From contig NZ_JAJJMN010000003.1 of the NCBI RefSeq assembly GCF_020905335.1, forward strand, positions 62,001 to 126,000: a stretch of DNA of 64,000 bases, in the 5' to 3' direction. A program made the translations under genes and the position numbers. The notes beneath the pieces were generated by a model, which was not told the DNA's origin, searched no databases, and was given only the letters and a program-made list of their open reading frames with translations. Positions 1-64,000 of the stretch are shown piece by piece. The stretch's first letter is position 1; each line of letters starts with the position of its first letter. This stretch comes from Flavobacterium lipolyticum. GTDB taxonomy: Bacteria; Bacteroidota; Bacteroidia; Flavobacteriales; Flavobacteriaceae.

Positions 1-3000
1 ACCGATTTATACGATGCCTTTTGGATTAAGGCAATCTTCAAACATTTCGAGAATTTGTTGACAACTGTATTTACGGATGCAAACGTTACGATTGATGCTA
101 TTGAATATGTAGAGGAAACAGAAAAAGAATTGTTACTGAAAACATTCAATGCTACTGAAATATACTTTCCGAAAGAAGCTACTATTGTTGATCTGCTTGA
201 AGCTCAGGCAGCCAAAACACCAAATGATTGTGCCCTTATCTTTAATGATGTACAGTTGACTTATAAGGAACTCCACGAGCAATCCAATCAATTGGGGGAA
301 TATCTGAGAGAAAATTATGCGATCAGACCCAACGATTTAGTAGGTGTTCGTTTAAAAAGAGACGAGCGTTTGCTCCTAACCATTTTAGGAGTGCTTAAAT
401 CAGGAGCAGCTTATGTCCCAATGGATGTTAATTATCCTGAGGATCGCATAAAATATATTGTAGAAGATAGTAATTGCAAAGTTGTAATTGACGAAAACGA
501 ATGGAGTAAATTTCAGGTAAAGAAACAACAATATAGTACCGAAAATCTTCCAAAAATAAACAGAGCCGAAGATTTGGCTTATGTTATTTATACTTCGGGA
601 ACAACAGGTAAACCAAAAGGAGTTTTGATTACCAATAAAAATGTTTCAGCACTCTTGTACTGGGCTAAAAAAGAATTCGATACAGAACGTTTTGATTTGG
701 TCTATGCCGTAACCTCACATTGTTTTGATCTTTCGGCCTATGAAATGTTTTTTACGCTATCAGTTGGCAAGACTATAAAACTGCTGAGCAATGCTTTGGA
801 GATAAGTAAAGAATTAAAAAACGATAAAAAAGTTTTACTGAATACAGTTCCTTCCAGTATACGAAGTCTGATGGAGGAAGATTTTTCTTCATTAGAAAAT
901 GCCAGTATCATCAATTTAGCGGGTGAACCATTTCCGGTCGATATCGCCAGAGAATTGCTGCGCACTACAGCAGAAATCAGAAACCTGTACGGACCTTCTG
1001 AGGATACAACTTATAGTACCTATTACCAGTTAGAAAAAGGTAAGACCTATAAAACAATCCCGGTTGGAAAACCTATTTCCAATACACAGGCTTATGTATT
1101 AGACAAAAATCTACAACTTACGCCACTGGGTATTGTTGGAAAACTTTATCTAGCCGGCGAAGGAGTAGCTCTGGGATATTTGAATAAAGAAGAACTTACG
1201 GCCGCTAAATTTATCAAAAATCCATTTGTTGAAGGAAGTGTTTTATACGATACGGGCGATATGGTTAAATGGTTTCCGGATGGGAATATTGAATTCCTGG
1301 GCAGAAAAGACCAGCAGGTAAAACTAAGAGGCTATCGAATAGAGTTGGACGAAATAGAAAATGGTCTCCTGCAATTTTCAGCAGAGGTAAAACAGGTTGT
1401 GGTGGCGATAAAACCGTTTAAAGGCGCTGATACTTTAGTGGCTTACTACACAGTTGGTAATGCTATTTCTAAAGACGATTTAAAAGCCTATCTGCAAAGC
1501 AAACTGCCGGCTTATATGGTACCTCAATATTATGTTGAGGTTCCTTTTATTCCTTTATCTCCAAATGGAAAAACAGACAAAGAAGCACTTCCGAATATCG
1601 ATGAAACTAACGAGACGAATAGTGGTTATGTGGAACCGAAAGGAAGGATTGAAAAAATAGTAGCACTTATCTGGAAAGATATTTTAGCTGTAGAGACCAT
1701 CAGTGCGACCGATGATTTTTTTAATTTGGGAGGGCACAGTCTCAAGCTGGGGCAGTTGATTAATAAAATAAACGAACAGTTACAGGTTACCGTTCCTTTT
1801 GAAAAGCTGTTTGAATATTCCGTTTTAAGAGATCAGGCCGAACTCATAAAGAGATCGTTCTCTAACAATTTTGAACCTATTGCAGCAGTTCCTGCGGCGA
1901 CTTCATACGAGATGTCATATGCACAAAAAAGCCTTTGGATGGTCAGTCAGTTTAAAGGGAATGAAGTGGCTTATAATATTCCGGCCGTATATCATTTTCA
2001 CGGAACACTTGACATTATTGCGTTTAAAGAAGCTTTCTATCGGGTTATCAAAAAGCATGAAATCCTGAGAACTGTTTTTAAAGAAGATGACGAAAAAAGT
2101 ATCAGACAGTTCATTACACCATCTGAAGAATTTAAACTTTCGATTGGATGCGAAGATTTTAGCGACTTTAATGACAAAGAGCTGTTACTTCAGCAGGAAA
2201 TTAAGCAAATAAGCAATTTTGAATTTGATTTGTTCAAAGGGCCTTTATTCAAGGCAAAATTAGTTCGTATCGATTCCCAACATCATGTTTTGTTATTTGT
2301 AATTCACCATATCATATCCGATGCTTGGTCATTGCAGCTTCTGATAGAAGAGATCAGTAGTAATTACAATTCAATATTGAAAAAAGAAGCGGTTCTGCCT
2401 TCTTCTAAATTAGATATTCAGTACAAAGAATACAGTCATTGGCTGAAAGCTCAGATTGAAACAAACGCTATAACTAGTGCTTATTGGATGAAGGAACTGC
2501 AGGGGCATTTAAAACCGCTCCATTATAAATATGAGTATCTGCTTCCGAATGATGTTGAAAATCAGGATAATAAAATTGATTTTTTCCTGAATGCCGAAGT
2601 CAATTCAGCCATAAAGAAGATCGCTAAAAAGCTTAATGTCACTGAATTTTCATTTCACTTAGCTGCATTTTTCAGTTTTCTGCATCTACAAACGGAGCAA
2701 TCGGATATCGTATTAGGAGTTCCGTTTGCGGGAAGGGCTCATGCCCATCTCGAAGATCAGCTGGGGTATTATGTTAACCTGCTGCCTATACGAGTTAAAT
2801 TTCATCAGAATGAAAATTTCGAAACCATAATCAGAGGGGTTCAGCACAAATTATCAAAAGCTTTTGAGCACCAAATGTACCCAATCGATTTAATCCTGAG
2901 AGATTTAGAATTTGAAAGGGGAGACAGAGGAACCAATTTTATCAATACCGGTTTTACCTGGAATGAGCTTACTCACGATGAATTTACAATCAATGAAAAT

Positions 3001-3261
3001 CTTAAGGCAAAAGCGCAAAGTGTAGCTACAGAACAGGTTAAATATGACTTGTGGATAATTTCAAACGGTTCCGGTTTTATTCTGGAATACAGAAAAGAGG
3101 TTTTTAGTAAAGACACCATAGCTCTTTTTGCCGAACGTTATCTGGTATTTCTGGAAGAACTGTCAAAAGGCATAGAACATGAAATAGGAGCCTACAGTTT
3201 TAAAACCGAACGTGAAAAACAACTGGAAGCTTCCAGAATCAATATCGAAATCAATTTTTAG
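1..3261 (+). CDS. NRPS subunit, 5' partial: (C end)-A-PCP-C, Ala-type A domain
   Basis: The reading frame is open from base 1, so the gene begins outside the window; the TTG at 55 is not a real start. Counting from base 1, residues 1-55 are the end of a condensation domain. An adenylation domain follows at about 60-550, with core A3 YTSGTTGKPKG at 197 and A8 RGYRIELDEIE. The carrier protein is at about 555-625 (LGGHS, phosphopantetheine Ser580). A complete C domain ends the protein (HHIISDAWS from 769; the usual Gly after the catalytic Asp is Ala). Read against PheA, the pocket is D-L-Y-N-N-A-L-T-Y. This is close to the DLFNNALTY code I recall for alanine, so Ala is the best guess. Ending on a C domain is unusual: the next gene begins with a second, half-size C domain and an A domain, so the two must pair in trans. 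The tail is INIEINF. Confidence 0.9.
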   Translation, partial: TDLYDAFWIKAIFKHFENLLTTVFTDANVTIDAIEYVEETEKELLLKTFNATEIYFPKEATIVDLLEAQAAKTPNDCALIFNDVQLTYKELHEQSNQLGEYLRENYAIRPNDLVGVRLKRDERLLLTILGVLKSGAAYVPMDVNYPEDRIKYIVEDSNCKVVIDENEWSKFQVKKQQYSTENLPKINRAEDLAYVIYTSGTTGKPKGVLITNKNVSALLYWAKKEFDTERFDLVYAVTSHCFDLSAYEMFFTLSVGKTIKLLSNALEISKELKNDKKVLLNTVPSSIRSLMEEDFSSLENASIINLAGEPFPVDIARELLRTTAEIRNLYGPSEDTTYSTYYQLEKGKTYKTIPVGKPISNTQAYVLDKNLQLTPLGIVGKLYLAGEGVALGYLNKEELTAAKFIKNPFVEGSVLYDTGDMVKWFPDGNIEFLGRKDQQVKLRGYRIELDEIENGLLQFSAEVKQVVVAIKPFKGADTLVAYYTVGNAISKDDLKAYLQSKLPAYMVPQYYVEVPFIPLSPNGKTDKEALPNIDETNETNSGYVEPKGRIEKIVALIWKDILAVETISATDDFFNLGGHSLKLGQLINKINEQLQVTVPFEKLFEYSVLRDQAELIKRSFSNNFEPIAAVPAATSYEMSYAQKSLWMVSQFKGNEVAYNIPAVYHFHGTLDIIAFKEAFYRVIKKHEILRTVFKEDDEKSIRQFITPSEEFKLSIGCEDFSDFNDKELLLQQEIKQISNFEFDLFKGPLFKAKLVRIDSQHHVLLFVIHHIISDAWSLQLLIEEISSNYNSILKKEAVLPSSKLDIQYKEYSHWLKAQIETNAITSAYWMKELQGHLKPLHYKYEYLLPNDVENQDNKIDFFLNAEVNSAIKKIAKKLNVTEFSFHLAAFFSFLHLQTEQSDIVLGVPFAGRAHAHLEDQLGYYVNLLPIRVKFHQNENFETIIRGVQHKLSKAFEHQMYPIDLILRDLEFERGDRGTNFINTGFTWNELTHDEFTINENLKAKAQSVATEQVKYDLWIISNGSGFILEYRKEVFSKDTIALFAERYLVFLEELSKGIEHEIGAYSFKTEREKQLEASRINIEINF

Positions 3262-3331
3262 TGATCCTGTAAAATCAATACAACATTCAAATAAACCTTT
3301 TGTAATCCCTACAATATAATCAGACTACAGC

Positions 3332-6300
3332 ATGAAAGATAAGAAAATCATACAAGATTATTGGTTGAACAAAATAAAGCAATACAGTAACGACAGCAGT
3401 TATTTACTGAGCAGATATGAGCAAGTTCCTTCCGGTCAGTATAGCATTGTATTAAAAAAGAACAGTCTGGATAAGATTGCTAAATTATCAGGAGGGAATG
3501 CCATTGCTGCGGCAACTATTTATTTGTCTGTTTTTAATACACTATTAAAAAGATATACTAATAACGAAAGTATCTGGGTGGCTTCGTCCCCTTTCAATTT
3601 GGAGGGAGTACAGCCCGAAAAAGATAGCTTGCTTTTTTATCATACTACTATATCCAATATATCTTCATTGCGAGATGCGATAAACGCAACCAAACAGGAA
3701 ATTGAAGATACTCTGCTTTATGATACTATTGATTTTGAGTTAATTGAAAAAGAGTTTCTAAATATTGAATTGACTCCTGAAGATTATCTTCAATATGCTT
3801 TTGTATATCAGAAATTAAATCACAGAAATAATCTATTGGCTCAGGCCAAACTTTGTTTGGAAATAGAAGATACCACTGCGGGTAAAGAATCAATTACCAT
3901 ACATTTTGATACTGCGAAATACGATGCACTTTTCATTCAAAATATGGTGGAGCATTTTATACATATACTTGAAAATAGTAGTGAGCTGATTGATACTAAG
4001 GTTGATGATATTGAATTCATTACGGCCTCTGAAAAACAGCAGTTATTGGAGTTTTCAGGTGAATCTGATAAGAAGATCGACGCAAGTGTTATCGGGATTT
4101 TTGAACAGCAGGTAAAAGCAACGCCTGACAACATTGCTTTAGTTTATAAAGAAAAAAAATACACCTATACAGCCGTAAACCGAAAAGTGAATCATCTGGC
4201 GAGTTTATTGCAAAAAGAGTACGGAATTAAATCCGGGGATATTATCGGGATCATGACTGATTATTCGGATAATACCATTTTCTCTTTTGCTGCGGCATTA
4301 AAACTGGGGGCTACTTATTTGTCTTTGGATTATAATCTTACGACAGAAAGACTTGATTATATCTTGTCGGACACACAGCCCAAAGCGATCATCACTCAAC
4401 TCGAGTATCTGAACGACCTGCTTCATTACGATATCCCGTTATTTAGTATAGACGTCATGCTTAATGAAGAAAATATTTCCGATGTAAACTGGGAAAACAA
4501 TAGTACAGGAGATATCGCTTACATCATGTACACTTCAGGATCAACCGGAGTGCCTAAAGGTGTTGTGGTAAAAGACAAAAGTATTGTACGATTGGTGAAA
4601 GAAACCAATTATATCGAAATTGATCCTCAGGACCGTATTCTGGCCATCTCAAATTCTTCGTTCGACGGTTCTACTTTTGATATTTGGGGAGCATTATTAA
4701 ACGGAGCGACTTTACACATTCCGGAGAAAGATTTAGTGCTCAATTTTGAACTGTTGTTTCAGGCTATTACCACAAATGAAATTTCGGTTGTTTTTATGAC
4801 AACGGCTTTGTTCAACTCCATGGTGGATACTGACATTGACAGTCTTAAAAACTTGAGAAAAATTCTTTTTGGCGGAGAAATGGTTTCCGTATTTCATGTG
4901 CGAAAGTTTGTCAATCATTTCGGAAGCGGAAGACTGGTACACGTTTATGGCCCAACCGAGAATACCACTTTTTCGACTTTTCACCCTGTTGAAGAAGTTT
5001 CAGAAGAAGCATCAGGAATCCCGATTGGAAAACCAATTTCCTATACTCAATGTTACATTCTTAACGAGAGTATGAAATTACAGCCTGTTGGTATTGCAGG
5101 AGAGTTGTATGTTTCGGGCGAAGGCGTTGCAGCGGGCTACTTAAACCAAGAAGAACTGACCTCAAAAAGTTTTGTTGAAAATCCTTATCAGGAAAATGCT
5201 CTGTTGTATAAAACCGGAGACATCTGCAAATGGCTGCCTGACGGTACGATAGAAATTTTAGGAAGAAGAGACAGTCAGGTGAAAATTCGCGGTTTCAGAA
5301 TAGAACTAGGGGAAATCGAACGAAAGATAACGAGTTACAATAGTATTACCGAAGCTGTAATTCTCGTAAACAAAGACAGCCATGATGTGAAATTTTTAGC
5401 AGCGTTTTTTATTGCCGATGCGACTATCAATACTGAAGAGCTTCGTTCTTTCCTGGCGCAAAAACTGCCTAATTATATGGTTCCGGCTCATATTACTCAG
5501 GTGCCGCAAATTCCATTAAACAGAAACGGGAAAGTTGATCAGAAAGAATTAAACAAACTGGCAAAATCAAATACCGAAACGACCAGAGAGCTTGTTTTAC
5601 CAACAACCGAAATCCAAATAGCCCTGCACAACATCTGGAAAGAACTGTTTGATAAAGAAGATATTAGTATAACCGATGACTTTTTCGACATTGGCGGGCA
5701 CAGTATCAAGGCAATGAACCTGGTGTCGACCATTCACAAAAACTTAAACATAAAAATAGATATCGGAAACGTTTTTGAAGACCGAAACATTAAAGCGCTT
5801 TCAGAAACCATACTACAGGCTCAGGAAAATGAATTTCAGGAAATAGAAGCCCTGACAGAGCAGCCAAATTATGCAGTGTCATCATCACAACAGCGTTTTT
5901 GGGCATTGAGTCAGTTTCAGGAAGCCAACAAAGCCTACACAATTCCAAGCATCTACACCTTAACGGGAGATCTGGATCAAACGGCTTTAGCTTTTGCTTT
6001 TCAAACGATAACCAAACGACATGAAAGTTTCAGAACCACTTTTAAAGAAGATGAAAATCAGGAATTAAGACAATTTATTTTGCCTGAAGCGGAAAGTAAT
6101 TTTGAGATTGATTTCGTTGATTTTTGCAATCGTTCAGAAAATGAATTAGAAGAAACCATTAACAATCTCATTCAGGTAGCATTTAATTTATCGGAAGGAC
6201 CGCTTTTAAAAGTAAGTGTATTGCAGGTAGAAGAATCGAAAGCGATATTGGTAGCAGTGATGCATCATATTATTAGTGACGGACTGTCTATGGAGGTCTT

Positions 6301-9055
6301 TATTGAAGAGTTGCTGCATTTGTACAAAGCCCATAAAAATAAACTTGCTGTAGATTTTAAACCGCTCAGAATACAATACAAAGATTTTGCTGCCTGGCAG
6401 AATCAACAACTGGAGAATGAATCGTTGCAGGTTCATAAAGCCTACTGGACGGAGAAATTCTCAGGAGAGCTACCGGTGCTCAACCTTCAAAAAAGTAAAA
6501 TTCGTCCTAAAATTAAATCCTATAACGGCGAAACAATTACCATAAATATTGATAGCAGAACATTAAAGCATTTTAAAAATATACTGGATCAGGAAAACCT
6601 GACTTTGTTCATGGGGTTGCTAACGGTGACAAATGTCCTGATTTATAAATATACCAATCAGGAAGATATTATACTGGGAACTACGATTAGCGGTAGAAAT
6701 CATATTGATTTAGAGGGGCAAATTGGCTGTTTCATTAACGTATTGCCATTGCGCAGTCAGTTTTCACACAAAGATTCCATAATTGATTTATTCCGAAAGG
6801 TAAAAAAAGGAACTCAGGAAGCTTACGAACATCAGATTTATCCTTTTGAACAATTAATCGGTGATTTGAATCTCACACATGATATCAGCAGAAATCCTTT
6901 ATTTGATGCTACAGTCGTTTTACAAAATGCCGATTTAGATCAAAAATTAGAGGTTCTCAATAGTGAAGGTCTTGAAATAGCCCTCTATGAAAAAATAAAA
7001 GCAACGGTAAGCCGATTTGATATTTCATTCAATTTTGTAGAAACGGTAAAGGGACTGGAATTTAGCTTAGTCTACAATACGGACATTTTTGATACCATTT
7101 TTATTCGTCAAATTCAGAAACATTTTCACAACCTGCTGAATGCCGTAATTGCAAATCCGCATAATTCTATTGCTTCCCTGCCTTATTTATCAGTAGGCGA
7201 AATACAGCTTTTTACCTCAGATTTTAGTGCCGGAACCTTTAATTCTCAGGTTTGTCTGGACATTGTCGAAGCCTTTCAGTATCAGGTTAGAAAAACGCCT
7301 GCGCAAATAGCCGTTGTATATAAAAACCAACAATTGACTTACGAGGAATTAGATCGTAATGCAAACAAAATTGCGCATTTGTTAACCACAGAGTATGGAG
7401 TGACTAACGGAGAAAAAGTCGGAATCATTTTAGATAAATCAGAACTTTTGATCAGTACCATACTCGGGATTTTAAAAGCCGGCGGGGTATATGTTCCAAT
7501 CGATGTGGAAAGTCCTAAGATCAGAAAAGAATTTATTGTTAATGATATCGGCGCAAAAGTCATCATTACCCAGATGGACTATATGTTTGATCTTGACTTT
7601 TTTGAAGGAAGTATTATCGCCATAGACGTTCAGTTAGACGCTTTAGAAAATCATTCTCCGGCTCCGCAAATAACGAACAGTCCTGATGCTCCGGCATACA
7701 TCATGTACACTTCCGGCTCTACCGGAAATCCAAAAGGCGTTTTGGTACCGCATAAAGGGGTTACCAGACTGGTTAAAAACACCAATTATATCGATTTTGA
7801 TAGGGTACACGCCATCTTGTCTACAGGTTCTGTTTCTTTTGATGCCTCGACGTTTGAGTTTTGGGGAGCATTGCTTAATGGTGGAAAATTGGTTTTATGC
7901 GACAAAGAAGATTTGTTAAACACAACCAAACTTGCTTCATTAATAAAAACAGAAAAAGTAGATACCATGTGGTTTACATCGGGACTGCTAAACCAGTTTA
8001 CCGATCAGGATGTATCCCTTTTTGAAGGATTAATCAATGTACTGGCAGGAGGTGAAAAATTATCAGCTAAACACATCCGTAAACTACTGGAAGCCTATCC
8101 GGAACTGAACCTTATTAACGGTTACGGACCTACTGAAAACACTACATTTTCGGCAACCTATAAAATTACAGCACCGGTAGAAGAGGATATTCCGATTGGT
8201 AAACCGATCAACAATTCGAAGGCTTACATCTTAGATCAAAATTTAGAACTATGCCCACAGGGAGTTGTTGGAGAAATATATCTGGCAGGTGACGGACTTT
8301 CATTAGGCTACTTGAATGCAGCAGAATTAAATGCCGAAAAGTTTCTGAATCCGAGGAGTCTGAATAGAGAACGAGTGTATAAAACCGGTGATTTAGGATT
8401 GTGGCTGCCGAATGGGAATATCAAATTTTTTGGAAGAAAAGACAGCCAGATCAAACTTCGCGGTTACCGAATTGAACTCAACGATATTGAAAAAACTTTA
8501 GATGCACACCCGGATATCAATGGGGCAGTAGTGGTTTTGAAACAATTATCAGAGGCAGCAGACGAAAAATTTATTGTGGCTTATGTTAAGTCCAATCAGG
8601 TTATGAATCAAAAGGAGTTAAAAGCTTATCTGGCGGAAAGACTCCCTTTTTATATGATTCCAACCTATTTTATCGAAGTGGAAGATTTCATTTTGAATAA
8701 AAACGGAAAGGTAGATAAAGACCTTCTTCCCGAGATTGATTTGTCGCAATTAGAAAGAGAATACATATCCTACCGAAATGAAACGGAGAAAACCCTCTCT
8801 GAGATTTGGAGTGAAATATTGTTGATCGAAAAGATCAGTGTAACCGATGATTTTTTTGAAATAGGAGGGCACAGTTTGAGAGCCGTAAAATTAGCCAATA
8901 TGATTCAGGAAAGTTTTGGCGTTGAAGTGAGTATCGGACATGTATTTCAATTCAGAACTATCGAAACGATGGCCGAACAGCTCAGGTTTATTCAGAAACA
9001 AGAAGAGCTTACAGCAAACAAAAAAGACCTTCAGGAAATCGATATCGATTTATAA
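3332..9055 (+). CDS. NRPS subunit: half-C-A(Ile/Val)-PCP-C-A(Val)-PCP
   Basis: This is a two-module elongation subunit of 1907 residues. Residues 1-240 resemble only the C-terminal half of a condensation domain: the protein starts at the xxYWxxKI segment and has no HHxxxDG, so this part cannot catalyse condensation alone. Then come A1 (about 245-740; YTSGSTGVPKG at 400), PCP1 (IGGHS, Ser791), a full C domain (HHIISDGLS at 978), A2 (YTSGSTGNPKG at 1459) and PCP2 (IGGHS, Ser1848). The A1 pocket reads D-G-F-F-L-G-V-T-F, close to the known Ile code DGFFLGVVY. The A2 pocket reads D-A-F-W-L-G-G-T-F, a standard Val code. The gene starts 70 bases after the previous stop. The C-terminal tail EIDIDL looks like a short docking motif for the TubC domain at the start of the next subunit. 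Substrates are inferred, not shown. Confidence 0.93.
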   Translation: MKDKKIIQDYWLNKIKQYSNDSSYLLSRYEQVPSGQYSIVLKKNSLDKIAKLSGGNAIAAATIYLSVFNTLLKRYTNNESIWVASSPFNLEGVQPEKDSLLFYHTTISNISSLRDAINATKQEIEDTLLYDTIDFELIEKEFLNIELTPEDYLQYAFVYQKLNHRNNLLAQAKLCLEIEDTTAGKESITIHFDTAKYDALFIQNMVEHFIHILENSSELIDTKVDDIEFITASEKQQLLEFSGESDKKIDASVIGIFEQQVKATPDNIALVYKEKKYTYTAVNRKVNHLASLLQKEYGIKSGDIIGIMTDYSDNTIFSFAAALKLGATYLSLDYNLTTERLDYILSDTQPKAIITQLEYLNDLLHYDIPLFSIDVMLNEENISDVNWENNSTGDIAYIMYTSGSTGVPKGVVVKDKSIVRLVKETNYIEIDPQDRILAISNSSFDGSTFDIWGALLNGATLHIPEKDLVLNFELLFQAITTNEISVVFMTTALFNSMVDTDIDSLKNLRKILFGGEMVSVFHVRKFVNHFGSGRLVHVYGPTENTTFSTFHPVEEVSEEASGIPIGKPISYTQCYILNESMKLQPVGIAGELYVSGEGVAAGYLNQEELTSKSFVENPYQENALLYKTGDICKWLPDGTIEILGRRDSQVKIRGFRIELGEIERKITSYNSITEAVILVNKDSHDVKFLAAFFIADATINTEELRSFLAQKLPNYMVPAHITQVPQIPLNRNGKVDQKELNKLAKSNTETTRELVLPTTEIQIALHNIWKELFDKEDISITDDFFDIGGHSIKAMNLVSTIHKNLNIKIDIGNVFEDRNIKALSETILQAQENEFQEIEALTEQPNYAVSSSQQRFWALSQFQEANKAYTIPSIYTLTGDLDQTALAFAFQTITKRHESFRTTFKEDENQELRQFILPEAESNFEIDFVDFCNRSENELEETINNLIQVAFNLSEGPLLKVSVLQVEESKAILVAVMHHIISDGLSMEVFIEELLHLYKAHKNKLAVDFKPLRIQYKDFAAWQNQQLENESLQVHKAYWTEKFSGELPVLNLQKSKIRPKIKSYNGETITINIDSRTLKHFKNILDQENLTLFMGLLTVTNVLIYKYTNQEDIILGTTISGRNHIDLEGQIGCFINVLPLRSQFSHKDSIIDLFRKVKKGTQEAYEHQIYPFEQLIGDLNLTHDISRNPLFDATVVLQNADLDQKLEVLNSEGLEIALYEKIKATVSRFDISFNFVETVKGLEFSLVYNTDIFDTIFIRQIQKHFHNLLNAVIANPHNSIASLPYLSVGEIQLFTSDFSAGTFNSQVCLDIVEAFQYQVRKTPAQIAVVYKNQQLTYEELDRNANKIAHLLTTEYGVTNGEKVGIILDKSELLISTILGILKAGGVYVPIDVESPKIRKEFIVNDIGAKVIITQMDYMFDLDFFEGSIIAIDVQLDALENHSPAPQITNSPDAPAYIMYTSGSTGNPKGVLVPHKGVTRLVKNTNYIDFDRVHAILSTGSVSFDASTFEFWGALLNGGKLVLCDKEDLLNTTKLASLIKTEKVDTMWFTSGLLNQFTDQDVSLFEGLINVLAGGEKLSAKHIRKLLEAYPELNLINGYGPTENTTFSATYKITAPVEEDIPIGKPINNSKAYILDQNLELCPQGVVGEIYLAGDGLSLGYLNAAELNAEKFLNPRSLNRERVYKTGDLGLWLPNGNIKFFGRKDSQIKLRGYRIELNDIEKTLDAHPDINGAVVVLKQLSEAADEKFIVAYVKSNQVMNQKELKAYLAERLPFYMIPTYFIEVEDFILNKNGKVDKDLLPEIDLSQLEREYISYRNETEKTLSEIWSEILLIEKISVTDDFFEIGGHSLRAVKLANMIQESFGVEVSIGHVFQFRTIETMAEQLRFIQKQEELTANKKDLQEIDIDL

Positions 9056-9109
9056 TACGACTGCTTTACTTTAATAATTGAAATATCCTCTGAAAATTAA
9101 AATAAACCA

Positions 9110-12100
9110 ATGAAAGACTTAATTGATAAACTACAGGGAGAAGGAATTTTACTCGAACTTATAGATAATAAACTTAAGGTTTTTGCCGAAAAATCTACTA
9201 TTGCTCCCGGTTTAATTGAAGAAATAAAAAAGAACAGAGAAGAGTTGACTCTTTTTTTACTGAACAGTCAAAAGCTGCAGGCATCAAAACCTGTATGGCC
9301 AGAAATACTAAAAACAGCCGATTTAGAGTATTATCCATTATCTTCTTCACAATATAGAATGTGGGTTTTAAGTCAAATGGAAGAATCCAGTAAAGCCTAT
9401 AATGTTCCGGCTTTATACACTTTTGAAGGGAATCTGAATGTTAAAACATTGGAGCATGCTTTTCAGTTGATTATCGAGCGTCATGAAATTCTAAGAACCA
9501 GGTTTGTCAATAAGGAGAATACCGTTGTACAAAAAATAATTCCTGCCGCAGCAATACAATTTCAGGTAGAAGAAATAGATCTAAGAAATCAAACAACCAG
9601 CGCAGAAGAACTAATCAACAAAGGAATGTCCTATTCTTTTGATTTAGAAAGAGAGCTGTTGCTAAAAAGTACCGTTTATCAAACAGAAGATCAAAAGTGG
9701 ATATTCTTTTTTATGATTCACCACATCATCAGCGATGGCTGGTCGATGGGAATACTTATAAATGAGTTATTAGAAAACTACACGGCATTAGAAAAAGGAG
9801 AAAATGTTGCTAAAGAACCCTTAACGATACAATACAAAGAATACGCAGTTTGGCAGCAAAAATTATGGAGCGATGATTATTTTGCAGCGCACAAAGAATA
9901 CTGGCTGTCACAGATTTCGGGTGAAATCCCTAAAATCCAGCTTCCTTTCAGTAAAACAAGGCCGGTTTTAAAAACCTATAACGGAGATACCGTTTACAGA
10001 ACCATAAGTAAAGAAATAAGCACGAAGTTCAAGAAAGTTTGTCTGGAGAACGAGAGTACTTTATTCATGGGATTGCTGGCCACTTTAAAAATAGTACTTT
10101 ACAAATATACCAACCAGACAGATTTAATTGTGGGTTCGCCAATAGCAGGGCGTGAGTTACAGGTACTTCACAATCAGTTGGGACTGTATTTAAATACCAT
10201 TGCTTTAAGAGGAGTGATTAATGCTGAAGACAGTTTCGAATCTTTTCTTAAGAACATTAAAGAAAGCACTCTTAAAGCCTATAATTACCAATCGTATCCT
10301 TTTGACAAACTGATAGAAGAAGCACAGTTGGAGACCGATTTAAGCAGAAATCCATTGTTTGATATCTTTCTGATTTTACAAAACAACGAAAGCACGAACG
10401 TAAAGAATATTGGAGATCAATTAACGGTTCAGGCTTTAGAAACAGAAAACAAAACCAGTAAGTTTGATTTACTTTTCAATTTTGTTGAGGTAGAGGAAAA
10501 TTTAGAATTGAGTATTGTTTATAATACCGATTTGTATGACCCGTTTTTTATAGAACAAATCACGGTACATTTTGAGCATTTATTGAATCTGGTGAGCAGC
10601 ACTCCATCAGAAACAATAGAGAATCTTTCTCTGGTAACTGATGCCGAAAAGAAAAAACTGGTTTTATATTTTAACGCTACACAATTCGATAAGCAGGTAT
10701 GTGCTCCGTTGAATGTTTTATTCGAAGAACAAGTAGAGAAATTAGGTAATCAGACAGCACTTCGTTTCAAAGAGAAAGAATTTACTTTTCAGGAACTGAA
10801 CGAAAAAGTGAATCAGCTGGCTCATTATTTACGCGAAGAAAAAAACATCAAACAAGGTGATTTTGTAGTCGTAAAACTCCCAAGAAGCGAGCAAATGATT
10901 GTCGCCCTTATGGCCATCATAAAAGCCGGAGGCGCTTATATTCCGGTAGAACCGCAATATCCCGAAGAAAGAATCAATTTCATTATAACCGACAGTCAGT
11001 GTAAATTTCTAATTGATGAGGAAACTTTAGCAAATATCTCAGAACAGTTGGCTTCTTTGCCTAAAAGCAATCCTGAAAACCGCAATAAAGTTACCGATCT
11101 GGCTTATGTACTGTATACCTCCGGATCAACCGGAAATCCGAAAGGCTGTATGATTACCCATGAAGGAGTAACCAACAGAATTGACTGGATGTGGAACGAA
11201 TACAACTATTCTTCGACGGACGTTATTTTGCAAAAAACCACTTTTACCTTTGATGTTTCGGTATGGGAAATTTTCATGCCTTTATGCTGGGGAAGCAAAA
11301 TGGTACTTTGCGAACAGGAAGACATTTCAGAACCGCATCGCATTCTGAATTTAATCCAAAACAATAGCGTAACCAGTCTGCACTTTGTGCCAAGTATGCT
11401 CAACACCTTTATTACTTCTGTAACTAACACAGAACAATTAGCAGACAAATTGTCTAGTTTACGTGCCGTAATAACCAGTGGCGAGGCTTTAACACCATTG
11501 ACTGTTAACGAATGGTACAATAAAGTATCGACTGCACCCATTTATAATCTTTATGGCCCGACAGAAGCTTCTATAGACGTTACGTTCTTTAATACTAATG
11601 TGGGCAATGAAATAATCCCGATTGGAAAACCGATCTGGAACACACAGATTTATATCTTAAGCGAGTCCGATGCCGTTCAGCCGATTGGTGTAGCGGGAGA
11701 AATTTGTATTGCCGGAAAAGGACTGGCCCTTGGTTACCTCAACAATCCGGAGTTGACTCATCAGAAGTTTGTACCGAATCCGTTTCAACCCAGAGCGAAA
11801 ATGTACCGAACCGGAGATCTGGGCCTGTGGTTGCCTGATGGCAATGTAGCCTATTTAGGCAGAAAAGATTTTCAGGTAAAAATCAGAGGATTCAGGATAG
11901 AGCTGGAAGAAATAGAAGCGGCATTAAACCAACATCCACAAATACAAACGGCTGTGGTTTTAGACCATATCAATGAAAACAGCGGAGATAAATATCTGAC
12001 AGGCTATATTGTTGCGAATGGTGAATTGGTGAAGGAAGAACTCAACTTATGGTTGGGAACTAAACTTCCTACTTATATGATCCCGTCAAATTTTGTGGTA

Positions 12101-15100
12101 GTAAATGAAATTCCATTAACCAACAGTGGTAAAGCAGACCGAAATAAACTACGCCAAAGTAACGGACTAAGCCTAAAAACAACCATTGCCTATGTTCCTG
12201 CACAGAACGAGCTGGAGCAAAAACTGGTAGTAATTTGGGAAGGAATACTCAATCAGACCAAGATTGGGATACTCGAAGATTTTTTTACACTGGGCGGTCA
12301 CAGTTTGAGTGCTACACATTTGGCCAATAGCATCAACAGAGAATTCAATGTGAAAATCAATCTGAGAGATATTTTCGAAAACAGAAACATTCAAAGTCTG
12401 GCCAAAAAAATAGCCGGGACAACTACGACTGTTTATCAGGAAATTAAAAAAGTACCGGAAAGCAGCAGTTACCTGCTTTCGTCAGGGCAAAGAAGATTAT
12501 GGCTGTTGTCGCATCTGGACGATGCAAGTATAGCGCTCAACATGTACAAGACTTTTACGTTTACCGGTGTATTGGATATTTCGGTATTTGCAACAGCTTT
12601 TTTGGCCATTCTGAAAAGACATGAAAGTCTGAGAACGGTTTTCAGACTGGACGAAAATGGTATCGTGAAGCAATACATTAAAGCCTTTAATGAAAATTTA
12701 CTGAATTTAACGATTGAAGATTTCAGACCAAATCAATATTCTCAGGAGGTTATTGATGCCAAAATCAACCAGGAAATCGATAAACCTTTTAATCTGGAAG
12801 AAGATGCTTTGCTGCGATTGAAATTGTATCAGATCAAAGACGATCAGTGGATGTTTTCTTTTGTAATGCATCATATCATCAGTGATGGATTGTCGATGAA
12901 TATTTTGACGAAAGAATTTGTTTCGAATTATCAAAATTTATCCCAGGGAAAAGCAATTACAGCTTCTGAATTAAAAATTCAGTATAAAGATTATGCGCAA
13001 TGGCAAACCGAGCAGTTTCAGTCGGAGGAATATAAAAATCAGCTGCAGCATTGGTTAAAAAAGTTAGAGGGAGAAGTTCCGGTATTAGATTTTCCAACAG
13101 ATAAATCAAGAGCAGCAATCAATGCATATGACGGAGATTCCGTTGATTTTACTATTGAAAGAGAGACTTTTTCAAAATTTAAAAACTTCTGTGAGAGCCA
13201 TTCGATTACCGTTTTTACCGGACTTTTATCACTGGTTAAAACGTTATTATACAAATATACCCACCAACAGGATATTACCATCGGTACGCCTATCGGAGGC
13301 AGAATACATACCGATTTAGAAGACCAGATCGGACTTTATATCAACACTGTTCCTTTGCGAACAGTATTCAATGAAGATCACGATTTTATCAGTTTACTGC
13401 ATCAGGTAGAACAAAGTGTCATCGATGCACAGGAAAATCAAATGGTCGCTTTTGATGAACTCGTTCTTAATTTAGATCTTCAATTGAGCCGTAACCGTCA
13501 TCCGTTGTTTGACGTTTGGTTTGTACTGAGAGACAATTCGATAGAAGCCGATAAACAGGCACTCGAAATAGATGATTTGCAAATCGCAGAATACGATGAG
13601 GTAACCCTGAAAAAATGCCTGTTCGACTTAGTATTCAACTTCATAGAAAGCGAAGGACAGTTAGAAGGAAAAATCGAATATAAATCAGGATTGTACGTTA
13701 GAGAAACCATTGTGCGGTTAATCTCTAACCTAAAAGTGCTGTTGCATCAGGTACTGGTAAACGCAGACCAAAGTTTGGCGGCATTACCATTTCTGAATAC
13801 GGAGGAAGAAAATTTACTACTTCATGTCTTTAATGACACGGCAAGAGATTATAGCACGCAGCCCAACACCTTAATTGGTCTGTTTCAAAAGCAGGTATTA
13901 GAAACACCGGAGCAGACTGCATTGGTTTTTGAAGATAAAAAAATAACCTATCAGGAATTGGATGAGGTATCCAACAAACTGGGGAATTATTTAAAGAAAA
14001 AATACGGCATAAAGCCAAATGAATTTGTTGGCGTTAAATTAGACCGAAGCGAGTGGAATGTTATTTCATTGCTTGGGATTCTAAAAAGCGGAGGAGTTTA
14101 TGTACCCATTGACATTGCTTATCCGGAAGAGCGAATTGACTATATCATTGAAAACAGCGACTGCAAACTGGTTATCGATTCTGATGAAATATATGATTTC
14201 AGATCGATGGAAAAGCTTTACAGCAGTGTTATGGAGCAATCGAATAATAGTGCCGATGATCTGGCCTATCTGATTTATACTTCCGGTTCAACCGGTCTTC
14301 CTAAGGGAGTTTCGATAAAACAGGGTGCTATTTCGAATACGATTTTATCTCAGATCGAAATTTTTGGCAATGAAAATAAAGAAAAAGCCCTTCAGTTGGC
14401 CTCGTTTTCATTTGATGCATCGATTTCAGAAATCTTTACGGTTTTGGCTTCGGGCGGAGAGTTACACATCATAACCGATGAGGTAAAAAAAGACACCGAA
14501 GAGCTGGAAAACTATATCGAAGAACACGCAATTCATTTCGCAACCATTTCTCCTTCTTACCTGAAATTATTGCAGCTGGACAAAATTAAAAGTTTAAAAA
14601 AGCTGGTAACTGCCGGAGAAGCAGCTCCTACCGAAGAAGTTAAAAAATATTTGACTTATGGCGGTACCTGTTTTAATGCCTACGGTCCAACAGAAACCAG
14701 TATTTGTGCTACGATTTATAAGGTGAATGAAAATGTGGTACAGGAACTCTCTAATGTTCCGATCGGATTTCCAATCGCCAACACTAAAATTTACATTCTT
14801 GGAACCAACGAAAAATTGCTTCCTCTTGGAGCCATTGGGGAAATTTATGTAAGCGGAGCCGGTTTAGCCGAAGGGTATTTGAACAAGCCGGAATTGACCA
14901 ATCAGAAGTTTATCGATAATCCATTTGCGGAAGGCGAAAAACTATACAAAACCGGTGATTTAGGAAAATGGCTCCTTAACGGTACGATTGAATATGCCGG
15001 ACGAAATGACGATCAGGTAAAAGTGAGAGGATTTAGAATCGAACTGGGCGAAATAGAAACCGTTATCAAAGAGCACGAAGCAATCGAAGATGCCGTAGTA

Positions 15101-15622
15101 GTAGTGAAAGAAGACAGTTTAGGAATTAAAGAAACCGTTGCCTTTTTTGTGCTAAAAGCCGATTCGGTTTCAGATAACGATGATATTAAAGAATTTTTAG
15201 AAGACAAACTGCCGGAATATATGATTCCGTCTCACTTTATAAGCTTGAAAGAATTTCCGTTGACTCTAAATGGAAAAACAGACAAAAAGAAACTGTTGCA
15301 GAACAAGTCTTTAACCGAAAATGTTTCCCGAAACTATCTGGCGCCCCGAGACGAAACAGAAAGTAAACTTGCCGCATTGTGGGAAGAAGTGCTGGAAATC
15401 GATCAAGTGGGAGTACTGGACGACTTTTTTAAAATAGGAGGTCACAGTTTAAAAGCCACTTATTTAATCACGAGAATAAAAACGGAATTTAACGCAAAAC
15501 TCGATCTGATTTCGATTTTCAATAATGCCACTTTAGGAGAAATGGCAGCTGAAATAAAAAAGGCACAGCTTGTGAATGCGGAAGTCGTGATTACAGACGA
15601 TTTTGAAAATATCTCCCTATAA
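9110..15622 (+). CDS. NRPS subunit: TubC dock-C-A(Ser)-PCP-C-A(Tyr-type)-PCP
   Basis: This is a two-module NRPS of 2170 residues. Residues 1-52 form a TubC-type beta-hairpin docking domain (beta strands, then the helix with EEIKKNREEL). Then follow a C domain (HHIISDGWS at 204), A1 (YTSGSTGNPKG at 669), PCP1 (LGGHS, Ser1065), a second C domain (HHIISDGLS at 1254), A2 (YTSGSTGLPKG at 1723) and PCP2 (IGGHS, Ser2113). The A1 pocket is D-V-W-H-I-S-L-I-D, one residue from the canonical Ser code DVWHLSLID. The A2 pocket is D-A-S-T-V-A-A-I-C, one residue from a recognised Tyr code (DASTVAAVC) and in the Phe/Tyr family. The start at 9110 is fixed by the docking domain. The C-terminus (DDFENISL) is again a short docking-like tail. 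It lies 54 bases after the previous gene and 39 bases before hydroxylase 1. Confidence 0.94.
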   Translation: MKDLIDKLQGEGILLELIDNKLKVFAEKSTIAPGLIEEIKKNREELTLFLLNSQKLQASKPVWPEILKTADLEYYPLSSSQYRMWVLSQMEESSKAYNVPALYTFEGNLNVKTLEHAFQLIIERHEILRTRFVNKENTVVQKIIPAAAIQFQVEEIDLRNQTTSAEELINKGMSYSFDLERELLLKSTVYQTEDQKWIFFFMIHHIISDGWSMGILINELLENYTALEKGENVAKEPLTIQYKEYAVWQQKLWSDDYFAAHKEYWLSQISGEIPKIQLPFSKTRPVLKTYNGDTVYRTISKEISTKFKKVCLENESTLFMGLLATLKIVLYKYTNQTDLIVGSPIAGRELQVLHNQLGLYLNTIALRGVINAEDSFESFLKNIKESTLKAYNYQSYPFDKLIEEAQLETDLSRNPLFDIFLILQNNESTNVKNIGDQLTVQALETENKTSKFDLLFNFVEVEENLELSIVYNTDLYDPFFIEQITVHFEHLLNLVSSTPSETIENLSLVTDAEKKKLVLYFNATQFDKQVCAPLNVLFEEQVEKLGNQTALRFKEKEFTFQELNEKVNQLAHYLREEKNIKQGDFVVVKLPRSEQMIVALMAIIKAGGAYIPVEPQYPEERINFIITDSQCKFLIDEETLANISEQLASLPKSNPENRNKVTDLAYVLYTSGSTGNPKGCMITHEGVTNRIDWMWNEYNYSSTDVILQKTTFTFDVSVWEIFMPLCWGSKMVLCEQEDISEPHRILNLIQNNSVTSLHFVPSMLNTFITSVTNTEQLADKLSSLRAVITSGEALTPLTVNEWYNKVSTAPIYNLYGPTEASIDVTFFNTNVGNEIIPIGKPIWNTQIYILSESDAVQPIGVAGEICIAGKGLALGYLNNPELTHQKFVPNPFQPRAKMYRTGDLGLWLPDGNVAYLGRKDFQVKIRGFRIELEEIEAALNQHPQIQTAVVLDHINENSGDKYLTGYIVANGELVKEELNLWLGTKLPTYMIPSNFVVVNEIPLTNSGKADRNKLRQSNGLSLKTTIAYVPAQNELEQKLVVIWEGILNQTKIGILEDFFTLGGHSLSATHLANSINREFNVKINLRDIFENRNIQSLAKKIAGTTTTVYQEIKKVPESSSYLLSSGQRRLWLLSHLDDASIALNMYKTFTFTGVLDISVFATAFLAILKRHESLRTVFRLDENGIVKQYIKAFNENLLNLTIEDFRPNQYSQEVIDAKINQEIDKPFNLEEDALLRLKLYQIKDDQWMFSFVMHHIISDGLSMNILTKEFVSNYQNLSQGKAITASELKIQYKDYAQWQTEQFQSEEYKNQLQHWLKKLEGEVPVLDFPTDKSRAAINAYDGDSVDFTIERETFSKFKNFCESHSITVFTGLLSLVKTLLYKYTHQQDITIGTPIGGRIHTDLEDQIGLYINTVPLRTVFNEDHDFISLLHQVEQSVIDAQENQMVAFDELVLNLDLQLSRNRHPLFDVWFVLRDNSIEADKQALEIDDLQIAEYDEVTLKKCLFDLVFNFIESEGQLEGKIEYKSGLYVRETIVRLISNLKVLLHQVLVNADQSLAALPFLNTEEENLLLHVFNDTARDYSTQPNTLIGLFQKQVLETPEQTALVFEDKKITYQELDEVSNKLGNYLKKKYGIKPNEFVGVKLDRSEWNVISLLGILKSGGVYVPIDIAYPEERIDYIIENSDCKLVIDSDEIYDFRSMEKLYSSVMEQSNNSADDLAYLIYTSGSTGLPKGVSIKQGAISNTILSQIEIFGNENKEKALQLASFSFDASISEIFTVLASGGELHIITDEVKKDTEELENYIEEHAIHFATISPSYLKLLQLDKIKSLKKLVTAGEAAPTEEVKKYLTYGGTCFNAYGPTETSICATIYKVNENVVQELSNVPIGFPIANTKIYILGTNEKLLPLGAIGEIYVSGAGLAEGYLNKPELTNQKFIDNPFAEGEKLYKTGDLGKWLLNGTIEYAGRNDDQVKVRGFRIELGEIETVIKEHEAIEDAVVVVKEDSLGIKETVAFFVLKADSVSDNDDIKEFLEDKLPEYMIPSHFISLKEFPLTLNGKTDKKKLLQNKSLTENVSRNYLAPRDETESKLAALWEEVLEIDQVGVLDDFFKIGGHSLKATYLITRIKTEFNAKLDLISIFNNATLGEMAAEIKKAQLVNAEVVITDDFENISL

Positions 15623-15661
15623 CCTAACCACATTTTTTTTAAAACTATAAAATAAATCTAA

Positions 15662-17278
15662 ATGGCTACTCCAAAAATATATCTGAAAAATAACGTACAA
15701 GTAGAACCGTTAATTTCAAACTGGTATGCATGGCACCACATTATCCCGCCAATTCTAACGGGATTTAATGTGGTAAACCGATACATTCCGATTATGGAAT
15801 CGTATATCAACGACCCAAGCATACATGAGACTGCCGTAAAAGATCCTGCGTTTAGAGGAGGTCCTTTTATCGATTTAGATAAAAAACACGTTGATGAAGT
15901 AGCAGCTTTGTTGGAAAACACAAAGAAAATGGCGGCCCCGCTTTTTGAGTTTACAGATGCCGTAAAAGAACTGGACAAATTGCTTAAGAAAAAAGCAACC
16001 GGACATTTGATGCAACCGCTGTATAAAGAAGTTCCATCGGCAATCAGAGGGTATGTCGAATTGTATTATGACAGACATCACAGACCGGATTTCAGATTTT
16101 ACGAGCCTCTTATTTATGCCAGTCCGTATTATGTAGAAGACTTTCAGACGGTGAAGCTGTCTTTAATAAATAAGGATGCCGACCGGCCCTTTATCTTCTC
16201 CACGCCAAGATTGTCTAATCTGGAAGCAGCATTGGAATTAAAATTACCTTTTAAATCGAAACAAATCGACGAGTTGTTCAAGATGAAACGCGAGCCTCAA
16301 ACTTTCGAATACATCAAAGAACTTTTGAATATTGATCAAAACGATGAGGCACTGTTTAGAGATTTATTTACTACAGAAGAGCCTAAAAAGTATGAAAAAT
16401 ATACCGGAGACAGTATGCGCATCCGATACTTCGGACATGCTTGTATCCTGATCGAAACTAAAGAACACTCCATCGTGCTCGATCCGGTTTTAAGTTATAC
16501 CTACGAATCCGATGTGTCCCGATTTACCTATGATGATTTGCCGGACGTAATAGATTATGTATTGATCACCCACGGGCACCACGACCACATATTGATGGAA
16601 ACGATGCTGCAAATACGACACAAAGTCAAAAATATAGTGGTTGGTAAAAGCATAGGCGGTGCCATTCAGGACCCGTCATTGAATTTACTGTTAAGAAATC
16701 TGGGATTTGAGAATATTATAGAATTAGAAGAATTGCAAACCATTTCGGCTATCGATGGTATCAAAATTACCGGAATTCCATTTATCGGCGAACATCATGA
16801 CATTCACATCAACAGTAAACTTTCGTACCACGTTGAATTAGACGGTTATTCTTTATTGGCAGTAGCAGATTCCTGCAATCAGTCACCGGAATTGTACGAA
16901 CACATTCATGAAATTATTGGTGATGTAGACGTGCTGTTCATGGGAATGGAATGCGACGGTGCACCGGCTTCCTGGGTGTATGGGCCCATTTTTACCACCA
17001 AACAGGAACGCGAAAAAGACTTCAGCCGAAGAGGAAGAGGCAGTAATTACGACGAAGGAATCAAAATGGTAAACTGCTTTAATGTTAAAGAAGTTTATGT
17101 GTATGCCATGGGAGAAGAACCATGGGTGCGACACATTTTGGATGTTGAATATACAGATGAATCCAACCCAATTGTGCAATCGAACATGTTGATCGAAGAC
17201 TGCAGAAACAGAGGTATCGTAGCAGAAAGACTATTTGCCGAAAAAGAACTGTTTAAACAAGCTGTACTGCTGTACTAA
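15662..17278 (+). CDS. CmlA-like diiron beta-hydroxylase 1 (metallo-beta-lactamase fold)
   Basis: This 538-residue protein has the size and layout of CmlA, the diiron monooxygenase that beta-hydroxylates a PCP-bound amino acid in chloramphenicol biosynthesis. A roughly 240-residue N-terminal region is followed by a metallo-beta-lactamase domain starting near RYFGHACILIET. The metal motif THGHHDH supplies His304, His306, Asp308 and His309. A Glu (E377 in GEHH) sits where hydrolases have the His of a GH motif, and Asp403 (VADS) follows. The Glu in place of His is the feature that separates the CmlA oxygenases from hydrolases. It most likely hydroxylates an aminoacyl-PCP on a neighbouring NRPS. 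The next gene, 63 bases downstream, carries the DSALIAEVW A domain and is the best candidate partner. A paralogue lies at 51829. An ordinary MBL hydrolase or thioesterase is the alternative, less likely given the length and the Glu. Confidence 0.85.
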   Translation: MATPKIYLKNNVQVEPLISNWYAWHHIIPPILTGFNVVNRYIPIMESYINDPSIHETAVKDPAFRGGPFIDLDKKHVDEVAALLENTKKMAAPLFEFTDAVKELDKLLKKKATGHLMQPLYKEVPSAIRGYVELYYDRHHRPDFRFYEPLIYASPYYVEDFQTVKLSLINKDADRPFIFSTPRLSNLEAALELKLPFKSKQIDELFKMKREPQTFEYIKELLNIDQNDEALFRDLFTTEEPKKYEKYTGDSMRIRYFGHACILIETKEHSIVLDPVLSYTYESDVSRFTYDDLPDVIDYVLITHGHHDHILMETMLQIRHKVKNIVVGKSIGGAIQDPSLNLLLRNLGFENIIELEELQTISAIDGIKITGIPFIGEHHDIHINSKLSYHVELDGYSLLAVADSCNQSPELYEHIHEIIGDVDVLFMGMECDGAPASWVYGPIFTTKQEREKDFSRRGRGSNYDEGIKMVNCFNVKEVYVYAMGEEPWVRHILDVEYTDESNPIVQSNMLIEDCRNRGIVAERLFAEKELFKQAVLLY

Positions 17279-17341
17279 TTCCCTTTAACCCTCCCCAAAA
17301 CAAAGACTACTATCCATTTATTTTCTTAAATAATTCATCTT

Positions 17342-20300
17342 ATGGCATCAGATTTATATTTAAAATTAAAAGAACAAAACATTCACATTGACGTAAAAGA
17401 CGATAACCTTGACATTAAGGCTCCTGCAGGTGCATTGACTCCCGATATTATTGACGAGATTAAAAGAAACAAAGCCGATTTAATTCGTTTTATTAATCAA
17501 TACAAATACGACAAAGCAGTTGCCATTCCGGAAGCTGCCATAAGCCCCGATGCAAAATATGCGCTGTCTTCCTCCCAGTTACGACTTTGGATTTTAAGCC
17601 AGTCCGAAAAAGGAAATGTGGCGTATAATTCGGTTGGAGGATATATTTTTGAAGGCGTACTGGATCAAAATACGTTAAATGAATCTCTGAAGGAAATCGT
17701 ATCGAGACATGAGAGTCTGAGAACTGTTTTTGAAGAAGACGGTAACGGAGGAGCAAATCAGATTGTTAAGGGAATAGAAGCAATCGATTTTTCAATTGAA
17801 CATGCGGACTTACAAAACGTTTCAAATGCCGATGAAGTTTTAAAAGAACAGGTTGCCAAAGAGGCTTTGATTCCTTTTCACTTATCAAAAGGACCGCTTT
17901 TTAAAACGAAGCTTTACCAGTTAGCACAGAACAAATGGGCTTTTATTTATACCATACATCACATTATTGTGGATGCTTTGTCCATGAATATTTTCATTGC
18001 CGAAATATTAGAACTTTACAATTCTAAAAAGCAAAACAGAGCTAATGCATTAAATGCGTTAAGAATACAGTATAAAGATTACGCCAGTTGGGAAAATGAA
18101 CAGCTTACCGGCAAAAAATACGAAGAGTTAAAAAACTATTGGCTCGATCAGTTTCAGGGTGAGTTGCCGGTTCTTACGATGCCGGTGGATAAAAAAAGAC
18201 CAATTCTGCAAACATTCAATGGCGGAACAATAGAAAAAAGAATCGACGCCAAATTATCAGTAGACCTTGAAAAACTGATAAGAGAAAACGGTGCCACCAT
18301 GTTTATGGGATTAACCGCCGTAATTAATACGTTGCTGTATAAATTTTCTACCCAGGAAGATATCATTATCGGAACTCCGGTTTCAGGGCGGGAAGACGAA
18401 GATCTGCAAAACCAGATAGGGTATTATGGTAACACGCTGGCCATTCGTATGCAGTTTAAAAAAGAAAATACTTTTTTAGAATTGTTAGAATACACCAAGA
18501 AACAGGTAGTAGGTGCATACGAGCATCAAATGTTTCCTTTTGCCACACTCGTGAAAGAGCTAAACTTAAAAAGAGACCCAAGCAGAAATCCGCTTTTTGA
18601 CGTTCAGGTGATCTACGGAGAAAATGACAATTCTAAAAAAAGCGAAAGTTTGGAAGGCTTGCAAGTTTGGGAATATGAATTTGAAGAAAAACTAAAAACC
18701 AGCCGTTTTGATATGGTTTTCAGTTTCTACAAAGACGGGAACCATTTAGTGCAGAACATTCAGTACAATACGGATGTTTTTTCAGAAAAAATAGTACATC
18801 AGATTGCAGATCATGTTTCGGTTATCATGAATTCTATTGTAAAGAATCCAAAGGAACAAATTTATAAATTAGAACATATCGGAGAACAGCAGAAAGAAGC
18901 ACTTCTGCAACTTTCTAAAGGTGATGTTCTGGCGTATGACCAAAGCAAAACAATACTCGATTTCTTTAAAGAGCAAGTACAGGAAAAACCCGAAGCTATA
19001 GCAGTGGCTTTCAAAAATAAAAAAATCACCTATAAAGCGCTGGACGAAGCATCGAACAGATTGGCCAATTATTTGTTAGCCAATCATACCCTCAAAAAGA
19101 ACGATTTTATAGGATTAATGATTGATAATTCTGAAAATGTATTGGTTTGCATTCTGGGAATTCTAAAAACAGGAAGTGCTTATGTGCCGATCGATCCGGA
19201 ATATCCAAAACAAAGAATTCAGCATATTATTGAGGACAGCGGATTAAACGTTCTGCTCACGCAATCTGATTATCTTTTTGACCTTGATTTTTATACAGGA
19301 GAGTTTTTTGCCACAGACATTCAAATGGATTCGATTGCGGCCGAAAGTACTGCATTTGAGACACAAGTGAATCCTACTGATGCGGCTTACGTAATTTATA
19401 CCTCGGGATCTACAGGTAATGCCAAAGGAGTCGTTATCAATCACGAAAATTTAATGTTTTCTACTATCGCAAGACTGGAGACTTATCCTGATGCGACGGC
19501 ATTTTTATTACTGTCTTCGATCTCATTTGACAGTTCTATTGCCGGAATTTTCGGGACAATTACGGGAGGAGCTAAATTGGTTTTTGCCCCTAAAATCAGA
19601 GTTTCAGATGTCGATACTATAGTAGATATTCTGGTAGAAGAAGAGGTTTCTCACTTACTTACCGTTCCCTCTTACTATCAACTATTGCTGAACCAGTTAG
19701 GAGAGCATCCAAATAAATTAAAAACAGTAATTGTAGCAGGGGAAGAATGTACCAAACAGCTGGTTGATCTGCATCAGAAGGTGACTACACTAAAAAACTG
19801 CAAACTTTTTAATGAATATGGACCTACAGAATGTGCCGTTTGGGCCAGTTATTATGTGTATGAACCGTCTGCGGAATTTATTCCTTCTATCGGGAAACCA
19901 ATAGCCAACAGCTCGGTTTATATTCTGAATGATAACAACGAATTATCCATTGACGGTCTGATTGGAGAAATTCATATTGCCGGTAAAGGGCTTTCAGGCG
20001 GCTACTGGAATAATCCGGAGCTTTCCAAAGAAAAGTTTGTCGATAATCCGTTTGAAACCGGAACCAAAATGTACAAGACAGGAGATTTGGCCAAGAGATT
20101 TTCAGATGGTAATATTGAGTTTTTAGGTAGAAAAGACAATCAAATCAAGATAAGAGGAAATCGCCTGGAATTAGGTGAAATCGAAAATGCGCTTTTGAAT
20201 TTTAAAGGCATTGACGGAGCAGTTGTTACCTACAGTGAAGGTACTTTGGTAGGGCATATACTAACCGATATTGTAATAAATATTGACAATCTTAAAAAGT

Positions 20301-22078
20301 ACCTGAAAGAACAATTACCGGTATTTGCAATACCAACAAGCTATACACAATCTAATGAATTTCCGTTACTGCCGAATGGTAAAGTAGACAAAAAGGCCTT
20401 AGTAGTTTTAGCCAATAAACATACCTTAAAGGGGGACTCGTATGTACCGCCTTCTAATGAAACAGAAGCTGCTTTGGTACATGTATTTCAGCAAATTCTG
20501 CAAAAAGAAAGCATTGGTACAGAAGATGACTTTTTTGCATTGGGAGGAGATTCGATAAAAGCCATACAGATTATCTCCAAATTGAAACAGCTTGGTTTTG
20601 TATTAACAGTACAGGATGTCATGCAATTTACTGCCATACAGGAATTAGCACTTCATGTAAAACTGGCAAAGCAGGAGATCGATCAAAATGCAGTAGAAGG
20701 AACCATTCCGCTTACGCCAATTCAGAAATATTTCTTTGAGGTGACTTCACAGCATAAAAATCATTTTAACCAATCGATCTTATTAAAATCATCGAAGTCT
20801 TTGTCTGAAGAAGGATTGACAAAGATCTTTCAAAAACTAACTGTACAGCACGATGTTTTAAGAGCGGTATTTAAAGAGGAAGGCAACGAATGGATTCAGG
20901 AAATCAAAAATGATGGATTTGAATTCCAACTGCAGGTTCACTCCAATGTTACTGCTTCTCAATTGGAGACCATTTGCGATGGGTATCAATCTTCTTTCGA
21001 TTTAGAAAAAGGCCCCTTGTTTAAAGCAGTGTTGTTCAAAAGAGAAGATACGGATTATTTGTTGCTGCTTTCTCATCACCTGGTGATTGACGGTGTTTCC
21101 TGGAGAATTATTTTAGAAGATTTAATGACTTTATATGGGCAATACGAAGCAGGAGCAGCATTAGAATTGCCTCTAAAAACACATTCCTTAAAATACTGGC
21201 AGGAAAAACAACTGGAATATGCCAATTCAATGACCATGATGGAAGAAGAAGTGTATTGGTCTTCTATAAACGAAGCAACACAGTTCAGTACTTCCGAACT
21301 CCCAAAAGATTTTGATTATGAGGGCAATAATTTTTATAAAGATTTTGAAACAAAAGTATTTCAACTCGATCCAAGCTTTACTGAAAAATTATTGACAGAA
21401 GCACACAAAGCTTATAAAACCAATATAAGCGATGTTTTAATTGCTGGTTTATCGCTTGCAATCGGTAAAAATTTTGATATCGATAAAGTAGCGATTCAGC
21501 TCGAAGGTCACGGAAGAGAAGATATTAACTCAGAGATAGACATCACCAGAACGGTGGGTTGGTTTACCACGATATATCCCGTACTCATCACTCTTAAAAA
21601 GAAACAGGATAACATTGGTCAATTAATAGAAGTAAAAGAAACGCTGCATCGAATTCCAAACAAAGGCATTGGATTCGGGATTTTGAAATACTTAAAAGAC
21701 TGCGAATTAAATGTAAAAGCAGATGTTTCCTTTAACTACCTGGGTGATTTTGATTTAGGACAATCAAACAAAGAAGATCAAATCTTTCAGTTCACCGATA
21801 TTCCAAAAGGCAGAGAAATAGCAGCCAATACCGAAAGAACGGGAACACTGGATGTATCGGGAATTTTAGTTAATGGCCAGTTGCAGATTATGCTTTCATT
21901 TAATACCAACTATTTCAGAAATGAAACCATAGAAAACTTAAAAGAAGCATATAAATACGAATTGGAATCTTTGATTTCCAGTCTTTCCGAAGAAAAAGAA
22001 ACCCATTTAACCCCTGTTGATTTTACCTATAAAGGTTTGGACCTGAGCAGTCTGGAAGAATTAAACAAAATGCTGTAA
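17342..22078 (+). CDS. NRPS subunit: TubC dock-C-A(DSALIAEVW)-PCP-E
   Basis: This is a one-module subunit of 1578 residues and holds the only epimerization domain in the window. Residues 1-52 are a TubC-like docking domain. The C domain has HHIIVDALS at 206 (Ala in place of the Gly of HHxxxDG). The A domain has YTSGSTGNAKG at 686. The PCP is LGGDS (Ser1071), the GGDS form typical before E domains. The E domain (about 1120-1560) shows SHHLVIDGVS at 1244, EGHGRE, TVGWFT, PNKGIGFG and FNYLGDF, all diagnostic. The A pocket reads D-S-A-L-I-A-E-V-W. It shares most positions with the bacitracin His code as I remember it (DSELTAEVC) but lacks the Glu, so the substrate is unassigned. The residue should be delivered in D form. 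The C-terminus (SLEELNKML) differs from the beta-type tails of neighbours and may be a COM-type donor for the next subunit. Confidence 0.94.
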   Translation: MASDLYLKLKEQNIHIDVKDDNLDIKAPAGALTPDIIDEIKRNKADLIRFINQYKYDKAVAIPEAAISPDAKYALSSSQLRLWILSQSEKGNVAYNSVGGYIFEGVLDQNTLNESLKEIVSRHESLRTVFEEDGNGGANQIVKGIEAIDFSIEHADLQNVSNADEVLKEQVAKEALIPFHLSKGPLFKTKLYQLAQNKWAFIYTIHHIIVDALSMNIFIAEILELYNSKKQNRANALNALRIQYKDYASWENEQLTGKKYEELKNYWLDQFQGELPVLTMPVDKKRPILQTFNGGTIEKRIDAKLSVDLEKLIRENGATMFMGLTAVINTLLYKFSTQEDIIIGTPVSGREDEDLQNQIGYYGNTLAIRMQFKKENTFLELLEYTKKQVVGAYEHQMFPFATLVKELNLKRDPSRNPLFDVQVIYGENDNSKKSESLEGLQVWEYEFEEKLKTSRFDMVFSFYKDGNHLVQNIQYNTDVFSEKIVHQIADHVSVIMNSIVKNPKEQIYKLEHIGEQQKEALLQLSKGDVLAYDQSKTILDFFKEQVQEKPEAIAVAFKNKKITYKALDEASNRLANYLLANHTLKKNDFIGLMIDNSENVLVCILGILKTGSAYVPIDPEYPKQRIQHIIEDSGLNVLLTQSDYLFDLDFYTGEFFATDIQMDSIAAESTAFETQVNPTDAAYVIYTSGSTGNAKGVVINHENLMFSTIARLETYPDATAFLLLSSISFDSSIAGIFGTITGGAKLVFAPKIRVSDVDTIVDILVEEEVSHLLTVPSYYQLLLNQLGEHPNKLKTVIVAGEECTKQLVDLHQKVTTLKNCKLFNEYGPTECAVWASYYVYEPSAEFIPSIGKPIANSSVYILNDNNELSIDGLIGEIHIAGKGLSGGYWNNPELSKEKFVDNPFETGTKMYKTGDLAKRFSDGNIEFLGRKDNQIKIRGNRLELGEIENALLNFKGIDGAVVTYSEGTLVGHILTDIVINIDNLKKYLKEQLPVFAIPTSYTQSNEFPLLPNGKVDKKALVVLANKHTLKGDSYVPPSNETEAALVHVFQQILQKESIGTEDDFFALGGDSIKAIQIISKLKQLGFVLTVQDVMQFTAIQELALHVKLAKQEIDQNAVEGTIPLTPIQKYFFEVTSQHKNHFNQSILLKSSKSLSEEGLTKIFQKLTVQHDVLRAVFKEEGNEWIQEIKNDGFEFQLQVHSNVTASQLETICDGYQSSFDLEKGPLFKAVLFKREDTDYLLLLSHHLVIDGVSWRIILEDLMTLYGQYEAGAALELPLKTHSLKYWQEKQLEYANSMTMMEEEVYWSSINEATQFSTSELPKDFDYEGNNFYKDFETKVFQLDPSFTEKLLTEAHKAYKTNISDVLIAGLSLAIGKNFDIDKVAIQLEGHGREDINSEIDITRTVGWFTTIYPVLITLKKKQDNIGQLIEVKETLHRIPNKGIGFGILKYLKDCELNVKADVSFNYLGDFDLGQSNKEDQIFQFTDIPKGREIAANTERTGTLDVSGILVNGQLQIMLSFNTNYFRNETIENLKEAYKYELESLISSLSEEKETHLTPVDFTYKGLDLSSLEELNKML

Positions 22079-22096
22079 CCGTACTACTAAAAAGCT

Positions 22097-25000
22097 ATGA
22101 AAATTAAAGATATATACCCGTTAACACCATTGCAGGAAGGAATTTATTTCCATTGGAAACTTTCTAAATCAATGTATTTTGAGCAGTCATCTTATAAAAT
22201 ACAAGCTGAATTGGAGATCAATTATCTTAAAGAAAGTTACGATCAGCTGATTGCAAGACATGATGTGCTCAGAACTTGTTTTCGGGATAATGTAGGGGAA
22301 GATCTTTTGCAGATTGTACAAAACGAAGTGCCTTCCAACTTTACTTTTCTGGACATTACCGGAAATACAAGCGAAACCATAGCGGCAGTAAAAGAGCAGG
22401 ATATTGCAAAAAGCTTTGATCTGACTGTAGGTTCACAGATGCGTCTTACCGTTGTAAAAACAAGTGAAAACGAGTATGAATTAATTTGGAGCCATCATCA
22501 CATTATCATGGACGGGTGGTGTATCGGTATTTTGATTGGTGAATTTTTTACGCTTTATGAAGGTTTACTTCAAGGGAAAAGAAACATTTTACCTAAAGCA
22601 ACTTCCTATTCAGACTATGTGAAATGGTTGATGAAAAATGACAAAGAAAAATCATTGCAATACTGGAACCATTATCTGGAAGATTTTCAGGGCTTAAGTA
22701 CGTTACCTTTTCCAAAACAGCATACAGAAACCTTTAGTCCGGGAGAAATTTTTTACACGATTAGCGGAAGTTTAAGAGAAAAACTGGCTGTTTTGTGTCA
22801 GGAGAATGGTAGTACCGAAAATGTCTTTTTTCAGACGATTTGGGGAATTTTACTAGCCAAATACAACAATACAAATGATGTGGTTTTTGGTGGAGTAGTA
22901 TCGGGCAGACCTGCAGAGATTCATGATGTTGCCAATATTATCGGGCTTTTTATCAATACCATTCCGGTAAGGATTTCATTTGACGATCAGACTACCGTAA
23001 AGCAAATCTTATTGCAGACGCAGGAGCAGGCCATACAAAGTTTGCCTTATCATTATCAGGCCATTAGTGACATACAGCGCAGCGTAAATAACGGTCAGTC
23101 GTTGTTTGATCACATCATTGTTTTTGAAAACTATATAGCTGCCGAAGTGATAGCCGAAAGTGAAAAAACAAATATAAAATTGTTAGAAGCGGCATCTTAT
23201 GAGGGAGAAAACTATGATTTTTCACTGGCAATTGTACCAGGAAAAGACATCAGTATCCGTTTCACCTTTAACGCCAAAAAATATGATGAAAGTGATATTA
23301 CAGCGCTTAAAAATCATTTTGAACAAGTCGTACATACTATAGCAGAAAACTTTGATATTCCGGTTTCTGAAATAGAACTTTTGCAAGAATCAGAAAAAGA
23401 AGCCGTATTGTCTTTGTCCGGTCATGACATGCTGAAAGAAGCTTCTGCAGAATACAGTTTGGTGGAGTTGTTTGAAAATGTGGTGCAGGAGAATCAGGAT
23501 CAGATTGCTTTAGTTTATGGGGAAGAGCAGTACAGCTTTACCGGGTTAAATGGAATTGCAGATCAGTTTGCAGACTTTCTTATTTCAGAATATAAAGTAC
23601 AGCCCGGAGATTTTATTGCCATGCAGCTGGATCGAAATGACTGGCTGGTTATTGCGCTGTTGGGAATCTTAAAAGCCGGTGCTGTATACGTTCCGCTTCA
23701 TATTAATTTGCCACAGGACAGAGTAGATTACATATTGGAAGATAGTAACAGTTCGATTATTATTGATGAGGAATTTATCAATCGTTTCAAAGTACATCCT
23801 AAAACAAATACGACGATCTCAAAGGTCAAAATTTCACCATCCGATTTAGCCTATCTTATTTATACTTCAGGGTCGACAGGAAAACCAAAAGGAGTGCTTG
23901 TCGAGCATAGAAACATTTGTGCTTTGCTGGTCAATACAAAAAACAGTTTTGTCATTTCTCAAAAACCTGTACTGCCTTTGCTGGCCTCTAATTCGTTTGA
24001 TATTTTTCTTTTTGAATTGTTTCATCCCCTGTTGGCAGGAGGAAAAGTCGTGATGGTATCCAATGATGAAATAAAAGACATGGAGGATCTTTCAAAAATT
24101 CTCAGACAAACCAATAGTTTTCATGCCGTACCAACGCTGATGCGAGCGGTTATTGATCATATAAAAACGAACAATACCCAGCAATCCTATCCCCATATAG
24201 AATCGATTTTTATAGGAGGAGATAAAGTACCTGTTGGGATTCTCGAAGAAATAAGAGAAGTATTTACCAATGCAGTCATAAACGTACTGTACGGTCCAAC
24301 CGAAGGATCTATTTTTATCACCTCTGAAAGTTACTTGCCTAACGTTAAACAATTTCCAAATGCGGTAATAGGACAAAGTAACGCCTGTAATGCAACTTAT
24401 GTACTGGACGATCATTTAAAACTATGTCCGATTTACAGCATAGGAGAATTGTGTATTTCCGGAAATCAGGTAACAAGAGGTTATCTGAACCAGGAAGAAA
24501 TAACTGCCGAAAAGTTTGTGGTAAACCCCTTTAAGACCGATGAAAAGCTGTACAGAACAGGCGATATGGTTAAAAGACTTCCAAATGGCAAAATAGAATT
24601 TGTCGGCCGTAAAGACAATCAGGTTAAAGTAAGAGGATACAGAATTGAATTAGAGGAAATAGAAAATGCTCTATTGTCAAATGAATACGTAGATTTTACC
24701 ATTGCCAAAACCATTACAGTCTCAGGCGACGAGAAAGAAATTGTAGTCTATTTAAAGGCCACAAAACAAATGGATGCACAAGAGCTGGTACATTTTCTGA
24801 AAGGAATATTGCCTTCTTTTATGATTCCGGATTATTACGTACAATTAGAGGAGATTCCATTAACGGTAAACGGAAAAGTAGATGCTAAAAAACTACCGAA
24901 TCCTTTGGATACCAATGTCGTAAGGAAAGCAGATTACGTTAAGCCTGTAACAGAGACCGAAATAAAACTAACCGAAATATGGCAGCGCATTCTGGACCGA

Positions 25001-28000
25001 AAAGCGGTTGGAATTCAGGACAACTTTTTCCATTTAGGCGGTCATAGTTTAAAAATGATCAAGCTGTCCAATCAGATTTTTGTGAATTTCGGCATGCACT
25101 TTAACATAAAAGAAATATATATTCATCCTACTATAGAAGAACAGGCTGCCTATATTGATCGTTCTTTAAACAGCTACACCCTAACAATTCCACAGGCAGC
25201 AATAGCACCAAGTTATCCTTTGTCCTCTTCTCAGTATCGAATGTATAATATATGTTCTATAGATGCTCAGGTAAATAGAGCTTATAATATTAGAATAATA
25301 GATATTAAAAATGAAGCCGTAAACTTAGAATTTTTTACCCAAGCAGTATACGATTTAATAGAGCGACATGAAATCTTAAGAACCGCTTTTGTTACCAATG
25401 AAAATGGTGAACCGGGACAAACCATCATCCCGATCGAAAAAACCGAACCTTTAAAAATTCAATATTTGGATTTGCGTAACAGCGAAACCTTAGAAAAGGA
25501 TTTACAAAAAGCGCTTATCGAAACAGCTGATATCTCTTTTAATTTAGAAATGCCTCCTCTGATGAAAGCAGCATTGATAAGCGTTAAAGAAGATAAATGG
25601 ATCATCAGTATTCTTTTTCATCATATCATTTTTGACGGATGGTCAACTGATGTTTTTGTAAAAGAACTGTACGCCTTATATGAAAAGTACAGCGAAAACA
25701 GCGCAATTACTTTACCGCCTTTAGCCATACAGTTCAAGGATTATGCAGCCTGGGAGCAAAGTATGATTACAAGTGATGCAATTGAAGCAGATAAAAAGTA
25801 CTGGCTGAAACAATTTGAAGGCAGTTTGCCAATAGTAAGTGAATTGGGAGATCAAAAAAGACCCAACATCAAAACACATAACGGCGCAGTACACTCAAAA
25901 GTTTTGCAAGGTAGTATTTTGAAAGACCTAAACAGCTTATGTGAGAACGAAGAAGTTTCGCGTTTCATGGTCTTTTTAGCCGTAACCAATATTTTAATCT
26001 ATAAAAATACCGGAGATCAGGATATCATCACAGGAAGTCCAATTGTAAACCGCGACTATCCTGAATTGTTTGATCAGATTGGTTTTTATGCCAATACCAT
26101 TCCGTTGCGAACCCATTTAAATGAAAGCGCTTCGTTTACAGCAACTTTAAAACAAGTAAAAGAGAATGTAATCAAAGCCAAAGAACATCAAAAATTTCCG
26201 CTTGATGAGTTAATTAAACTTTTAGACATTAAATACGATGCCGGCAGAAATCCGTTGTTTGACATCATCGTTACCGCCAGAGAAGAAAACAATCAGGCAG
26301 CAGATTTAGAGTCTTATGATGCGATTATTGATGCTGTAGGAAATGGAATCTCTGCCAAATTTGATTTGACGTTCGATTTTTTAGTGACCGATTCGACACT
26401 TACCCTAACATTAGAATACAACACTGATATATTCTCTTCAGAAAAAATCACGGCATTGCTTAACCATTTAGAGCAGATATTGGTACAGGTTACCCAAAAC
26501 GGAGACCAAAAAATAAGTGCGATCGATTGTTTGACAGCAGCAGAGAAAAAACATTTACTGGAAGAATTAAACGGTCATCAAACCGCGTATCCGAAAGATT
26601 CATCGATTATCGAATTGTTTGAAAAGCAGGTCGCTCTGACACCCGAAAAAACAGCTCTGGTATACAAAAAACAAAAGTACACCTATCAGGAACTCAATAA
26701 TGTTGCCAATCAGCTGGCCAATTATCTGGAAGAAAATTACCAAGTAACAGGAGAATTGGCGGCCATTTATTTGCCAAAAAATGAATGGCAGATCATAAGC
26801 ATTTTAGCCTTGTTAAAATCGGGTTGTGCTTACGTACCCATTTCGGCCGATTATCCGCAGGAACGAATCAGTTACATCATTAAAGATGCGAATGCCGAAT
26901 GCCTGATTGCGGCGGATCTAATCGAAGATTTTGTACAATCACAGGCCGATTATTCGTCTAAGTTTGAAAGCATTTATGCGAAAGCAAACGATCTGGCTTA
27001 TGTCATGTACACCTCCGGTTCTACCGGAGAGCCAAAAGGCGTTTTAATAGAACAGCAAAGCGTTGTCAGGCTAGTCAAAAACAACAATTTCATACACCTT
27101 ACCGGAGAAGAAGTATTACTGGCTACAGGAGCTTTTTCGTTTGATGCCAGTACTTTCGAGTATTGGGGAATGCTTTTAAACGGAGGAACTCTGGTCATTT
27201 GCGACGAAAATACACTATTGTCTGTAAGAGGGATGAACGAGGTGGTTGCAAACGAAAAAGTCACCATGATGTGGTTTACCGCAGGCTGGCTGCATCAGTT
27301 AGTAGACGAAAACCTAATCTTATTCAAAAACTTAAAAACAATACTATGCGGAGGAGATGTTTTATCTCCACATCATATTACGAAACTGAAAAGTACTTAT
27401 CCTGAATTAGTAGTCGTCAATGGTTATGGGCCTACGGAAAACACAACATTTTCGATAACCCATACCATTGACTTACCGATAAAAACATCCGTTTCGATAG
27501 GTGTTCCGATAAGTAATAGTACTGTTTACATTATGGATAAAAACCATCAGCTGGTACCTAAAGGAGTCATTGGTGAAATCTGTGTAGGAGGTGACGGTCT
27601 GGCAAGAGGTTATCTGAACAATGCCGAACTGACCCATTCAAAGTTTATAACAAACCCTTATAAAACAGAGGAAAGACTCTACAAAACGGGTGATTTAGGC
27701 AGGTGGACCCATAACGATACAATTGAGTTTGTAGGCAGAAAAGACAATCAGGTAAAATTACGAGGTTACCGAATCGAACTGGGAGAAATTGAAAATATCT
27801 TATGTACCCACAAATTAATATTTTCATCCTTGGTGGTCATCACAGACGGTACGGCAGCGGAAAAAAAATTAATTGCCTATTTGGTTACCGATGAAGATCT
27901 TGAAAGTAACACTTTGAAAAACTGGCTCAGAACCCAATTGCCAAAATACATGATCCCCAATCATTTTGTCTTTTTGCGAGAGTTTCCGTTAAACATCAAC

Positions 28001-28348
28001 GGAAAGGTAGACAGAGCTAAACTTCCTGAAATTACCGAGCTGGAAACAGAACGCGCAGCCTATACGGAACCTGTGACACCTACTGAAAAAACACTGGCTA
28101 AAATATGGGAAGCTGTTTTAGAAATAGAAAAAATAGGACTCGCAGATAACTTCTTTGATCTGGGCGGACACAGTTTAAAAGCTGTAAAAATGTTCCACCT
28201 TATCAACAATCAGTTAGAAGTGAAACTTACCCTATCTGATTTGTTCAACAATCCAACCATAGAGAGTCTGGCGAACGAAATTGACAATGTCATTTGGGCC
28301 AATAACGAAGAACTGGAAGATGTCGAAAGCGAAAATATCACCATCTAA
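22097..28348 (+). CDS. NRPS subunit: C-A(Hpg-type)-PCP-C-A(Val)-PCP
   Basis: This is a two-module subunit of 2083 residues, starting 18 bases after the E-domain gene. It has no TubC domain: the C domain begins at once (IYPLTPLQEG), with HHHIIMDGW at 133, as expected for an acceptor of a D-residue from an E-domain subunit. Then come A1 (YTSGSTGKPKG at 589), PCP1 (LGGHS, Ser984), C (HHIIFDGWS at 1175), A2 (YTSGSTGEPKG at 1638) and PCP2 (LGGHS, Ser2026). The A1 pocket reads D-I-F-H-F-G-L-I-F, similar to the Hpg code DIFHLGLLC of glycopeptide synthetases. The A2 pocket is D-A-F-W-L-G-G-T-F, Val. The Hpg assignment is strengthened by the Hpg cassette at 38966-42797. The tail ESENITI looks like a TubC-binding motif, although the next gene has no TubC domain. 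Confidence 0.94.
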   Translation: MKIKDIYPLTPLQEGIYFHWKLSKSMYFEQSSYKIQAELEINYLKESYDQLIARHDVLRTCFRDNVGEDLLQIVQNEVPSNFTFLDITGNTSETIAAVKEQDIAKSFDLTVGSQMRLTVVKTSENEYELIWSHHHIIMDGWCIGILIGEFFTLYEGLLQGKRNILPKATSYSDYVKWLMKNDKEKSLQYWNHYLEDFQGLSTLPFPKQHTETFSPGEIFYTISGSLREKLAVLCQENGSTENVFFQTIWGILLAKYNNTNDVVFGGVVSGRPAEIHDVANIIGLFINTIPVRISFDDQTTVKQILLQTQEQAIQSLPYHYQAISDIQRSVNNGQSLFDHIIVFENYIAAEVIAESEKTNIKLLEAASYEGENYDFSLAIVPGKDISIRFTFNAKKYDESDITALKNHFEQVVHTIAENFDIPVSEIELLQESEKEAVLSLSGHDMLKEASAEYSLVELFENVVQENQDQIALVYGEEQYSFTGLNGIADQFADFLISEYKVQPGDFIAMQLDRNDWLVIALLGILKAGAVYVPLHINLPQDRVDYILEDSNSSIIIDEEFINRFKVHPKTNTTISKVKISPSDLAYLIYTSGSTGKPKGVLVEHRNICALLVNTKNSFVISQKPVLPLLASNSFDIFLFELFHPLLAGGKVVMVSNDEIKDMEDLSKILRQTNSFHAVPTLMRAVIDHIKTNNTQQSYPHIESIFIGGDKVPVGILEEIREVFTNAVINVLYGPTEGSIFITSESYLPNVKQFPNAVIGQSNACNATYVLDDHLKLCPIYSIGELCISGNQVTRGYLNQEEITAEKFVVNPFKTDEKLYRTGDMVKRLPNGKIEFVGRKDNQVKVRGYRIELEEIENALLSNEYVDFTIAKTITVSGDEKEIVVYLKATKQMDAQELVHFLKGILPSFMIPDYYVQLEEIPLTVNGKVDAKKLPNPLDTNVVRKADYVKPVTETEIKLTEIWQRILDRKAVGIQDNFFHLGGHSLKMIKLSNQIFVNFGMHFNIKEIYIHPTIEEQAAYIDRSLNSYTLTIPQAAIAPSYPLSSSQYRMYNICSIDAQVNRAYNIRIIDIKNEAVNLEFFTQAVYDLIERHEILRTAFVTNENGEPGQTIIPIEKTEPLKIQYLDLRNSETLEKDLQKALIETADISFNLEMPPLMKAALISVKEDKWIISILFHHIIFDGWSTDVFVKELYALYEKYSENSAITLPPLAIQFKDYAAWEQSMITSDAIEADKKYWLKQFEGSLPIVSELGDQKRPNIKTHNGAVHSKVLQGSILKDLNSLCENEEVSRFMVFLAVTNILIYKNTGDQDIITGSPIVNRDYPELFDQIGFYANTIPLRTHLNESASFTATLKQVKENVIKAKEHQKFPLDELIKLLDIKYDAGRNPLFDIIVTAREENNQAADLESYDAIIDAVGNGISAKFDLTFDFLVTDSTLTLTLEYNTDIFSSEKITALLNHLEQILVQVTQNGDQKISAIDCLTAAEKKHLLEELNGHQTAYPKDSSIIELFEKQVALTPEKTALVYKKQKYTYQELNNVANQLANYLEENYQVTGELAAIYLPKNEWQIISILALLKSGCAYVPISADYPQERISYIIKDANAECLIAADLIEDFVQSQADYSSKFESIYAKANDLAYVMYTSGSTGEPKGVLIEQQSVVRLVKNNNFIHLTGEEVLLATGAFSFDASTFEYWGMLLNGGTLVICDENTLLSVRGMNEVVANEKVTMMWFTAGWLHQLVDENLILFKNLKTILCGGDVLSPHHITKLKSTYPELVVVNGYGPTENTTFSITHTIDLPIKTSVSIGVPISNSTVYIMDKNHQLVPKGVIGEICVGGDGLARGYLNNAELTHSKFITNPYKTEERLYKTGDLGRWTHNDTIEFVGRKDNQVKLRGYRIELGEIENILCTHKLIFSSLVVITDGTAAEKKLIAYLVTDEDLESNTLKNWLRTQLPKYMIPNHFVFLREFPLNINGKVDRAKLPEITELETERAAYTEPVTPTEKTLAKIWEAVLEIEKIGLADNFFDLGGHSLKAVKMFHLINNQLEVKLTLSDLFNNPTIESLANEIDNVIWANNEELEDVESENITI

Positions 28349-28408
28349 TGCAATAAACAATAAACAATAAAACCTAAAGCCCCCTTAAAATCGAACCGTA
28401 TTTAATCT

Positions 28409-31400
28409 ATGAAAATAAAAGAAATATATGCACTGAATCCTTTACAGGAAGGAATTTTTTTTCGCTGGCAAATATCAGAAAATGAATATTTTGAACAATC
28501 CTGTTACCACATCTATGGGAAAGTTGAGGTGGAGTTGTTACAGAAAACATTTGATTTTTTGGTGTCAAGACACGATACCCTAAGAACCTGTTTTAACAAC
28601 ACTACCGTAAATGATATTTTGCAAGTGGTACTGGACAGTGTTCCTTCCGGTTTTTATTACCGGGACGAGAGCGCCAATGAAAATTTTTCTTTGGAGAATT
28701 TTAAAAAATCAGACAGAGACAAAGGATTTAATCTTTACAAAGGCTCACAAATAAGATTAACTGTTATTAAGCTACGGGAAAATGTATTTGAGTTTATCTG
28801 GAGTTACCATCACATTATTTTAGACGGTTGGAGTATTGAACTTTTAATAAAAGATTTTTTTTACGCCTATAAATGTTTATTGGCAGGTCAGGAGATTAAG
28901 CTACCTGCACCGCCAAGTTATTCAGCCTACAGCAAGTGGCTGATGGAACTTGATAAAAAAAGTATAGCGGCTTATTGGGAGGAATATCTTTCCGGATTTG
29001 AAACTAATACCGGAATACCATTTTTTAACCCGGAAAATCAAAATCGTCAGGATATGGAAGTTAAAGTACTTCATACGCTATCCGGAAAAAATAAAGGGAC
29101 TGTTACAGCACTCTGTCGGGAATTAGGAATTACCGAAAATATCTTTTTTCAAACCATTTGGGGAATACTGCTTGCCAAATACAATGATACCGATGATGTC
29201 GTTTTTGGGAGTGTAGTGTCAGGCAGACCTTCAGAAGTAGATCGAATTGAGGAAATGTTGGGGCTCTTTATTAATACGATTCCCGTAAGGATAAAATTCA
29301 ATGCAGAAGAAACGATAAAGAATATCCTGATCGATACCCAAAAAGAAGCCATAAGAAGTATCCCAAATCATTATATTCAACTGGCAGAAATACAATCCAA
29401 TAGTAATCTGGGACAGCAGTTGTTTGATACTTTGGTGGTTTATGAAAATTATCCTTCACAGGAGTATGCAGAAGATGAGTTGATTAATTCGGCTCAGGAC
29501 ACTTTAGAAGTAGTAGCGGTAGAAGCATTTGAAAAAACAAATTATAATTTTTCACTGGCTATAGTTCCGGGGATTGATACCGTGTTAAGGTTTACCTATA
29601 ATGCTCAAAAATACAGTTCGGAATTTATAGAAAACTTAAAAAAATCTTTTGAGTACCTCTACATTCAGGTTCTCAATAATCCCGACAGTTTATTTTCTGA
29701 AATTGATTTAGTTGCAGGAGAAGAAAGAAACAAATTATTTTTTGATTTCAACAGAGAGACTTTTGATATTACAGCAAACCATACGATCATCGGATATTTT
29801 TCTAAACAAGTCTTAAAAAATCCAAATAAAACGGCTGTAAAGTATAAGGAAGAATCTCTTAGCTATCAGGAATTAGATGAAAAAAGTAATAAACTGGCAC
29901 ATTATCTCATTCAGAATTATGATATAAAAGAGCACGATTTTGTTGCAGTCGCATTAGAAAGATCAGAAATGTTAATCGTAACTATTTTGGCCATTTTTAA
30001 ATTGGGTGCCGTTTATGTTCCAATTGACATTCATTTTCCGGAAGAAAGAAAAAAAATCATAGTAGAAAGCAGTCAATGTGTAGTAGTAGTCAATGAAGAT
30101 ACGATCAAAGAATTTGAAAACTCTACTCAGAATGAGACTGCTATAAACAGAGAAATAGAACTTTCTCAGATTGCTTATGCGATCTATACCTCAGGGTCTA
30201 CGGGAAAGCCCAAGGGAGTTATGGTGACACATCGCAATTTCAGTGTGCTTTTGGCCAATTGCAGAAAAAAATTCGGAACAGATGGTAAGACCCATTTCCC
30301 GGTTTTAGCGTCAAATTCTTTTGATATTTTTTTCTTCGAAGCTTTTTATCCTTTAACGATAGGGGGGACCATCACGATATTAAATTCTGAGACCATACAA
30401 GATCTTACGCTTTTGAGCAAAGAAATTGAAAAGATCAATGGCTTCCACGCTGTACCGGTTTTAATGAGACAGTTATTGGATTATAGTATTGATTTTGGTA
30501 TTGCAGATCGTTTCTCGCAGGTTACAAACGTATTTATGGGGGGAGAAGTTTCTTCAAACGAAACTTTGGAAGATTTGTCAAAGACATTCCCTAATGCTTC
30601 TATTCATGTATTGTACGGACCTACTGAGGGAACCATTTTTATAACGGGACAAACTTATTTACAGAAACAGAAAAGTTACAATCCGCAACTCATAGGAATA
30701 CCTAACAAAGGTTCAAAAATATACCTGCTGGATACCGCAAATAACCTGGTGCCCATAGGAGTTCCGGGAGAAATTTGTATTGCCGGCGAGCAAGTTGCAA
30801 ACGGATATGTAAATGATGAAGGCCTTGAAAGAGACGTTTTTATGACTGATTTTTTTTCCAGGAAGAAACTCTATAAAACAGGCGATTTAGCCCGCTGGCA
30901 TTTTAATGGAGTTATTGAATTCATTGGCCGAAAAGACAGTCAGATTAAATTAAACGGGTATCGTATCGAACTTGGTGAAATTGAAGCGGCACTTCGGGAA
31001 CAGGAAACCATTAAAAAGGCCATAGTTTTAGTGGACAACCAAAAGGATGATCAGAAAAGAATCGTTGCTTTTTATACGGGAGCTGCAGAACTGGACGAGA
31101 AATCATTAAAAAAACAGCTGCAGCAAAAATTGCCGTCGTATATGATTCCTTCAAAGATAATTTGGGTGGAGACCTTTCCAGTGTTGATCAATGGAAAAAC
31201 AAATGTGAAAGCCTTATTGACTTTAGGACAGCAAACCAGCAAAAGCGAACAATATATTTTGCCTAAAACCGAGTTGGAAGCAAAAATACTAAACATCTGG
31301 AAAGCGATCCTGTGTAATGAAAATATTGGCATACAGGATAATTTTTTTGAAATAGGAGGTAATTCCATTTCCCTTATGAAAATGGTACGGCTCATCAACA

Positions 31401-31585
31401 AAGAATTGGATATAAACTTAAAAGTACTCAATGCATTTAAGTGTGGCAATATCGAGGCACTTACCCATCATATTACACAAGATATAGAGCCTGGTCTTGA
31501 GAAAGTGAACGAAAAAAATTCTAAATCGGTTGACGTCGCCAATCAGACCCTGTCAATTTTAAAAAAGAAGCAGCAAATAAATTAA
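28409..31585 (+). CDS. NRPS subunit: C-A(Hpg-type)-PCP
   Basis: This is a single-module subunit of 1058 residues. The N-terminus goes straight into the C domain (IYALNPLQEG; HHIILDGWS at 134). The A domain (YTSGSTGKPKG at 593) is followed by a PCP with an unusual IGGNS (Ser986; GGHS or GGDS are usual). The A pocket reads D-I-F-H-F-G-L-I-F, identical by eye to that of the preceding gene's first A domain. The flanking C domains are also alike (PLQEG start, similar spacing), so the two C-A-PCP units look like duplicated modules. The substrate is inferred to be Hpg. The C-terminus (SILKKKQQIN) is lysine-rich and unlike the acidic tails elsewhere, which fits hand-over to the PKS subunit encoded 26 bases downstream. 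Confidence 0.93.
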   Translation: MKIKEIYALNPLQEGIFFRWQISENEYFEQSCYHIYGKVEVELLQKTFDFLVSRHDTLRTCFNNTTVNDILQVVLDSVPSGFYYRDESANENFSLENFKKSDRDKGFNLYKGSQIRLTVIKLRENVFEFIWSYHHIILDGWSIELLIKDFFYAYKCLLAGQEIKLPAPPSYSAYSKWLMELDKKSIAAYWEEYLSGFETNTGIPFFNPENQNRQDMEVKVLHTLSGKNKGTVTALCRELGITENIFFQTIWGILLAKYNDTDDVVFGSVVSGRPSEVDRIEEMLGLFINTIPVRIKFNAEETIKNILIDTQKEAIRSIPNHYIQLAEIQSNSNLGQQLFDTLVVYENYPSQEYAEDELINSAQDTLEVVAVEAFEKTNYNFSLAIVPGIDTVLRFTYNAQKYSSEFIENLKKSFEYLYIQVLNNPDSLFSEIDLVAGEERNKLFFDFNRETFDITANHTIIGYFSKQVLKNPNKTAVKYKEESLSYQELDEKSNKLAHYLIQNYDIKEHDFVAVALERSEMLIVTILAIFKLGAVYVPIDIHFPEERKKIIVESSQCVVVVNEDTIKEFENSTQNETAINREIELSQIAYAIYTSGSTGKPKGVMVTHRNFSVLLANCRKKFGTDGKTHFPVLASNSFDIFFFEAFYPLTIGGTITILNSETIQDLTLLSKEIEKINGFHAVPVLMRQLLDYSIDFGIADRFSQVTNVFMGGEVSSNETLEDLSKTFPNASIHVLYGPTEGTIFITGQTYLQKQKSYNPQLIGIPNKGSKIYLLDTANNLVPIGVPGEICIAGEQVANGYVNDEGLERDVFMTDFFSRKKLYKTGDLARWHFNGVIEFIGRKDSQIKLNGYRIELGEIEAALREQETIKKAIVLVDNQKDDQKRIVAFYTGAAELDEKSLKKQLQQKLPSYMIPSKIIWVETFPVLINGKTNVKALLTLGQQTSKSEQYILPKTELEAKILNIWKAILCNENIGIQDNFFEIGGNSISLMKMVRLINKELDINLKVLNAFKCGNIEALTHHITQDIEPGLEKVNEKNSKSVDVANQTLSILKKKQQIN

Positions 31586-31611
31586 GAAGTATCTCAATAA
31601 AGTAAAATCAA

Positions 31612-34323
31612 ATGGCAACAAACGATAATACAGGTTTAGAAATTGCGATTATAGGAATGTCCTGTCAGGTGCCGGGAGCAAATGACTGGAGAACGTTTTG
31701 GAACAACATTTCAAAAGGAGAAGAGTCTGTTTATACCTTATCAGAAGAAGAACTTCTTAAAAGAGGCTTTGTTACAAATGAGACCAACAAAAAGGTGCAC
31801 ATTCCGGTCATAGCAGAATTAGGGAATAAAGGAAGTTTTGATGCTGCCTTTTTTGGATTTACACCTTATGAGGCAGCACTAATGAGTCCGGTACACCGTA
31901 TGTTTTTACAATCGGCCTGGCAAGCTCTGGAAGATGCCGGATGCCTGTCAGAATCAGCAATCAGTATTTATGCGGGCAGCGGAGGTGATTTGCCCTGGAA
32001 AGCACATGTTGCCCTAAATAGCGACGGCAGTACATTAGATCCTCTTACGCTTGATTTTATAACAAACAAAGATCATTTGCCCACTTTAACGTCGTATAAA
32101 TTAAATCTGACAGGTCCTTCATTTTCAATCAATACGGCTTGTTCGACTTCACTTTCAGCCGTTCATCTGGCTTGCCGTGGACTCTTATTTGGAGAAGCGA
32201 AAGTAGCTTTAGCCGGAGGTATTTCTTTAATGTTGGAGCCCAGATTCGGTTACGAATACAAAGAAGGATCTATTTATTCCAAAGACGGACATTGCAGAGC
32301 ATTTGATAAAAAAGCAACGGGAACCATCGGCAGTGAAGGCGTTGGAATTGTAATACTTAAACGACTGGAAGAAGCGCTGGAAGACAAAGATCATATTTAT
32401 GCCGTAATTAAAGGAAGTGCCGCCAATAACGACGGGAACAGAAAAGTAGGTTATACAGCCCCAAGTATTGAAGGAGAAATGGAATGTATAAGATTAGCGC
32501 ATAAAATGGCCGGAATAGCACCTGATAGTGTGAGTTATGTAGAAGCACACGGAACAGGTACAACCTTAGGAGACCCGATTGAAGTAGAAGCACTTAACAT
32601 GGCTTTTGAAAATAATAGAGAACACAATTGTTTACTGGGTTCAGTGAAAAACAATATTGGTCATACCGATACGGCAGCAGGAGTTGTAGGCTTAATAAAA
32701 ACAGCACTTAGTTTAAAATACCGTCAGATACCGGGAACGATAAATTACAGCGACCCAAACCCCAAAATCAATTTTAACGAAGGCCCTTTTTATGTCCAAA
32801 AAGAGCTTCAGAAATGGGAATCGGTCAATAATGAGCCTCGTAGAGCCGGAGTAAGTTCTTTTGGAATAGGAGGAACAAACGTGCATCTGGTTTTAGAAGA
32901 AGCGCCGGAAAAAGATAAAAATGAAACAAAAGAAACATCCAGTCTTTTCCTTTTTTCGGCCAAATCAAAGAGTTCACTTCAAAATTACCTTTTAAAATTT
33001 AAGGAGTTCCTAAAAAATGAAAGCGACATTGCTTTGGACGAAGTTGCTTATACCCTTCAAACCGGAAAAAGACATTTTGATTACAGAGCCGCAATAAGCT
33101 GTACGAACAAAGAAGAGTTATTCTTGTATGCCGATATTTTAAGCAATGAAGAAAATATAGGGAAGGTTGATGAAAAGAAAAAGACGATACTCTTATTTTT
33201 TCCTCATACAAACCATACGGATATCCAATTTTACAGTAATCTCTATAAAGAAAATGCAGGCTTTAGGAATAAAATAGACCAAAGTATTGCAACAGTGGAG
33301 CTGGGCAATTATGACCTGAAAAAATGGATGAATGAAACAGCGGTTAGTGGTAAATCAAGAGATAAATTACTCGCCAAAGTGTTTACGGTACTATCCGGTT
33401 ATACTTTAGCCAATTTGCTGAAAGAATATGGAATACGGATCAATTTTACTTCAGGTGTTGGAATAGGAGAATATACCGCAGCCTGTGTTTCCGGAATATT
33501 ACAGTTAAACGAAGTACTCGGGATGATGCTGTATGATGAAAAGGAAGTAAGCATACAACCCGCTAAGATTCCTTTTGTACAAACAGCCAAAGACATCACT
33601 ATAAAAGAAGGAATTTTAACTCCTCAAAAATATTGGGTGAATGGCAGAAGTCTGAAAATTAACGCGTCGAAATCCTTCAGTGATATTGTGCAAAACAATT
33701 CAGCTGTTCTTTTGGAAATGGGTGACAGCACAGGTCTGACACAGTTTTTAAATACCACTTTAGCTGAAAATTTTGAGGAAAATAGCCATGTCACTATTTC
33801 CTTATCGCAAACGGATAAAGCCATTCATGCAGATGACATCCTAAAAAATACTTTAAGAAATTTATGGCTCGCAGGAGAAAATATCGATTGGAAAGAAACC
33901 TATGCTGACAATCACCCTGCAAAAATCACCCTGCCAGTTTATGAATTCGATAAAAACGAATATCCGCATGTGGTCCGTCTTAACCCCGAAAATTTTAATT
34001 TTTTGGCTAAAAAAGAGGAAAAAACCGAAGTTAGAGAGAAGGTGAATGTTTCGCAGAAAAAAAAGGAAACCACTTCAGAAACTATTCAGTCTGTGTTTGT
34101 TGAATTTCTTGGAGAGGAAAAATTTGATTTGGATAAAGACCTTTTCGAAATAGGCTGTGATTCCCTGAAAGGAATGTTAATCCTCAATAAAATTAAAAAT
34201 GAATTGCAGGTCGAGTTGTCTCTGATGGATTTTATGGAGCATAGTTCCGTAAGAGAAGTAATCGAAACCGTTGAGACAATTACCAACAAACAGGACCAAC
34301 AAGTAAAAACAATTACCATTTAG
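31612..34323 (+). CDS. Type I PKS module: KS-degenerate AT-ACP
   Basis: This is the only polyketide module (903 residues). The KS domain (about 8-430) has an intact triad: Cys177 in TACSTS, His313 in EAHGTGT and His351 in NIGHTD. The AT region (about 440-760) is broken. The nucleophile motif GHSxGE reads GVGIGE at 615-620, so both His and catalytic Ser are gone. The N-terminal GQG motif is replaced near 530. The small subdomain that would carry the catalytic GAFH-type His is missing, while the late AT segments (KYWVNGR, LLEMGDS) and the post-AT linker (LPVYEFDKNEYP) remain. The ACP (Ser851 in GCDSLKG) is intact. There is no KR, DH or ER. The module can extend by C2 only if malonyl is loaded in trans, for example by FabD (inference), and would leave a beta-keto group. 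The tail KTITI may dock with the TubC domain of the next subunit. Confidence 0.93.
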   Translation: MATNDNTGLEIAIIGMSCQVPGANDWRTFWNNISKGEESVYTLSEEELLKRGFVTNETNKKVHIPVIAELGNKGSFDAAFFGFTPYEAALMSPVHRMFLQSAWQALEDAGCLSESAISIYAGSGGDLPWKAHVALNSDGSTLDPLTLDFITNKDHLPTLTSYKLNLTGPSFSINTACSTSLSAVHLACRGLLFGEAKVALAGGISLMLEPRFGYEYKEGSIYSKDGHCRAFDKKATGTIGSEGVGIVILKRLEEALEDKDHIYAVIKGSAANNDGNRKVGYTAPSIEGEMECIRLAHKMAGIAPDSVSYVEAHGTGTTLGDPIEVEALNMAFENNREHNCLLGSVKNNIGHTDTAAGVVGLIKTALSLKYRQIPGTINYSDPNPKINFNEGPFYVQKELQKWESVNNEPRRAGVSSFGIGGTNVHLVLEEAPEKDKNETKETSSLFLFSAKSKSSLQNYLLKFKEFLKNESDIALDEVAYTLQTGKRHFDYRAAISCTNKEELFLYADILSNEENIGKVDEKKKTILLFFPHTNHTDIQFYSNLYKENAGFRNKIDQSIATVELGNYDLKKWMNETAVSGKSRDKLLAKVFTVLSGYTLANLLKEYGIRINFTSGVGIGEYTAACVSGILQLNEVLGMMLYDEKEVSIQPAKIPFVQTAKDITIKEGILTPQKYWVNGRSLKINASKSFSDIVQNNSAVLLEMGDSTGLTQFLNTTLAENFEENSHVTISLSQTDKAIHADDILKNTLRNLWLAGENIDWKETYADNHPAKITLPVYEFDKNEYPHVVRLNPENFNFLAKKEEKTEVREKVNVSQKKKETTSETIQSVFVEFLGEEKFDLDKDLFEIGCDSLKGMLILNKIKNELQVELSLMDFMEHSSVREVIETVETITNKQDQQVKTITI

Positions 34324-34398
34324 CCCCATTATTCTGAATCATAGAATCGTAAAATATTCTTAGGACAATTTACTCTACTTACTTAAATCGAATTGATT

Positions 34399-37300
34399 AT
34401 GGATACACTACAGTTTTTGAATTATTTAACGGAAGAAAATATTACTATCCGGTTATCTGAAGATAATCTTCAAATTTCTTATACAAGTGAAGAGATTTCT
34501 GAGGCTGTGATGGAGGAAATAAAAGTACGAAAATCTGAAATCGTAGAATTTTTAAAACAGCAGCAGGAAACCAGAATGGAAGCAAGCATACCATTGGCAC
34601 CCGCAGATCTGATGTATTATCCGCTCACACCTTCTCAGACAAGATCATGGATTGTGAGCCATAATTGGGGCGATAATTATGCTTACAACATGTCAAAAAG
34701 CTTTCAGTTTGAAGGAGAATTAGACATTGCAGCGCTTGAAAAAGCCAGTCAGGAATTGATTTCCAGACACGAGAGCCTTCGAACTGTTTTTGCTGAAAAT
34801 GAAAGTGGTGAAATATGCCAGTGGATCAAAAGCCCTGAAACGTTAAATTTTAAGATCAGTCACATTGATTTTAGAGGAGAGGATACTTCAGAAGAAAGAT
34901 TAAGCAAGTTCATTAAAGAGGAGAGGGGAATACCTTTTGACCTGCAGACCGGTCCTTTATTGAAATTTTACTTAATTCGTTTAGAGGCAGATAAATGGTT
35001 GTTTTATATTATCATTCATCATATCATTTGCGACAGCAGATCATTCAATATTCTGATACGCGATTTATTCTTTTTCTATAAAGCCGAAGTAATGCAAATG
35101 GATGCTTTATTACCGGAGCTCAGAATACAATATAAAGATGTGGCGGTATGGAAAAGCAAACGTTTTGAGGATATAAATTTAAGTAAAGAAAAAGAATATT
35201 GGATCAATCAGCTGGGAGGAGAACTGCCTTTGCTGCAATTACCTGAAGATTATACCAGACCGGTGATTAGAAATTCTGAAGTGGGGATGCTAAGACGTAC
35301 CATTAAAGCCGAATCAGTAAAAGAGTTTAAGACGTATTGCAGAAACGAAGGCGGAACCTTGTTTACAGGATTGATGACTTTATTTAATTTAGTGTTCTAT
35401 AAGTTTAGTGAGCAGAAAGATATTATTTTAGGATTTCCGGTGTATGGAAGAGATTTTTCTGAATTGGAAGATCAAATAGGTTTTTACGCGGATACAATTG
35501 CTTTGCGAACCCGTTTTGAAGCGCAGAATACCTTTAAGGAACTTTTTAATATTGTAAATACCAATGCTTTCAATGCCTATGAAAACAGAGAGTATCCATT
35601 TGAAGAAATCGTAAATCAGCTTCAGGTAGAAAGAAATCCGGGCAGAAATACCCTATTTGATGTATTTGTCGTATTGCAAAATTTTGACGCTGATTCTCTG
35701 GAAGACGATTTCCTTCCGGGAGGATTAAAAGTGGTTGAATTTGCAGAACTGAAAGAAGGGTATTCAGCTTATGATCTTACGTTTAATTTTGCGGAATCCA
35801 AAGAGGGAAGCCTTTTTTACGAAATCGAATACAACTCAGCAATCTATCAGGAGGAAACAATAAAACGTCTGACCGATCATTTAGAGTATTTAATGACGGA
35901 AACCATCGCAAACGATAAAATTGCTATAAGTGCTCTGGAGAGCATCGATTCTGGTGAACGTAAAAGAATTTCAGAATGGAGCCGAAATCAATCTAATGTT
36001 ATTCTTTCTGATAAATTAACAGGAGATAGCCGTACAGCGTTGGATTTTGGTCTTTATTATTTCGGAAATACCGGAACAGAAGAAAATCAGTATGAAATAC
36101 TAATGATTGGAGCAGCTTATGCAGATCTTAATGGTTATAGTGCAGTCTGGACACCGGAAAGACATTTTAATGAATTTGGCGGACCTTTTCCAAATCCAAG
36201 TGTCTTGGGAGCAGCCGTAGCAGCAAGAACCAAAAATATAGGCATAAGGTCAGGAAGCGTTGTTGCAGGACTTCATCATCCCATCAGAATAGCCGAAGAA
36301 TGGTCGGTAGTTGATAATATTTCAGGAGGAAGAGCAGGCATCTGCTTTGCTTCGGGATGGAATGCTAATGATTTTGTTTTTTATCCTGAGAATTTTAAAG
36401 ACCGAAAGGATATTTTAATTCAGACCATAGAAGATGTTCGCTCGCTTTGGATCGGAAATTCGGTAAATTTTAAAGGAATTGATTCGATAGAGAAACCTTT
36501 TAAAATATTACCAAAGCCAGTTCAGAAAGAAGTTTCTGTTTGGATTGCCTGTACCGGAAATATAGAAACCTATAAAAGAGCAGGAGAAATAGGAGCAGGA
36601 ATTTTGACAGGATTGTTAAATCTTAGTTTTGATGAACTGGAAGAAAAAATTGCGGTATACAGAAAGGCTTACAAAGAAAATAATCATAAAGAAGGCGGCG
36701 ACAGAGTGGTACTCATGTTGCACACTTATCTGGATGAAACGGTAGAAAAAGCACAGGAAAAAGCAAGACCATCAATGAAGAAATATTTGCTAAAGTCTCT
36801 TGAAATGAATGGGAAAGAAGCTTTGGAAAAGAGCAGTGATCCATCACTTCAAAAAATAACAGAAAAGTCAGTTGACGAAATGCTGGATTTTTCGGTGAGC
36901 AAATATTTTAAAGAAGGCAGCCTTATCGGAAATTTAGAAAGCAGTTTACCGATCTTAAATAAAGTGGTAAAAGCAGGAGTAAATGAAATTGCCTGTTTAA
37001 TCGATTTTGGTATTGACAAAACAAGTGTGTTGGAAGGCTTACCTTATATCACAAAATTAAAAGATTCTTTTAACGCTGTACAAAAAGAGATTGGTGCAAC
37101 TAAAAAGGAGGACAGCAGTAAGAGTATTGAAACTTCGGTACTAAAACTTTTTAAAGAACAATATCTTTTGCATCCCCATAAGATTGCAGTTTCGGACGGT
37201 ACTGATTCCCTAACCTATGAAGCGCTTTACCAGAAATCAGAAAATCTGGCCCGATACTTACAATCAAAAGGAGCTAAAAAAGGAATGATCATCCCGTTGT

Positions 37301-38910
37301 GCATCAACCGTTCTGTTGATCAATTAGTGGGGATTTTGGGCATCCTGTTAACCGGAGCTGCTTTTTTACCCATTGATTCCGGTTTCCCAAACATAAGAAT
37401 TACGCAGATCATAGACGAAGTAAATCCTGAATTACTGGTAGCTCAAAAAGAAAACACGAGTCTTTTTTCTTCCGAAATAGTAAAAGTAGACATCCATGAA
37501 GTTCCCAATGTTAGGGACAGTATTTTCGAAGCGGTAGCAATAGATTCAAGTGATCTAGCTTACGTTATTTTTACGTCAGGGTCAACAGGAAAACCAAAAG
37601 GAGTAATGATCAGTCATCATTCACTTGAGAATGTAATCGTTTCATTGTCTCAGCAATTAGAATTGGATCAAACCATAAAATTTGTAGCAGTAACTCCTCT
37701 GATATTTGATATTTCACTTTTAGAAATCTTCTTGCCTTTAATCACTGGAGGGCAGGTTGTAATGACAAATGAAAAGGAAGGAAAAGACATTTATCATCTG
37801 AATAATTTTCTAAAAGAGAATACAGTAACTCACATGCTTACGACGCCAACAAGATGGAAAATGCTTTTGGACACAGGCTGGAAAAATACAGAAAATCTGG
37901 TGGTTATGGCTGCCGGAGAAGATTTGGATCAACAACTGAAAAATAATTTGGTCGCACTTACCGGTACCGGTATCTGGAATCTTTATGGCCCAACTGAAAC
38001 CGCCATCATCTCCAGTTTGCAATTTTTGGAACAAGACGATATCGTAAACATCGGAAAACCAATTGATAAAACAGGATTATATGTTTTGTCTGAAGAAAAA
38101 ATGCTAATGCCTCAGGGCGCTGTCGGAGAGCTTTACATTGCAGGAAGCGGACTTGCTTTAGGCTATTTTAAGGATATAGCACTTTCAGACGAGGCGTTTG
38201 TTTCCAATACTGTTGATCCTGAGATGGGCGATTTGTTATACAAAACGGGTGATTTAGTCAAATGGCTGCCGGACGGGACTTTGAAATATATGGGACGAAA
38301 AAAGAATCAGATAAAAATCAGAGGTTATCGTATTGATTTAAAAGAAATCGAAAATGTCCTGGAACAATACCAATCCGTAAAAAAAGCAATATTGTCCCTG
38401 AATGAAGATGAAAATGGTGAAAAAGAATTGACAGCCTATCTGCATAGCAATGAAAAAATAGATTATGTGTCATTAAGAACATTTCTGAAAAGCTATTTAC
38501 CGGATTATATGATTCCCGAAAAATTTAAGACCGTAAAGGAAATCCCGGTAACCGTAAACGGAAAAGCAGATCTCAAAAAATTACACCTTCTTAAAAATAA
38601 TTATACCATAAGCAATCAAAACACTTTTGTATTGGCGAGAAATGAGACGGAAAAGCAGTTAGCGGAGATTTGGAAGGACTTATTAAAACTGGAAGAAATA
38701 AGCGTAAACGATAACTTCTTTTTTCTGGGAGGAAGCAGTTTGAAACTTGCAAAAATGAAAAATGAAATCTATAAACGATTCGGTATACCGCCCGTTTCTT
38801 TAACCTTATTGCATCAGCTTACTATAGCCTCTTTCTCGGTTGAGGTAGAAAAATTAGTCAAACAGACGGAGGAAGTTGACGAAGAGGAATACGAGAAATT
38901 CAATATTTAA
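34399..38910 (+). CDS. NRPS subunit: TubC dock-C-luciferase-like monooxygenase-A-PCP
   Basis: I prefer the ATG at 34399 over the TTG at 34393 because the docking domain then starts like its paralogues (1503 residues). The order is TubC dock (1-52), C domain (HHIICDSRS at 207; Ser replaces Gly of HHxxxDG), a flavin-dependent luciferase-like monooxygenase (about 535-895; ALDFGLYYFGN, WTPERHF, GLHHPIR, SGGRAGICFASGW), an A domain (FTSGSTGKPKG near 1058) and a PCP (LGGSS, Ser1447). Such embedded monooxygenases are a known natural-product family related to bacterial luciferase. They hydroxylate or otherwise oxidise carrier-bound intermediates using reduced FMN. The A pocket reads D-I-L-L-M-A-L-I-I, near but not equal to Gly codes, so the substrate is left open. 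Sitting directly after the PKS subunit, the domain may act on the beta-keto intermediate or on the residue loaded here. The tail EEYEKFNI may dock to the TubC domain at 42865. Confidence 0.93.
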   Translation: MDTLQFLNYLTEENITIRLSEDNLQISYTSEEISEAVMEEIKVRKSEIVEFLKQQQETRMEASIPLAPADLMYYPLTPSQTRSWIVSHNWGDNYAYNMSKSFQFEGELDIAALEKASQELISRHESLRTVFAENESGEICQWIKSPETLNFKISHIDFRGEDTSEERLSKFIKEERGIPFDLQTGPLLKFYLIRLEADKWLFYIIIHHIICDSRSFNILIRDLFFFYKAEVMQMDALLPELRIQYKDVAVWKSKRFEDINLSKEKEYWINQLGGELPLLQLPEDYTRPVIRNSEVGMLRRTIKAESVKEFKTYCRNEGGTLFTGLMTLFNLVFYKFSEQKDIILGFPVYGRDFSELEDQIGFYADTIALRTRFEAQNTFKELFNIVNTNAFNAYENREYPFEEIVNQLQVERNPGRNTLFDVFVVLQNFDADSLEDDFLPGGLKVVEFAELKEGYSAYDLTFNFAESKEGSLFYEIEYNSAIYQEETIKRLTDHLEYLMTETIANDKIAISALESIDSGERKRISEWSRNQSNVILSDKLTGDSRTALDFGLYYFGNTGTEENQYEILMIGAAYADLNGYSAVWTPERHFNEFGGPFPNPSVLGAAVAARTKNIGIRSGSVVAGLHHPIRIAEEWSVVDNISGGRAGICFASGWNANDFVFYPENFKDRKDILIQTIEDVRSLWIGNSVNFKGIDSIEKPFKILPKPVQKEVSVWIACTGNIETYKRAGEIGAGILTGLLNLSFDELEEKIAVYRKAYKENNHKEGGDRVVLMLHTYLDETVEKAQEKARPSMKKYLLKSLEMNGKEALEKSSDPSLQKITEKSVDEMLDFSVSKYFKEGSLIGNLESSLPILNKVVKAGVNEIACLIDFGIDKTSVLEGLPYITKLKDSFNAVQKEIGATKKEDSSKSIETSVLKLFKEQYLLHPHKIAVSDGTDSLTYEALYQKSENLARYLQSKGAKKGMIIPLCINRSVDQLVGILGILLTGAAFLPIDSGFPNIRITQIIDEVNPELLVAQKENTSLFSSEIVKVDIHEVPNVRDSIFEAVAIDSSDLAYVIFTSGSTGKPKGVMISHHSLENVIVSLSQQLELDQTIKFVAVTPLIFDISLLEIFLPLITGGQVVMTNEKEGKDIYHLNNFLKENTVTHMLTTPTRWKMLLDTGWKNTENLVVMAAGEDLDQQLKNNLVALTGTGIWNLYGPTETAIISSLQFLEQDDIVNIGKPIDKTGLYVLSEEKMLMPQGAVGELYIAGSGLALGYFKDIALSDEAFVSNTVDPEMGDLLYKTGDLVKWLPDGTLKYMGRKKNQIKIRGYRIDLKEIENVLEQYQSVKKAILSLNEDENGEKELTAYLHSNEKIDYVSLRTFLKSYLPDYMIPEKFKTVKEIPVTVNGKADLKKLHLLKNNYTISNQNTFVLARNETEKQLAEIWKDLLKLEEISVNDNFFFLGGSSLKLAKMKNEIYKRFGIPPVSLTLLHQLTIASFSVEVEKLVKQTEEVDEEEYEKFNI

Positions 38911-38965
38911 GATACTCTTTTACTTTTCTAAAATTAAAACCAAATAACCTTTTAAAAATTCAGAA

Positions 38966-40285
38966 ATGATGGAAAAAATAATTTCGCAACCGTCAATCGA
39001 TGTTGTAAACCCATTATTATTTTCTATGGGCGAAGATGTGATGGGATTTCTAAACGAAGTTCAGTTGCAATATCCTGAGGCAATTTCATTTGCATCAGGC
39101 AGACCAGACGCTAAATATTTCAATATCGGGCAATTTTCTGAATGTCTGGACTATTTTGTACAGCATAATGTTTGTGAAAAAGGGATTGAAGAAAATATAG
39201 TTTTGGAAAATCTGGGACAGTACAACAGAACCAAAGGAATCATAAATACAGAAGTTGCAAAATATCTGTTTATTGATGAGTTTATAAAAGTAAATCCAGA
39301 AGATATCCTTATCACAGTAGGAGCACAAGAAGCCATCGCCATTGGAATAACAACGCTTTGCGATCGGGAAAATGATGTTATTCTGGTAGAAGATCCCGCT
39401 TACATTGGGATAACACATTTTGCAAAAATCAATGACTACAAAATTGAAAGTATTCCGGTTATTGTAAATGAATCTTCCATAAAAGCAATTGAAGATAAAA
39501 TTTTGGAGCATCAGGAAAAGGGTAAAAAAGTAAAAGTGGTTTACGTAATTCCCGATTTTCAAAACCCTACCGGAAACAGCATGTCTTTGTCCAACCGCCA
39601 TAAACTTCTGGCATTGGCACGTTTGTATGATTTTGTGATATTTGAAGACAATGCCTACGGTGATTTTTATTATGAAAACGAAAAATTGCCTACTCTAAAA
39701 TCGTTGGATGAAAATGATACTGTAATCTACTTGAGATCCCTTTCAAAAACGATATACCCTTCTTTACGTCTTTGTTTAATGGTCGTTACACAAAAAGTAA
39801 AAGTACAGGGTAAAATTTTTGCCCTAAGCGATTTAATGGCGAAAACGAAAGGATACGTCACTGTAAATACCCCATCAATAATGCAGGCCATGTTTGGCGG
39901 TTTATTACTAAAGAACAAATTTTCGCTCGAATCCTTAAATGCTGAGAAACGGACAGGTATGAAAGAAAAGAGAGATCAGCTTTTAGAAAGTCTGAATCAT
40001 TTCTTTAATAAGGAAACACAGTACTGGGCAGAAAATATCAGTTGGAATTTACCTGCAGGAGGTTTTTTCTTAATTCTTAAAGTGCCATTTAAAGTGACTA
40101 AAGAAGATGTTATAAGATGCGCAGAAGTCAATAAAGTAATTTTTACCCCTATGTCTTTTTTTTACATGAACGAAGGAGGCGAAAAGGAGTTGAGGCTGGC
40201 CTTTAGTAATGTCACCAAAGAAGAAATCATAAACGGAGTGCAAAGATTGTCTGAGTTTATAAAATCGAAAGTAAAAAACCAATAA
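38966..40285 (+). CDS. hpgT: PLP-dependent aminotransferase, probable HpgT-type
   Basis: This 439-residue protein is a fold-type I, class I/II aminotransferase. The PLP Schiff-base lysine is Lys261 in SLSKT, followed by the phosphate-anchoring Arg in SLRL. ASGRPD near the N-terminus, DPAYIG, and the IPDFQNPTG segment (PLP pocket Asn and Pro) are also visible. It is translated from either of two adjacent ATGs (38966 or 38969). It lies 12 bases upstream of the 4-hydroxymandelate-synthase-like gene, which is followed by an oxidase. The three steps 4-hydroxyphenylpyruvate to 4-hydroxymandelate to 4-hydroxyphenylglyoxylate to Hpg need exactly such a transaminase, with Tyr as likely donor, which would also regenerate 4-hydroxyphenylpyruvate. 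The HpgT assignment rests on this context. The sequence alone shows only a general aromatic/aminoadipate-like aminotransferase. Confidence 0.82.
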   Translation: MMEKIISQPSIDVVNPLLFSMGEDVMGFLNEVQLQYPEAISFASGRPDAKYFNIGQFSECLDYFVQHNVCEKGIEENIVLENLGQYNRTKGIINTEVAKYLFIDEFIKVNPEDILITVGAQEAIAIGITTLCDRENDVILVEDPAYIGITHFAKINDYKIESIPVIVNESSIKAIEDKILEHQEKGKKVKVVYVIPDFQNPTGNSMSLSNRHKLLALARLYDFVIFEDNAYGDFYYENEKLPTLKSLDENDTVIYLRSLSKTIYPSLRLCLMVVTQKVKVQGKIFALSDLMAKTKGYVTVNTPSIMQAMFGGLLLKNKFSLESLNAEKRTGMKEKRDQLLESLNHFFNKETQYWAENISWNLPAGGFFLILKVPFKVTKEDVIRCAEVNKVIFTPMSFFYMNEGGEKELRLAFSNVTKEEIINGVQRLSEFIKSKVKNQ

Positions 40286-40296
40286 AAACTATAAAA

Positions 40297-41415
40297 ATGG
40301 AAAACAACAATGAAATAATCGTATCTGATTTTTTTAATATGGAGTACGATTTTGTCGAGTATTATGTGGGTATGGCTAAAATGGTAGTATTCTGGCACGT
40401 TAAAGCATTAGGTTTTGAAGTGATAGCTTACGCCGGACCGGAAACAGGTGTTTTAGATCGTTGTTCTTATTATATCGTAAAAAATGATATAAAACTGGTG
40501 ATCACCTCAGCATCACAGCCTAGTTCGTACAAAATAGTTTCTTTCGTAGATCTTCACGGGAACGGTATCAAGAGACTGGCCATAAACGTTGATAATGTTA
40601 AGGACTTCTTCGAAAGAGCTATGAAAAATGGGGCAATACCAGTAGAACATCCGCATTTAACCTCAGATGAAAATGGTTTTGTAGAACAGGCATCTTTAAA
40701 AATGTTTGATGATAATGAAATTGTACTCATCAATTATGATAATTATAATGGAGACTTTCTTCCGGGATATAAAAATGTACAGAGCGAATGGAACTTTGAA
40801 GGAGAAGATACCGGTCTGCAAAAAATTGACCACGTAGCTTGTGCCTTAAGACTCAACGAAATCAATTTATGGGAAAAGTATTTTAACAACATCTTCCTTT
40901 CTAAAACCGTGGTCGAATTTGACGAGAGAAAAGTAAAAGGCGAAAAGAAAATAGGGATGTTATTGAAAGTGCTTCAATCCGGTAATAAAAGCATTAATAA
41001 CGTTTTGGTTGAACCGGAACATGGCGTAAAAAATCAGGTACAATTGTTTATCGATCAAAACTACGGAACCGGAATACAGCATATCGCTTTTGAATCAAAC
41101 AACATTATTAAATCTGTAAAAGCATTGAGAGAGTCCGGTGTGAAATTTACCAGATATCCGGATTCTTACTATGAAAAATTAGCTTCGAAATATCCTGAAT
41201 TGGACGTAGAACCTTTAAAAAAGCACGGGATCTTGTGCGATGTTTTAGAGGGAGCCCTGCTCTTTCAAATCTTTACCACACCTATAGGAGACAGAGCTAC
41301 ATTTTTCTATGAAATAGTACAAAGAGTAAATGATTATCAGGGCTTTGGTTTAGATAATATCTACGCTCTGTTTGAAGCAATGGAAGAAGAACTGACACTT
41401 TCGAATAAAATTTAA
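40297..41415 (+). CDS. hmaS: 4-hydroxymandelate synthase / HPPD-family dioxygenase
   Basis: This 372-residue protein belongs to the 4-hydroxyphenylpyruvate dioxygenase (HPPD) superfamily. Two vicinal-oxygen-chelate halves are visible. The iron ligands are His179 (KIDHVAC), His262 (GIQHIAF) and Glu339 (FFYEIVQR). The N-terminal half has the family signature YAGPETGVLDR. HPPD makes homogentisate for tyrosine breakdown. The close relative HmaS makes 4-hydroxymandelate as the first Hpg step. The sequence cannot separate the two with certainty by eye. Placement between an aminotransferase and a 2-hydroxyacid oxidase inside an NRPS locus with two Hpg-type A domains favours HmaS. The start follows the aminotransferase stop by 11 bases and the next gene begins 5 bases after the stop, so the three are co-transcribed. 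Confidence 0.85.
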   Translation: MENNNEIIVSDFFNMEYDFVEYYVGMAKMVVFWHVKALGFEVIAYAGPETGVLDRCSYYIVKNDIKLVITSASQPSSYKIVSFVDLHGNGIKRLAINVDNVKDFFERAMKNGAIPVEHPHLTSDENGFVEQASLKMFDDNEIVLINYDNYNGDFLPGYKNVQSEWNFEGEDTGLQKIDHVACALRLNEINLWEKYFNNIFLSKTVVEFDERKVKGEKKIGMLLKVLQSGNKSINNVLVEPEHGVKNQVQLFIDQNYGTGIQHIAFESNNIIKSVKALRESGVKFTRYPDSYYEKLASKYPELDVEPLKKHGILCDVLEGALLFQIFTTPIGDRATFFYEIVQRVNDYQGFGLDNIYALFEAMEEELTLSNKI

Positions 41416-41420
41416 CAAGG

Positions 41421-42797
41421 ATGACAGGCTGCAAGACCGATATTATAAATGCTATAATTGAAATAGTGGGGCATGACTATGTATTAATGAATGCTGAGTT
41501 ATTGTACAATTATTCCAGAGACTGCACCTCTGATGAAGAGAGTATACCCTCGGCAGTAATCTTACCTAAAGATGAAAAAGAGATATCAAAAATTCTTAAA
41601 ATCTGTAATGAAACCAAGACCAGTATCACCGTGAGAGGCGGTGGTACCGGAGTCAGCAGAGGAGCATTATCTCATACAAACGGCCTGATACTTTCGCTGG
41701 AACGGTTGAATAAAATCATCGAGATTAATAAAATCGACAGGATTGTTACAGCAGAGTCAGGAGTGATCACTCAGGATTTGCGTAATGCGGTTTTAAAAGA
41801 AGGTCTAAATTTTCCGCAAAACATCAGCAGTGCCAACGCTTGTTTCATAGGTGGAAATATAGCAGTATCGAGTGGCAGTCCAAAATCATTGAAATATGGT
41901 ACGACTAAAGATTATGTCATCAATTTAGAGATTGTTTTACCTGATGGAAGTATTATATGGACAGGAAAAAATGTAACTAAAAATGCAACCGGTTATAATC
42001 TTACCCAATTGTTTACCGGAAGCGAAGGAACACTGGGCATCATCACTAAAGTAGTATTAAAACTAGTTCCTCCCGTGAAAGAACTGCTTCTCATGATTCC
42101 CTTTACTAAAATTGAGAAGCTGTTTGAAGGCGTACAGCAGTTTTTTGTAAAAGGATACGACGCTTCAAGTATTGAATTTATTGATCAGAAAGGAGTAGAG
42201 CTGGCCTCAAAATTTCTGGATAAAAAACAATGGAATTCTAAACGTATTGAAGGGATTTTATGGATCGAACTTGAAGGCACAGATTCAGAAAAACTAATGC
42301 AGCAGGCTATTGAAATCAGTGAATTTATCAGCACTTACACACCAGAAGAAATTAGCATAGCAGATACCCAAAACGAAGTGAAAGCACTATGGGAAATGCG
42401 TTCTAAAATTGGAGAAGCGGTTATTCATCATGTGTTTTTCAGAGACATCGACATTGTAGTACCCCGTTCTAAAATTGATGAAATGTACAAATCAATTGCA
42501 GGGATAGCCCAAAAATATGATTTTGAATACACGGTTTTCGGACATGTTGGGAATGGAAATTTTCATGTCAATATTTTTCAGGACAAACAAAGCAGTAAAA
42601 AGCAGTGGGAAGACCATCTGGCAATTTGGGTGAAAGCCATTTTCCTCAGAGCACTAGAACTGGGCGGAACCATTTCGGGAGAACACGGAGTTGGTAAAAT
42701 TAATCTTCCCTATTTAGAAGATGCCATGACCAACCATCAGATCCATATAATAAACGGCATCAGGGAGCTATTCGATAAAAACAGAATCATAAATTAA
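41421..42797 (+). CDS. FAD-linked 2-hydroxyacid oxidase (GlcD family), probable 4-hydroxymandelate oxidase
   Basis: This 458-residue flavoprotein of the GlcD / D-lactate dehydrogenase type has an N-terminal PCMH FAD domain with RGGGTGVSRGAL near residue 70, IGGNIAVSSG and GSEGTLGIIT. Its C-terminal FAD-oxidase domain has GHVGNGNFHVN near 373 and SGEHGVGK near 420. The family oxidises 2-hydroxyacids, usually the D (R) form. In this three-gene cassette the expected job is 4-hydroxymandelate to 4-hydroxyphenylglyoxylate. In the actinomycete Hpg pathways that reaction is done by an FMN-dependent enzyme of the lactate/mandelate dehydrogenase (LldD) family, so a GlcD-type enzyme here would be a non-homologous replacement. 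The ATG follows the hmaS-like stop by 5 bases, with AAGG just before it. Confidence 0.85.
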   Translation: MTGCKTDIINAIIEIVGHDYVLMNAELLYNYSRDCTSDEESIPSAVILPKDEKEISKILKICNETKTSITVRGGGTGVSRGALSHTNGLILSLERLNKIIEINKIDRIVTAESGVITQDLRNAVLKEGLNFPQNISSANACFIGGNIAVSSGSPKSLKYGTTKDYVINLEIVLPDGSIIWTGKNVTKNATGYNLTQLFTGSEGTLGIITKVVLKLVPPVKELLLMIPFTKIEKLFEGVQQFFVKGYDASSIEFIDQKGVELASKFLDKKQWNSKRIEGILWIELEGTDSEKLMQQAIEISEFISTYTPEEISIADTQNEVKALWEMRSKIGEAVIHHVFFRDIDIVVPRSKIDEMYKSIAGIAQKYDFEYTVFGHVGNGNFHVNIFQDKQSSKKQWEDHLAIWVKAIFLRALELGGTISGEHGVGKINLPYLEDAMTNHQIHIINGIRELFDKNRIIN

Positions 42798-42826
42798 AAT
42801 TTTTACACAGGACCATTTAACTAACA

Positions 42827-42847
42827 TACACTATAGAATTTAGTGTA
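42827..42847. promoter_or_regulatory. Inverted repeat upstream of the terminating NRPS gene
   Basis: A perfect 7-bp inverted repeat (TACACTA, 7-base loop, TAGTGTA) lies in the 67-base gap before the ATG at 42865. It could be an operator half-site pair or a small RNA hairpin in the leader of the longest gene. There is no T-run after it, so it is not a convincing terminator. A 7-bp repeat in A+T-rich DNA can also be chance. Confidence 0.25.
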
Positions 42848-42864
42848 CACGAAAAAATATTATT

Positions 42865-45800
42865 ATGGGTTACGATTTATTTACAAAGCTGAAAAAACTT
42901 AAAGTTACTGTCAAAGTAATAAACAATAATCTGGATGTTAAAGCTCCCAAAGGTGTTTTAAATGAAGAACTATTAAAGGAAATCAAATCAAAAAAGGAAG
43001 AATTAATTGATCTGGTGAATAAATATGCCAAAGATCAGGTTAATGAAAGCCATGCTATTCCTGTCGCACCAAAAAGCGAACATTACCCGTTATCTTCTTC
43101 CCAGCTTCGATTATGGGTTCTAAGTCAGATTGATAAAGCAAACTTCTCCTATAATATTCCCGGAATTCAGGTTATTGATGAAGCATTGGATACTACTGCT
43201 TTTATGCTGGCCATTCGTGATTTGATTCATCGTCATGAAGTTTTAAGAACTGTTTTTAAAACCGTAGAAGAGGAAGAAGTAAGACAGTTTATTATAGCTC
43301 CGGAAGATTTTGAATTTCCTTTTCAGCAAATCGAAGTAAACGGTGATGAAGAAAAATTAAACGAAATCCTGACCGGTATAAGTAATACTTTTTTCGATCT
43401 TGAAAAAGGTCCTTTATTCAAGGGAGCTCTGGTAAAAGTTAACAATGACAGATTCGTTTTTGGGTATAATATGCATCATATTATCAGTGATGGCTGGTCT
43501 ATTGGTATCATGATTAATGAATTGCTTAAAAACTATGATGCCCGACGAAAAGGAGAAACCGTACAGAGTCATCCTTTGCAGATACATTATAAAGATTATG
43601 CTGTATGGCAGCAAAAGCAATTAGCAGACGAAGTGTTCAATAAAGAGAGAAAGTATTGGCTCACTCATCTGGAAGGTGATTTACCGATACTATCACATTT
43701 TGGAGATTTCCCCCGTCCGGCTATCATGAGTTACAATGGAAATGTGACAAGAAAGGATATACCCACAGCTTTGTATCAAAAGTTTAAATCCTTTTGCAGA
43801 GAAAATTCAGGTACTTTGTTTACAGGCTGTCTCAGTCTTATCAATATACTATTGCACAAATACACCGAACAGGAAGATTTTATTGTTGGGAGTCCGGTTT
43901 CAGGCAGAACACATAAGGACATGGCCGACCAGATTGGATTTTATGTAAACACCCTGGCACTTCGAACACAATTCGGAGCCGCTCATTCTTTTGAAGAGGT
44001 TTTTCAGAAAAATAAAATGGTAACCTTAAATGCAATTGAAAATCAGAATTACCCTTTTGATGAATTAGTGAATCATCTCAACCTAAAAAGAGACCTCAGC
44101 CGTAGTGCTTTATTTGATGTTATGATTGATATTCAGAACGAAAATCAGAGCGACGATCAAAAAGCAGGTACATCCTATAACGAATTATTAAACGGAGGGG
44201 TTAGTAAATATGATTTAACCTTTACGTTCATAGAAAAGTCTGATTCCCTGACGGTTGAATTGGAATATAATACCGATATTTTTACCGGAGAAACAGCAGT
44301 CGGATTCCTAAAAGATTTAGAAAATATAGTAGAAGCAGTAGCTCAAAATCCGGTGGAGAAAATTGGCTCTCTTCCTCTGAATATAAATAGGAGAACAGCT
44401 CATTCTAAATTAGAATCCCCTGAAGAAATTGTGACAAATGAAGAGATAACCCATACGCTGCCGTCAACTCCGCTTGAAAAAGCATTGGCGGGGTTATGGG
44501 AAGAAGTTTTAGGAATTTCGCACATCAGTATGGAAGATAACTTTTTTGATTTGGGAGGGCATAGTTTAAAAGCTTCCAGGTTAATTAGTAAAATTCATAA
44601 AGAGTTTCGTGTAAAACTACAGCTAAAAGATTTGTTCATTCATACAAGTTTAGCTTCTCAATACGACCTAATAACCAAAGAACAAGAGGTTGATTATAGT
44701 GAAATTCCTGTATTGGAGAAACAAAATGGTTACCCGCTTTCCATAATGCAGCGTCGTTTGTGGATCCTGAGCCAGCATGAAGCAGCCAATATCGCCTACA
44801 ACATGTCCGGGGCTTATGTATTTGAAGGGGAACTGGATTTCGATGCGTTAGAGAATGCATTTGTACAACTGATAGAACGTCATGAAATTTTAAGAACCAG
44901 CTTTAAAGAAAATGATCAAAATGAAGTGTTGCAATACGTTACACCACTTGAAGACATTCTTTTTACCATAAAAAATACTGACCTGAGCCATACAAACGAA
45001 ACAGTTCTCGAAAAACATTTGTTTGAAGATTTGTCAGCTCCTTTTGATTTGTCTTCAGGAACTTTGTTAAAAGCCAGTATCTATAAACAATCTCAAAACC
45101 GTTGGGTATTCAGTACCGTAATTCACCATATTATTAGTGATGCCTGGTCTATAGAAATCATTGTAAAGGAGTTGTTGCAGCTCTACAACAGTCTGGTAAC
45201 CGGCGTTCCGTCAGCATTAACTCAGCTGCCTATTCAATACAAAGACTATTCGTCATGGCAGCTTACAGAGCTAAGCGGTTTCAGATTGGAGTTGCATAAA
45301 AACTATTGGCTGAATCAGTTTAAAGGCGATTTACCTACTTTAGATTTAGCAGCAGGAAAGCAGCGTCCACTTATAAAAACATACAATGGAGGGCTGTATA
45401 CTAAGATGATTCCCCGTTCTTTAAGTGACAGATTTGATCAGCTTCTTAAAAGCCAGGAAACTACTTTGTTCATGGGATTACTTAGTGTAGTCAATGTTTT
45501 GTTTTACCACTATACCCAACAGGAAGACATTGTGATCGGAAGCCCTGTTGCAGGAAGAGATCACGCTGATTTAGAAAATCAGATTGGTTTTTATGTAAAT
45601 ACTTTGGCACTTAGGACTCAATTTTCGAAAAAAGACAGTTTCAATACAATCTTGTCTAAGGTAAAAAAAGTGGTTCTGGGAGCACATGAACATCAGTTAT
45701 ATCCATTTGATGATCTGGTTTCTTCCTTGGATATTCCAAGAGATATGAGTCGTAATCCTTTGTTTGATGTACAGGTTATTGTTCAAAACCAACAAGTATC

Positions 45801-48800
45801 AAACTCCAAAGGAATGGAGAATTTATCGGTTAACGAATATCAGGGAAAATTACCGGATTCCAGTGTGTTTGATTTGGTTTTTAATTTTGCTGATTCTGAA
45901 AATGGTTTAGCTACCAGTATCATTTACAATAGCGATGTTTTCGATTCAGAAAGAATAGAACAATTTGGAAATCATCTGGAGCAGCTATTAGCAGCTTTAT
46001 TGCAAAATGCAGAACTGCCGGTACAGGAATTGAAATGGTTACTAAAAGAAGAAGAACAATATTTACTTGATTTCAATTCAGAAACATTGGACTATGATAC
46101 AGCTAAGAACGTCTTAGATAGGATCAGAGAGCAGGTCGAAAAAAATCCCGAAGCCATAGCGGTATCTTTTGAAGGAAATCAATTGAGTTATTCCGAATTG
46201 GATAAACGTTCCAATCAACTGGCTCATTATTTATTGGAAGTGTACCAGATACAACCTAATGATTTTGTTGGAATGATGCTCGATCGTTCCGAATCGATCT
46301 TCATTGGTCTTTTAGGAATATTAAAGACAGGAGCTGCTTATGTTCCTATAGATCCCGATTACCCGGTTTCCCGAAAAGAATATATCCTGAAAGATACCAA
46401 CGTAAAGGCCCTGCTCACACAATCCGATTATATGTTTGATCTATCGTATTATGAGGGCGGAATATTCGCCATGGATGTACAGATGTACAGTCTGACAAAT
46501 TCAACAACCGCTCCTCAAATAACAGTTTTACCGGATCATTTGGTTTATATCATTTATACTTCGGGATCTACAGGAAATCCAAAAGGAGTTATGGTAACCC
46601 ATGGCAACCTACAGCATTCTTTAGCACCACGAGGCAATACCTATTCGCCAATAAAATGCTTTTTGTTATTGTCTTCAGTTGCTTTTGATAGTTCAGTCGC
46701 GGGGATATTCAGTACATTAACTACGGGAGGAACATTGTGTATCACCAGCAGCTCGGATATTGCTAATGTTAATTTTATCGCAGCTCTTATTGTTTCTCAA
46801 AAAGTAAGTCATTTATTAACAGTGCCTTCCTACTATAAACTGCTTTTGAATGCCTTATCAGATAAAGAATCTTCTATTGAACAAGTTACGGTAGCCGGGG
46901 AAACTTGTCCGATAAGTTTAATCGAAGACCATTTTAAAAGCAAAATAGGTCAATCAGGCTGTGATTTGTTTAATGAGTATGGTCCGACAGAATGTTCTGT
47001 TTGGAGCAGCGTTCATCAATATGAAGAAGGAAAACCGGTGACAGCAACTATCGGGAAACCTATTGCCAACACCCGTATTTACATCTTAAACGAAAAAGAA
47101 GATTTAGTTCCGCTAGGTGTGATTGGGGAATTGCATATTGGAGGTAGCGGCGTAACCAAAGGATATTTAAACAATTCGGAATTAACGGCCCAAAAGTTTG
47201 TAAAAGATCCTTTTAGTGAAGCAGGTTTAATGTATAAAACAGGTGATTTAGGCAGGTGGAATTCAGCCGGGGAAATCGAATTTTTAGGCAGAAAAGACAA
47301 TCAGGTAAAAGTGAGAGGATATCGTATTGAACTGGGCGAAATACAGTATGCTGTTGAACAGTACAGCCATATAGAAGCAGCGGTTGTTTTAGTAAAAGAA
47401 AACAAAACGGGTGATAACGAACTGTATGCTTATTTGTTAGAAAAGGAAGCAATAAACATCTCAGAGTTAAAACACCATTTAAAAGACTTGCTGCCTTCTT
47501 ATGCCGTACCCGCTCACTTTATTACTTTGGAAGCATTTCCGTTAACACCAAACGGAAAAATAGATACCAAGGCACTATTAGAAATAGGAGGCTCAGAAAC
47601 AGAAAGAGGAGCAGCATATGCAGCTCCGCAAACAGCAGAAGAAACAGCCCTAGTAAACATATGGGAAACCGTTCTGGACAAGAAAAAAATTGGTATAAAT
47701 GATCGGTTTTTTGATTTGGGAGGAGACTCTATTAAAGTGTTGAAAATTGTGAATGGTATTTATAACGAAATGCAGTTGGAAATTACAATTTCAGATGTCT
47801 ATAGCAATGATTGTATCTCGCAATTATCAGATTTTATAAAAAACAACAGAGCGTCACTGGACGTTAAAAAAACGGCTGTTACTGGAACCGGGAACCAGGG
47901 ATTAGAAGCTATTGATTTCATAAAGAACCGTGTTTTAGGATCTTTAAATGAAAACGACGCTGATGCCATTGAAGACGTTTACCCAATGAGCGACATTCAA
48001 AAAGGAATGATCTATGAGTCATTGAAATATGAAGGAGCGAGTATATATCACGATCAGATGATCAATCACCGCGAATTTAAAGATTTTGATGTTTCGGTTT
48101 TCAGAAAAGCCATGCAACTAGTGACTGAAAAGCATGAGATTCTGAGAACAGGATTTAATTTACAGGATCACGATCAGGAAGTTCAAATTCTATACAAACA
48201 AGCAGAAATACCGGTTGTGTATGAAGATTTATCTCAGTTGCAGTCCTTAAAAGAACAGGAAAAAGTTATTACAGCCTTTCTTCAGTCAGAATTGCTCCAT
48301 CCGTTTGATGTGACTCAGGCGCCATTATTTCGTATGGCTGCTTTTAATCTGGGCAATGATACAATTGTTTTTGTTTCGCAATGTCACCATGCCATTATTG
48401 ACGGCTGGAGTGATTCATTATTACTCACGGAAATCAATAATGTATACCTTAAATTACTTGAAAATCCTTCGTTTAAACCTGCTAAATTACAATCGAGTCA
48501 TAAGGATTATATGCTGCACCAATTGCAGGACAAGCGAAAGGAAGAGACTGCAGCATTTTGGACTAATGAATTAAACGATTACAACAGACTTGATCTGTTT
48601 ACTGAAAAAGAAACAGACGATTTTAAATTGTTCAGCTTTGAGAAAAAAGAGTTAGCAAAAATTGAAAGTCTAAAAAAGGCTTACGGTATCAGATTAAAAG
48701 AACTGGCTTTGAGTGCCTTTGTGTATACTTTAAAATTATACTCGTACAGCAATGACATTACAATTGGTCTGGTTGTAAATACAAGACCTGCCTTACCGGA

Positions 48801-51800
48801 TGCTGACGAAATGTTAGGCTGTTTTCTAAATACAATACCTTTCAGAGTTGAAGTGAGTAGGGATTTAAGTGGTGAAGATTTACTGTTGTTAGTAAAGCAA
48901 AAACTGATCGAAGTAAGTAATTTTTCGGATATGAGTTTGGCCAGTATCGCTTCTGTTACTAATGAGATTAAAGGATTAAACAATCCTTTCTTTGATATCA
49001 TTTTCAATTATGTTGATTTTTATTCTTACGATGCATTAGAAGAACAATCTAACGAAAAAGAAGAATCATATCTCGAGAATCAGGAATTAACCTTAAACGG
49101 AAAAGGAGTTACCAATACGTATTTCGATTTTACTGTTAACAATACCAATAATGCAGCATTGTTTGACTTTGCACAAACCAGAGCGCTCGTTAACAAAATT
49201 GAATTGTCTGAAATAGAGTCCGTGTACAAAAAAGTGTTTAGGCACATTGTAGAGCATCCGGAATCTTCATTAAAAGAACTGGATCATTTATCCGATGAGG
49301 AAAAGGAAATTTATGAGAATAAAAAGCAGAATGACTCTGTAACCGTAAACGAAGATCAGACCGTATTGGATTTATTTAACAGACAGGTCCTTCTAAACCC
49401 TGACTATCCGGCGCTGCATCACAATGGTGTAAATATGAGTTATGCCGAATTAGATCAGAAATCGAATCAATTAGGAAACTATCTTAAAAAACAAGGTATA
49501 GGGAAGGAAGATTTTGTGGCAATACTACTGGATCGCTCTATAGAAATGCTGGTTTCAATTTTTGGAATCATAAAAGCAGGAGCAGCCTATGTTCCTTTAG
49601 ACGAGGGTTATCCGCAGCAAAGAATCGATTTTATTTTAAAGGATACAGCCGCAAAAGCCATAATTTCTAAGCCGTCTCTTTTAGAAAACTTTTCAGAAGA
49701 ATCCTTTCCAAAAACGATATTAATTGACACAGACTGGGATGCCATCTCGCAGGAAAGTGTAGCAGAAACCGATCATAATCTTACTTCAAACGCTTTAATA
49801 TACAGTATATACACCTCTGGAACAACCGGAAACCCAAAAGGGGTTTATATTGAACACAAAGGAGTAGTAAATCTGGCAAACTCGTTAATAAAAAGATATA
49901 AAATACAGAAAGAAGAGAAAATTTTAGCTTTTTCTAATTATGTATTTGATGCTTCAGTGGAACAAATTTTTATTGCACTAAGCAGTGGAGCGACTCTAGT
50001 GTTATGTGATAAAGAGGATTTACTGGATAATGAAAAATTTGCGGACCTTTTGATGGAAAAAGAGATCACCCATATAGATGTAACACCAACTTACCTCGAA
50101 AATGTGATCCCAAATAAATACCATCTGAACAGAGTTGTGGTCGGAGGTGAAGAGTGCTCAATAGATCTAGCCAGAAAATGGGCGGCTCACACGGACTTCT
50201 ACAACTCTTATGGTCCTACCGAAACCACTGTATCTTCGACGATATATGCCTACGACAAAGAGAATGATAAAGATCTAAATCGCCTGCCAATTGGAAAACC
50301 AATTGAAAATACGACTATTTATATTTTAGACCATGCTTTGCAAATTGCGAAAACCGGAGTCGTTGGCGAAATGTATATTGGAGGTATCGGAGTTTCCAGG
50401 GGGTACATCAATCAGGAAGCACTTACCAAAGAGCGTTTTGTGACCAATCCTTTTGCCAAAGAAGAAACCTTATACCGAACAGGCGATTTGTGCTGTAGGT
50501 TATCGGACGGGAATATTCAGTTTTTTGGCAGGGCCGATGATCAGGTAAAAATCAGAGGTTACAGAATTGAATTGGGCGAAATCGAAAATGCATTTCTTCA
50601 ACAAGAAATAACAACTTCTGTTGCGGTACTGGCCAAAGCAAACAAATTAGGAGAAAAAGAAATTGTAGCTTATCTGGTGCCTGATGAACATTATGATGTG
50701 AAAGATATCCGAACCAGGTTAAAAAGCATTTTACCTTATTTCATGATTCCTTCTTATTTTGTTCCGATAGAAGAAATTCCATTAACAAAAAGTAGAAAAG
50801 TAGACCGAAATAAATTATTAGCCATCGAAATACACAAAACGGATAGCCTCAGATCGCTTGTTCCGCCGGAAAATGAAACCGAAAATACGATCCTTCAGAT
50901 ATGGCAGGACATTTTAGAAAAAAGAGACATCAGTGTTATGGACAATTTTTTTGAAATTGGCGGATATAGTCTGAAGGCGATCAAGCTAAAGGCAATGCTA
51001 AGAAGAAAAGTAGGCTTAGACATTTCGATAAAAGATCTTTATAACGCGCCAACGATCAGAGAATTGGCTCAGGGTAAAAAAACATCCGATGCTGCAGTGA
51101 TCCATTTACATGCCGGAGATCCTCAAAATACAATTTACTTCATACCGCCAATTCTGGGTAATTCTATAATGTATCATCCTTTGGCAAAAGTATTAGGGAA
51201 TGAGTTTAATTCGATTGGTTTGCAATACAAAGGATTAGAGCCTGAGGAAGAGCTTTCTCAGTCTATTGAACAAATGGCCGCTTATTTCAGCGCAGAAATT
51301 AAAAAACGTCAGAGCAATCAGCCGTTTGTGGTTTTGGGATATTCAATGGGGGCTTCAATTGCCTTTGAAGTAGTTAAAGAACTGGAAAAACAATACGATG
51401 CCATTGAATTGGTTTTGGTGGACAGACCAACGTCTCTAAATGAAAGCAACGATACGGAGCATATTGACGAACAGGCCAATTGGCTGCTTGATGAATATCA
51501 GAAGGTGATTGATTTAAGTAAAGACCAAAAAGCAAGTGTTTTGTCTTTTATGAAAAACAACCTACTGCTGGACAATCAATATACACTTCAGGGTAAAATT
51601 TCCAGTACGATATATGTTCTTGAATCCTCGGAGAATGAATTAAAAAGTAATATGAAGGACTGGCAGGATTATACCAATGGAGCGTTAGTACACGATTACC
51701 TGCCAGGGACACACTGGGAAGCTTTCAACGGGAACAATTTTGACAAGTACGTTGAAATTTTTAAAAGTAGCATTCAAAAAACAAGTATAGAAACCAACTA

Positions 51801-51801
51801 A
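42865..51801 (+). CDS. Terminating NRPS: TubC dock-C-PCP-C-A(DSALTAEVW)-PCP-C-A(basic)-PCP-TE
   Basis: This is the largest protein here (2978 residues). A TubC dock (1-53) is followed by C1 (HHIISDGWS at 204) and then directly by PCP1 (LGGHS, Ser567). A linker of about 50 residues replaces the A domain. Next come C2 (HHIISDAWS at 754), A1 (YTSGSTGNPKG at 1231), PCP2 (LGGDS, Ser1622), a divergent C3 (YPMSDIQKGM; CHHAIIDGWS at 1840), A2 (YTSGTTGNPKG at 2316) and PCP3 (IGGYS, Ser2702). The thioesterase has GYSMG (Ser2827), Asp2853 and His2950 (GTHWEAF), a complete triad. The A1 pocket D-S-A-L-T-A-E-V-W nearly equals that of the E-domain subunit. The A2 pocket D-A-E-D-V-G-S-V-S has acidic residues where Lys/Orn/Arg-type domains have them, so a basic residue is likely. 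The TE releases the product by hydrolysis or cyclisation. The A-less C-PCP unit is either skipped or loaded in trans. Confidence 0.95.
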   Translation: MGYDLFTKLKKLKVTVKVINNNLDVKAPKGVLNEELLKEIKSKKEELIDLVNKYAKDQVNESHAIPVAPKSEHYPLSSSQLRLWVLSQIDKANFSYNIPGIQVIDEALDTTAFMLAIRDLIHRHEVLRTVFKTVEEEEVRQFIIAPEDFEFPFQQIEVNGDEEKLNEILTGISNTFFDLEKGPLFKGALVKVNNDRFVFGYNMHHIISDGWSIGIMINELLKNYDARRKGETVQSHPLQIHYKDYAVWQQKQLADEVFNKERKYWLTHLEGDLPILSHFGDFPRPAIMSYNGNVTRKDIPTALYQKFKSFCRENSGTLFTGCLSLINILLHKYTEQEDFIVGSPVSGRTHKDMADQIGFYVNTLALRTQFGAAHSFEEVFQKNKMVTLNAIENQNYPFDELVNHLNLKRDLSRSALFDVMIDIQNENQSDDQKAGTSYNELLNGGVSKYDLTFTFIEKSDSLTVELEYNTDIFTGETAVGFLKDLENIVEAVAQNPVEKIGSLPLNINRRTAHSKLESPEEIVTNEEITHTLPSTPLEKALAGLWEEVLGISHISMEDNFFDLGGHSLKASRLISKIHKEFRVKLQLKDLFIHTSLASQYDLITKEQEVDYSEIPVLEKQNGYPLSIMQRRLWILSQHEAANIAYNMSGAYVFEGELDFDALENAFVQLIERHEILRTSFKENDQNEVLQYVTPLEDILFTIKNTDLSHTNETVLEKHLFEDLSAPFDLSSGTLLKASIYKQSQNRWVFSTVIHHIISDAWSIEIIVKELLQLYNSLVTGVPSALTQLPIQYKDYSSWQLTELSGFRLELHKNYWLNQFKGDLPTLDLAAGKQRPLIKTYNGGLYTKMIPRSLSDRFDQLLKSQETTLFMGLLSVVNVLFYHYTQQEDIVIGSPVAGRDHADLENQIGFYVNTLALRTQFSKKDSFNTILSKVKKVVLGAHEHQLYPFDDLVSSLDIPRDMSRNPLFDVQVIVQNQQVSNSKGMENLSVNEYQGKLPDSSVFDLVFNFADSENGLATSIIYNSDVFDSERIEQFGNHLEQLLAALLQNAELPVQELKWLLKEEEQYLLDFNSETLDYDTAKNVLDRIREQVEKNPEAIAVSFEGNQLSYSELDKRSNQLAHYLLEVYQIQPNDFVGMMLDRSESIFIGLLGILKTGAAYVPIDPDYPVSRKEYILKDTNVKALLTQSDYMFDLSYYEGGIFAMDVQMYSLTNSTTAPQITVLPDHLVYIIYTSGSTGNPKGVMVTHGNLQHSLAPRGNTYSPIKCFLLLSSVAFDSSVAGIFSTLTTGGTLCITSSSDIANVNFIAALIVSQKVSHLLTVPSYYKLLLNALSDKESSIEQVTVAGETCPISLIEDHFKSKIGQSGCDLFNEYGPTECSVWSSVHQYEEGKPVTATIGKPIANTRIYILNEKEDLVPLGVIGELHIGGSGVTKGYLNNSELTAQKFVKDPFSEAGLMYKTGDLGRWNSAGEIEFLGRKDNQVKVRGYRIELGEIQYAVEQYSHIEAAVVLVKENKTGDNELYAYLLEKEAINISELKHHLKDLLPSYAVPAHFITLEAFPLTPNGKIDTKALLEIGGSETERGAAYAAPQTAEETALVNIWETVLDKKKIGINDRFFDLGGDSIKVLKIVNGIYNEMQLEITISDVYSNDCISQLSDFIKNNRASLDVKKTAVTGTGNQGLEAIDFIKNRVLGSLNENDADAIEDVYPMSDIQKGMIYESLKYEGASIYHDQMINHREFKDFDVSVFRKAMQLVTEKHEILRTGFNLQDHDQEVQILYKQAEIPVVYEDLSQLQSLKEQEKVITAFLQSELLHPFDVTQAPLFRMAAFNLGNDTIVFVSQCHHAIIDGWSDSLLLTEINNVYLKLLENPSFKPAKLQSSHKDYMLHQLQDKRKEETAAFWTNELNDYNRLDLFTEKETDDFKLFSFEKKELAKIESLKKAYGIRLKELALSAFVYTLKLYSYSNDITIGLVVNTRPALPDADEMLGCFLNTIPFRVEVSRDLSGEDLLLLVKQKLIEVSNFSDMSLASIASVTNEIKGLNNPFFDIIFNYVDFYSYDALEEQSNEKEESYLENQELTLNGKGVTNTYFDFTVNNTNNAALFDFAQTRALVNKIELSEIESVYKKVFRHIVEHPESSLKELDHLSDEEKEIYENKKQNDSVTVNEDQTVLDLFNRQVLLNPDYPALHHNGVNMSYAELDQKSNQLGNYLKKQGIGKEDFVAILLDRSIEMLVSIFGIIKAGAAYVPLDEGYPQQRIDFILKDTAAKAIISKPSLLENFSEESFPKTILIDTDWDAISQESVAETDHNLTSNALIYSIYTSGTTGNPKGVYIEHKGVVNLANSLIKRYKIQKEEKILAFSNYVFDASVEQIFIALSSGATLVLCDKEDLLDNEKFADLLMEKEITHIDVTPTYLENVIPNKYHLNRVVVGGEECSIDLARKWAAHTDFYNSYGPTETTVSSTIYAYDKENDKDLNRLPIGKPIENTTIYILDHALQIAKTGVVGEMYIGGIGVSRGYINQEALTKERFVTNPFAKEETLYRTGDLCCRLSDGNIQFFGRADDQVKIRGYRIELGEIENAFLQQEITTSVAVLAKANKLGEKEIVAYLVPDEHYDVKDIRTRLKSILPYFMIPSYFVPIEEIPLTKSRKVDRNKLLAIEIHKTDSLRSLVPPENETENTILQIWQDILEKRDISVMDNFFEIGGYSLKAIKLKAMLRRKVGLDISIKDLYNAPTIRELAQGKKTSDAAVIHLHAGDPQNTIYFIPPILGNSIMYHPLAKVLGNEFNSIGLQYKGLEPEEELSQSIEQMAAYFSAEIKKRQSNQPFVVLGYSMGASIAFEVVKELEKQYDAIELVLVDRPTSLNESNDTEHIDEQANWLLDEYQKVIDLSKDQKASVLSFMKNNLLLDNQYTLQGKISSTIYVLESSENELKSNMKDWQDYTNGALVHDYLPGTHWEAFNGNNFDKYVEIFKSSIQKTSIETN

Positions 51802-51828
51802 AACTGTAAAACTAAATAATCAAACAGA

Positions 51829-53457
51829 ATGGAAAACACAGAAAAGTATTATTTTAAACCAAATGTAATTATTGGACCATTAGTAGATAAATGGTATGCA
51901 TGGACACACTTAATTTCTCCTGCCACAGCAGCAATGAACATTGTCGAAAGGCATTTAAAAATAATGAACTCCTATATTCAGGCTCCTGCAATTCATGAGG
52001 CAGCCGTAAAAAATCCTAAAATGTTAGGAGGACCTTTTATGGACTATGAAACCCGAAGAGTAGAGGAAGTCAAAGAACTAAAAGCTGAAATTCTCGAAAA
52101 GCAGGCAAACGCAATACAATTATCAGATGCTATAAAAGAATTGGATCAGTTGCTAAAAACCAAAGCAAAAGGAGCGTCTTTAGAACCTTTGTACAAAGAA
52201 GTTCCGGAAATATTAAAAGGATATGTAGAATTGGTTTACGATTTAAACAACCATCCTTCGTATCGTTTCTTTGAGTCTTTATTATACAACAGCCCATTCT
52301 ATTCCAAACATTCTCAATCTATTTCTTTATGGGAAACACTAAATGATGAGCGTCCATTTTGTTTGAGTACTCCACAATTAGAAGATCCTAAGGTATTACA
52401 GTTGGATATTCCGTTTGATCATAAAGGAATTGATACGTTAAGCAGAATGAAGAGAAATCCGGGATCTATTGAGGCCGTTGCCGAAGAACTGGGCGTTCGC
52501 GAAGATCAAATGGAACTGTTTAAAACTTTTTTCACCAAAAAAGAACATCCCGCTTATCAAAAATACACAGGAGACAAAGCCAGAATGCGCTATTTGGGAC
52601 ATGCCTGTATTTTAATTGAAACCAAAGACGTGAGTATCCTTGTAGATCCTTTAATCAGTTATTATGGCTACGAATCTACAGTAGAACATTTTTCAGATAT
52701 TGACCTGCCGGATGTTATTGATTATGTATTGATTACACACAATCATCAGGACCATATTGTTTTAGAAACTTTATTGCCGTTAAGGCATAAAATCAAAAAT
52801 CTAATAGTTCCCGTAACCACCAGTGGAGCACTTCAGGATCCAAGTATCAAATTAGCGTTTCAAAGTATCGGATTTAAAAATGTCATAGAAATTGATGAAC
52901 TGGAAGAAATAAAATTTGAAAACTGTACCATTACAGGACTTCCGTTTACAGGAGAACACAGTGATCTTAATATCAGAGCAAAATCATGTTTCCATGTTGC
53001 GATCAATGAGCTAAGCTTCTTGTTTGTTGCCGATTCCAGAGTAATGGAGCCTAGATTGTACGAACATATTCATAGGGTTAAAGGCGATGTAGATGTATTG
53101 TTTTTAGGAATGGAATGTGCCGGAGCACCGTTAAGTTGGCTATACGGCTGCTTAATGACAGAGGCGATTAACAGAGAAGACGATCAGTCCAGACGACTGG
53201 CGGGCTGCGACAGCGAAAGAGGTTTGTCGTTAGTTGATATTTTTAATCCCAAAGAAGCTTATGTCTATGCAATGGGAATGGAGCCTTGGTTAGAATTCAT
53301 CAGCAGTATCAAATACACAGAAGAATCTCTTGCCATTATTGAATCAAACCGATTGATAAACCACTGTGCAGATAAAGGAATCATCGCTGAAAGGTTATTT
53401 GGAGAGAAAGAATTGTTATACGATTATGAATTAAAAAATGAATTAGTAATAAATTAA
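51829..53457 (+). CDS. CmlA-like diiron beta-hydroxylase 2
   Basis: This 542-residue protein is a paralogue of the protein at 15662, with the same start (KPNVIIGPLVDKWYAWTH compares with QVEPLISNWYAWHH) and layout. The metal motif THNHQDH gives His304, His306, Asp308 and His309. Glu376 (GEHSD) and Asp402 (VADSR) complete the CmlA-type set, and FGHA/LGHACILIET opens the metallo-beta-lactamase domain. It lies 27 bases after the terminating NRPS, whose first A domain has the DSALTAEVW code. Hydroxylase 1 lies beside the gene with the DSALIAEVW domain. I infer that each enzyme hydroxylates the residue loaded by its neighbour, on the PCP. The alternative is that both act on the same or on other PCPs, for example the Tyr-type module. 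Confidence 0.85.
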   Translation: MENTEKYYFKPNVIIGPLVDKWYAWTHLISPATAAMNIVERHLKIMNSYIQAPAIHEAAVKNPKMLGGPFMDYETRRVEEVKELKAEILEKQANAIQLSDAIKELDQLLKTKAKGASLEPLYKEVPEILKGYVELVYDLNNHPSYRFFESLLYNSPFYSKHSQSISLWETLNDERPFCLSTPQLEDPKVLQLDIPFDHKGIDTLSRMKRNPGSIEAVAEELGVREDQMELFKTFFTKKEHPAYQKYTGDKARMRYLGHACILIETKDVSILVDPLISYYGYESTVEHFSDIDLPDVIDYVLITHNHQDHIVLETLLPLRHKIKNLIVPVTTSGALQDPSIKLAFQSIGFKNVIEIDELEEIKFENCTITGLPFTGEHSDLNIRAKSCFHVAINELSFLFVADSRVMEPRLYEHIHRVKGDVDVLFLGMECAGAPLSWLYGCLMTEAINREDDQSRRLAGCDSERGLSLVDIFNPKEAYVYAMGMEPWLEFISSIKYTEESLAIIESNRLINHCADKGIIAERLFGEKELLYDYELKNELVIN

Positions 53458-53493
53458 TTTCAAGTCTGTTGCGTGAAATTGAACAAAATTTAA

Positions 53494-53639
53494 TTTTAAC
53501 ACATAGAAACATAGATAGTAATACCTTAAAAAAGAAGGCAAAGTAGAAACACCTTTCTTTCACATAGTATAGTATGTGCTTTTTAACTAGTGAAATGCCT
53601 TTTTTAAGTCAACAAAGGCTATGATTCTATGTGTTAAAA
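53494..53639. repeat. 146-bp long imperfect palindrome, MITE-like
   Basis: The ends are 21-bp inverted repeats differing at one position (53494-53514, TTTTAACACATAGAAACATAG; 53619-53639). Inside, further paired segments continue the stem: CTTAAAAAAG..GGCA near 53525 with TGCCTTTTTTAAG near 53597, TTTCAC at 53557 with GTGAAA at 53590, and CACATA..TATGTG at the tip. The whole element can fold back on itself. It has no coding capacity. It may be a non-autonomous mobile element (MITE) or a dispersed intergenic repeat. It lies between the synthase operon and the thioesterase/transport genes and could also act as a transcriptional boundary. No clear target-site duplication was found. Confidence 0.6.
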
Positions 53640-53683
53640 CACTTTCAATCAACGGGTTAATTTTAAATTGAGGCATAACCCAT

Positions 53684-53722
53684 GTGAGACCTTCTTTTGA
53701 TTTTTTTAAAGAAGGCTCTCAC
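53684..53722 (+). terminator. Strong stem-loop with internal T-run (terminator or leader hairpin)
   Basis: GTGAGACCTTCTTT pairs with AAAGAAGGCTCTCAC, a 14-bp stem with one bulged base and a T-rich loop. It lies 21 bases before the ATG of the type II thioesterase. No T-run follows the stem, so it could be a terminator of the upstream operon, an mRNA-processing or stabilising hairpin, or an attenuator for the downstream genes. Confidence 0.45.
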
Positions 53723-53743
53723 TAACCAAATTATAAAAAGCAG

Positions 53744-54460
53744 ATGAATAAAAAGCAATTATTCTTATTACACTTCGCCGGTGGCAGTATCTACTCCTTC
53801 GAGTTTCTGAGAGCATTATGCACCGATTTTGAAATGATACCGCTGGAACTTCCCGGAAGAGGAAAAAGAATCAAAGAAAAACTATTGACTTCCTATCCGG
53901 ATGCTATTAAGGACCTGTTCTCACAGATAACCGATAAGCTTAACGGGAGCCCATTTATCGTTTACGGGCACAGTTTAGGTTCGTCTCTGGGTTTGGGAGT
54001 GACCGATTTATTAGAGAAAAACAACACTCCGCCCCAATGTTTGATCGTAAGCGGTAATGCCGGACCCGGAATTGCAACAGAAAACAACAGATCTGAGCTG
54101 GAGCGTGACGATTTCATCAGCATGCTTACCGAATTGGGTGGGATACCGGATGAGTTATTAAATAGTAAAGAACTGCTCGATTTTGTATTACCAATACTTA
54201 AGGCTGATTTTAAAATAGTAGAAGAAGATTTTTTTATTGAAAATGCCATTGTAAAAGCTCCGATTGTGGCCATAATGGGGAACTCAGAGAAATATGTAGA
54301 TCGGATAAACAATTGGAGAAAGCACACGTTTTCCGGTTTTAACTCCTACATACTAAAAGGAAACCATTTTTTTATACTCGACCATGGTGATAAATTGAAA
54401 GAAATTTTTGATATTAGTTTTAAGGAATGTACAAGTCTTAATTATAATAATGTACAATAG
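53744..54460 (+). CDS. Type II thioesterase (editing, alpha/beta hydrolase)
   Basis: This 238-residue stand-alone thioesterase is of the type that accompanies NRPS/PKS lines and removes misprimed or stalled acyl groups from carrier proteins. It shows LHFAGGS near the N-terminus, ELPGRG, the nucleophile elbow GHSLGS (Ser77), and GNHFFI with the likely catalytic His208. The length is normal for the family. It is the first gene after the 286-base spacer following hydroxylase 2. The aminotransferase cassette and synthases need such an enzyme, and none other is seen in the window. It is cytoplasmic, with no signal peptide. Confidence 0.92.
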   Translation: MNKKQLFLLHFAGGSIYSFEFLRALCTDFEMIPLELPGRGKRIKEKLLTSYPDAIKDLFSQITDKLNGSPFIVYGHSLGSSLGLGVTDLLEKNNTPPQCLIVSGNAGPGIATENNRSELERDDFISMLTELGGIPDELLNSKELLDFVLPILKADFKIVEEDFFIENAIVKAPIVAIMGNSEKYVDRINNWRKHTFSGFNSYILKGNHFFILDHGDKLKEIFDISFKECTSLNYNNVQ

Positions 54461-54483
54461 CATTGCTAAAAAACAAACCAATT

Positions 54484-54849
54484 ATGAAAACAACCAAAAC
54501 CCTGATTACCGCTGTTATGATACTATTAATTTCAATTGGCAGTAGGGCACAAAACAACAAAAAAGAGCAGGCCGAAAATCAATTGACGATTACAGGAATT
54601 ACCGGACAATCTATCAAGGAATCTGCTGATGTAAATAATGTCGAAAAGCTAATTGCAGCAATCAGCAATCAAATCGGAAAAGAAAAGCTGGCACCGGCCA
54701 ATACGACCAGTTTGTCTTATATGCTCAACAGCAAAGAGTTTATAATAAACGGAGTGAAGCAGAAGCCGGAAGTACAATTGAGATATAAAAATAAATATAT
54801 CGGAAACCATACGAAATGGAATATTTGTAAAAACTTCAAGGCAAAATAA
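54484..54849 (+). CDS. Small exported protein of unknown function
   Basis: I do not recognise this 121-residue protein. The ATG at 54484 is preferred to an upstream in-frame TTG at 54463, because it gives a clean signal peptide: two Lys, the hydrophobic core LITAVMILLISIG, then SRAQ with probable cleavage before QNN. The mature part is about 95 residues, polar, with no Cys motif and no lipobox. It ends in a lysine-rich segment. It begins 23 bases after the thioesterase stop and precedes the outer-membrane barrel gene, so it is probably periplasmic or secreted and co-expressed with them. The function is unknown. Confidence 0.6.
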   Translation: MKTTKTLITAVMILLISIGSRAQNNKKEQAENQLTITGITGQSIKESADVNNVEKLIAAISNQIGKEKLAPANTTSLSYMLNSKEFIINGVKQKPEVQLRYKNKYIGNHTKWNICKNFKAK

Positions 54850-55030
54850 AATTCATCATGAGCTGAGTTTTCTTCTTTAGTATACATTCTGCTTTTACCA
54901 TTCAGAGTGATTATCCTATTCTTGAAATATTGCGATCCCTTAAATTTCTTAAATTTTATCAATTCAAAAGAGCTTGAGTTTACATCTTGTATCCCTTACA
55001 GGCAATCTTATTAAATACATTAAAAAAATA

Positions 55031-57517
55031 ATGAAGTATAATTATATGCATTTAAAATATATCGCTTTACTATGCGTGTTTGTTTTTCTGGGCAATTCAG
55101 TATACGGACAAAGTTCAAAAGCAACAGGTAACGAAATATACAAACAAGTGTCAGCAGCATCCATTTCAGGAACCATTATTGATGCTGAAAATAAAGAGCC
55201 TGTTATTTTTGCAACCATTCTTTTGTTGAACGAGGAGCAGGAAACATTAGTAAAAAGCGAATTGTCTGAAACAAAAGGAGAATTTAATTTTGGAAACCTG
55301 AAAAGCGGGAACTATAAAATTAAAATTACCCATGACGACTACAAAACGTTTAGCACAGGAATTATAACCATTAAAACAGACAATCAAAAAGAAGTACTGC
55401 CGATAGAATTGTTCAAAATCACAAAAAAGGAAAGCTTAAAAGAAGTCGTAATACTTAAAAAGAAAAAATTTGTGGAGACTAAAATCGATCGTACCATTTT
55501 AAATGTTGACGCTTTAGAATCTAACTCAGGAATTACCGCTTTAGAATTGTTAAAGAAAGCTCCCGGAATCAGTATAAGCGATCAGGGAGTTGTAAGTCTG
55601 AATGGAAAAGCAAATGCGACCATTTTTATCGATGACCGTCCAACCTATCTGTCAGGCGCCCAACTTGAAAGCTATTTAAGCGGATTAGCTTCAGATAATA
55701 TAGACAAAATTGAAATCATGACCAATCCGCCTGCGAAATATGAAGCAGCAGGAAATGGAGGAGTGATAAACATCAAATTAAAAAAGAGCAAAAAAGAAGG
55801 AGAAAACGGAAGTGTTATTCTGGGCTTAAGACAGCATAAATTTACAGAATACAATGCCACGTTTGCTTTGAACAAAAAAAAGGAGAATTACAATATCTTT
55901 CTGAATGGAAATGCAGGTTACAAAAAACGCTTTCAGGATCTTTATATCAACAGAAACTATACCGATACAGGCAGCTACAGCAAACAGGAAAACAATAATG
56001 TAGGAGATGCTATAGTAACGAATCTAAGATTTGGAGCAGACTATAATCTGTCAAAAAATACGGTGATTGGAGTCTCTGCAGATGCGTCAATCTGGAATGG
56101 AAATGATCTTGATAACAGTTTGAATTACCTTTATAACAGAAACCAAACTACAGATTCCATTGTAAAAACATTAGGCAGCTCAGATGCTAAATCGGTAAAC
56201 AGCGGAATAAATCTGAACATTAATCACAAGCTTAACGAAAAAAGCGATGTGAGTGCCAATTTAGATTACTTACTATACGATTCTTTTCCCTATCAGGAAT
56301 TTAAAAATTCGATCATTTTTCCGGATGCAAACAAAAATTATTCCGATATGCTGGTAGGAGGAGCAGCTTCTAAGGTTAATATTTATTCAGGAAAAGCAGA
56401 TTATTCCAATCAGCTGACCAAAAAAACAAACCTGCAGACCGGATTCAAATACAGTAATATCAAGACCAACAATAAGAGCGAGTATTTCGATATCGTAAAT
56501 GATATTTCGACGCCAAATTTAAATCAGAATAATAAATTTCTATACAACGAGAAAATAACAGCTTTATACGTGAGCTCCAACACAACTTTAGACAGACTTT
56601 CTGTACAGTTAGGACTCCGCTATGAAAGTGTAAAAATTGTCGGAGATCAGTTAGGAAACGAAATAAAACCGAGAACAAAAAATACAACTAAGTACGACAA
56701 TTTATTTCCAACCTTATACCTGTCTTATAAGCTCGACTCTTTAGCCAATAACACAGTAGGAATCAATTACGGAAAAAGAATCGACAGACCATTTTATCAG
56801 GATCTTAACCCTATGGTTATTCAGGTTGATAAATTGACATTTTACAAAGGAAATCCCTATCTGCAACCTTCAATTACAAATTCCGTTGAAGCTTCTTACG
56901 CACACAAAAGCTTGTTGAATTTTACTCTTGCCTATAGTAAAATTGACGATCAGATCATGGAGACTATAGAAATTATAAACAATGTCTATTACAGTATGCC
57001 CGGAAACATTGGAAATACTCAGGTAACCAATCTGAGTCTTAGTTCCACATTTAATATTGCGCCATGGCTAACTTTTACCGGAAATGCACAAGTATCGTAT
57101 ACCGATACCAAAAGTGATTTCTTTGGAGGTAAACTGCATACATACGGTTATAATTTTAGAATCGATCCCGTATTGCAGGTAAAACTGAAAAGAGATTACA
57201 ATATAGAACTTTTTGGACGCTATGTTGGGAAAGCTTATGTAGCACAATTTACACTGGACCCTTATTGGTTTCTTGATGTGACAATCAGCAAAAAACTTTC
57301 AAACAGAAGTTCTCTTAAATTAATAGGGATGGATATTTTCAGAACCTATATCACCAAAGGACAAATTAATAATCTGGTCAATGCAAATGCCGACTTCAGA
57401 ACATTATGGAATACGAGACAGGTCAGACTATCGTTTACCTATAATTTTGGGGATAAGATGACTACTCAGGAGAGAGAAAATAACAGTATCGATACCGAAA
57501 AGAACAGAATCAAGTAA
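55031..57517 (+). CDS. Outer-membrane beta-barrel, TonB-dependent-receptor-like
   Basis: I take the ATG at 55031 (828 residues) because it precedes a typical signal peptide (hydrophobic IALLCVFVFLG, cleavage near VYGQ); a TTG further upstream would bury it. An N-terminal carboxypeptidase-regulatory-like domain follows (SISGTIIDAENKEPVIFATI, then GNYKIKITHDDYKTF). Next is a plug domain (ALELLKKAPGISI, DDRPTYLSG, IDKIEIMTNPPAKYEAAGNG) and a long barrel of alternating strands ending in RLSFTYNFGDK, after which there is a short hydrophilic tail. This is the Bacteroidota outer-membrane barrel family related to TonB-dependent receptors. It may import the peptide product or its metal complex, or serve in self-protection. 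Substrate unknown. Spacing to the previous gene is 181 bases. Confidence 0.85.
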   Translation: MKYNYMHLKYIALLCVFVFLGNSVYGQSSKATGNEIYKQVSAASISGTIIDAENKEPVIFATILLLNEEQETLVKSELSETKGEFNFGNLKSGNYKIKITHDDYKTFSTGIITIKTDNQKEVLPIELFKITKKESLKEVVILKKKKFVETKIDRTILNVDALESNSGITALELLKKAPGISISDQGVVSLNGKANATIFIDDRPTYLSGAQLESYLSGLASDNIDKIEIMTNPPAKYEAAGNGGVINIKLKKSKKEGENGSVILGLRQHKFTEYNATFALNKKKENYNIFLNGNAGYKKRFQDLYINRNYTDTGSYSKQENNNVGDAIVTNLRFGADYNLSKNTVIGVSADASIWNGNDLDNSLNYLYNRNQTTDSIVKTLGSSDAKSVNSGINLNINHKLNEKSDVSANLDYLLYDSFPYQEFKNSIIFPDANKNYSDMLVGGAASKVNIYSGKADYSNQLTKKTNLQTGFKYSNIKTNNKSEYFDIVNDISTPNLNQNNKFLYNEKITALYVSSNTTLDRLSVQLGLRYESVKIVGDQLGNEIKPRTKNTTKYDNLFPTLYLSYKLDSLANNTVGINYGKRIDRPFYQDLNPMVIQVDKLTFYKGNPYLQPSITNSVEASYAHKSLLNFTLAYSKIDDQIMETIEIINNVYYSMPGNIGNTQVTNLSLSSTFNIAPWLTFTGNAQVSYTDTKSDFFGGKLHTYGYNFRIDPVLQVKLKRDYNIELFGRYVGKAYVAQFTLDPYWFLDVTISKKLSNRSSLKLIGMDIFRTYITKGQINNLVNANADFRTLWNTRQVRLSFTYNFGDKMTTQERENNSIDTEKNRIK

Positions 57518-57663
57518 ATCATAATCATCTGTCTTTTCTAGTTGCTAATTTTGACTTAGCATCTAAAAAACAGAATTTAATTTTCAAGTTAATTTCAGAA
57601 TCCGAATTTAAAAAGGGACACCATCTCTTTAAGACTTTATCAACCACAACAAAAACTTTTAAG

Positions 57664-59298
57664 ATGTTTAAAATATCACTAAAAAATTCAATTCTTCTGG
57701 CAGCCTATGCTTTGCCAAATACAATTCTTAGTTTCGGAATAGTGTACATTATAAACAACACTTTGTCAGGCAACAAGTCATTTATGACGGATTATACCGG
57801 AATGGTTTTTTTTGCAATTGTTGTATATACTTATCTGATAAACATCATTTTTCAGAAAGGGCTCAATGAGTTTTCCTTTAAAATGTTATACGACAACGAA
57901 AAAACAATATTCTCAAAAATACTTCAAACCTCACTGATAAAATTAGAAAACTTAGGTTCTCAGCGTTTTTTTACCGTTGTTGAAGATTTACGGGTATTTG
58001 GGCTTTTACCTTATACCGTAACCCATACCGTAAATTCTGTTTTAATGTTAGTGCTTTGTTTGATCTATATGTTTACCATCTCGGTAAGTTCTGCTCTTAT
58101 TGTGGTAGTATTGATTATAGCCGTTGCCGCTTCCTATTTTGTAGTAATCAACTCTATGTCTAAAAAAGTAACCAGTCTCAGAGAATACAATGACGATTAT
58201 TACAAGTATGTGGACGATGTTATGAAAGGATTTAAAAAACTAAAACTGAGTTTTTTCAAAGCTGAAAACTTAATGAATAGATTTTTAATTCCGAATCGGG
58301 ATCAGGCGGGTGAATTAGACTTTAAAATTAGTTATATCTTTTTGTCTATTAATCTTATTAGTCAATATGGTTTATATGCCATTATCGCAACTATTTTGTT
58401 TGTATTACCGTCATGGGGATTATTGAGTCAGTCTGATGTGATAGCGTATGTAGTAATTGTTTTATTCATTTCAGGCCCCATAAATAACCTGATCAATCTG
58501 CAGCAAACCTATACACGTTTTATCGTGGCCAATAAAAGAATCAAGGATTTCTTGAAAGACTTTGAAGTAGATGAAGATGTAAAAAAACTAGTGCCAATAG
58601 ACAACACTTCTTTTGAAAGTATCGAATTCAAAGACATACATTTTTCATACAATAGCGATTCCAACGACAGTGCTTTTGCATTAGGACCAATAAACTTAGC
58701 AGTTAAGGAAGGCGAGACCATCTTTATTGTTGGTGGAAACGGTTCCGGAAAAAGTACCTTTATCAATACCTTCACTGGATTATACACACCTTCTAAAGGA
58801 GAGATTCTTTTAAATGGAAAAGAAATAGAATCGGGTCAGGAAAATCAAAATTTAATTGCAGCCGTGTTCACAGACGATCATATATTTTCTCATAATTATG
58901 AAGAATATACCGTTGAAAACAATCCGGAATACAAACAGTTATTAGAAATGATGAAGCTGGACAAAGTCATTTTAGATGATAAAGAAAGTTCTGCCAGAAG
59001 AAAATTTTCTAAAGGACAAAGTAAAAGAATGTCCTTGATTTTTGCCTTAATGGAGAAAAAACCAATCCTGGTTTTAGACGAATGGGCCGCCGATCAGGAT
59101 CCTTATTTCAGGAAGTTTTTTTACGAAGAACTTATCCCAAAGTTAAAAGCAGAAGGTAAAACAATCATTGCTGTAACACATGATGACGCTTATTTCCATC
59201 TGGCAGACCGAATTATAAAATTTAATTACGGTAAAATTGATGCTGAGGTAAAAGTAGATAAATCAAAAGAATACAGTAAAGAGCTTTTCTGGGCATAA
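57664..59298 (+). CDS. Cyclic-peptide export ABC transporter (SyrD/PvdE-like)
   Basis: This 544-residue fused permease-ATPase has about six N-terminal membrane segments (residues about 10-300), then a nucleotide-binding domain. Walker A is GGNGSGKST (Lys363). The signature loop is FSKGQSKR (near 448) instead of LSGGQ. Walker B and the following region read ILVLDEWAADQDP (near 466-478). The DEWAADQDP segment is characteristic of the SyrD/PvdE subgroup, which exports NRPS peptides or siderophore precursors across the inner membrane. It is the only export pump in the window and probably carries the product of this cluster. The 146-base gap upstream holds a TAATTTTG (57546) resembling the Bacteroidota -7 element TAnnTTTG, but no matching -33 box. 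Confidence 0.9.
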   Translation: MFKISLKNSILLAAYALPNTILSFGIVYIINNTLSGNKSFMTDYTGMVFFAIVVYTYLINIIFQKGLNEFSFKMLYDNEKTIFSKILQTSLIKLENLGSQRFFTVVEDLRVFGLLPYTVTHTVNSVLMLVLCLIYMFTISVSSALIVVVLIIAVAASYFVVINSMSKKVTSLREYNDDYYKYVDDVMKGFKKLKLSFFKAENLMNRFLIPNRDQAGELDFKISYIFLSINLISQYGLYAIIATILFVLPSWGLLSQSDVIAYVVIVLFISGPINNLINLQQTYTRFIVANKRIKDFLKDFEVDEDVKKLVPIDNTSFESIEFKDIHFSYNSDSNDSAFALGPINLAVKEGETIFIVGGNGSGKSTFINTFTGLYTPSKGEILLNGKEIESGQENQNLIAAVFTDDHIFSHNYEEYTVENNPEYKQLLEMMKLDKVILDDKESSARRKFSKGQSKRMSLIFALMEKKPILVLDEWAADQDPYFRKFFYEELIPKLKAEGKTIIAVTHDDAYFHLADRIIKFNYGKIDAEVKVDKSKEYSKELFWA

Positions 59299-59302
59299 TA
59301 AG

Positions 59303-59373
59303 GTGTGCAAAGATAGCGCACGGATTAAACAGATTCGCTAAAGCGAAAACGCGGATTGACGCAGATTTTTTTT
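59303..59373 (+). terminator. Tandem hairpins and T8 run after the exporter gene
   Basis: Five bases after the exporter stop, GTGTGC and GCGCAC (59303-59321) form a 6-bp stem with one G-T pair. A second perfect hairpin follows (TTCGC-TAAA-GCGAA, 59334-59347), and eight T residues end at 59373. Two similar CGGATT..CAGATT segments (near 59321 and 59352) flank the second hairpin. It could end the exporter transcript, but the T-run is not directly attached to a stem. It may instead be a dispersed genomic repeat. Confidence 0.35.
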
Positions 59374-59410
59374 GTTTATGTCTTATTCTGAAAATAGAAT
59401 TTTAAATTAT

Positions 59411-59818
59411 GCTCCGGCGGAGCATAATATTTATAGCAAAAATATCCATTACCATAAACAAGCTCCGGAGGAGCGAAATATCTGTAGCGTCCAGAGGAGC
59501 AAGATTGGTATAGCTCCGGAGGAGCGAAATATCTATAGCATCCAGGTGAGCAAGATCGGTATAGCTCCGCAGGAGCGAAATATCTGTAGCATCCAGGTGA
59601 GCAAGATCGGTATAGCTCCGCAGGAGCGAAATATCTATAGCATCCAGATGAGCAAGGTAGGTGTAGCTCCAGAGGAGCGAAATATCTATTGCATCCAGAG
59701 GGGCAAGGCAGGTATAGCTCCAGCGGAGCATAATATTTATAGCAAAATTATCCAACACCAAATACAAGCTCCGGAGGAGCGAAATATCTATAGCATCCAG
59801 ATTGGAAAATTCAATTTG
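59411..59818. repeat. Eight-unit 51-bp tandem array of hairpin repeats
   Basis: Units start at 59411, 59462, 59513, 59564, 59615, 59666, 59717 and 59768, exactly 51 bases apart. Each opens with a 13-base hairpin, GCTCC-nnn-GGAGC, whose 5-bp stem is invariant while the 3-base loop varies (GGA, GCA, AGA, GGC, AGC). A conserved A+T block follows (GAAATATCTATAGC or TAATATTTATAGC). Units 1 and 7 share the GGAGCATAATATTTATAGCAAA variant, and each is followed by a CAAGCTCCGGAGGAGCG unit, so pairs 1-2 and 7-8 look like copies of one larger block. Since 51 is a multiple of 3, open frames with a 17-residue repeat (APEERNIYSIQ...) appear on both strands. I regard these as artefacts. The array fills most of the gap between the exporter and the next NRPS gene. 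Confidence 0.9.
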
Positions 59819-59884
59819 TTTAATTCCTAAAAATTAAGCGAAACAAGATATCATTTAGTTCTAATTGCGTAAAAATATTTTAAA

Positions 59885-62800
59885 ATGAAACTCACCCTTC
59901 CTCAGCAAGATGTTTATTTCGAGCAGTTATTATATCCCAATGAGCCCATCTATAACATTGGGGCTAAGATTAAAATTAAAGGCCAAATAAACCATGATGC
60001 ATTTCAAAAAGCATACATTGCTTTAATTGATCAGCACGATTCGTATAGAAGTATACTTACCAGCAAGCACGAAAATGTTCGGATTAAAATTGTAGAAGAT
60101 CATAATTCAGCTTTGGGATTTGTTGATTTTTCTCACTCAGGAGAACCTTTCGAGGCAGCAAATGTGTACATGCAGGAAGAGTTTGCAAAGCCTTTTGATT
60201 TATTTGGAGAGCATCTTTTGCATGTTTTTACCCTCGTTAAAGTTCAGGAAAATTTCCATTATTTATTTTCCGTTTACCATCATATCATAACCGATGGGTG
60301 GGGTACGTCGTTAATGTTCCAGAGATTGGTGCAAAATTACAATGAGATTCTCGAACATGGGAAAATTCAAACCGTATATCCTTTTAGCTACAAAGACTTT
60401 GCAGTTGATGATGCCGTTTATCAGCGATCAGAATCGTACCATCAGGACAAAATCTACTGGACCAAAAAGTTTGAATCCTTACCTCAGAACCTGTTTGATA
60501 AATTAGAAGATAACATTCAGATCAATGAAAGTGATCGCAAGGAGCTAATTGTCAAAAGAGAGGTATACAATCAGTTAAATTCGTTAGCGATACGTTATAA
60601 ATGTTCTACTTTTAATGTCATTCTGGCTATCTTGTACGCTTATTTTGGAAGAAAACACCAGAACAATGATTTTGCCATCGGACTACCGGTTTTAAACAGG
60701 AGTAAGGCCAGTTACAAAAAAACAGTTGGTCTTTTTATGGGAGTGTCTCCTTTAAGAATTTCGATTGATTTTAACGCCACTTTCGAGAGTTTAATTGCAG
60801 AAATAAAAACTACCCTAAGACATGATTATCGCCATCAGCGATTCCCGTTAGGAAAGTTAATTCAGGAGCTTCAGGTTTTTAGTGAAAAAGAGAGACTGTT
60901 CAATATTACACTTTCTTATGAAAAACAAAATTATTCTAATGATTTTCTTCATACCCACACACAGGTAATTCCGCTCACACATAAATCCGAGCGTGTAGCT
61001 TTGGCCATTTACATCAGAGAGTTTGATGAAGACGAGGATGTAAAAATTGACTTTGACTACAACTTGAATTATTTTACAGAGACACAAATCACACAGGTCG
61101 TTCATCACTTCGAAAATTTAGTTCACGCTATTTTAGACGCTCCTGATCAGGTTCTAAAAGAATTAAACTATCTGGGAGAAGACGAAAAGCGCCAGGTTGT
61201 CGAAACATTCAATACCACAAAAGTTGACTATCAGAAAGAGAACACAATTTTGGATGTATTTCAGGATCAGGTGATAAAGTTTAGCACAAAAGAAGCCCTA
61301 AAAGACGATTATAGAAGTTACACCTATGCCGAACTGGATCAATTATCAGGTCAGATAGCCGAATACTTAAGGATCAATTACGGAAAAGAGGACAAATCAC
61401 CAATAGCCGTTTTATTAGGACGTTCGGCCAATATTGTCATTGTGTTACTGGGGATACTCAAAGCAGGCAGAGCTTATATTCCTCTAGATCCTTCATTCCC
61501 TGAGGACCGATTGAATTACATTATAGAAAACAGCCAGATTAAACTGCTTATCAATGAAAAAGGTTATATGTTGCATACAGACGATGAGGTACAGGTACTA
61601 TCTTTAGAGACAATCTTAGAAAAGGCCGCAGGATTAGAAGGAAAGCCATCTCTGACAGTTTCTCCTCATGATACCGCGTACATCCTTTACACCTCAGGTT
61701 CAACAGGCAATCCGAAAGGTGTTGAAATAGGGCATCAATCCCTGTTGAATTTCCTCAGCAGTATGCAGCAGGAGCCGGGGGTGAAGCCGAACGATGTATT
61801 ATTTTCGGTTACAACTTACTCTTTTGATATTTCAATTTTAGAATTCTTTGTGCCTCTATTGTCGGGAGCTGCTTTATATATGGCAAATCAGGAAATTTTA
61901 GCCGATCCGACGGTTATTATCCAAAAAATTCAGGAGATTCAACCCACAATAATTCAGGCAACACCAAGTTTTTACCAAATGCTCTTCAATGCCGATTGGA
62001 ACGGAGACAAACGTTTGAAAGTACTTTGTGGAGGAGATTTATTAAGTGAAGCATTGGCCGAAAAGTTAATCAGTCATAGTTTAGAAGTCTGGAACATGTA
62101 CGGTCCGACGGAAACCACCATTTGGTCGAGTTTGAAAAAACTGGAACATGCGAAAGAGGCATCAAATATTGGAAAACCAATACACAACACACAAATTTAC
62201 CTACTGGATTCGTTTTTGAGTCCAAAACCAATTGGAACTCCCGGAGCAATTTATATAGCCGGGGATGGACTGGCAAAAGGATATTATAAAAATACCACAT
62301 TGACTCAGGAAAAATTTATAAAAAATCCGTTTCAGACGAATGGTTTATTATACGAAACCGGAGATGTGGGCCGATGGAATGACAAAGGAGAAATCGAATT
62401 TTTAGGGCGAAATGATAATCAGGTTAAAATTAGAGGATATCGAATTGAACTGGGAGACATCGAATCGCATTTGAATAAGATTTCCGGAATAAAAGAATCG
62501 GTTGTAATTGCAAAAAAAGGGAACCAGCAGGAAGCTTTTTTAGTAGCTTATGTGGTAAAAACGGAAGAAATAACAGATACAAGAGAAATTGTTGCGACAT
62601 TAAAAAGGAACCTTCCATACTATATGATTCCAAGTACAATTGTTCTTTTAGAGGAGTTTCCGCTAACACCAAATCAAAAAATTGACCGTAAGAACTTAGC
62701 GCAAAGGGCCATTGAACATCATACAGCAAACGATGATTTTAAAGCACCAGATTCTGAGGTAGAGAAAAAATTGGCAACCTATTGGAAAGAAATTTTAAAC

Positions 62801-64000
62801 AGTAAAAAAGAAATCAGTACCAATGACAATTTCTTTGCACTTGGCGGACATTCTCTAAACGCAGTTAAACTTGCGGGATCAATAGCAAAAAATCTTTGGT
62901 ACGACGTTAGTCTTAAAACGGTTTTCGATTATCCCACGATCAGATTAATGGCTGATTATTTAGTGACTTTAAAACCCAATGACAAACAGGGTATACCATT
63001 TACAACTCTAAAAACTGATTTTGCAATAACACCTTCACAGCAAGAATTATGGGTAGCATGTCAGGATCGGCAAAAATCGATTGCTTATAATATGGTAGCC
63101 GTTTTTGAAATTAATGGGACCGTATTTCCGGATAAAATCAACAATGCGATGTCTCAGTTAATTTTTGAAAATGAAATTCTCCGTACCAATTTTGTGGAAA
63201 GCAAAGGCGCTGTTTTTCAAAAAATTGGGAAACAAGAGGATATCGATTTTAAGATCACTCAGCTGCAGATTGATAACGAACAAAAAGAGGAGACTATTCA
63301 GCGATACATAGAAACACCGTTTGATTTAGAACATGATGTATTGGTAAGAATGCTGCTCGTACAAACGGGCGAGACAACATCATCATTGGTTTTTTGCACC
63401 CATCATATTATTATGGATGGAGTTTCATTAGAGTTTTTTACCCAAGAATTTATTCAAAAATACAATCATGCTGATTCCTTAATTAAAAACTCAGGTATTC
63501 AGTTTAAAGACTATACAGCATGGTTAGCTTCTGAAAATGACGACAAAACCACTTTCGATTTTTGGCAAAGATATTTGGAGGGGTACATTATCAAAGAAAC
63601 GATCCATAGAGATTTTAATCAAAACGGGCCATTGCAAAATGGAGCGTATTATGATGATGAGTTTACCATTGAGGATACTAAAGCATTAAAAAAGTTCGCT
63701 CAGGAACAAAAAAGTACACTTTATAATACGATTATTTCGCTTTTAAATGTGCTCATTCATAAAATTAACGACCACAATGACATTGTAATTGGAACCGTTA
63801 ATGCGGGAAGAAATAATGCTGATATTGCGACAATGATAGGAATGTTTGTAAAAACGCTGCCGCTTCGTGTTCGGTTAAATGAAGACATCGTTTTTTTAGA
63901 CCTCTTAAAACAAGTTCAGGAAGACGTTCTCTTACTAAATACGCATCAGGATTTTCCATCACAACTTAAAAAAGAAACGCTGTTTGATGTTTTAGTAAGC
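59885..64000 (+). CDS. NRPS subunit, 3' partial: C-A(Gly)-PCP-C...
   Basis: The frame runs from an ATG at 59885 to the right edge without a stop (1372 residues seen). The first domain is a C domain starting at residue 1 (LPQQDVYF; HHIITDGWG at 132) with no docking domain before it, which fits a starter (acyl-accepting) C domain or an acceptor without TubC. The A domain follows (YTSGSTGNPKG at 602), then the PCP (LGGHS, Ser990) and a second C domain (HHIIMDGVS at 1173), which is cut. The A pocket reads D-I-L-Q-L-G-M-I-W, a standard Gly code. The gene lies beyond the TE-containing subunit, the exporter and the repeat array. It may begin a second NRPS pathway or feed the same one. The A10 motif is PNQKID rather than NGKVD, with the catalytic Lys kept. 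Confidence 0.92.
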   Translation, partial: MKLTLPQQDVYFEQLLYPNEPIYNIGAKIKIKGQINHDAFQKAYIALIDQHDSYRSILTSKHENVRIKIVEDHNSALGFVDFSHSGEPFEAANVYMQEEFAKPFDLFGEHLLHVFTLVKVQENFHYLFSVYHHIITDGWGTSLMFQRLVQNYNEILEHGKIQTVYPFSYKDFAVDDAVYQRSESYHQDKIYWTKKFESLPQNLFDKLEDNIQINESDRKELIVKREVYNQLNSLAIRYKCSTFNVILAILYAYFGRKHQNNDFAIGLPVLNRSKASYKKTVGLFMGVSPLRISIDFNATFESLIAEIKTTLRHDYRHQRFPLGKLIQELQVFSEKERLFNITLSYEKQNYSNDFLHTHTQVIPLTHKSERVALAIYIREFDEDEDVKIDFDYNLNYFTETQITQVVHHFENLVHAILDAPDQVLKELNYLGEDEKRQVVETFNTTKVDYQKENTILDVFQDQVIKFSTKEALKDDYRSYTYAELDQLSGQIAEYLRINYGKEDKSPIAVLLGRSANIVIVLLGILKAGRAYIPLDPSFPEDRLNYIIENSQIKLLINEKGYMLHTDDEVQVLSLETILEKAAGLEGKPSLTVSPHDTAYILYTSGSTGNPKGVEIGHQSLLNFLSSMQQEPGVKPNDVLFSVTTYSFDISILEFFVPLLSGAALYMANQEILADPTVIIQKIQEIQPTIIQATPSFYQMLFNADWNGDKRLKVLCGGDLLSEALAEKLISHSLEVWNMYGPTETTIWSSLKKLEHAKEASNIGKPIHNTQIYLLDSFLSPKPIGTPGAIYIAGDGLAKGYYKNTTLTQEKFIKNPFQTNGLLYETGDVGRWNDKGEIEFLGRNDNQVKIRGYRIELGDIESHLNKISGIKESVVIAKKGNQQEAFLVAYVVKTEEITDTREIVATLKRNLPYYMIPSTIVLLEEFPLTPNQKIDRKNLAQRAIEHHTANDDFKAPDSEVEKKLATYWKEILNSKKEISTNDNFFALGGHSLNAVKLAGSIAKNLWYDVSLKTVFDYPTIRLMADYLVTLKPNDKQGIPFTTLKTDFAITPSQQELWVACQDRQKSIAYNMVAVFEINGTVFPDKINNAMSQLIFENEILRTNFVESKGAVFQKIGKQEDIDFKITQLQIDNEQKEETIQRYIETPFDLEHDVLVRMLLVQTGETTSSLVFCTHHIIMDGVSLEFFTQEFIQKYNHADSLIKNSGIQFKDYTAWLASENDDKTTFDFWQRYLEGYIIKETIHRDFNQNGPLQNGAYYDDEFTIEDTKALKKFAQEQKSTLYNTIISLLNVLIHKINDHNDIVIGTVNAGRNNADIATMIGMFVKTLPLRVRLNEDIVFLDLLKQVQEDVLLLNTHQDFPSQLKKETLFDVLVS

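Follow-up and report, generated by a model that had tools for sequence, protein, structure and literature searches.

A putative hydroxyphenylglycine supply cassette within a nonribosomal peptide synthetase locus of Flavobacterium lipolyticum

Introduction

Antibiotics of the glycopeptide and ramoplanin types depend on hydroxyphenylglycine (Hpg) as a key building block, and the producers named in the literature consulted are actinomycetes. The closest described system is the actinobacterial HmaS-Hmo-HpgT/Pgat pathway (vancomycin, balhimycin, and CDA type). The Flavobacterium lipolyticum locus described here has in common with this pathway the three-step logic, a dioxygenase of the VOC family with a hydroxymandelate synthase (HMS)-type pocket, the aminotransferase family, and an A-domain code that shares DIFH.GL with what we take to be the Hpg code. 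However, its dioxygenase lies outside the actinobacterial HMS clade (AU test against a single HMS clade, p 0.0025) and carries Leu at the position of Ser221 of S. coelicolor Hms, and its oxidase is a FAD-linked GlcD-type enzyme rather than the FMN enzyme Hmo. The dioxygenase resembles HPPD (TIGR01263) in family, iron ligands, and overall similarity, but the Ser/Asn/Phe pocket of HPPD is replaced by Leu/Val/Ile, and the genomic context differs.

The formadicins are nocardicin-like and hence Hpg-containing. These beta-lactams appear as a Bacteroidetes natural product in PMC9248904. In a literature search that covered few subscription journals, no paper was found that ties hydroxyphenylglycine to Bacteroidetes, Chitinophaga, or Bacteroidota, hydroxyphenylglycine was absent among the matches listed for genus names (10 of 2,270), and no FAD oxidase in Hpg synthesis was evident from titles and abstract openings.

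Results

The window analyzed is a 64,000-nt stretch of contig NZ_JAJJMN010000003.1 (assembly GCF_020905335.1; positions 62,001-126,000, forward strand). At window positions 38966-42797, genes for an aminotransferase, a dioxygenase of the HPPD/HmaS type, and a hydroxyacid oxidase follow one another on the + strand (Table 1). A sequence-only reading had described three genes packed within an NRPS locus with gaps of 5-11 nt, and the ORF coordinates agree, with intergenic gaps of 11 and 5 nt.

Table 1. Genes of the putative cassette and the neighboring NRPS genes (window coordinates).
Feature	Position	Strand	Remarks
NRPS C-A-T-C-A-T	22097..28348	+	A1 code DIFHFGLIF (Hpg-type), A2 code DAFWLGGTF
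NRPS C-A-T	28409..31585	+	A code DIFHFGLIF (Hpg-type)
NRPS C, luciferase-like monooxygenase domain, A (DILLMALII), T	34393..38910	+	directly upstream of cassette
PLP aminotransferase, HpgT/PglE kind	38966..40285	+	Aminotran_1_2; predicted 4-hydroxybenzoylformate to Hpg
Hydroxymandelate-synthase-type VOC dioxygenase	40297..41415	+	Fe ligands and pocket residues; predicted 4-HPP to 4-hydroxymandelate
FAD-linked GlcD/VAO-type 2-hydroxyacid dehydrogenase/oxidase	41421..42797	+	FAD_binding_4 and FAD-oxidase_C; predicted 4-hydroxymandelate to 4-hydroxybenzoylformate
NRPS C-T-C-A-T-C-A-T and thioesterase-like GYSMG	42865..51801	+	directly downstream of cassette; read from motifs, not Pfam

We propose that these three genes very probably form a self-contained pathway that supplies Hpg to the surrounding NRPS, two A domains of which would load it. 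The reactions, substrates, and product are all predicted from gene identity, pocket residues, phylogeny, and co-occurrence. An HPPD-derived dioxygenase would decarboxylate 4-hydroxyphenylpyruvate and hydroxylate the benzylic carbon rather than the ring, giving 4-hydroxymandelate, which a FAD-linked D-2-hydroxyacid-type dehydrogenase would convert to 4-hydroxybenzoylformate. An HpgT-like aminotransferase would then form Hpg; tyrosine is a possible donor, and 4-hydroxyphenylpyruvate might therefore be regenerated. The A domains predicted to load Hpg lie in the 22097 and 28409 genes.

The earlier placement of the dioxygenase in the HPPD/HmaS family was borne out by a match of about 276 bits to the HPPD model TIGR01263 (276.1-276.3 bits, a hair under the curated cut-off of 277). 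Residues H179, H262, and E339, which we take to be the 2-His-1-Glu iron ligands, are intact, and these positions are invariant in the alignment. The pocket contains L223, V238, and I355, and we assume that positions 238 and 355 make up the switch from HPPD to HMS. In an alignment with HmaS and HPPD sequences, a check proposed with the sequence-only reading, V238 and I355 are HMS-type, while HPPDs have Asn and Phe there. From 532 loci, a survey retained the 80 best, namely 17 Bacteroidota HMS, 4 HMS-like from other phyla, and 59 HPPD-type. Among these 80, Asn and Phe (in PINEP and GNF) occupy the two positions in 57 of the 59 HPPD-type loci, the other two (L067 and L074) having no usable ORF and being unscored, and Val and Ile occupy them in 17/17 Bacteroidota loci. 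Six of six additional HPPDs also have Asn and Phe, and actinobacterial HMS have I, L, or V at 238 and I or V at 355. Ile236, Ile355, and Ser221 of S. coelicolor Hms, which are named as pocket-gate residues in PMC3720870, align to positions 238, 355, and 223 of the window dioxygenase.

Overall, the dioxygenase is 41-47% identical to some HPPDs (from Zixibacteria, Neomarinimicrobiota, Ignavibacteria, and others) and 28-37% to other HPPDs; its identity to actinobacterial HMS, 26-33%, is below that to the former group. A structure prediction from 16 sequences (mean pLDDT 68) resembled HPPDs and HMS 2r5v equally and, because it did not discriminate between the two, was not used for residue geometry. 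We constructed an unrooted dioxygenase tree from 52 selected rows, a subset of those retrieved. The dioxygenase clustered with HPPDs with support of 100/100 (34-row set), and a single HMS clade was rejected (AU test, p 0.00254). Orthology to actinobacterial HmaS (A. orientalis and S. coelicolor) to the exclusion of HPPD is refuted by this grouping and the AU test. The unrooted tree requires two changes between HPPD-type and HMS-type; given that HPPD is the more widely distributed form, we interpret both as gains. Since a single HMS clade is rejected and the dioxygenase groups with other HPPDs, the phylogeny suggests that the HMS pocket arose twice, the Bacteroidota enzyme having originated separately from the actinobacterial one.

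The label "2-hydroxyacid oxidase" given earlier to the third gene stands as a broad one, and the domains (FAD_binding_4 and FAD-oxidase_C) specify a FAD-linked GlcD/VAO-type enzyme and rule out the canonical FMN enzyme Hmo. A Streptomyces FMN Hmo used as query gave no match above 60 bits in the window or in the Bacteroidota loci (among the best 80 of 532). The best PDB relatives of the oxidase are LctD, glycolate oxidase, and D-lactate and D-2-hydroxyglutarate dehydrogenases, and its score against the GlcD equivalog TIGR00387, 330 bits with a cut-off of 567.9, places it in the same superfamily but not as GlcD itself.

Pfam and NCBIfam confirmed the first gene as an aminotransferase of class I/II. 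Aminotransferases from Hpg-, Phg-, and Dpg-type loci of Streptomyces share 33-38% identity with it (243-293 bits); an arylglycine context of one of these types was present in 9 of 12 plasmid records whose context was inspected, among 20 listed of 1666 matching, with the Phg and Dpg labels being our interpretation of neighboring genes. The window enzyme is also 34-38% identical to enzymes from Vibrio and Rhizobium NRPS loci, and a Streptomyces gene outside any NRPS locus falls in the same range. In quick trees with long branches, made for both the aminotransferases and the FAD oxidases (locus L127 gave no match in this comparison), the Bacteroidota aminotransferases came out as a separate group, with weak support (SH-aLRT 71), next to those of actinobacteria.

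Re-reading the alignment recovered the common pocket DIFHFGLIF in the first A domain of the 22097 gene and the A domain of the 28409 gene. The earlier claim that this pocket is near the Hpg code also held: it equals DIFHLGLLC, which we take as the Hpg reference code, at 6/9 positions, His278 included. Positions were read off MAFFT alignments, one of which shifted position 278 and showed another letter; the raw segments SFHAVP and GFHAVP, inspected by eye, put His at 278. The two A domains are only 40% identical overall and thus are not recent duplicates.

The cassette is found in other Bacteroidota as well: Flavobacterium, Kordia, Chitinophaga, and, in part, Hymenobacter. A self-contained Hpg cassette in a Flavobacterium-like genome had been thought unusual; the putative cassette is not unique to this genome. 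Among the best 80 of 532 loci, the aminotransferase, HMS, and FAD oxidase genes are contiguous in 11 of the 17 Bacteroidota loci (which include the near-identical F. tructae-type loci L014 and L018); in four, no FAD oxidase follows the dioxygenase, and in one more the contig stops at that point. The retrieved flanks contain an FH[AS]VP A domain in only 8 of these 17. In the genus Flavobacterium, HMS (E<=1e-90) occurs in 5/348 genomes and the Hpg-type pocket (E<=1e-40) in those same five, an agreement that is not independent because the genomes are related. In Flavobacteriaceae, HMS occurs in 3/397 genomes and the pocket (E<=1e-33) in two of those three and no others, while in the third, five such A domains match at E 1e-30 to 1e-32; we chose these E-value limits ourselves. 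Ten genomes of relatives were also searched: four yielded no match to the Hpg pocket at E<=1e-20, likewise a limit of our choosing, and two had Asp at 278. A blastn search of the cassette against a plasmid collection gave no match.

Position 223 has Leu in place of Ser and the oxidase is of the D-hydroxyacid type, a combination that hints at (R)-hydroxymandelate as the intermediate. An HMS with Ser at 223 adjoins FMN Hmo in all six actinobacterial loci that have FMN Hmo, and a non-Ser HMS lies near a FAD oxidase in 3/3 actinobacterial FAD-oxidase loci (L104 and L012 are one and the same site, counted once) and in 14/14 other FAD-oxidase loci (among the best 80 of 532). Against this pattern stand seven more non-actinobacterial loci of the survey, which have Leu223 but in which no FAD oxidase was found next to the dioxygenase, as well as the actinobacterial locus L099, with Thr at 223 and neither oxidase. 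The pattern is only suggestive because about two independent events lie behind it. The Streptomyces plasmid variant found here (L012/L104, L013, and L100) resembles the window in its non-Ser HMS at 223, GlcD-type FAD oxidase, and nearby HpgT-type aminotransferase. Unlike the window's, its HMS falls inside the actinobacterial HMS clade; its FAD oxidase is just 25-29% identical to the window's, and it has an Asp/Glu-racemase-family gene that finds no match above 60 bits in the Bacteroidota loci (best 80 of 532). The nearest solved relative of its HMS is 7yvv, whose PDB molecule name is HPPD; we presume it to be an (R)-hydroxymandelate synthase and give this no weight as evidence. The title of PDB 3zgj names a triple mutant (S221M V223F Y359A) of S. 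coelicolor Hms, which we believe to be enantioselectivity-inverted. Hmo leaves (R)-mandelate unchanged, according to PMC6677016. Tentatively, and as a possibility that falls somewhat short of probable, we propose that HMS arose from HPPD a second time in Bacteroidota, through pocket changes of the same two kinds, and that Hpg synthesis there proceeds via (R)-4-hydroxymandelate with a recruited FAD-linked D-hydroxyacid dehydrogenase, in contrast to the (S)/FMN Hmo route of actinomycetes.

Discussion

Could the cassette make something other than Hpg? Its product might be phenylglycine or some other arylglycine, the dioxygenase then acting on phenylpyruvate. S. coelicolor Hms accepts phenylpyruvate too (0.88 per s, versus 4.5 per s for 4-HPP; PMC3720870), and the aminotransferases of Phg and Dpg loci are as near to the window enzyme as those of Hpg loci. 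However, both A domains have His278, as does the A domain of a Streptomyces Hpg locus (DAFHLGLLC), whereas the residue is Leu in A domains of Phg modules from two Streptomyces loci. His278 favors Hpg over Phg, and we regard an arylglycine other than Hpg as improbable. It is less probable still that 4-hydroxymandelate or 4-hydroxybenzoylformate, and not Hpg, enters the peptide or is diverted. Some relatives indeed have no neighboring oxidase, but both A-domain pockets retain Asp235, presumably the ligand of the substrate amino group, and of the 17 Bacteroidota loci (among the best 80 of 532), 16 have the aminotransferase next to the dioxygenase and the remaining one has no aminotransferase.

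That adjacency, with an aminotransferase of arylglycine type, also speaks against the dioxygenase being a second, homogentisate-forming HPPD for pigment or tyrosine catabolism that sits in an NRPS cluster by chance. The score of 276.3 bits, barely below the TIGR01263 cut-off, and the naming of relatives as HPPD by several sources would fit such an enzyme. Yet the pocket is without the Asn and Phe of HPPD, the genome encodes another, separate HPPD (37% identical to the dioxygenase) that adjoins homogentisate dioxygenase, and none of the 17 Bacteroidota loci among the best 80 of 532 gave a match to homogentisate dioxygenase; we consider a homogentisate-forming role very improbable. The central claim of the sequence-only reading, an Hpg precursor cassette with two matching A domains, is supported by the pocket residues, the separate HPPD, the arylglycine-type aminotransferase, and co-occurrence.

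If true, the existence in Bacteroidota of a second Hpg route of different construction would help in finding new peptides that contain Hpg, for which it would serve as a marker; five A domains of the Hpg type occur in one cluster of a Flavobacteriaceae MAG. Such a route would also repeat, in nature, the switch from HPPD to HMS and may be a source of an (R)-hydroxymandelate synthase.

Layout of the cassette and its locus

The sequence-only reading had called three genes 11 and 5 nt apart, and both calls and gaps were correct. NRPS genes flank the cassette on both sides and cross both ends of the window (G000:C3:62001-126000, in a 5.77 Mb genome). The closest named relatives are F. tructae CCUG 60100, which encodes a dioxygenase that is 100% and an aminotransferase that is 97.9% identical, and Flavobacterium sp. 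UGB4466, for which the values are 99.7% and 99.3%.

Features of the cassette and of neighbouring genes
Feature	Coordinates	Observation
Class I/II aminotransferase	38966-40285	
HPPD/HMS-type dioxygenase	40297-41415	
FAD_binding_4/FAD-oxidase_C protein	41421-42797	
PKS gene	31612-34323	KS and ACP, separated by ~315 residues with no Pfam match; no acyltransferase domain matched (Pfam)
NRPS gene	34393-38910	Luciferase-like monooxygenase domain inserted between C and A domains
CmlA-type diiron beta-hydroxylase	15662-17278	Adjoins NRPS gene with A-domain code DSAL[IT]AEVW
CmlA-type diiron beta-hydroxylase	51829-53457	Adjoins NRPS gene with A-domain code DSAL[IT]AEVW

The position of the two CmlA-type enzymes suggests two beta-hydroxylated residues.

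The dioxygenase has an HMS-type pocket

The dioxygenase has the iron ligands (H179, H262, E339) and, at 276.3 bits, narrowly misses the HPPD model cut-off of 277. A second, normal HPPD, 37% identical and adjoining homogentisate dioxygenase, is encoded at C1:1582856. The pocket-gate residues described for S. coelicolor Hms include Ser221, Ile236 and Ile355 (PMC3720870). These align to window positions 223, 238 and 355. Mutation at the equivalents of Ile236 and Ile355 (window 238, 355) reportedly switches HPPD to HMS. Ser/Asn/Phe occupies the three positions in 57 of 59 HPPD-type loci (the other two have no usable ORF) and in six of six further HPPDs; 49 of the 59 loci also have a homogentisate dioxygenase match. 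In actinobacterial HMS, residue 238 is Ile, Leu or Val and residue 355 is Ile or Val. Leu/Val/Ile occupies the three positions in the window dioxygenase and in all 17 Bacteroidota loci with HMS-type pockets among the best 80 of 532. In the alignment proposed by the sequence-only reading, the Val and Ile at 238 and 355 are HMS-type, not the Asn and Phe of HPPD.

A dioxygenase tree of 52 rows placed the HMS of actinobacteria in a single clade (100/100) and the Bacteroidota dioxygenases in a separate one (100/97). The latter grouped with L031, L036, L032 and L073, four HMS-like enzymes of Acidobacteriota and of a Moraxellaceae MAG (18 rows, 100/100), and these 18 rows with 16 HPPDs of other phyla (34 rows, 100/100). 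Forcing all HMS-type enzymes together was 53 log-likelihood units worse, and a single clade was rejected (p-AU 0.0025). Two changes between HPPD-type and HMS-type are required on the unrooted tree, which we read as two separate gains of the HMS-type pocket.

In all, 397 relatives were found, and every taxon-giving source name among the 120 listed is from Bacteroidota. Three HMS-type proteins (P0011, P0019, P0041) carry the name Chitinophaga nivalis, each with a longest contig of 8,565,697 bases. NRPS-sized genes with A domains lie near the HMS-like dioxygenases of L031, L036 and L073, and an FAD oxidase adjoins those of L032 and L073.

The oxidase and the aminotransferase

The third gene encodes a GlcD/VAO-type flavoprotein rather than the FMN enzyme Hmo; among solved structures, those of LctD, glycolate oxidase, and D-lactate and D-2-hydroxyglutarate dehydrogenases match it best. 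Of ten plasmid-collection HMS loci from actinobacteria, six have an FMN Hmo (L011, L094, L101, L102, L103, L170), three Streptomyces plasmid Hpg-type loci have an FAD oxidase and no match to Hmo (L012, L013, L100), and L099 has neither within 12 kb. Window position 223 is Ser in the HMS of all six Hmo loci, Thr or Ile in the three FAD-oxidase loci, and Thr in L099. It is Leu in the 17 Bacteroidota and four other enzymes, with or without an FAD oxidase alongside. (S)-Mandelate is described as the specific substrate of Hmo (PMC6677016). Because of this specificity and the pattern of residue 223 with oxidase type, we tentatively propose that the cassette may proceed via (R)-hydroxymandelate, at slightly below an even chance. 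An FAD oxidase lies beside the dioxygenase in 14 of the 21 Leu-bearing loci, and the seven without one make this route slightly less probable. An Asp/Glu-racemase-family gene is present in all three actinobacterial FAD-oxidase loci; none above 60 bits was found in the Bacteroidota loci.

Several Bacteroidota loci depart from the three-gene arrangement. The FAD oxidase was not found beside the dioxygenase in L019, L020, L021 and L029, the sequence of L023 ends right after the dioxygenase, and the aminotransferase is absent from L030. A GlcD-type protein (E<=1e-30) is present somewhere in all ten relative genomes searched, some of them MAGs and possibly incomplete; the best is 40-41% identical and located elsewhere for L019, L020, L021 and L023, and 28% identical for L029. 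The A-domain pocket matched at E<=1e-20 in six of the ten, two of which (Hymenobacter) have Asp at 278, and had no such match in four.

The aminotransferase matched 1666 plasmid-collection records, and genomic context was seen for 12 of the 20 listed. Nine were arylglycine-type. An HMS gene accompanies six of these (L140/L094, L103, L102, L100, L101, L011); as read from the neighbours of the other three, L134 is Dpg-type, with a type III PKS, and both L136 and L139 are Phg-type. The remaining three of the 12 were a Vibrio NRPS locus, a Rhizobium NRPS locus and a non-NRPS Streptomyces gene. Judged by this division of contexts, the family is therefore arylglycine-type in a broad sense. In the genome that carries the window, the next best aminotransferase is only 26% identical.

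Hpg-type A domains co-occur with the dioxygenase

The pocket DIFHFGLIF, noted earlier in the genes at 22097 and 28409, was confirmed in the first A domain of each, despite 40% identity overall between the two domains. FH[AS]VP occurs upstream of YGPTE in eight of the 17 Bacteroidota loci (L014, L016, L017, L018, L022, L024, L027, L028; twice in L024). At the site of its His, Streptomyces Phg modules have Leu and one Streptomyces Hpg locus has His.

Of 348 Flavobacterium genomes, five match the dioxygenase at E<=1e-90, and the same five match the pocket at E<=1e-40. Among 397 Flavobacteriaceae genomes, three have the dioxygenase, and two of these, and no other, have the pocket (E<=1e-33). The third, G096, matches L028 at the dioxygenase locus over the 2,000 bases compared, and the corresponding L028 genome has five pocket-type A domains (E 1e-30 to 1e-32). 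In L028 (G749:C1:123467-139774, a Flavobacteriaceae MAG), the five lie near the cassette, and its product is therefore likely an Hpg-rich peptide.

A probable variant Hpg pathway

No published precedent for the cassette was found in the open literature, as incompletely covered. Formadicins contain Hpg-like units. They come from Bacteroidetes (PMC9248904). The earlier reading of the genes as an Hpg precursor cassette is well supported, and the cassette very probably supplies Hpg. It shares the logic of the canonical actinobacterial pathway, but its first enzyme is separately derived and its oxidase differs; as far as these comparisons indicate, it is a variant of that pathway rather than a member.
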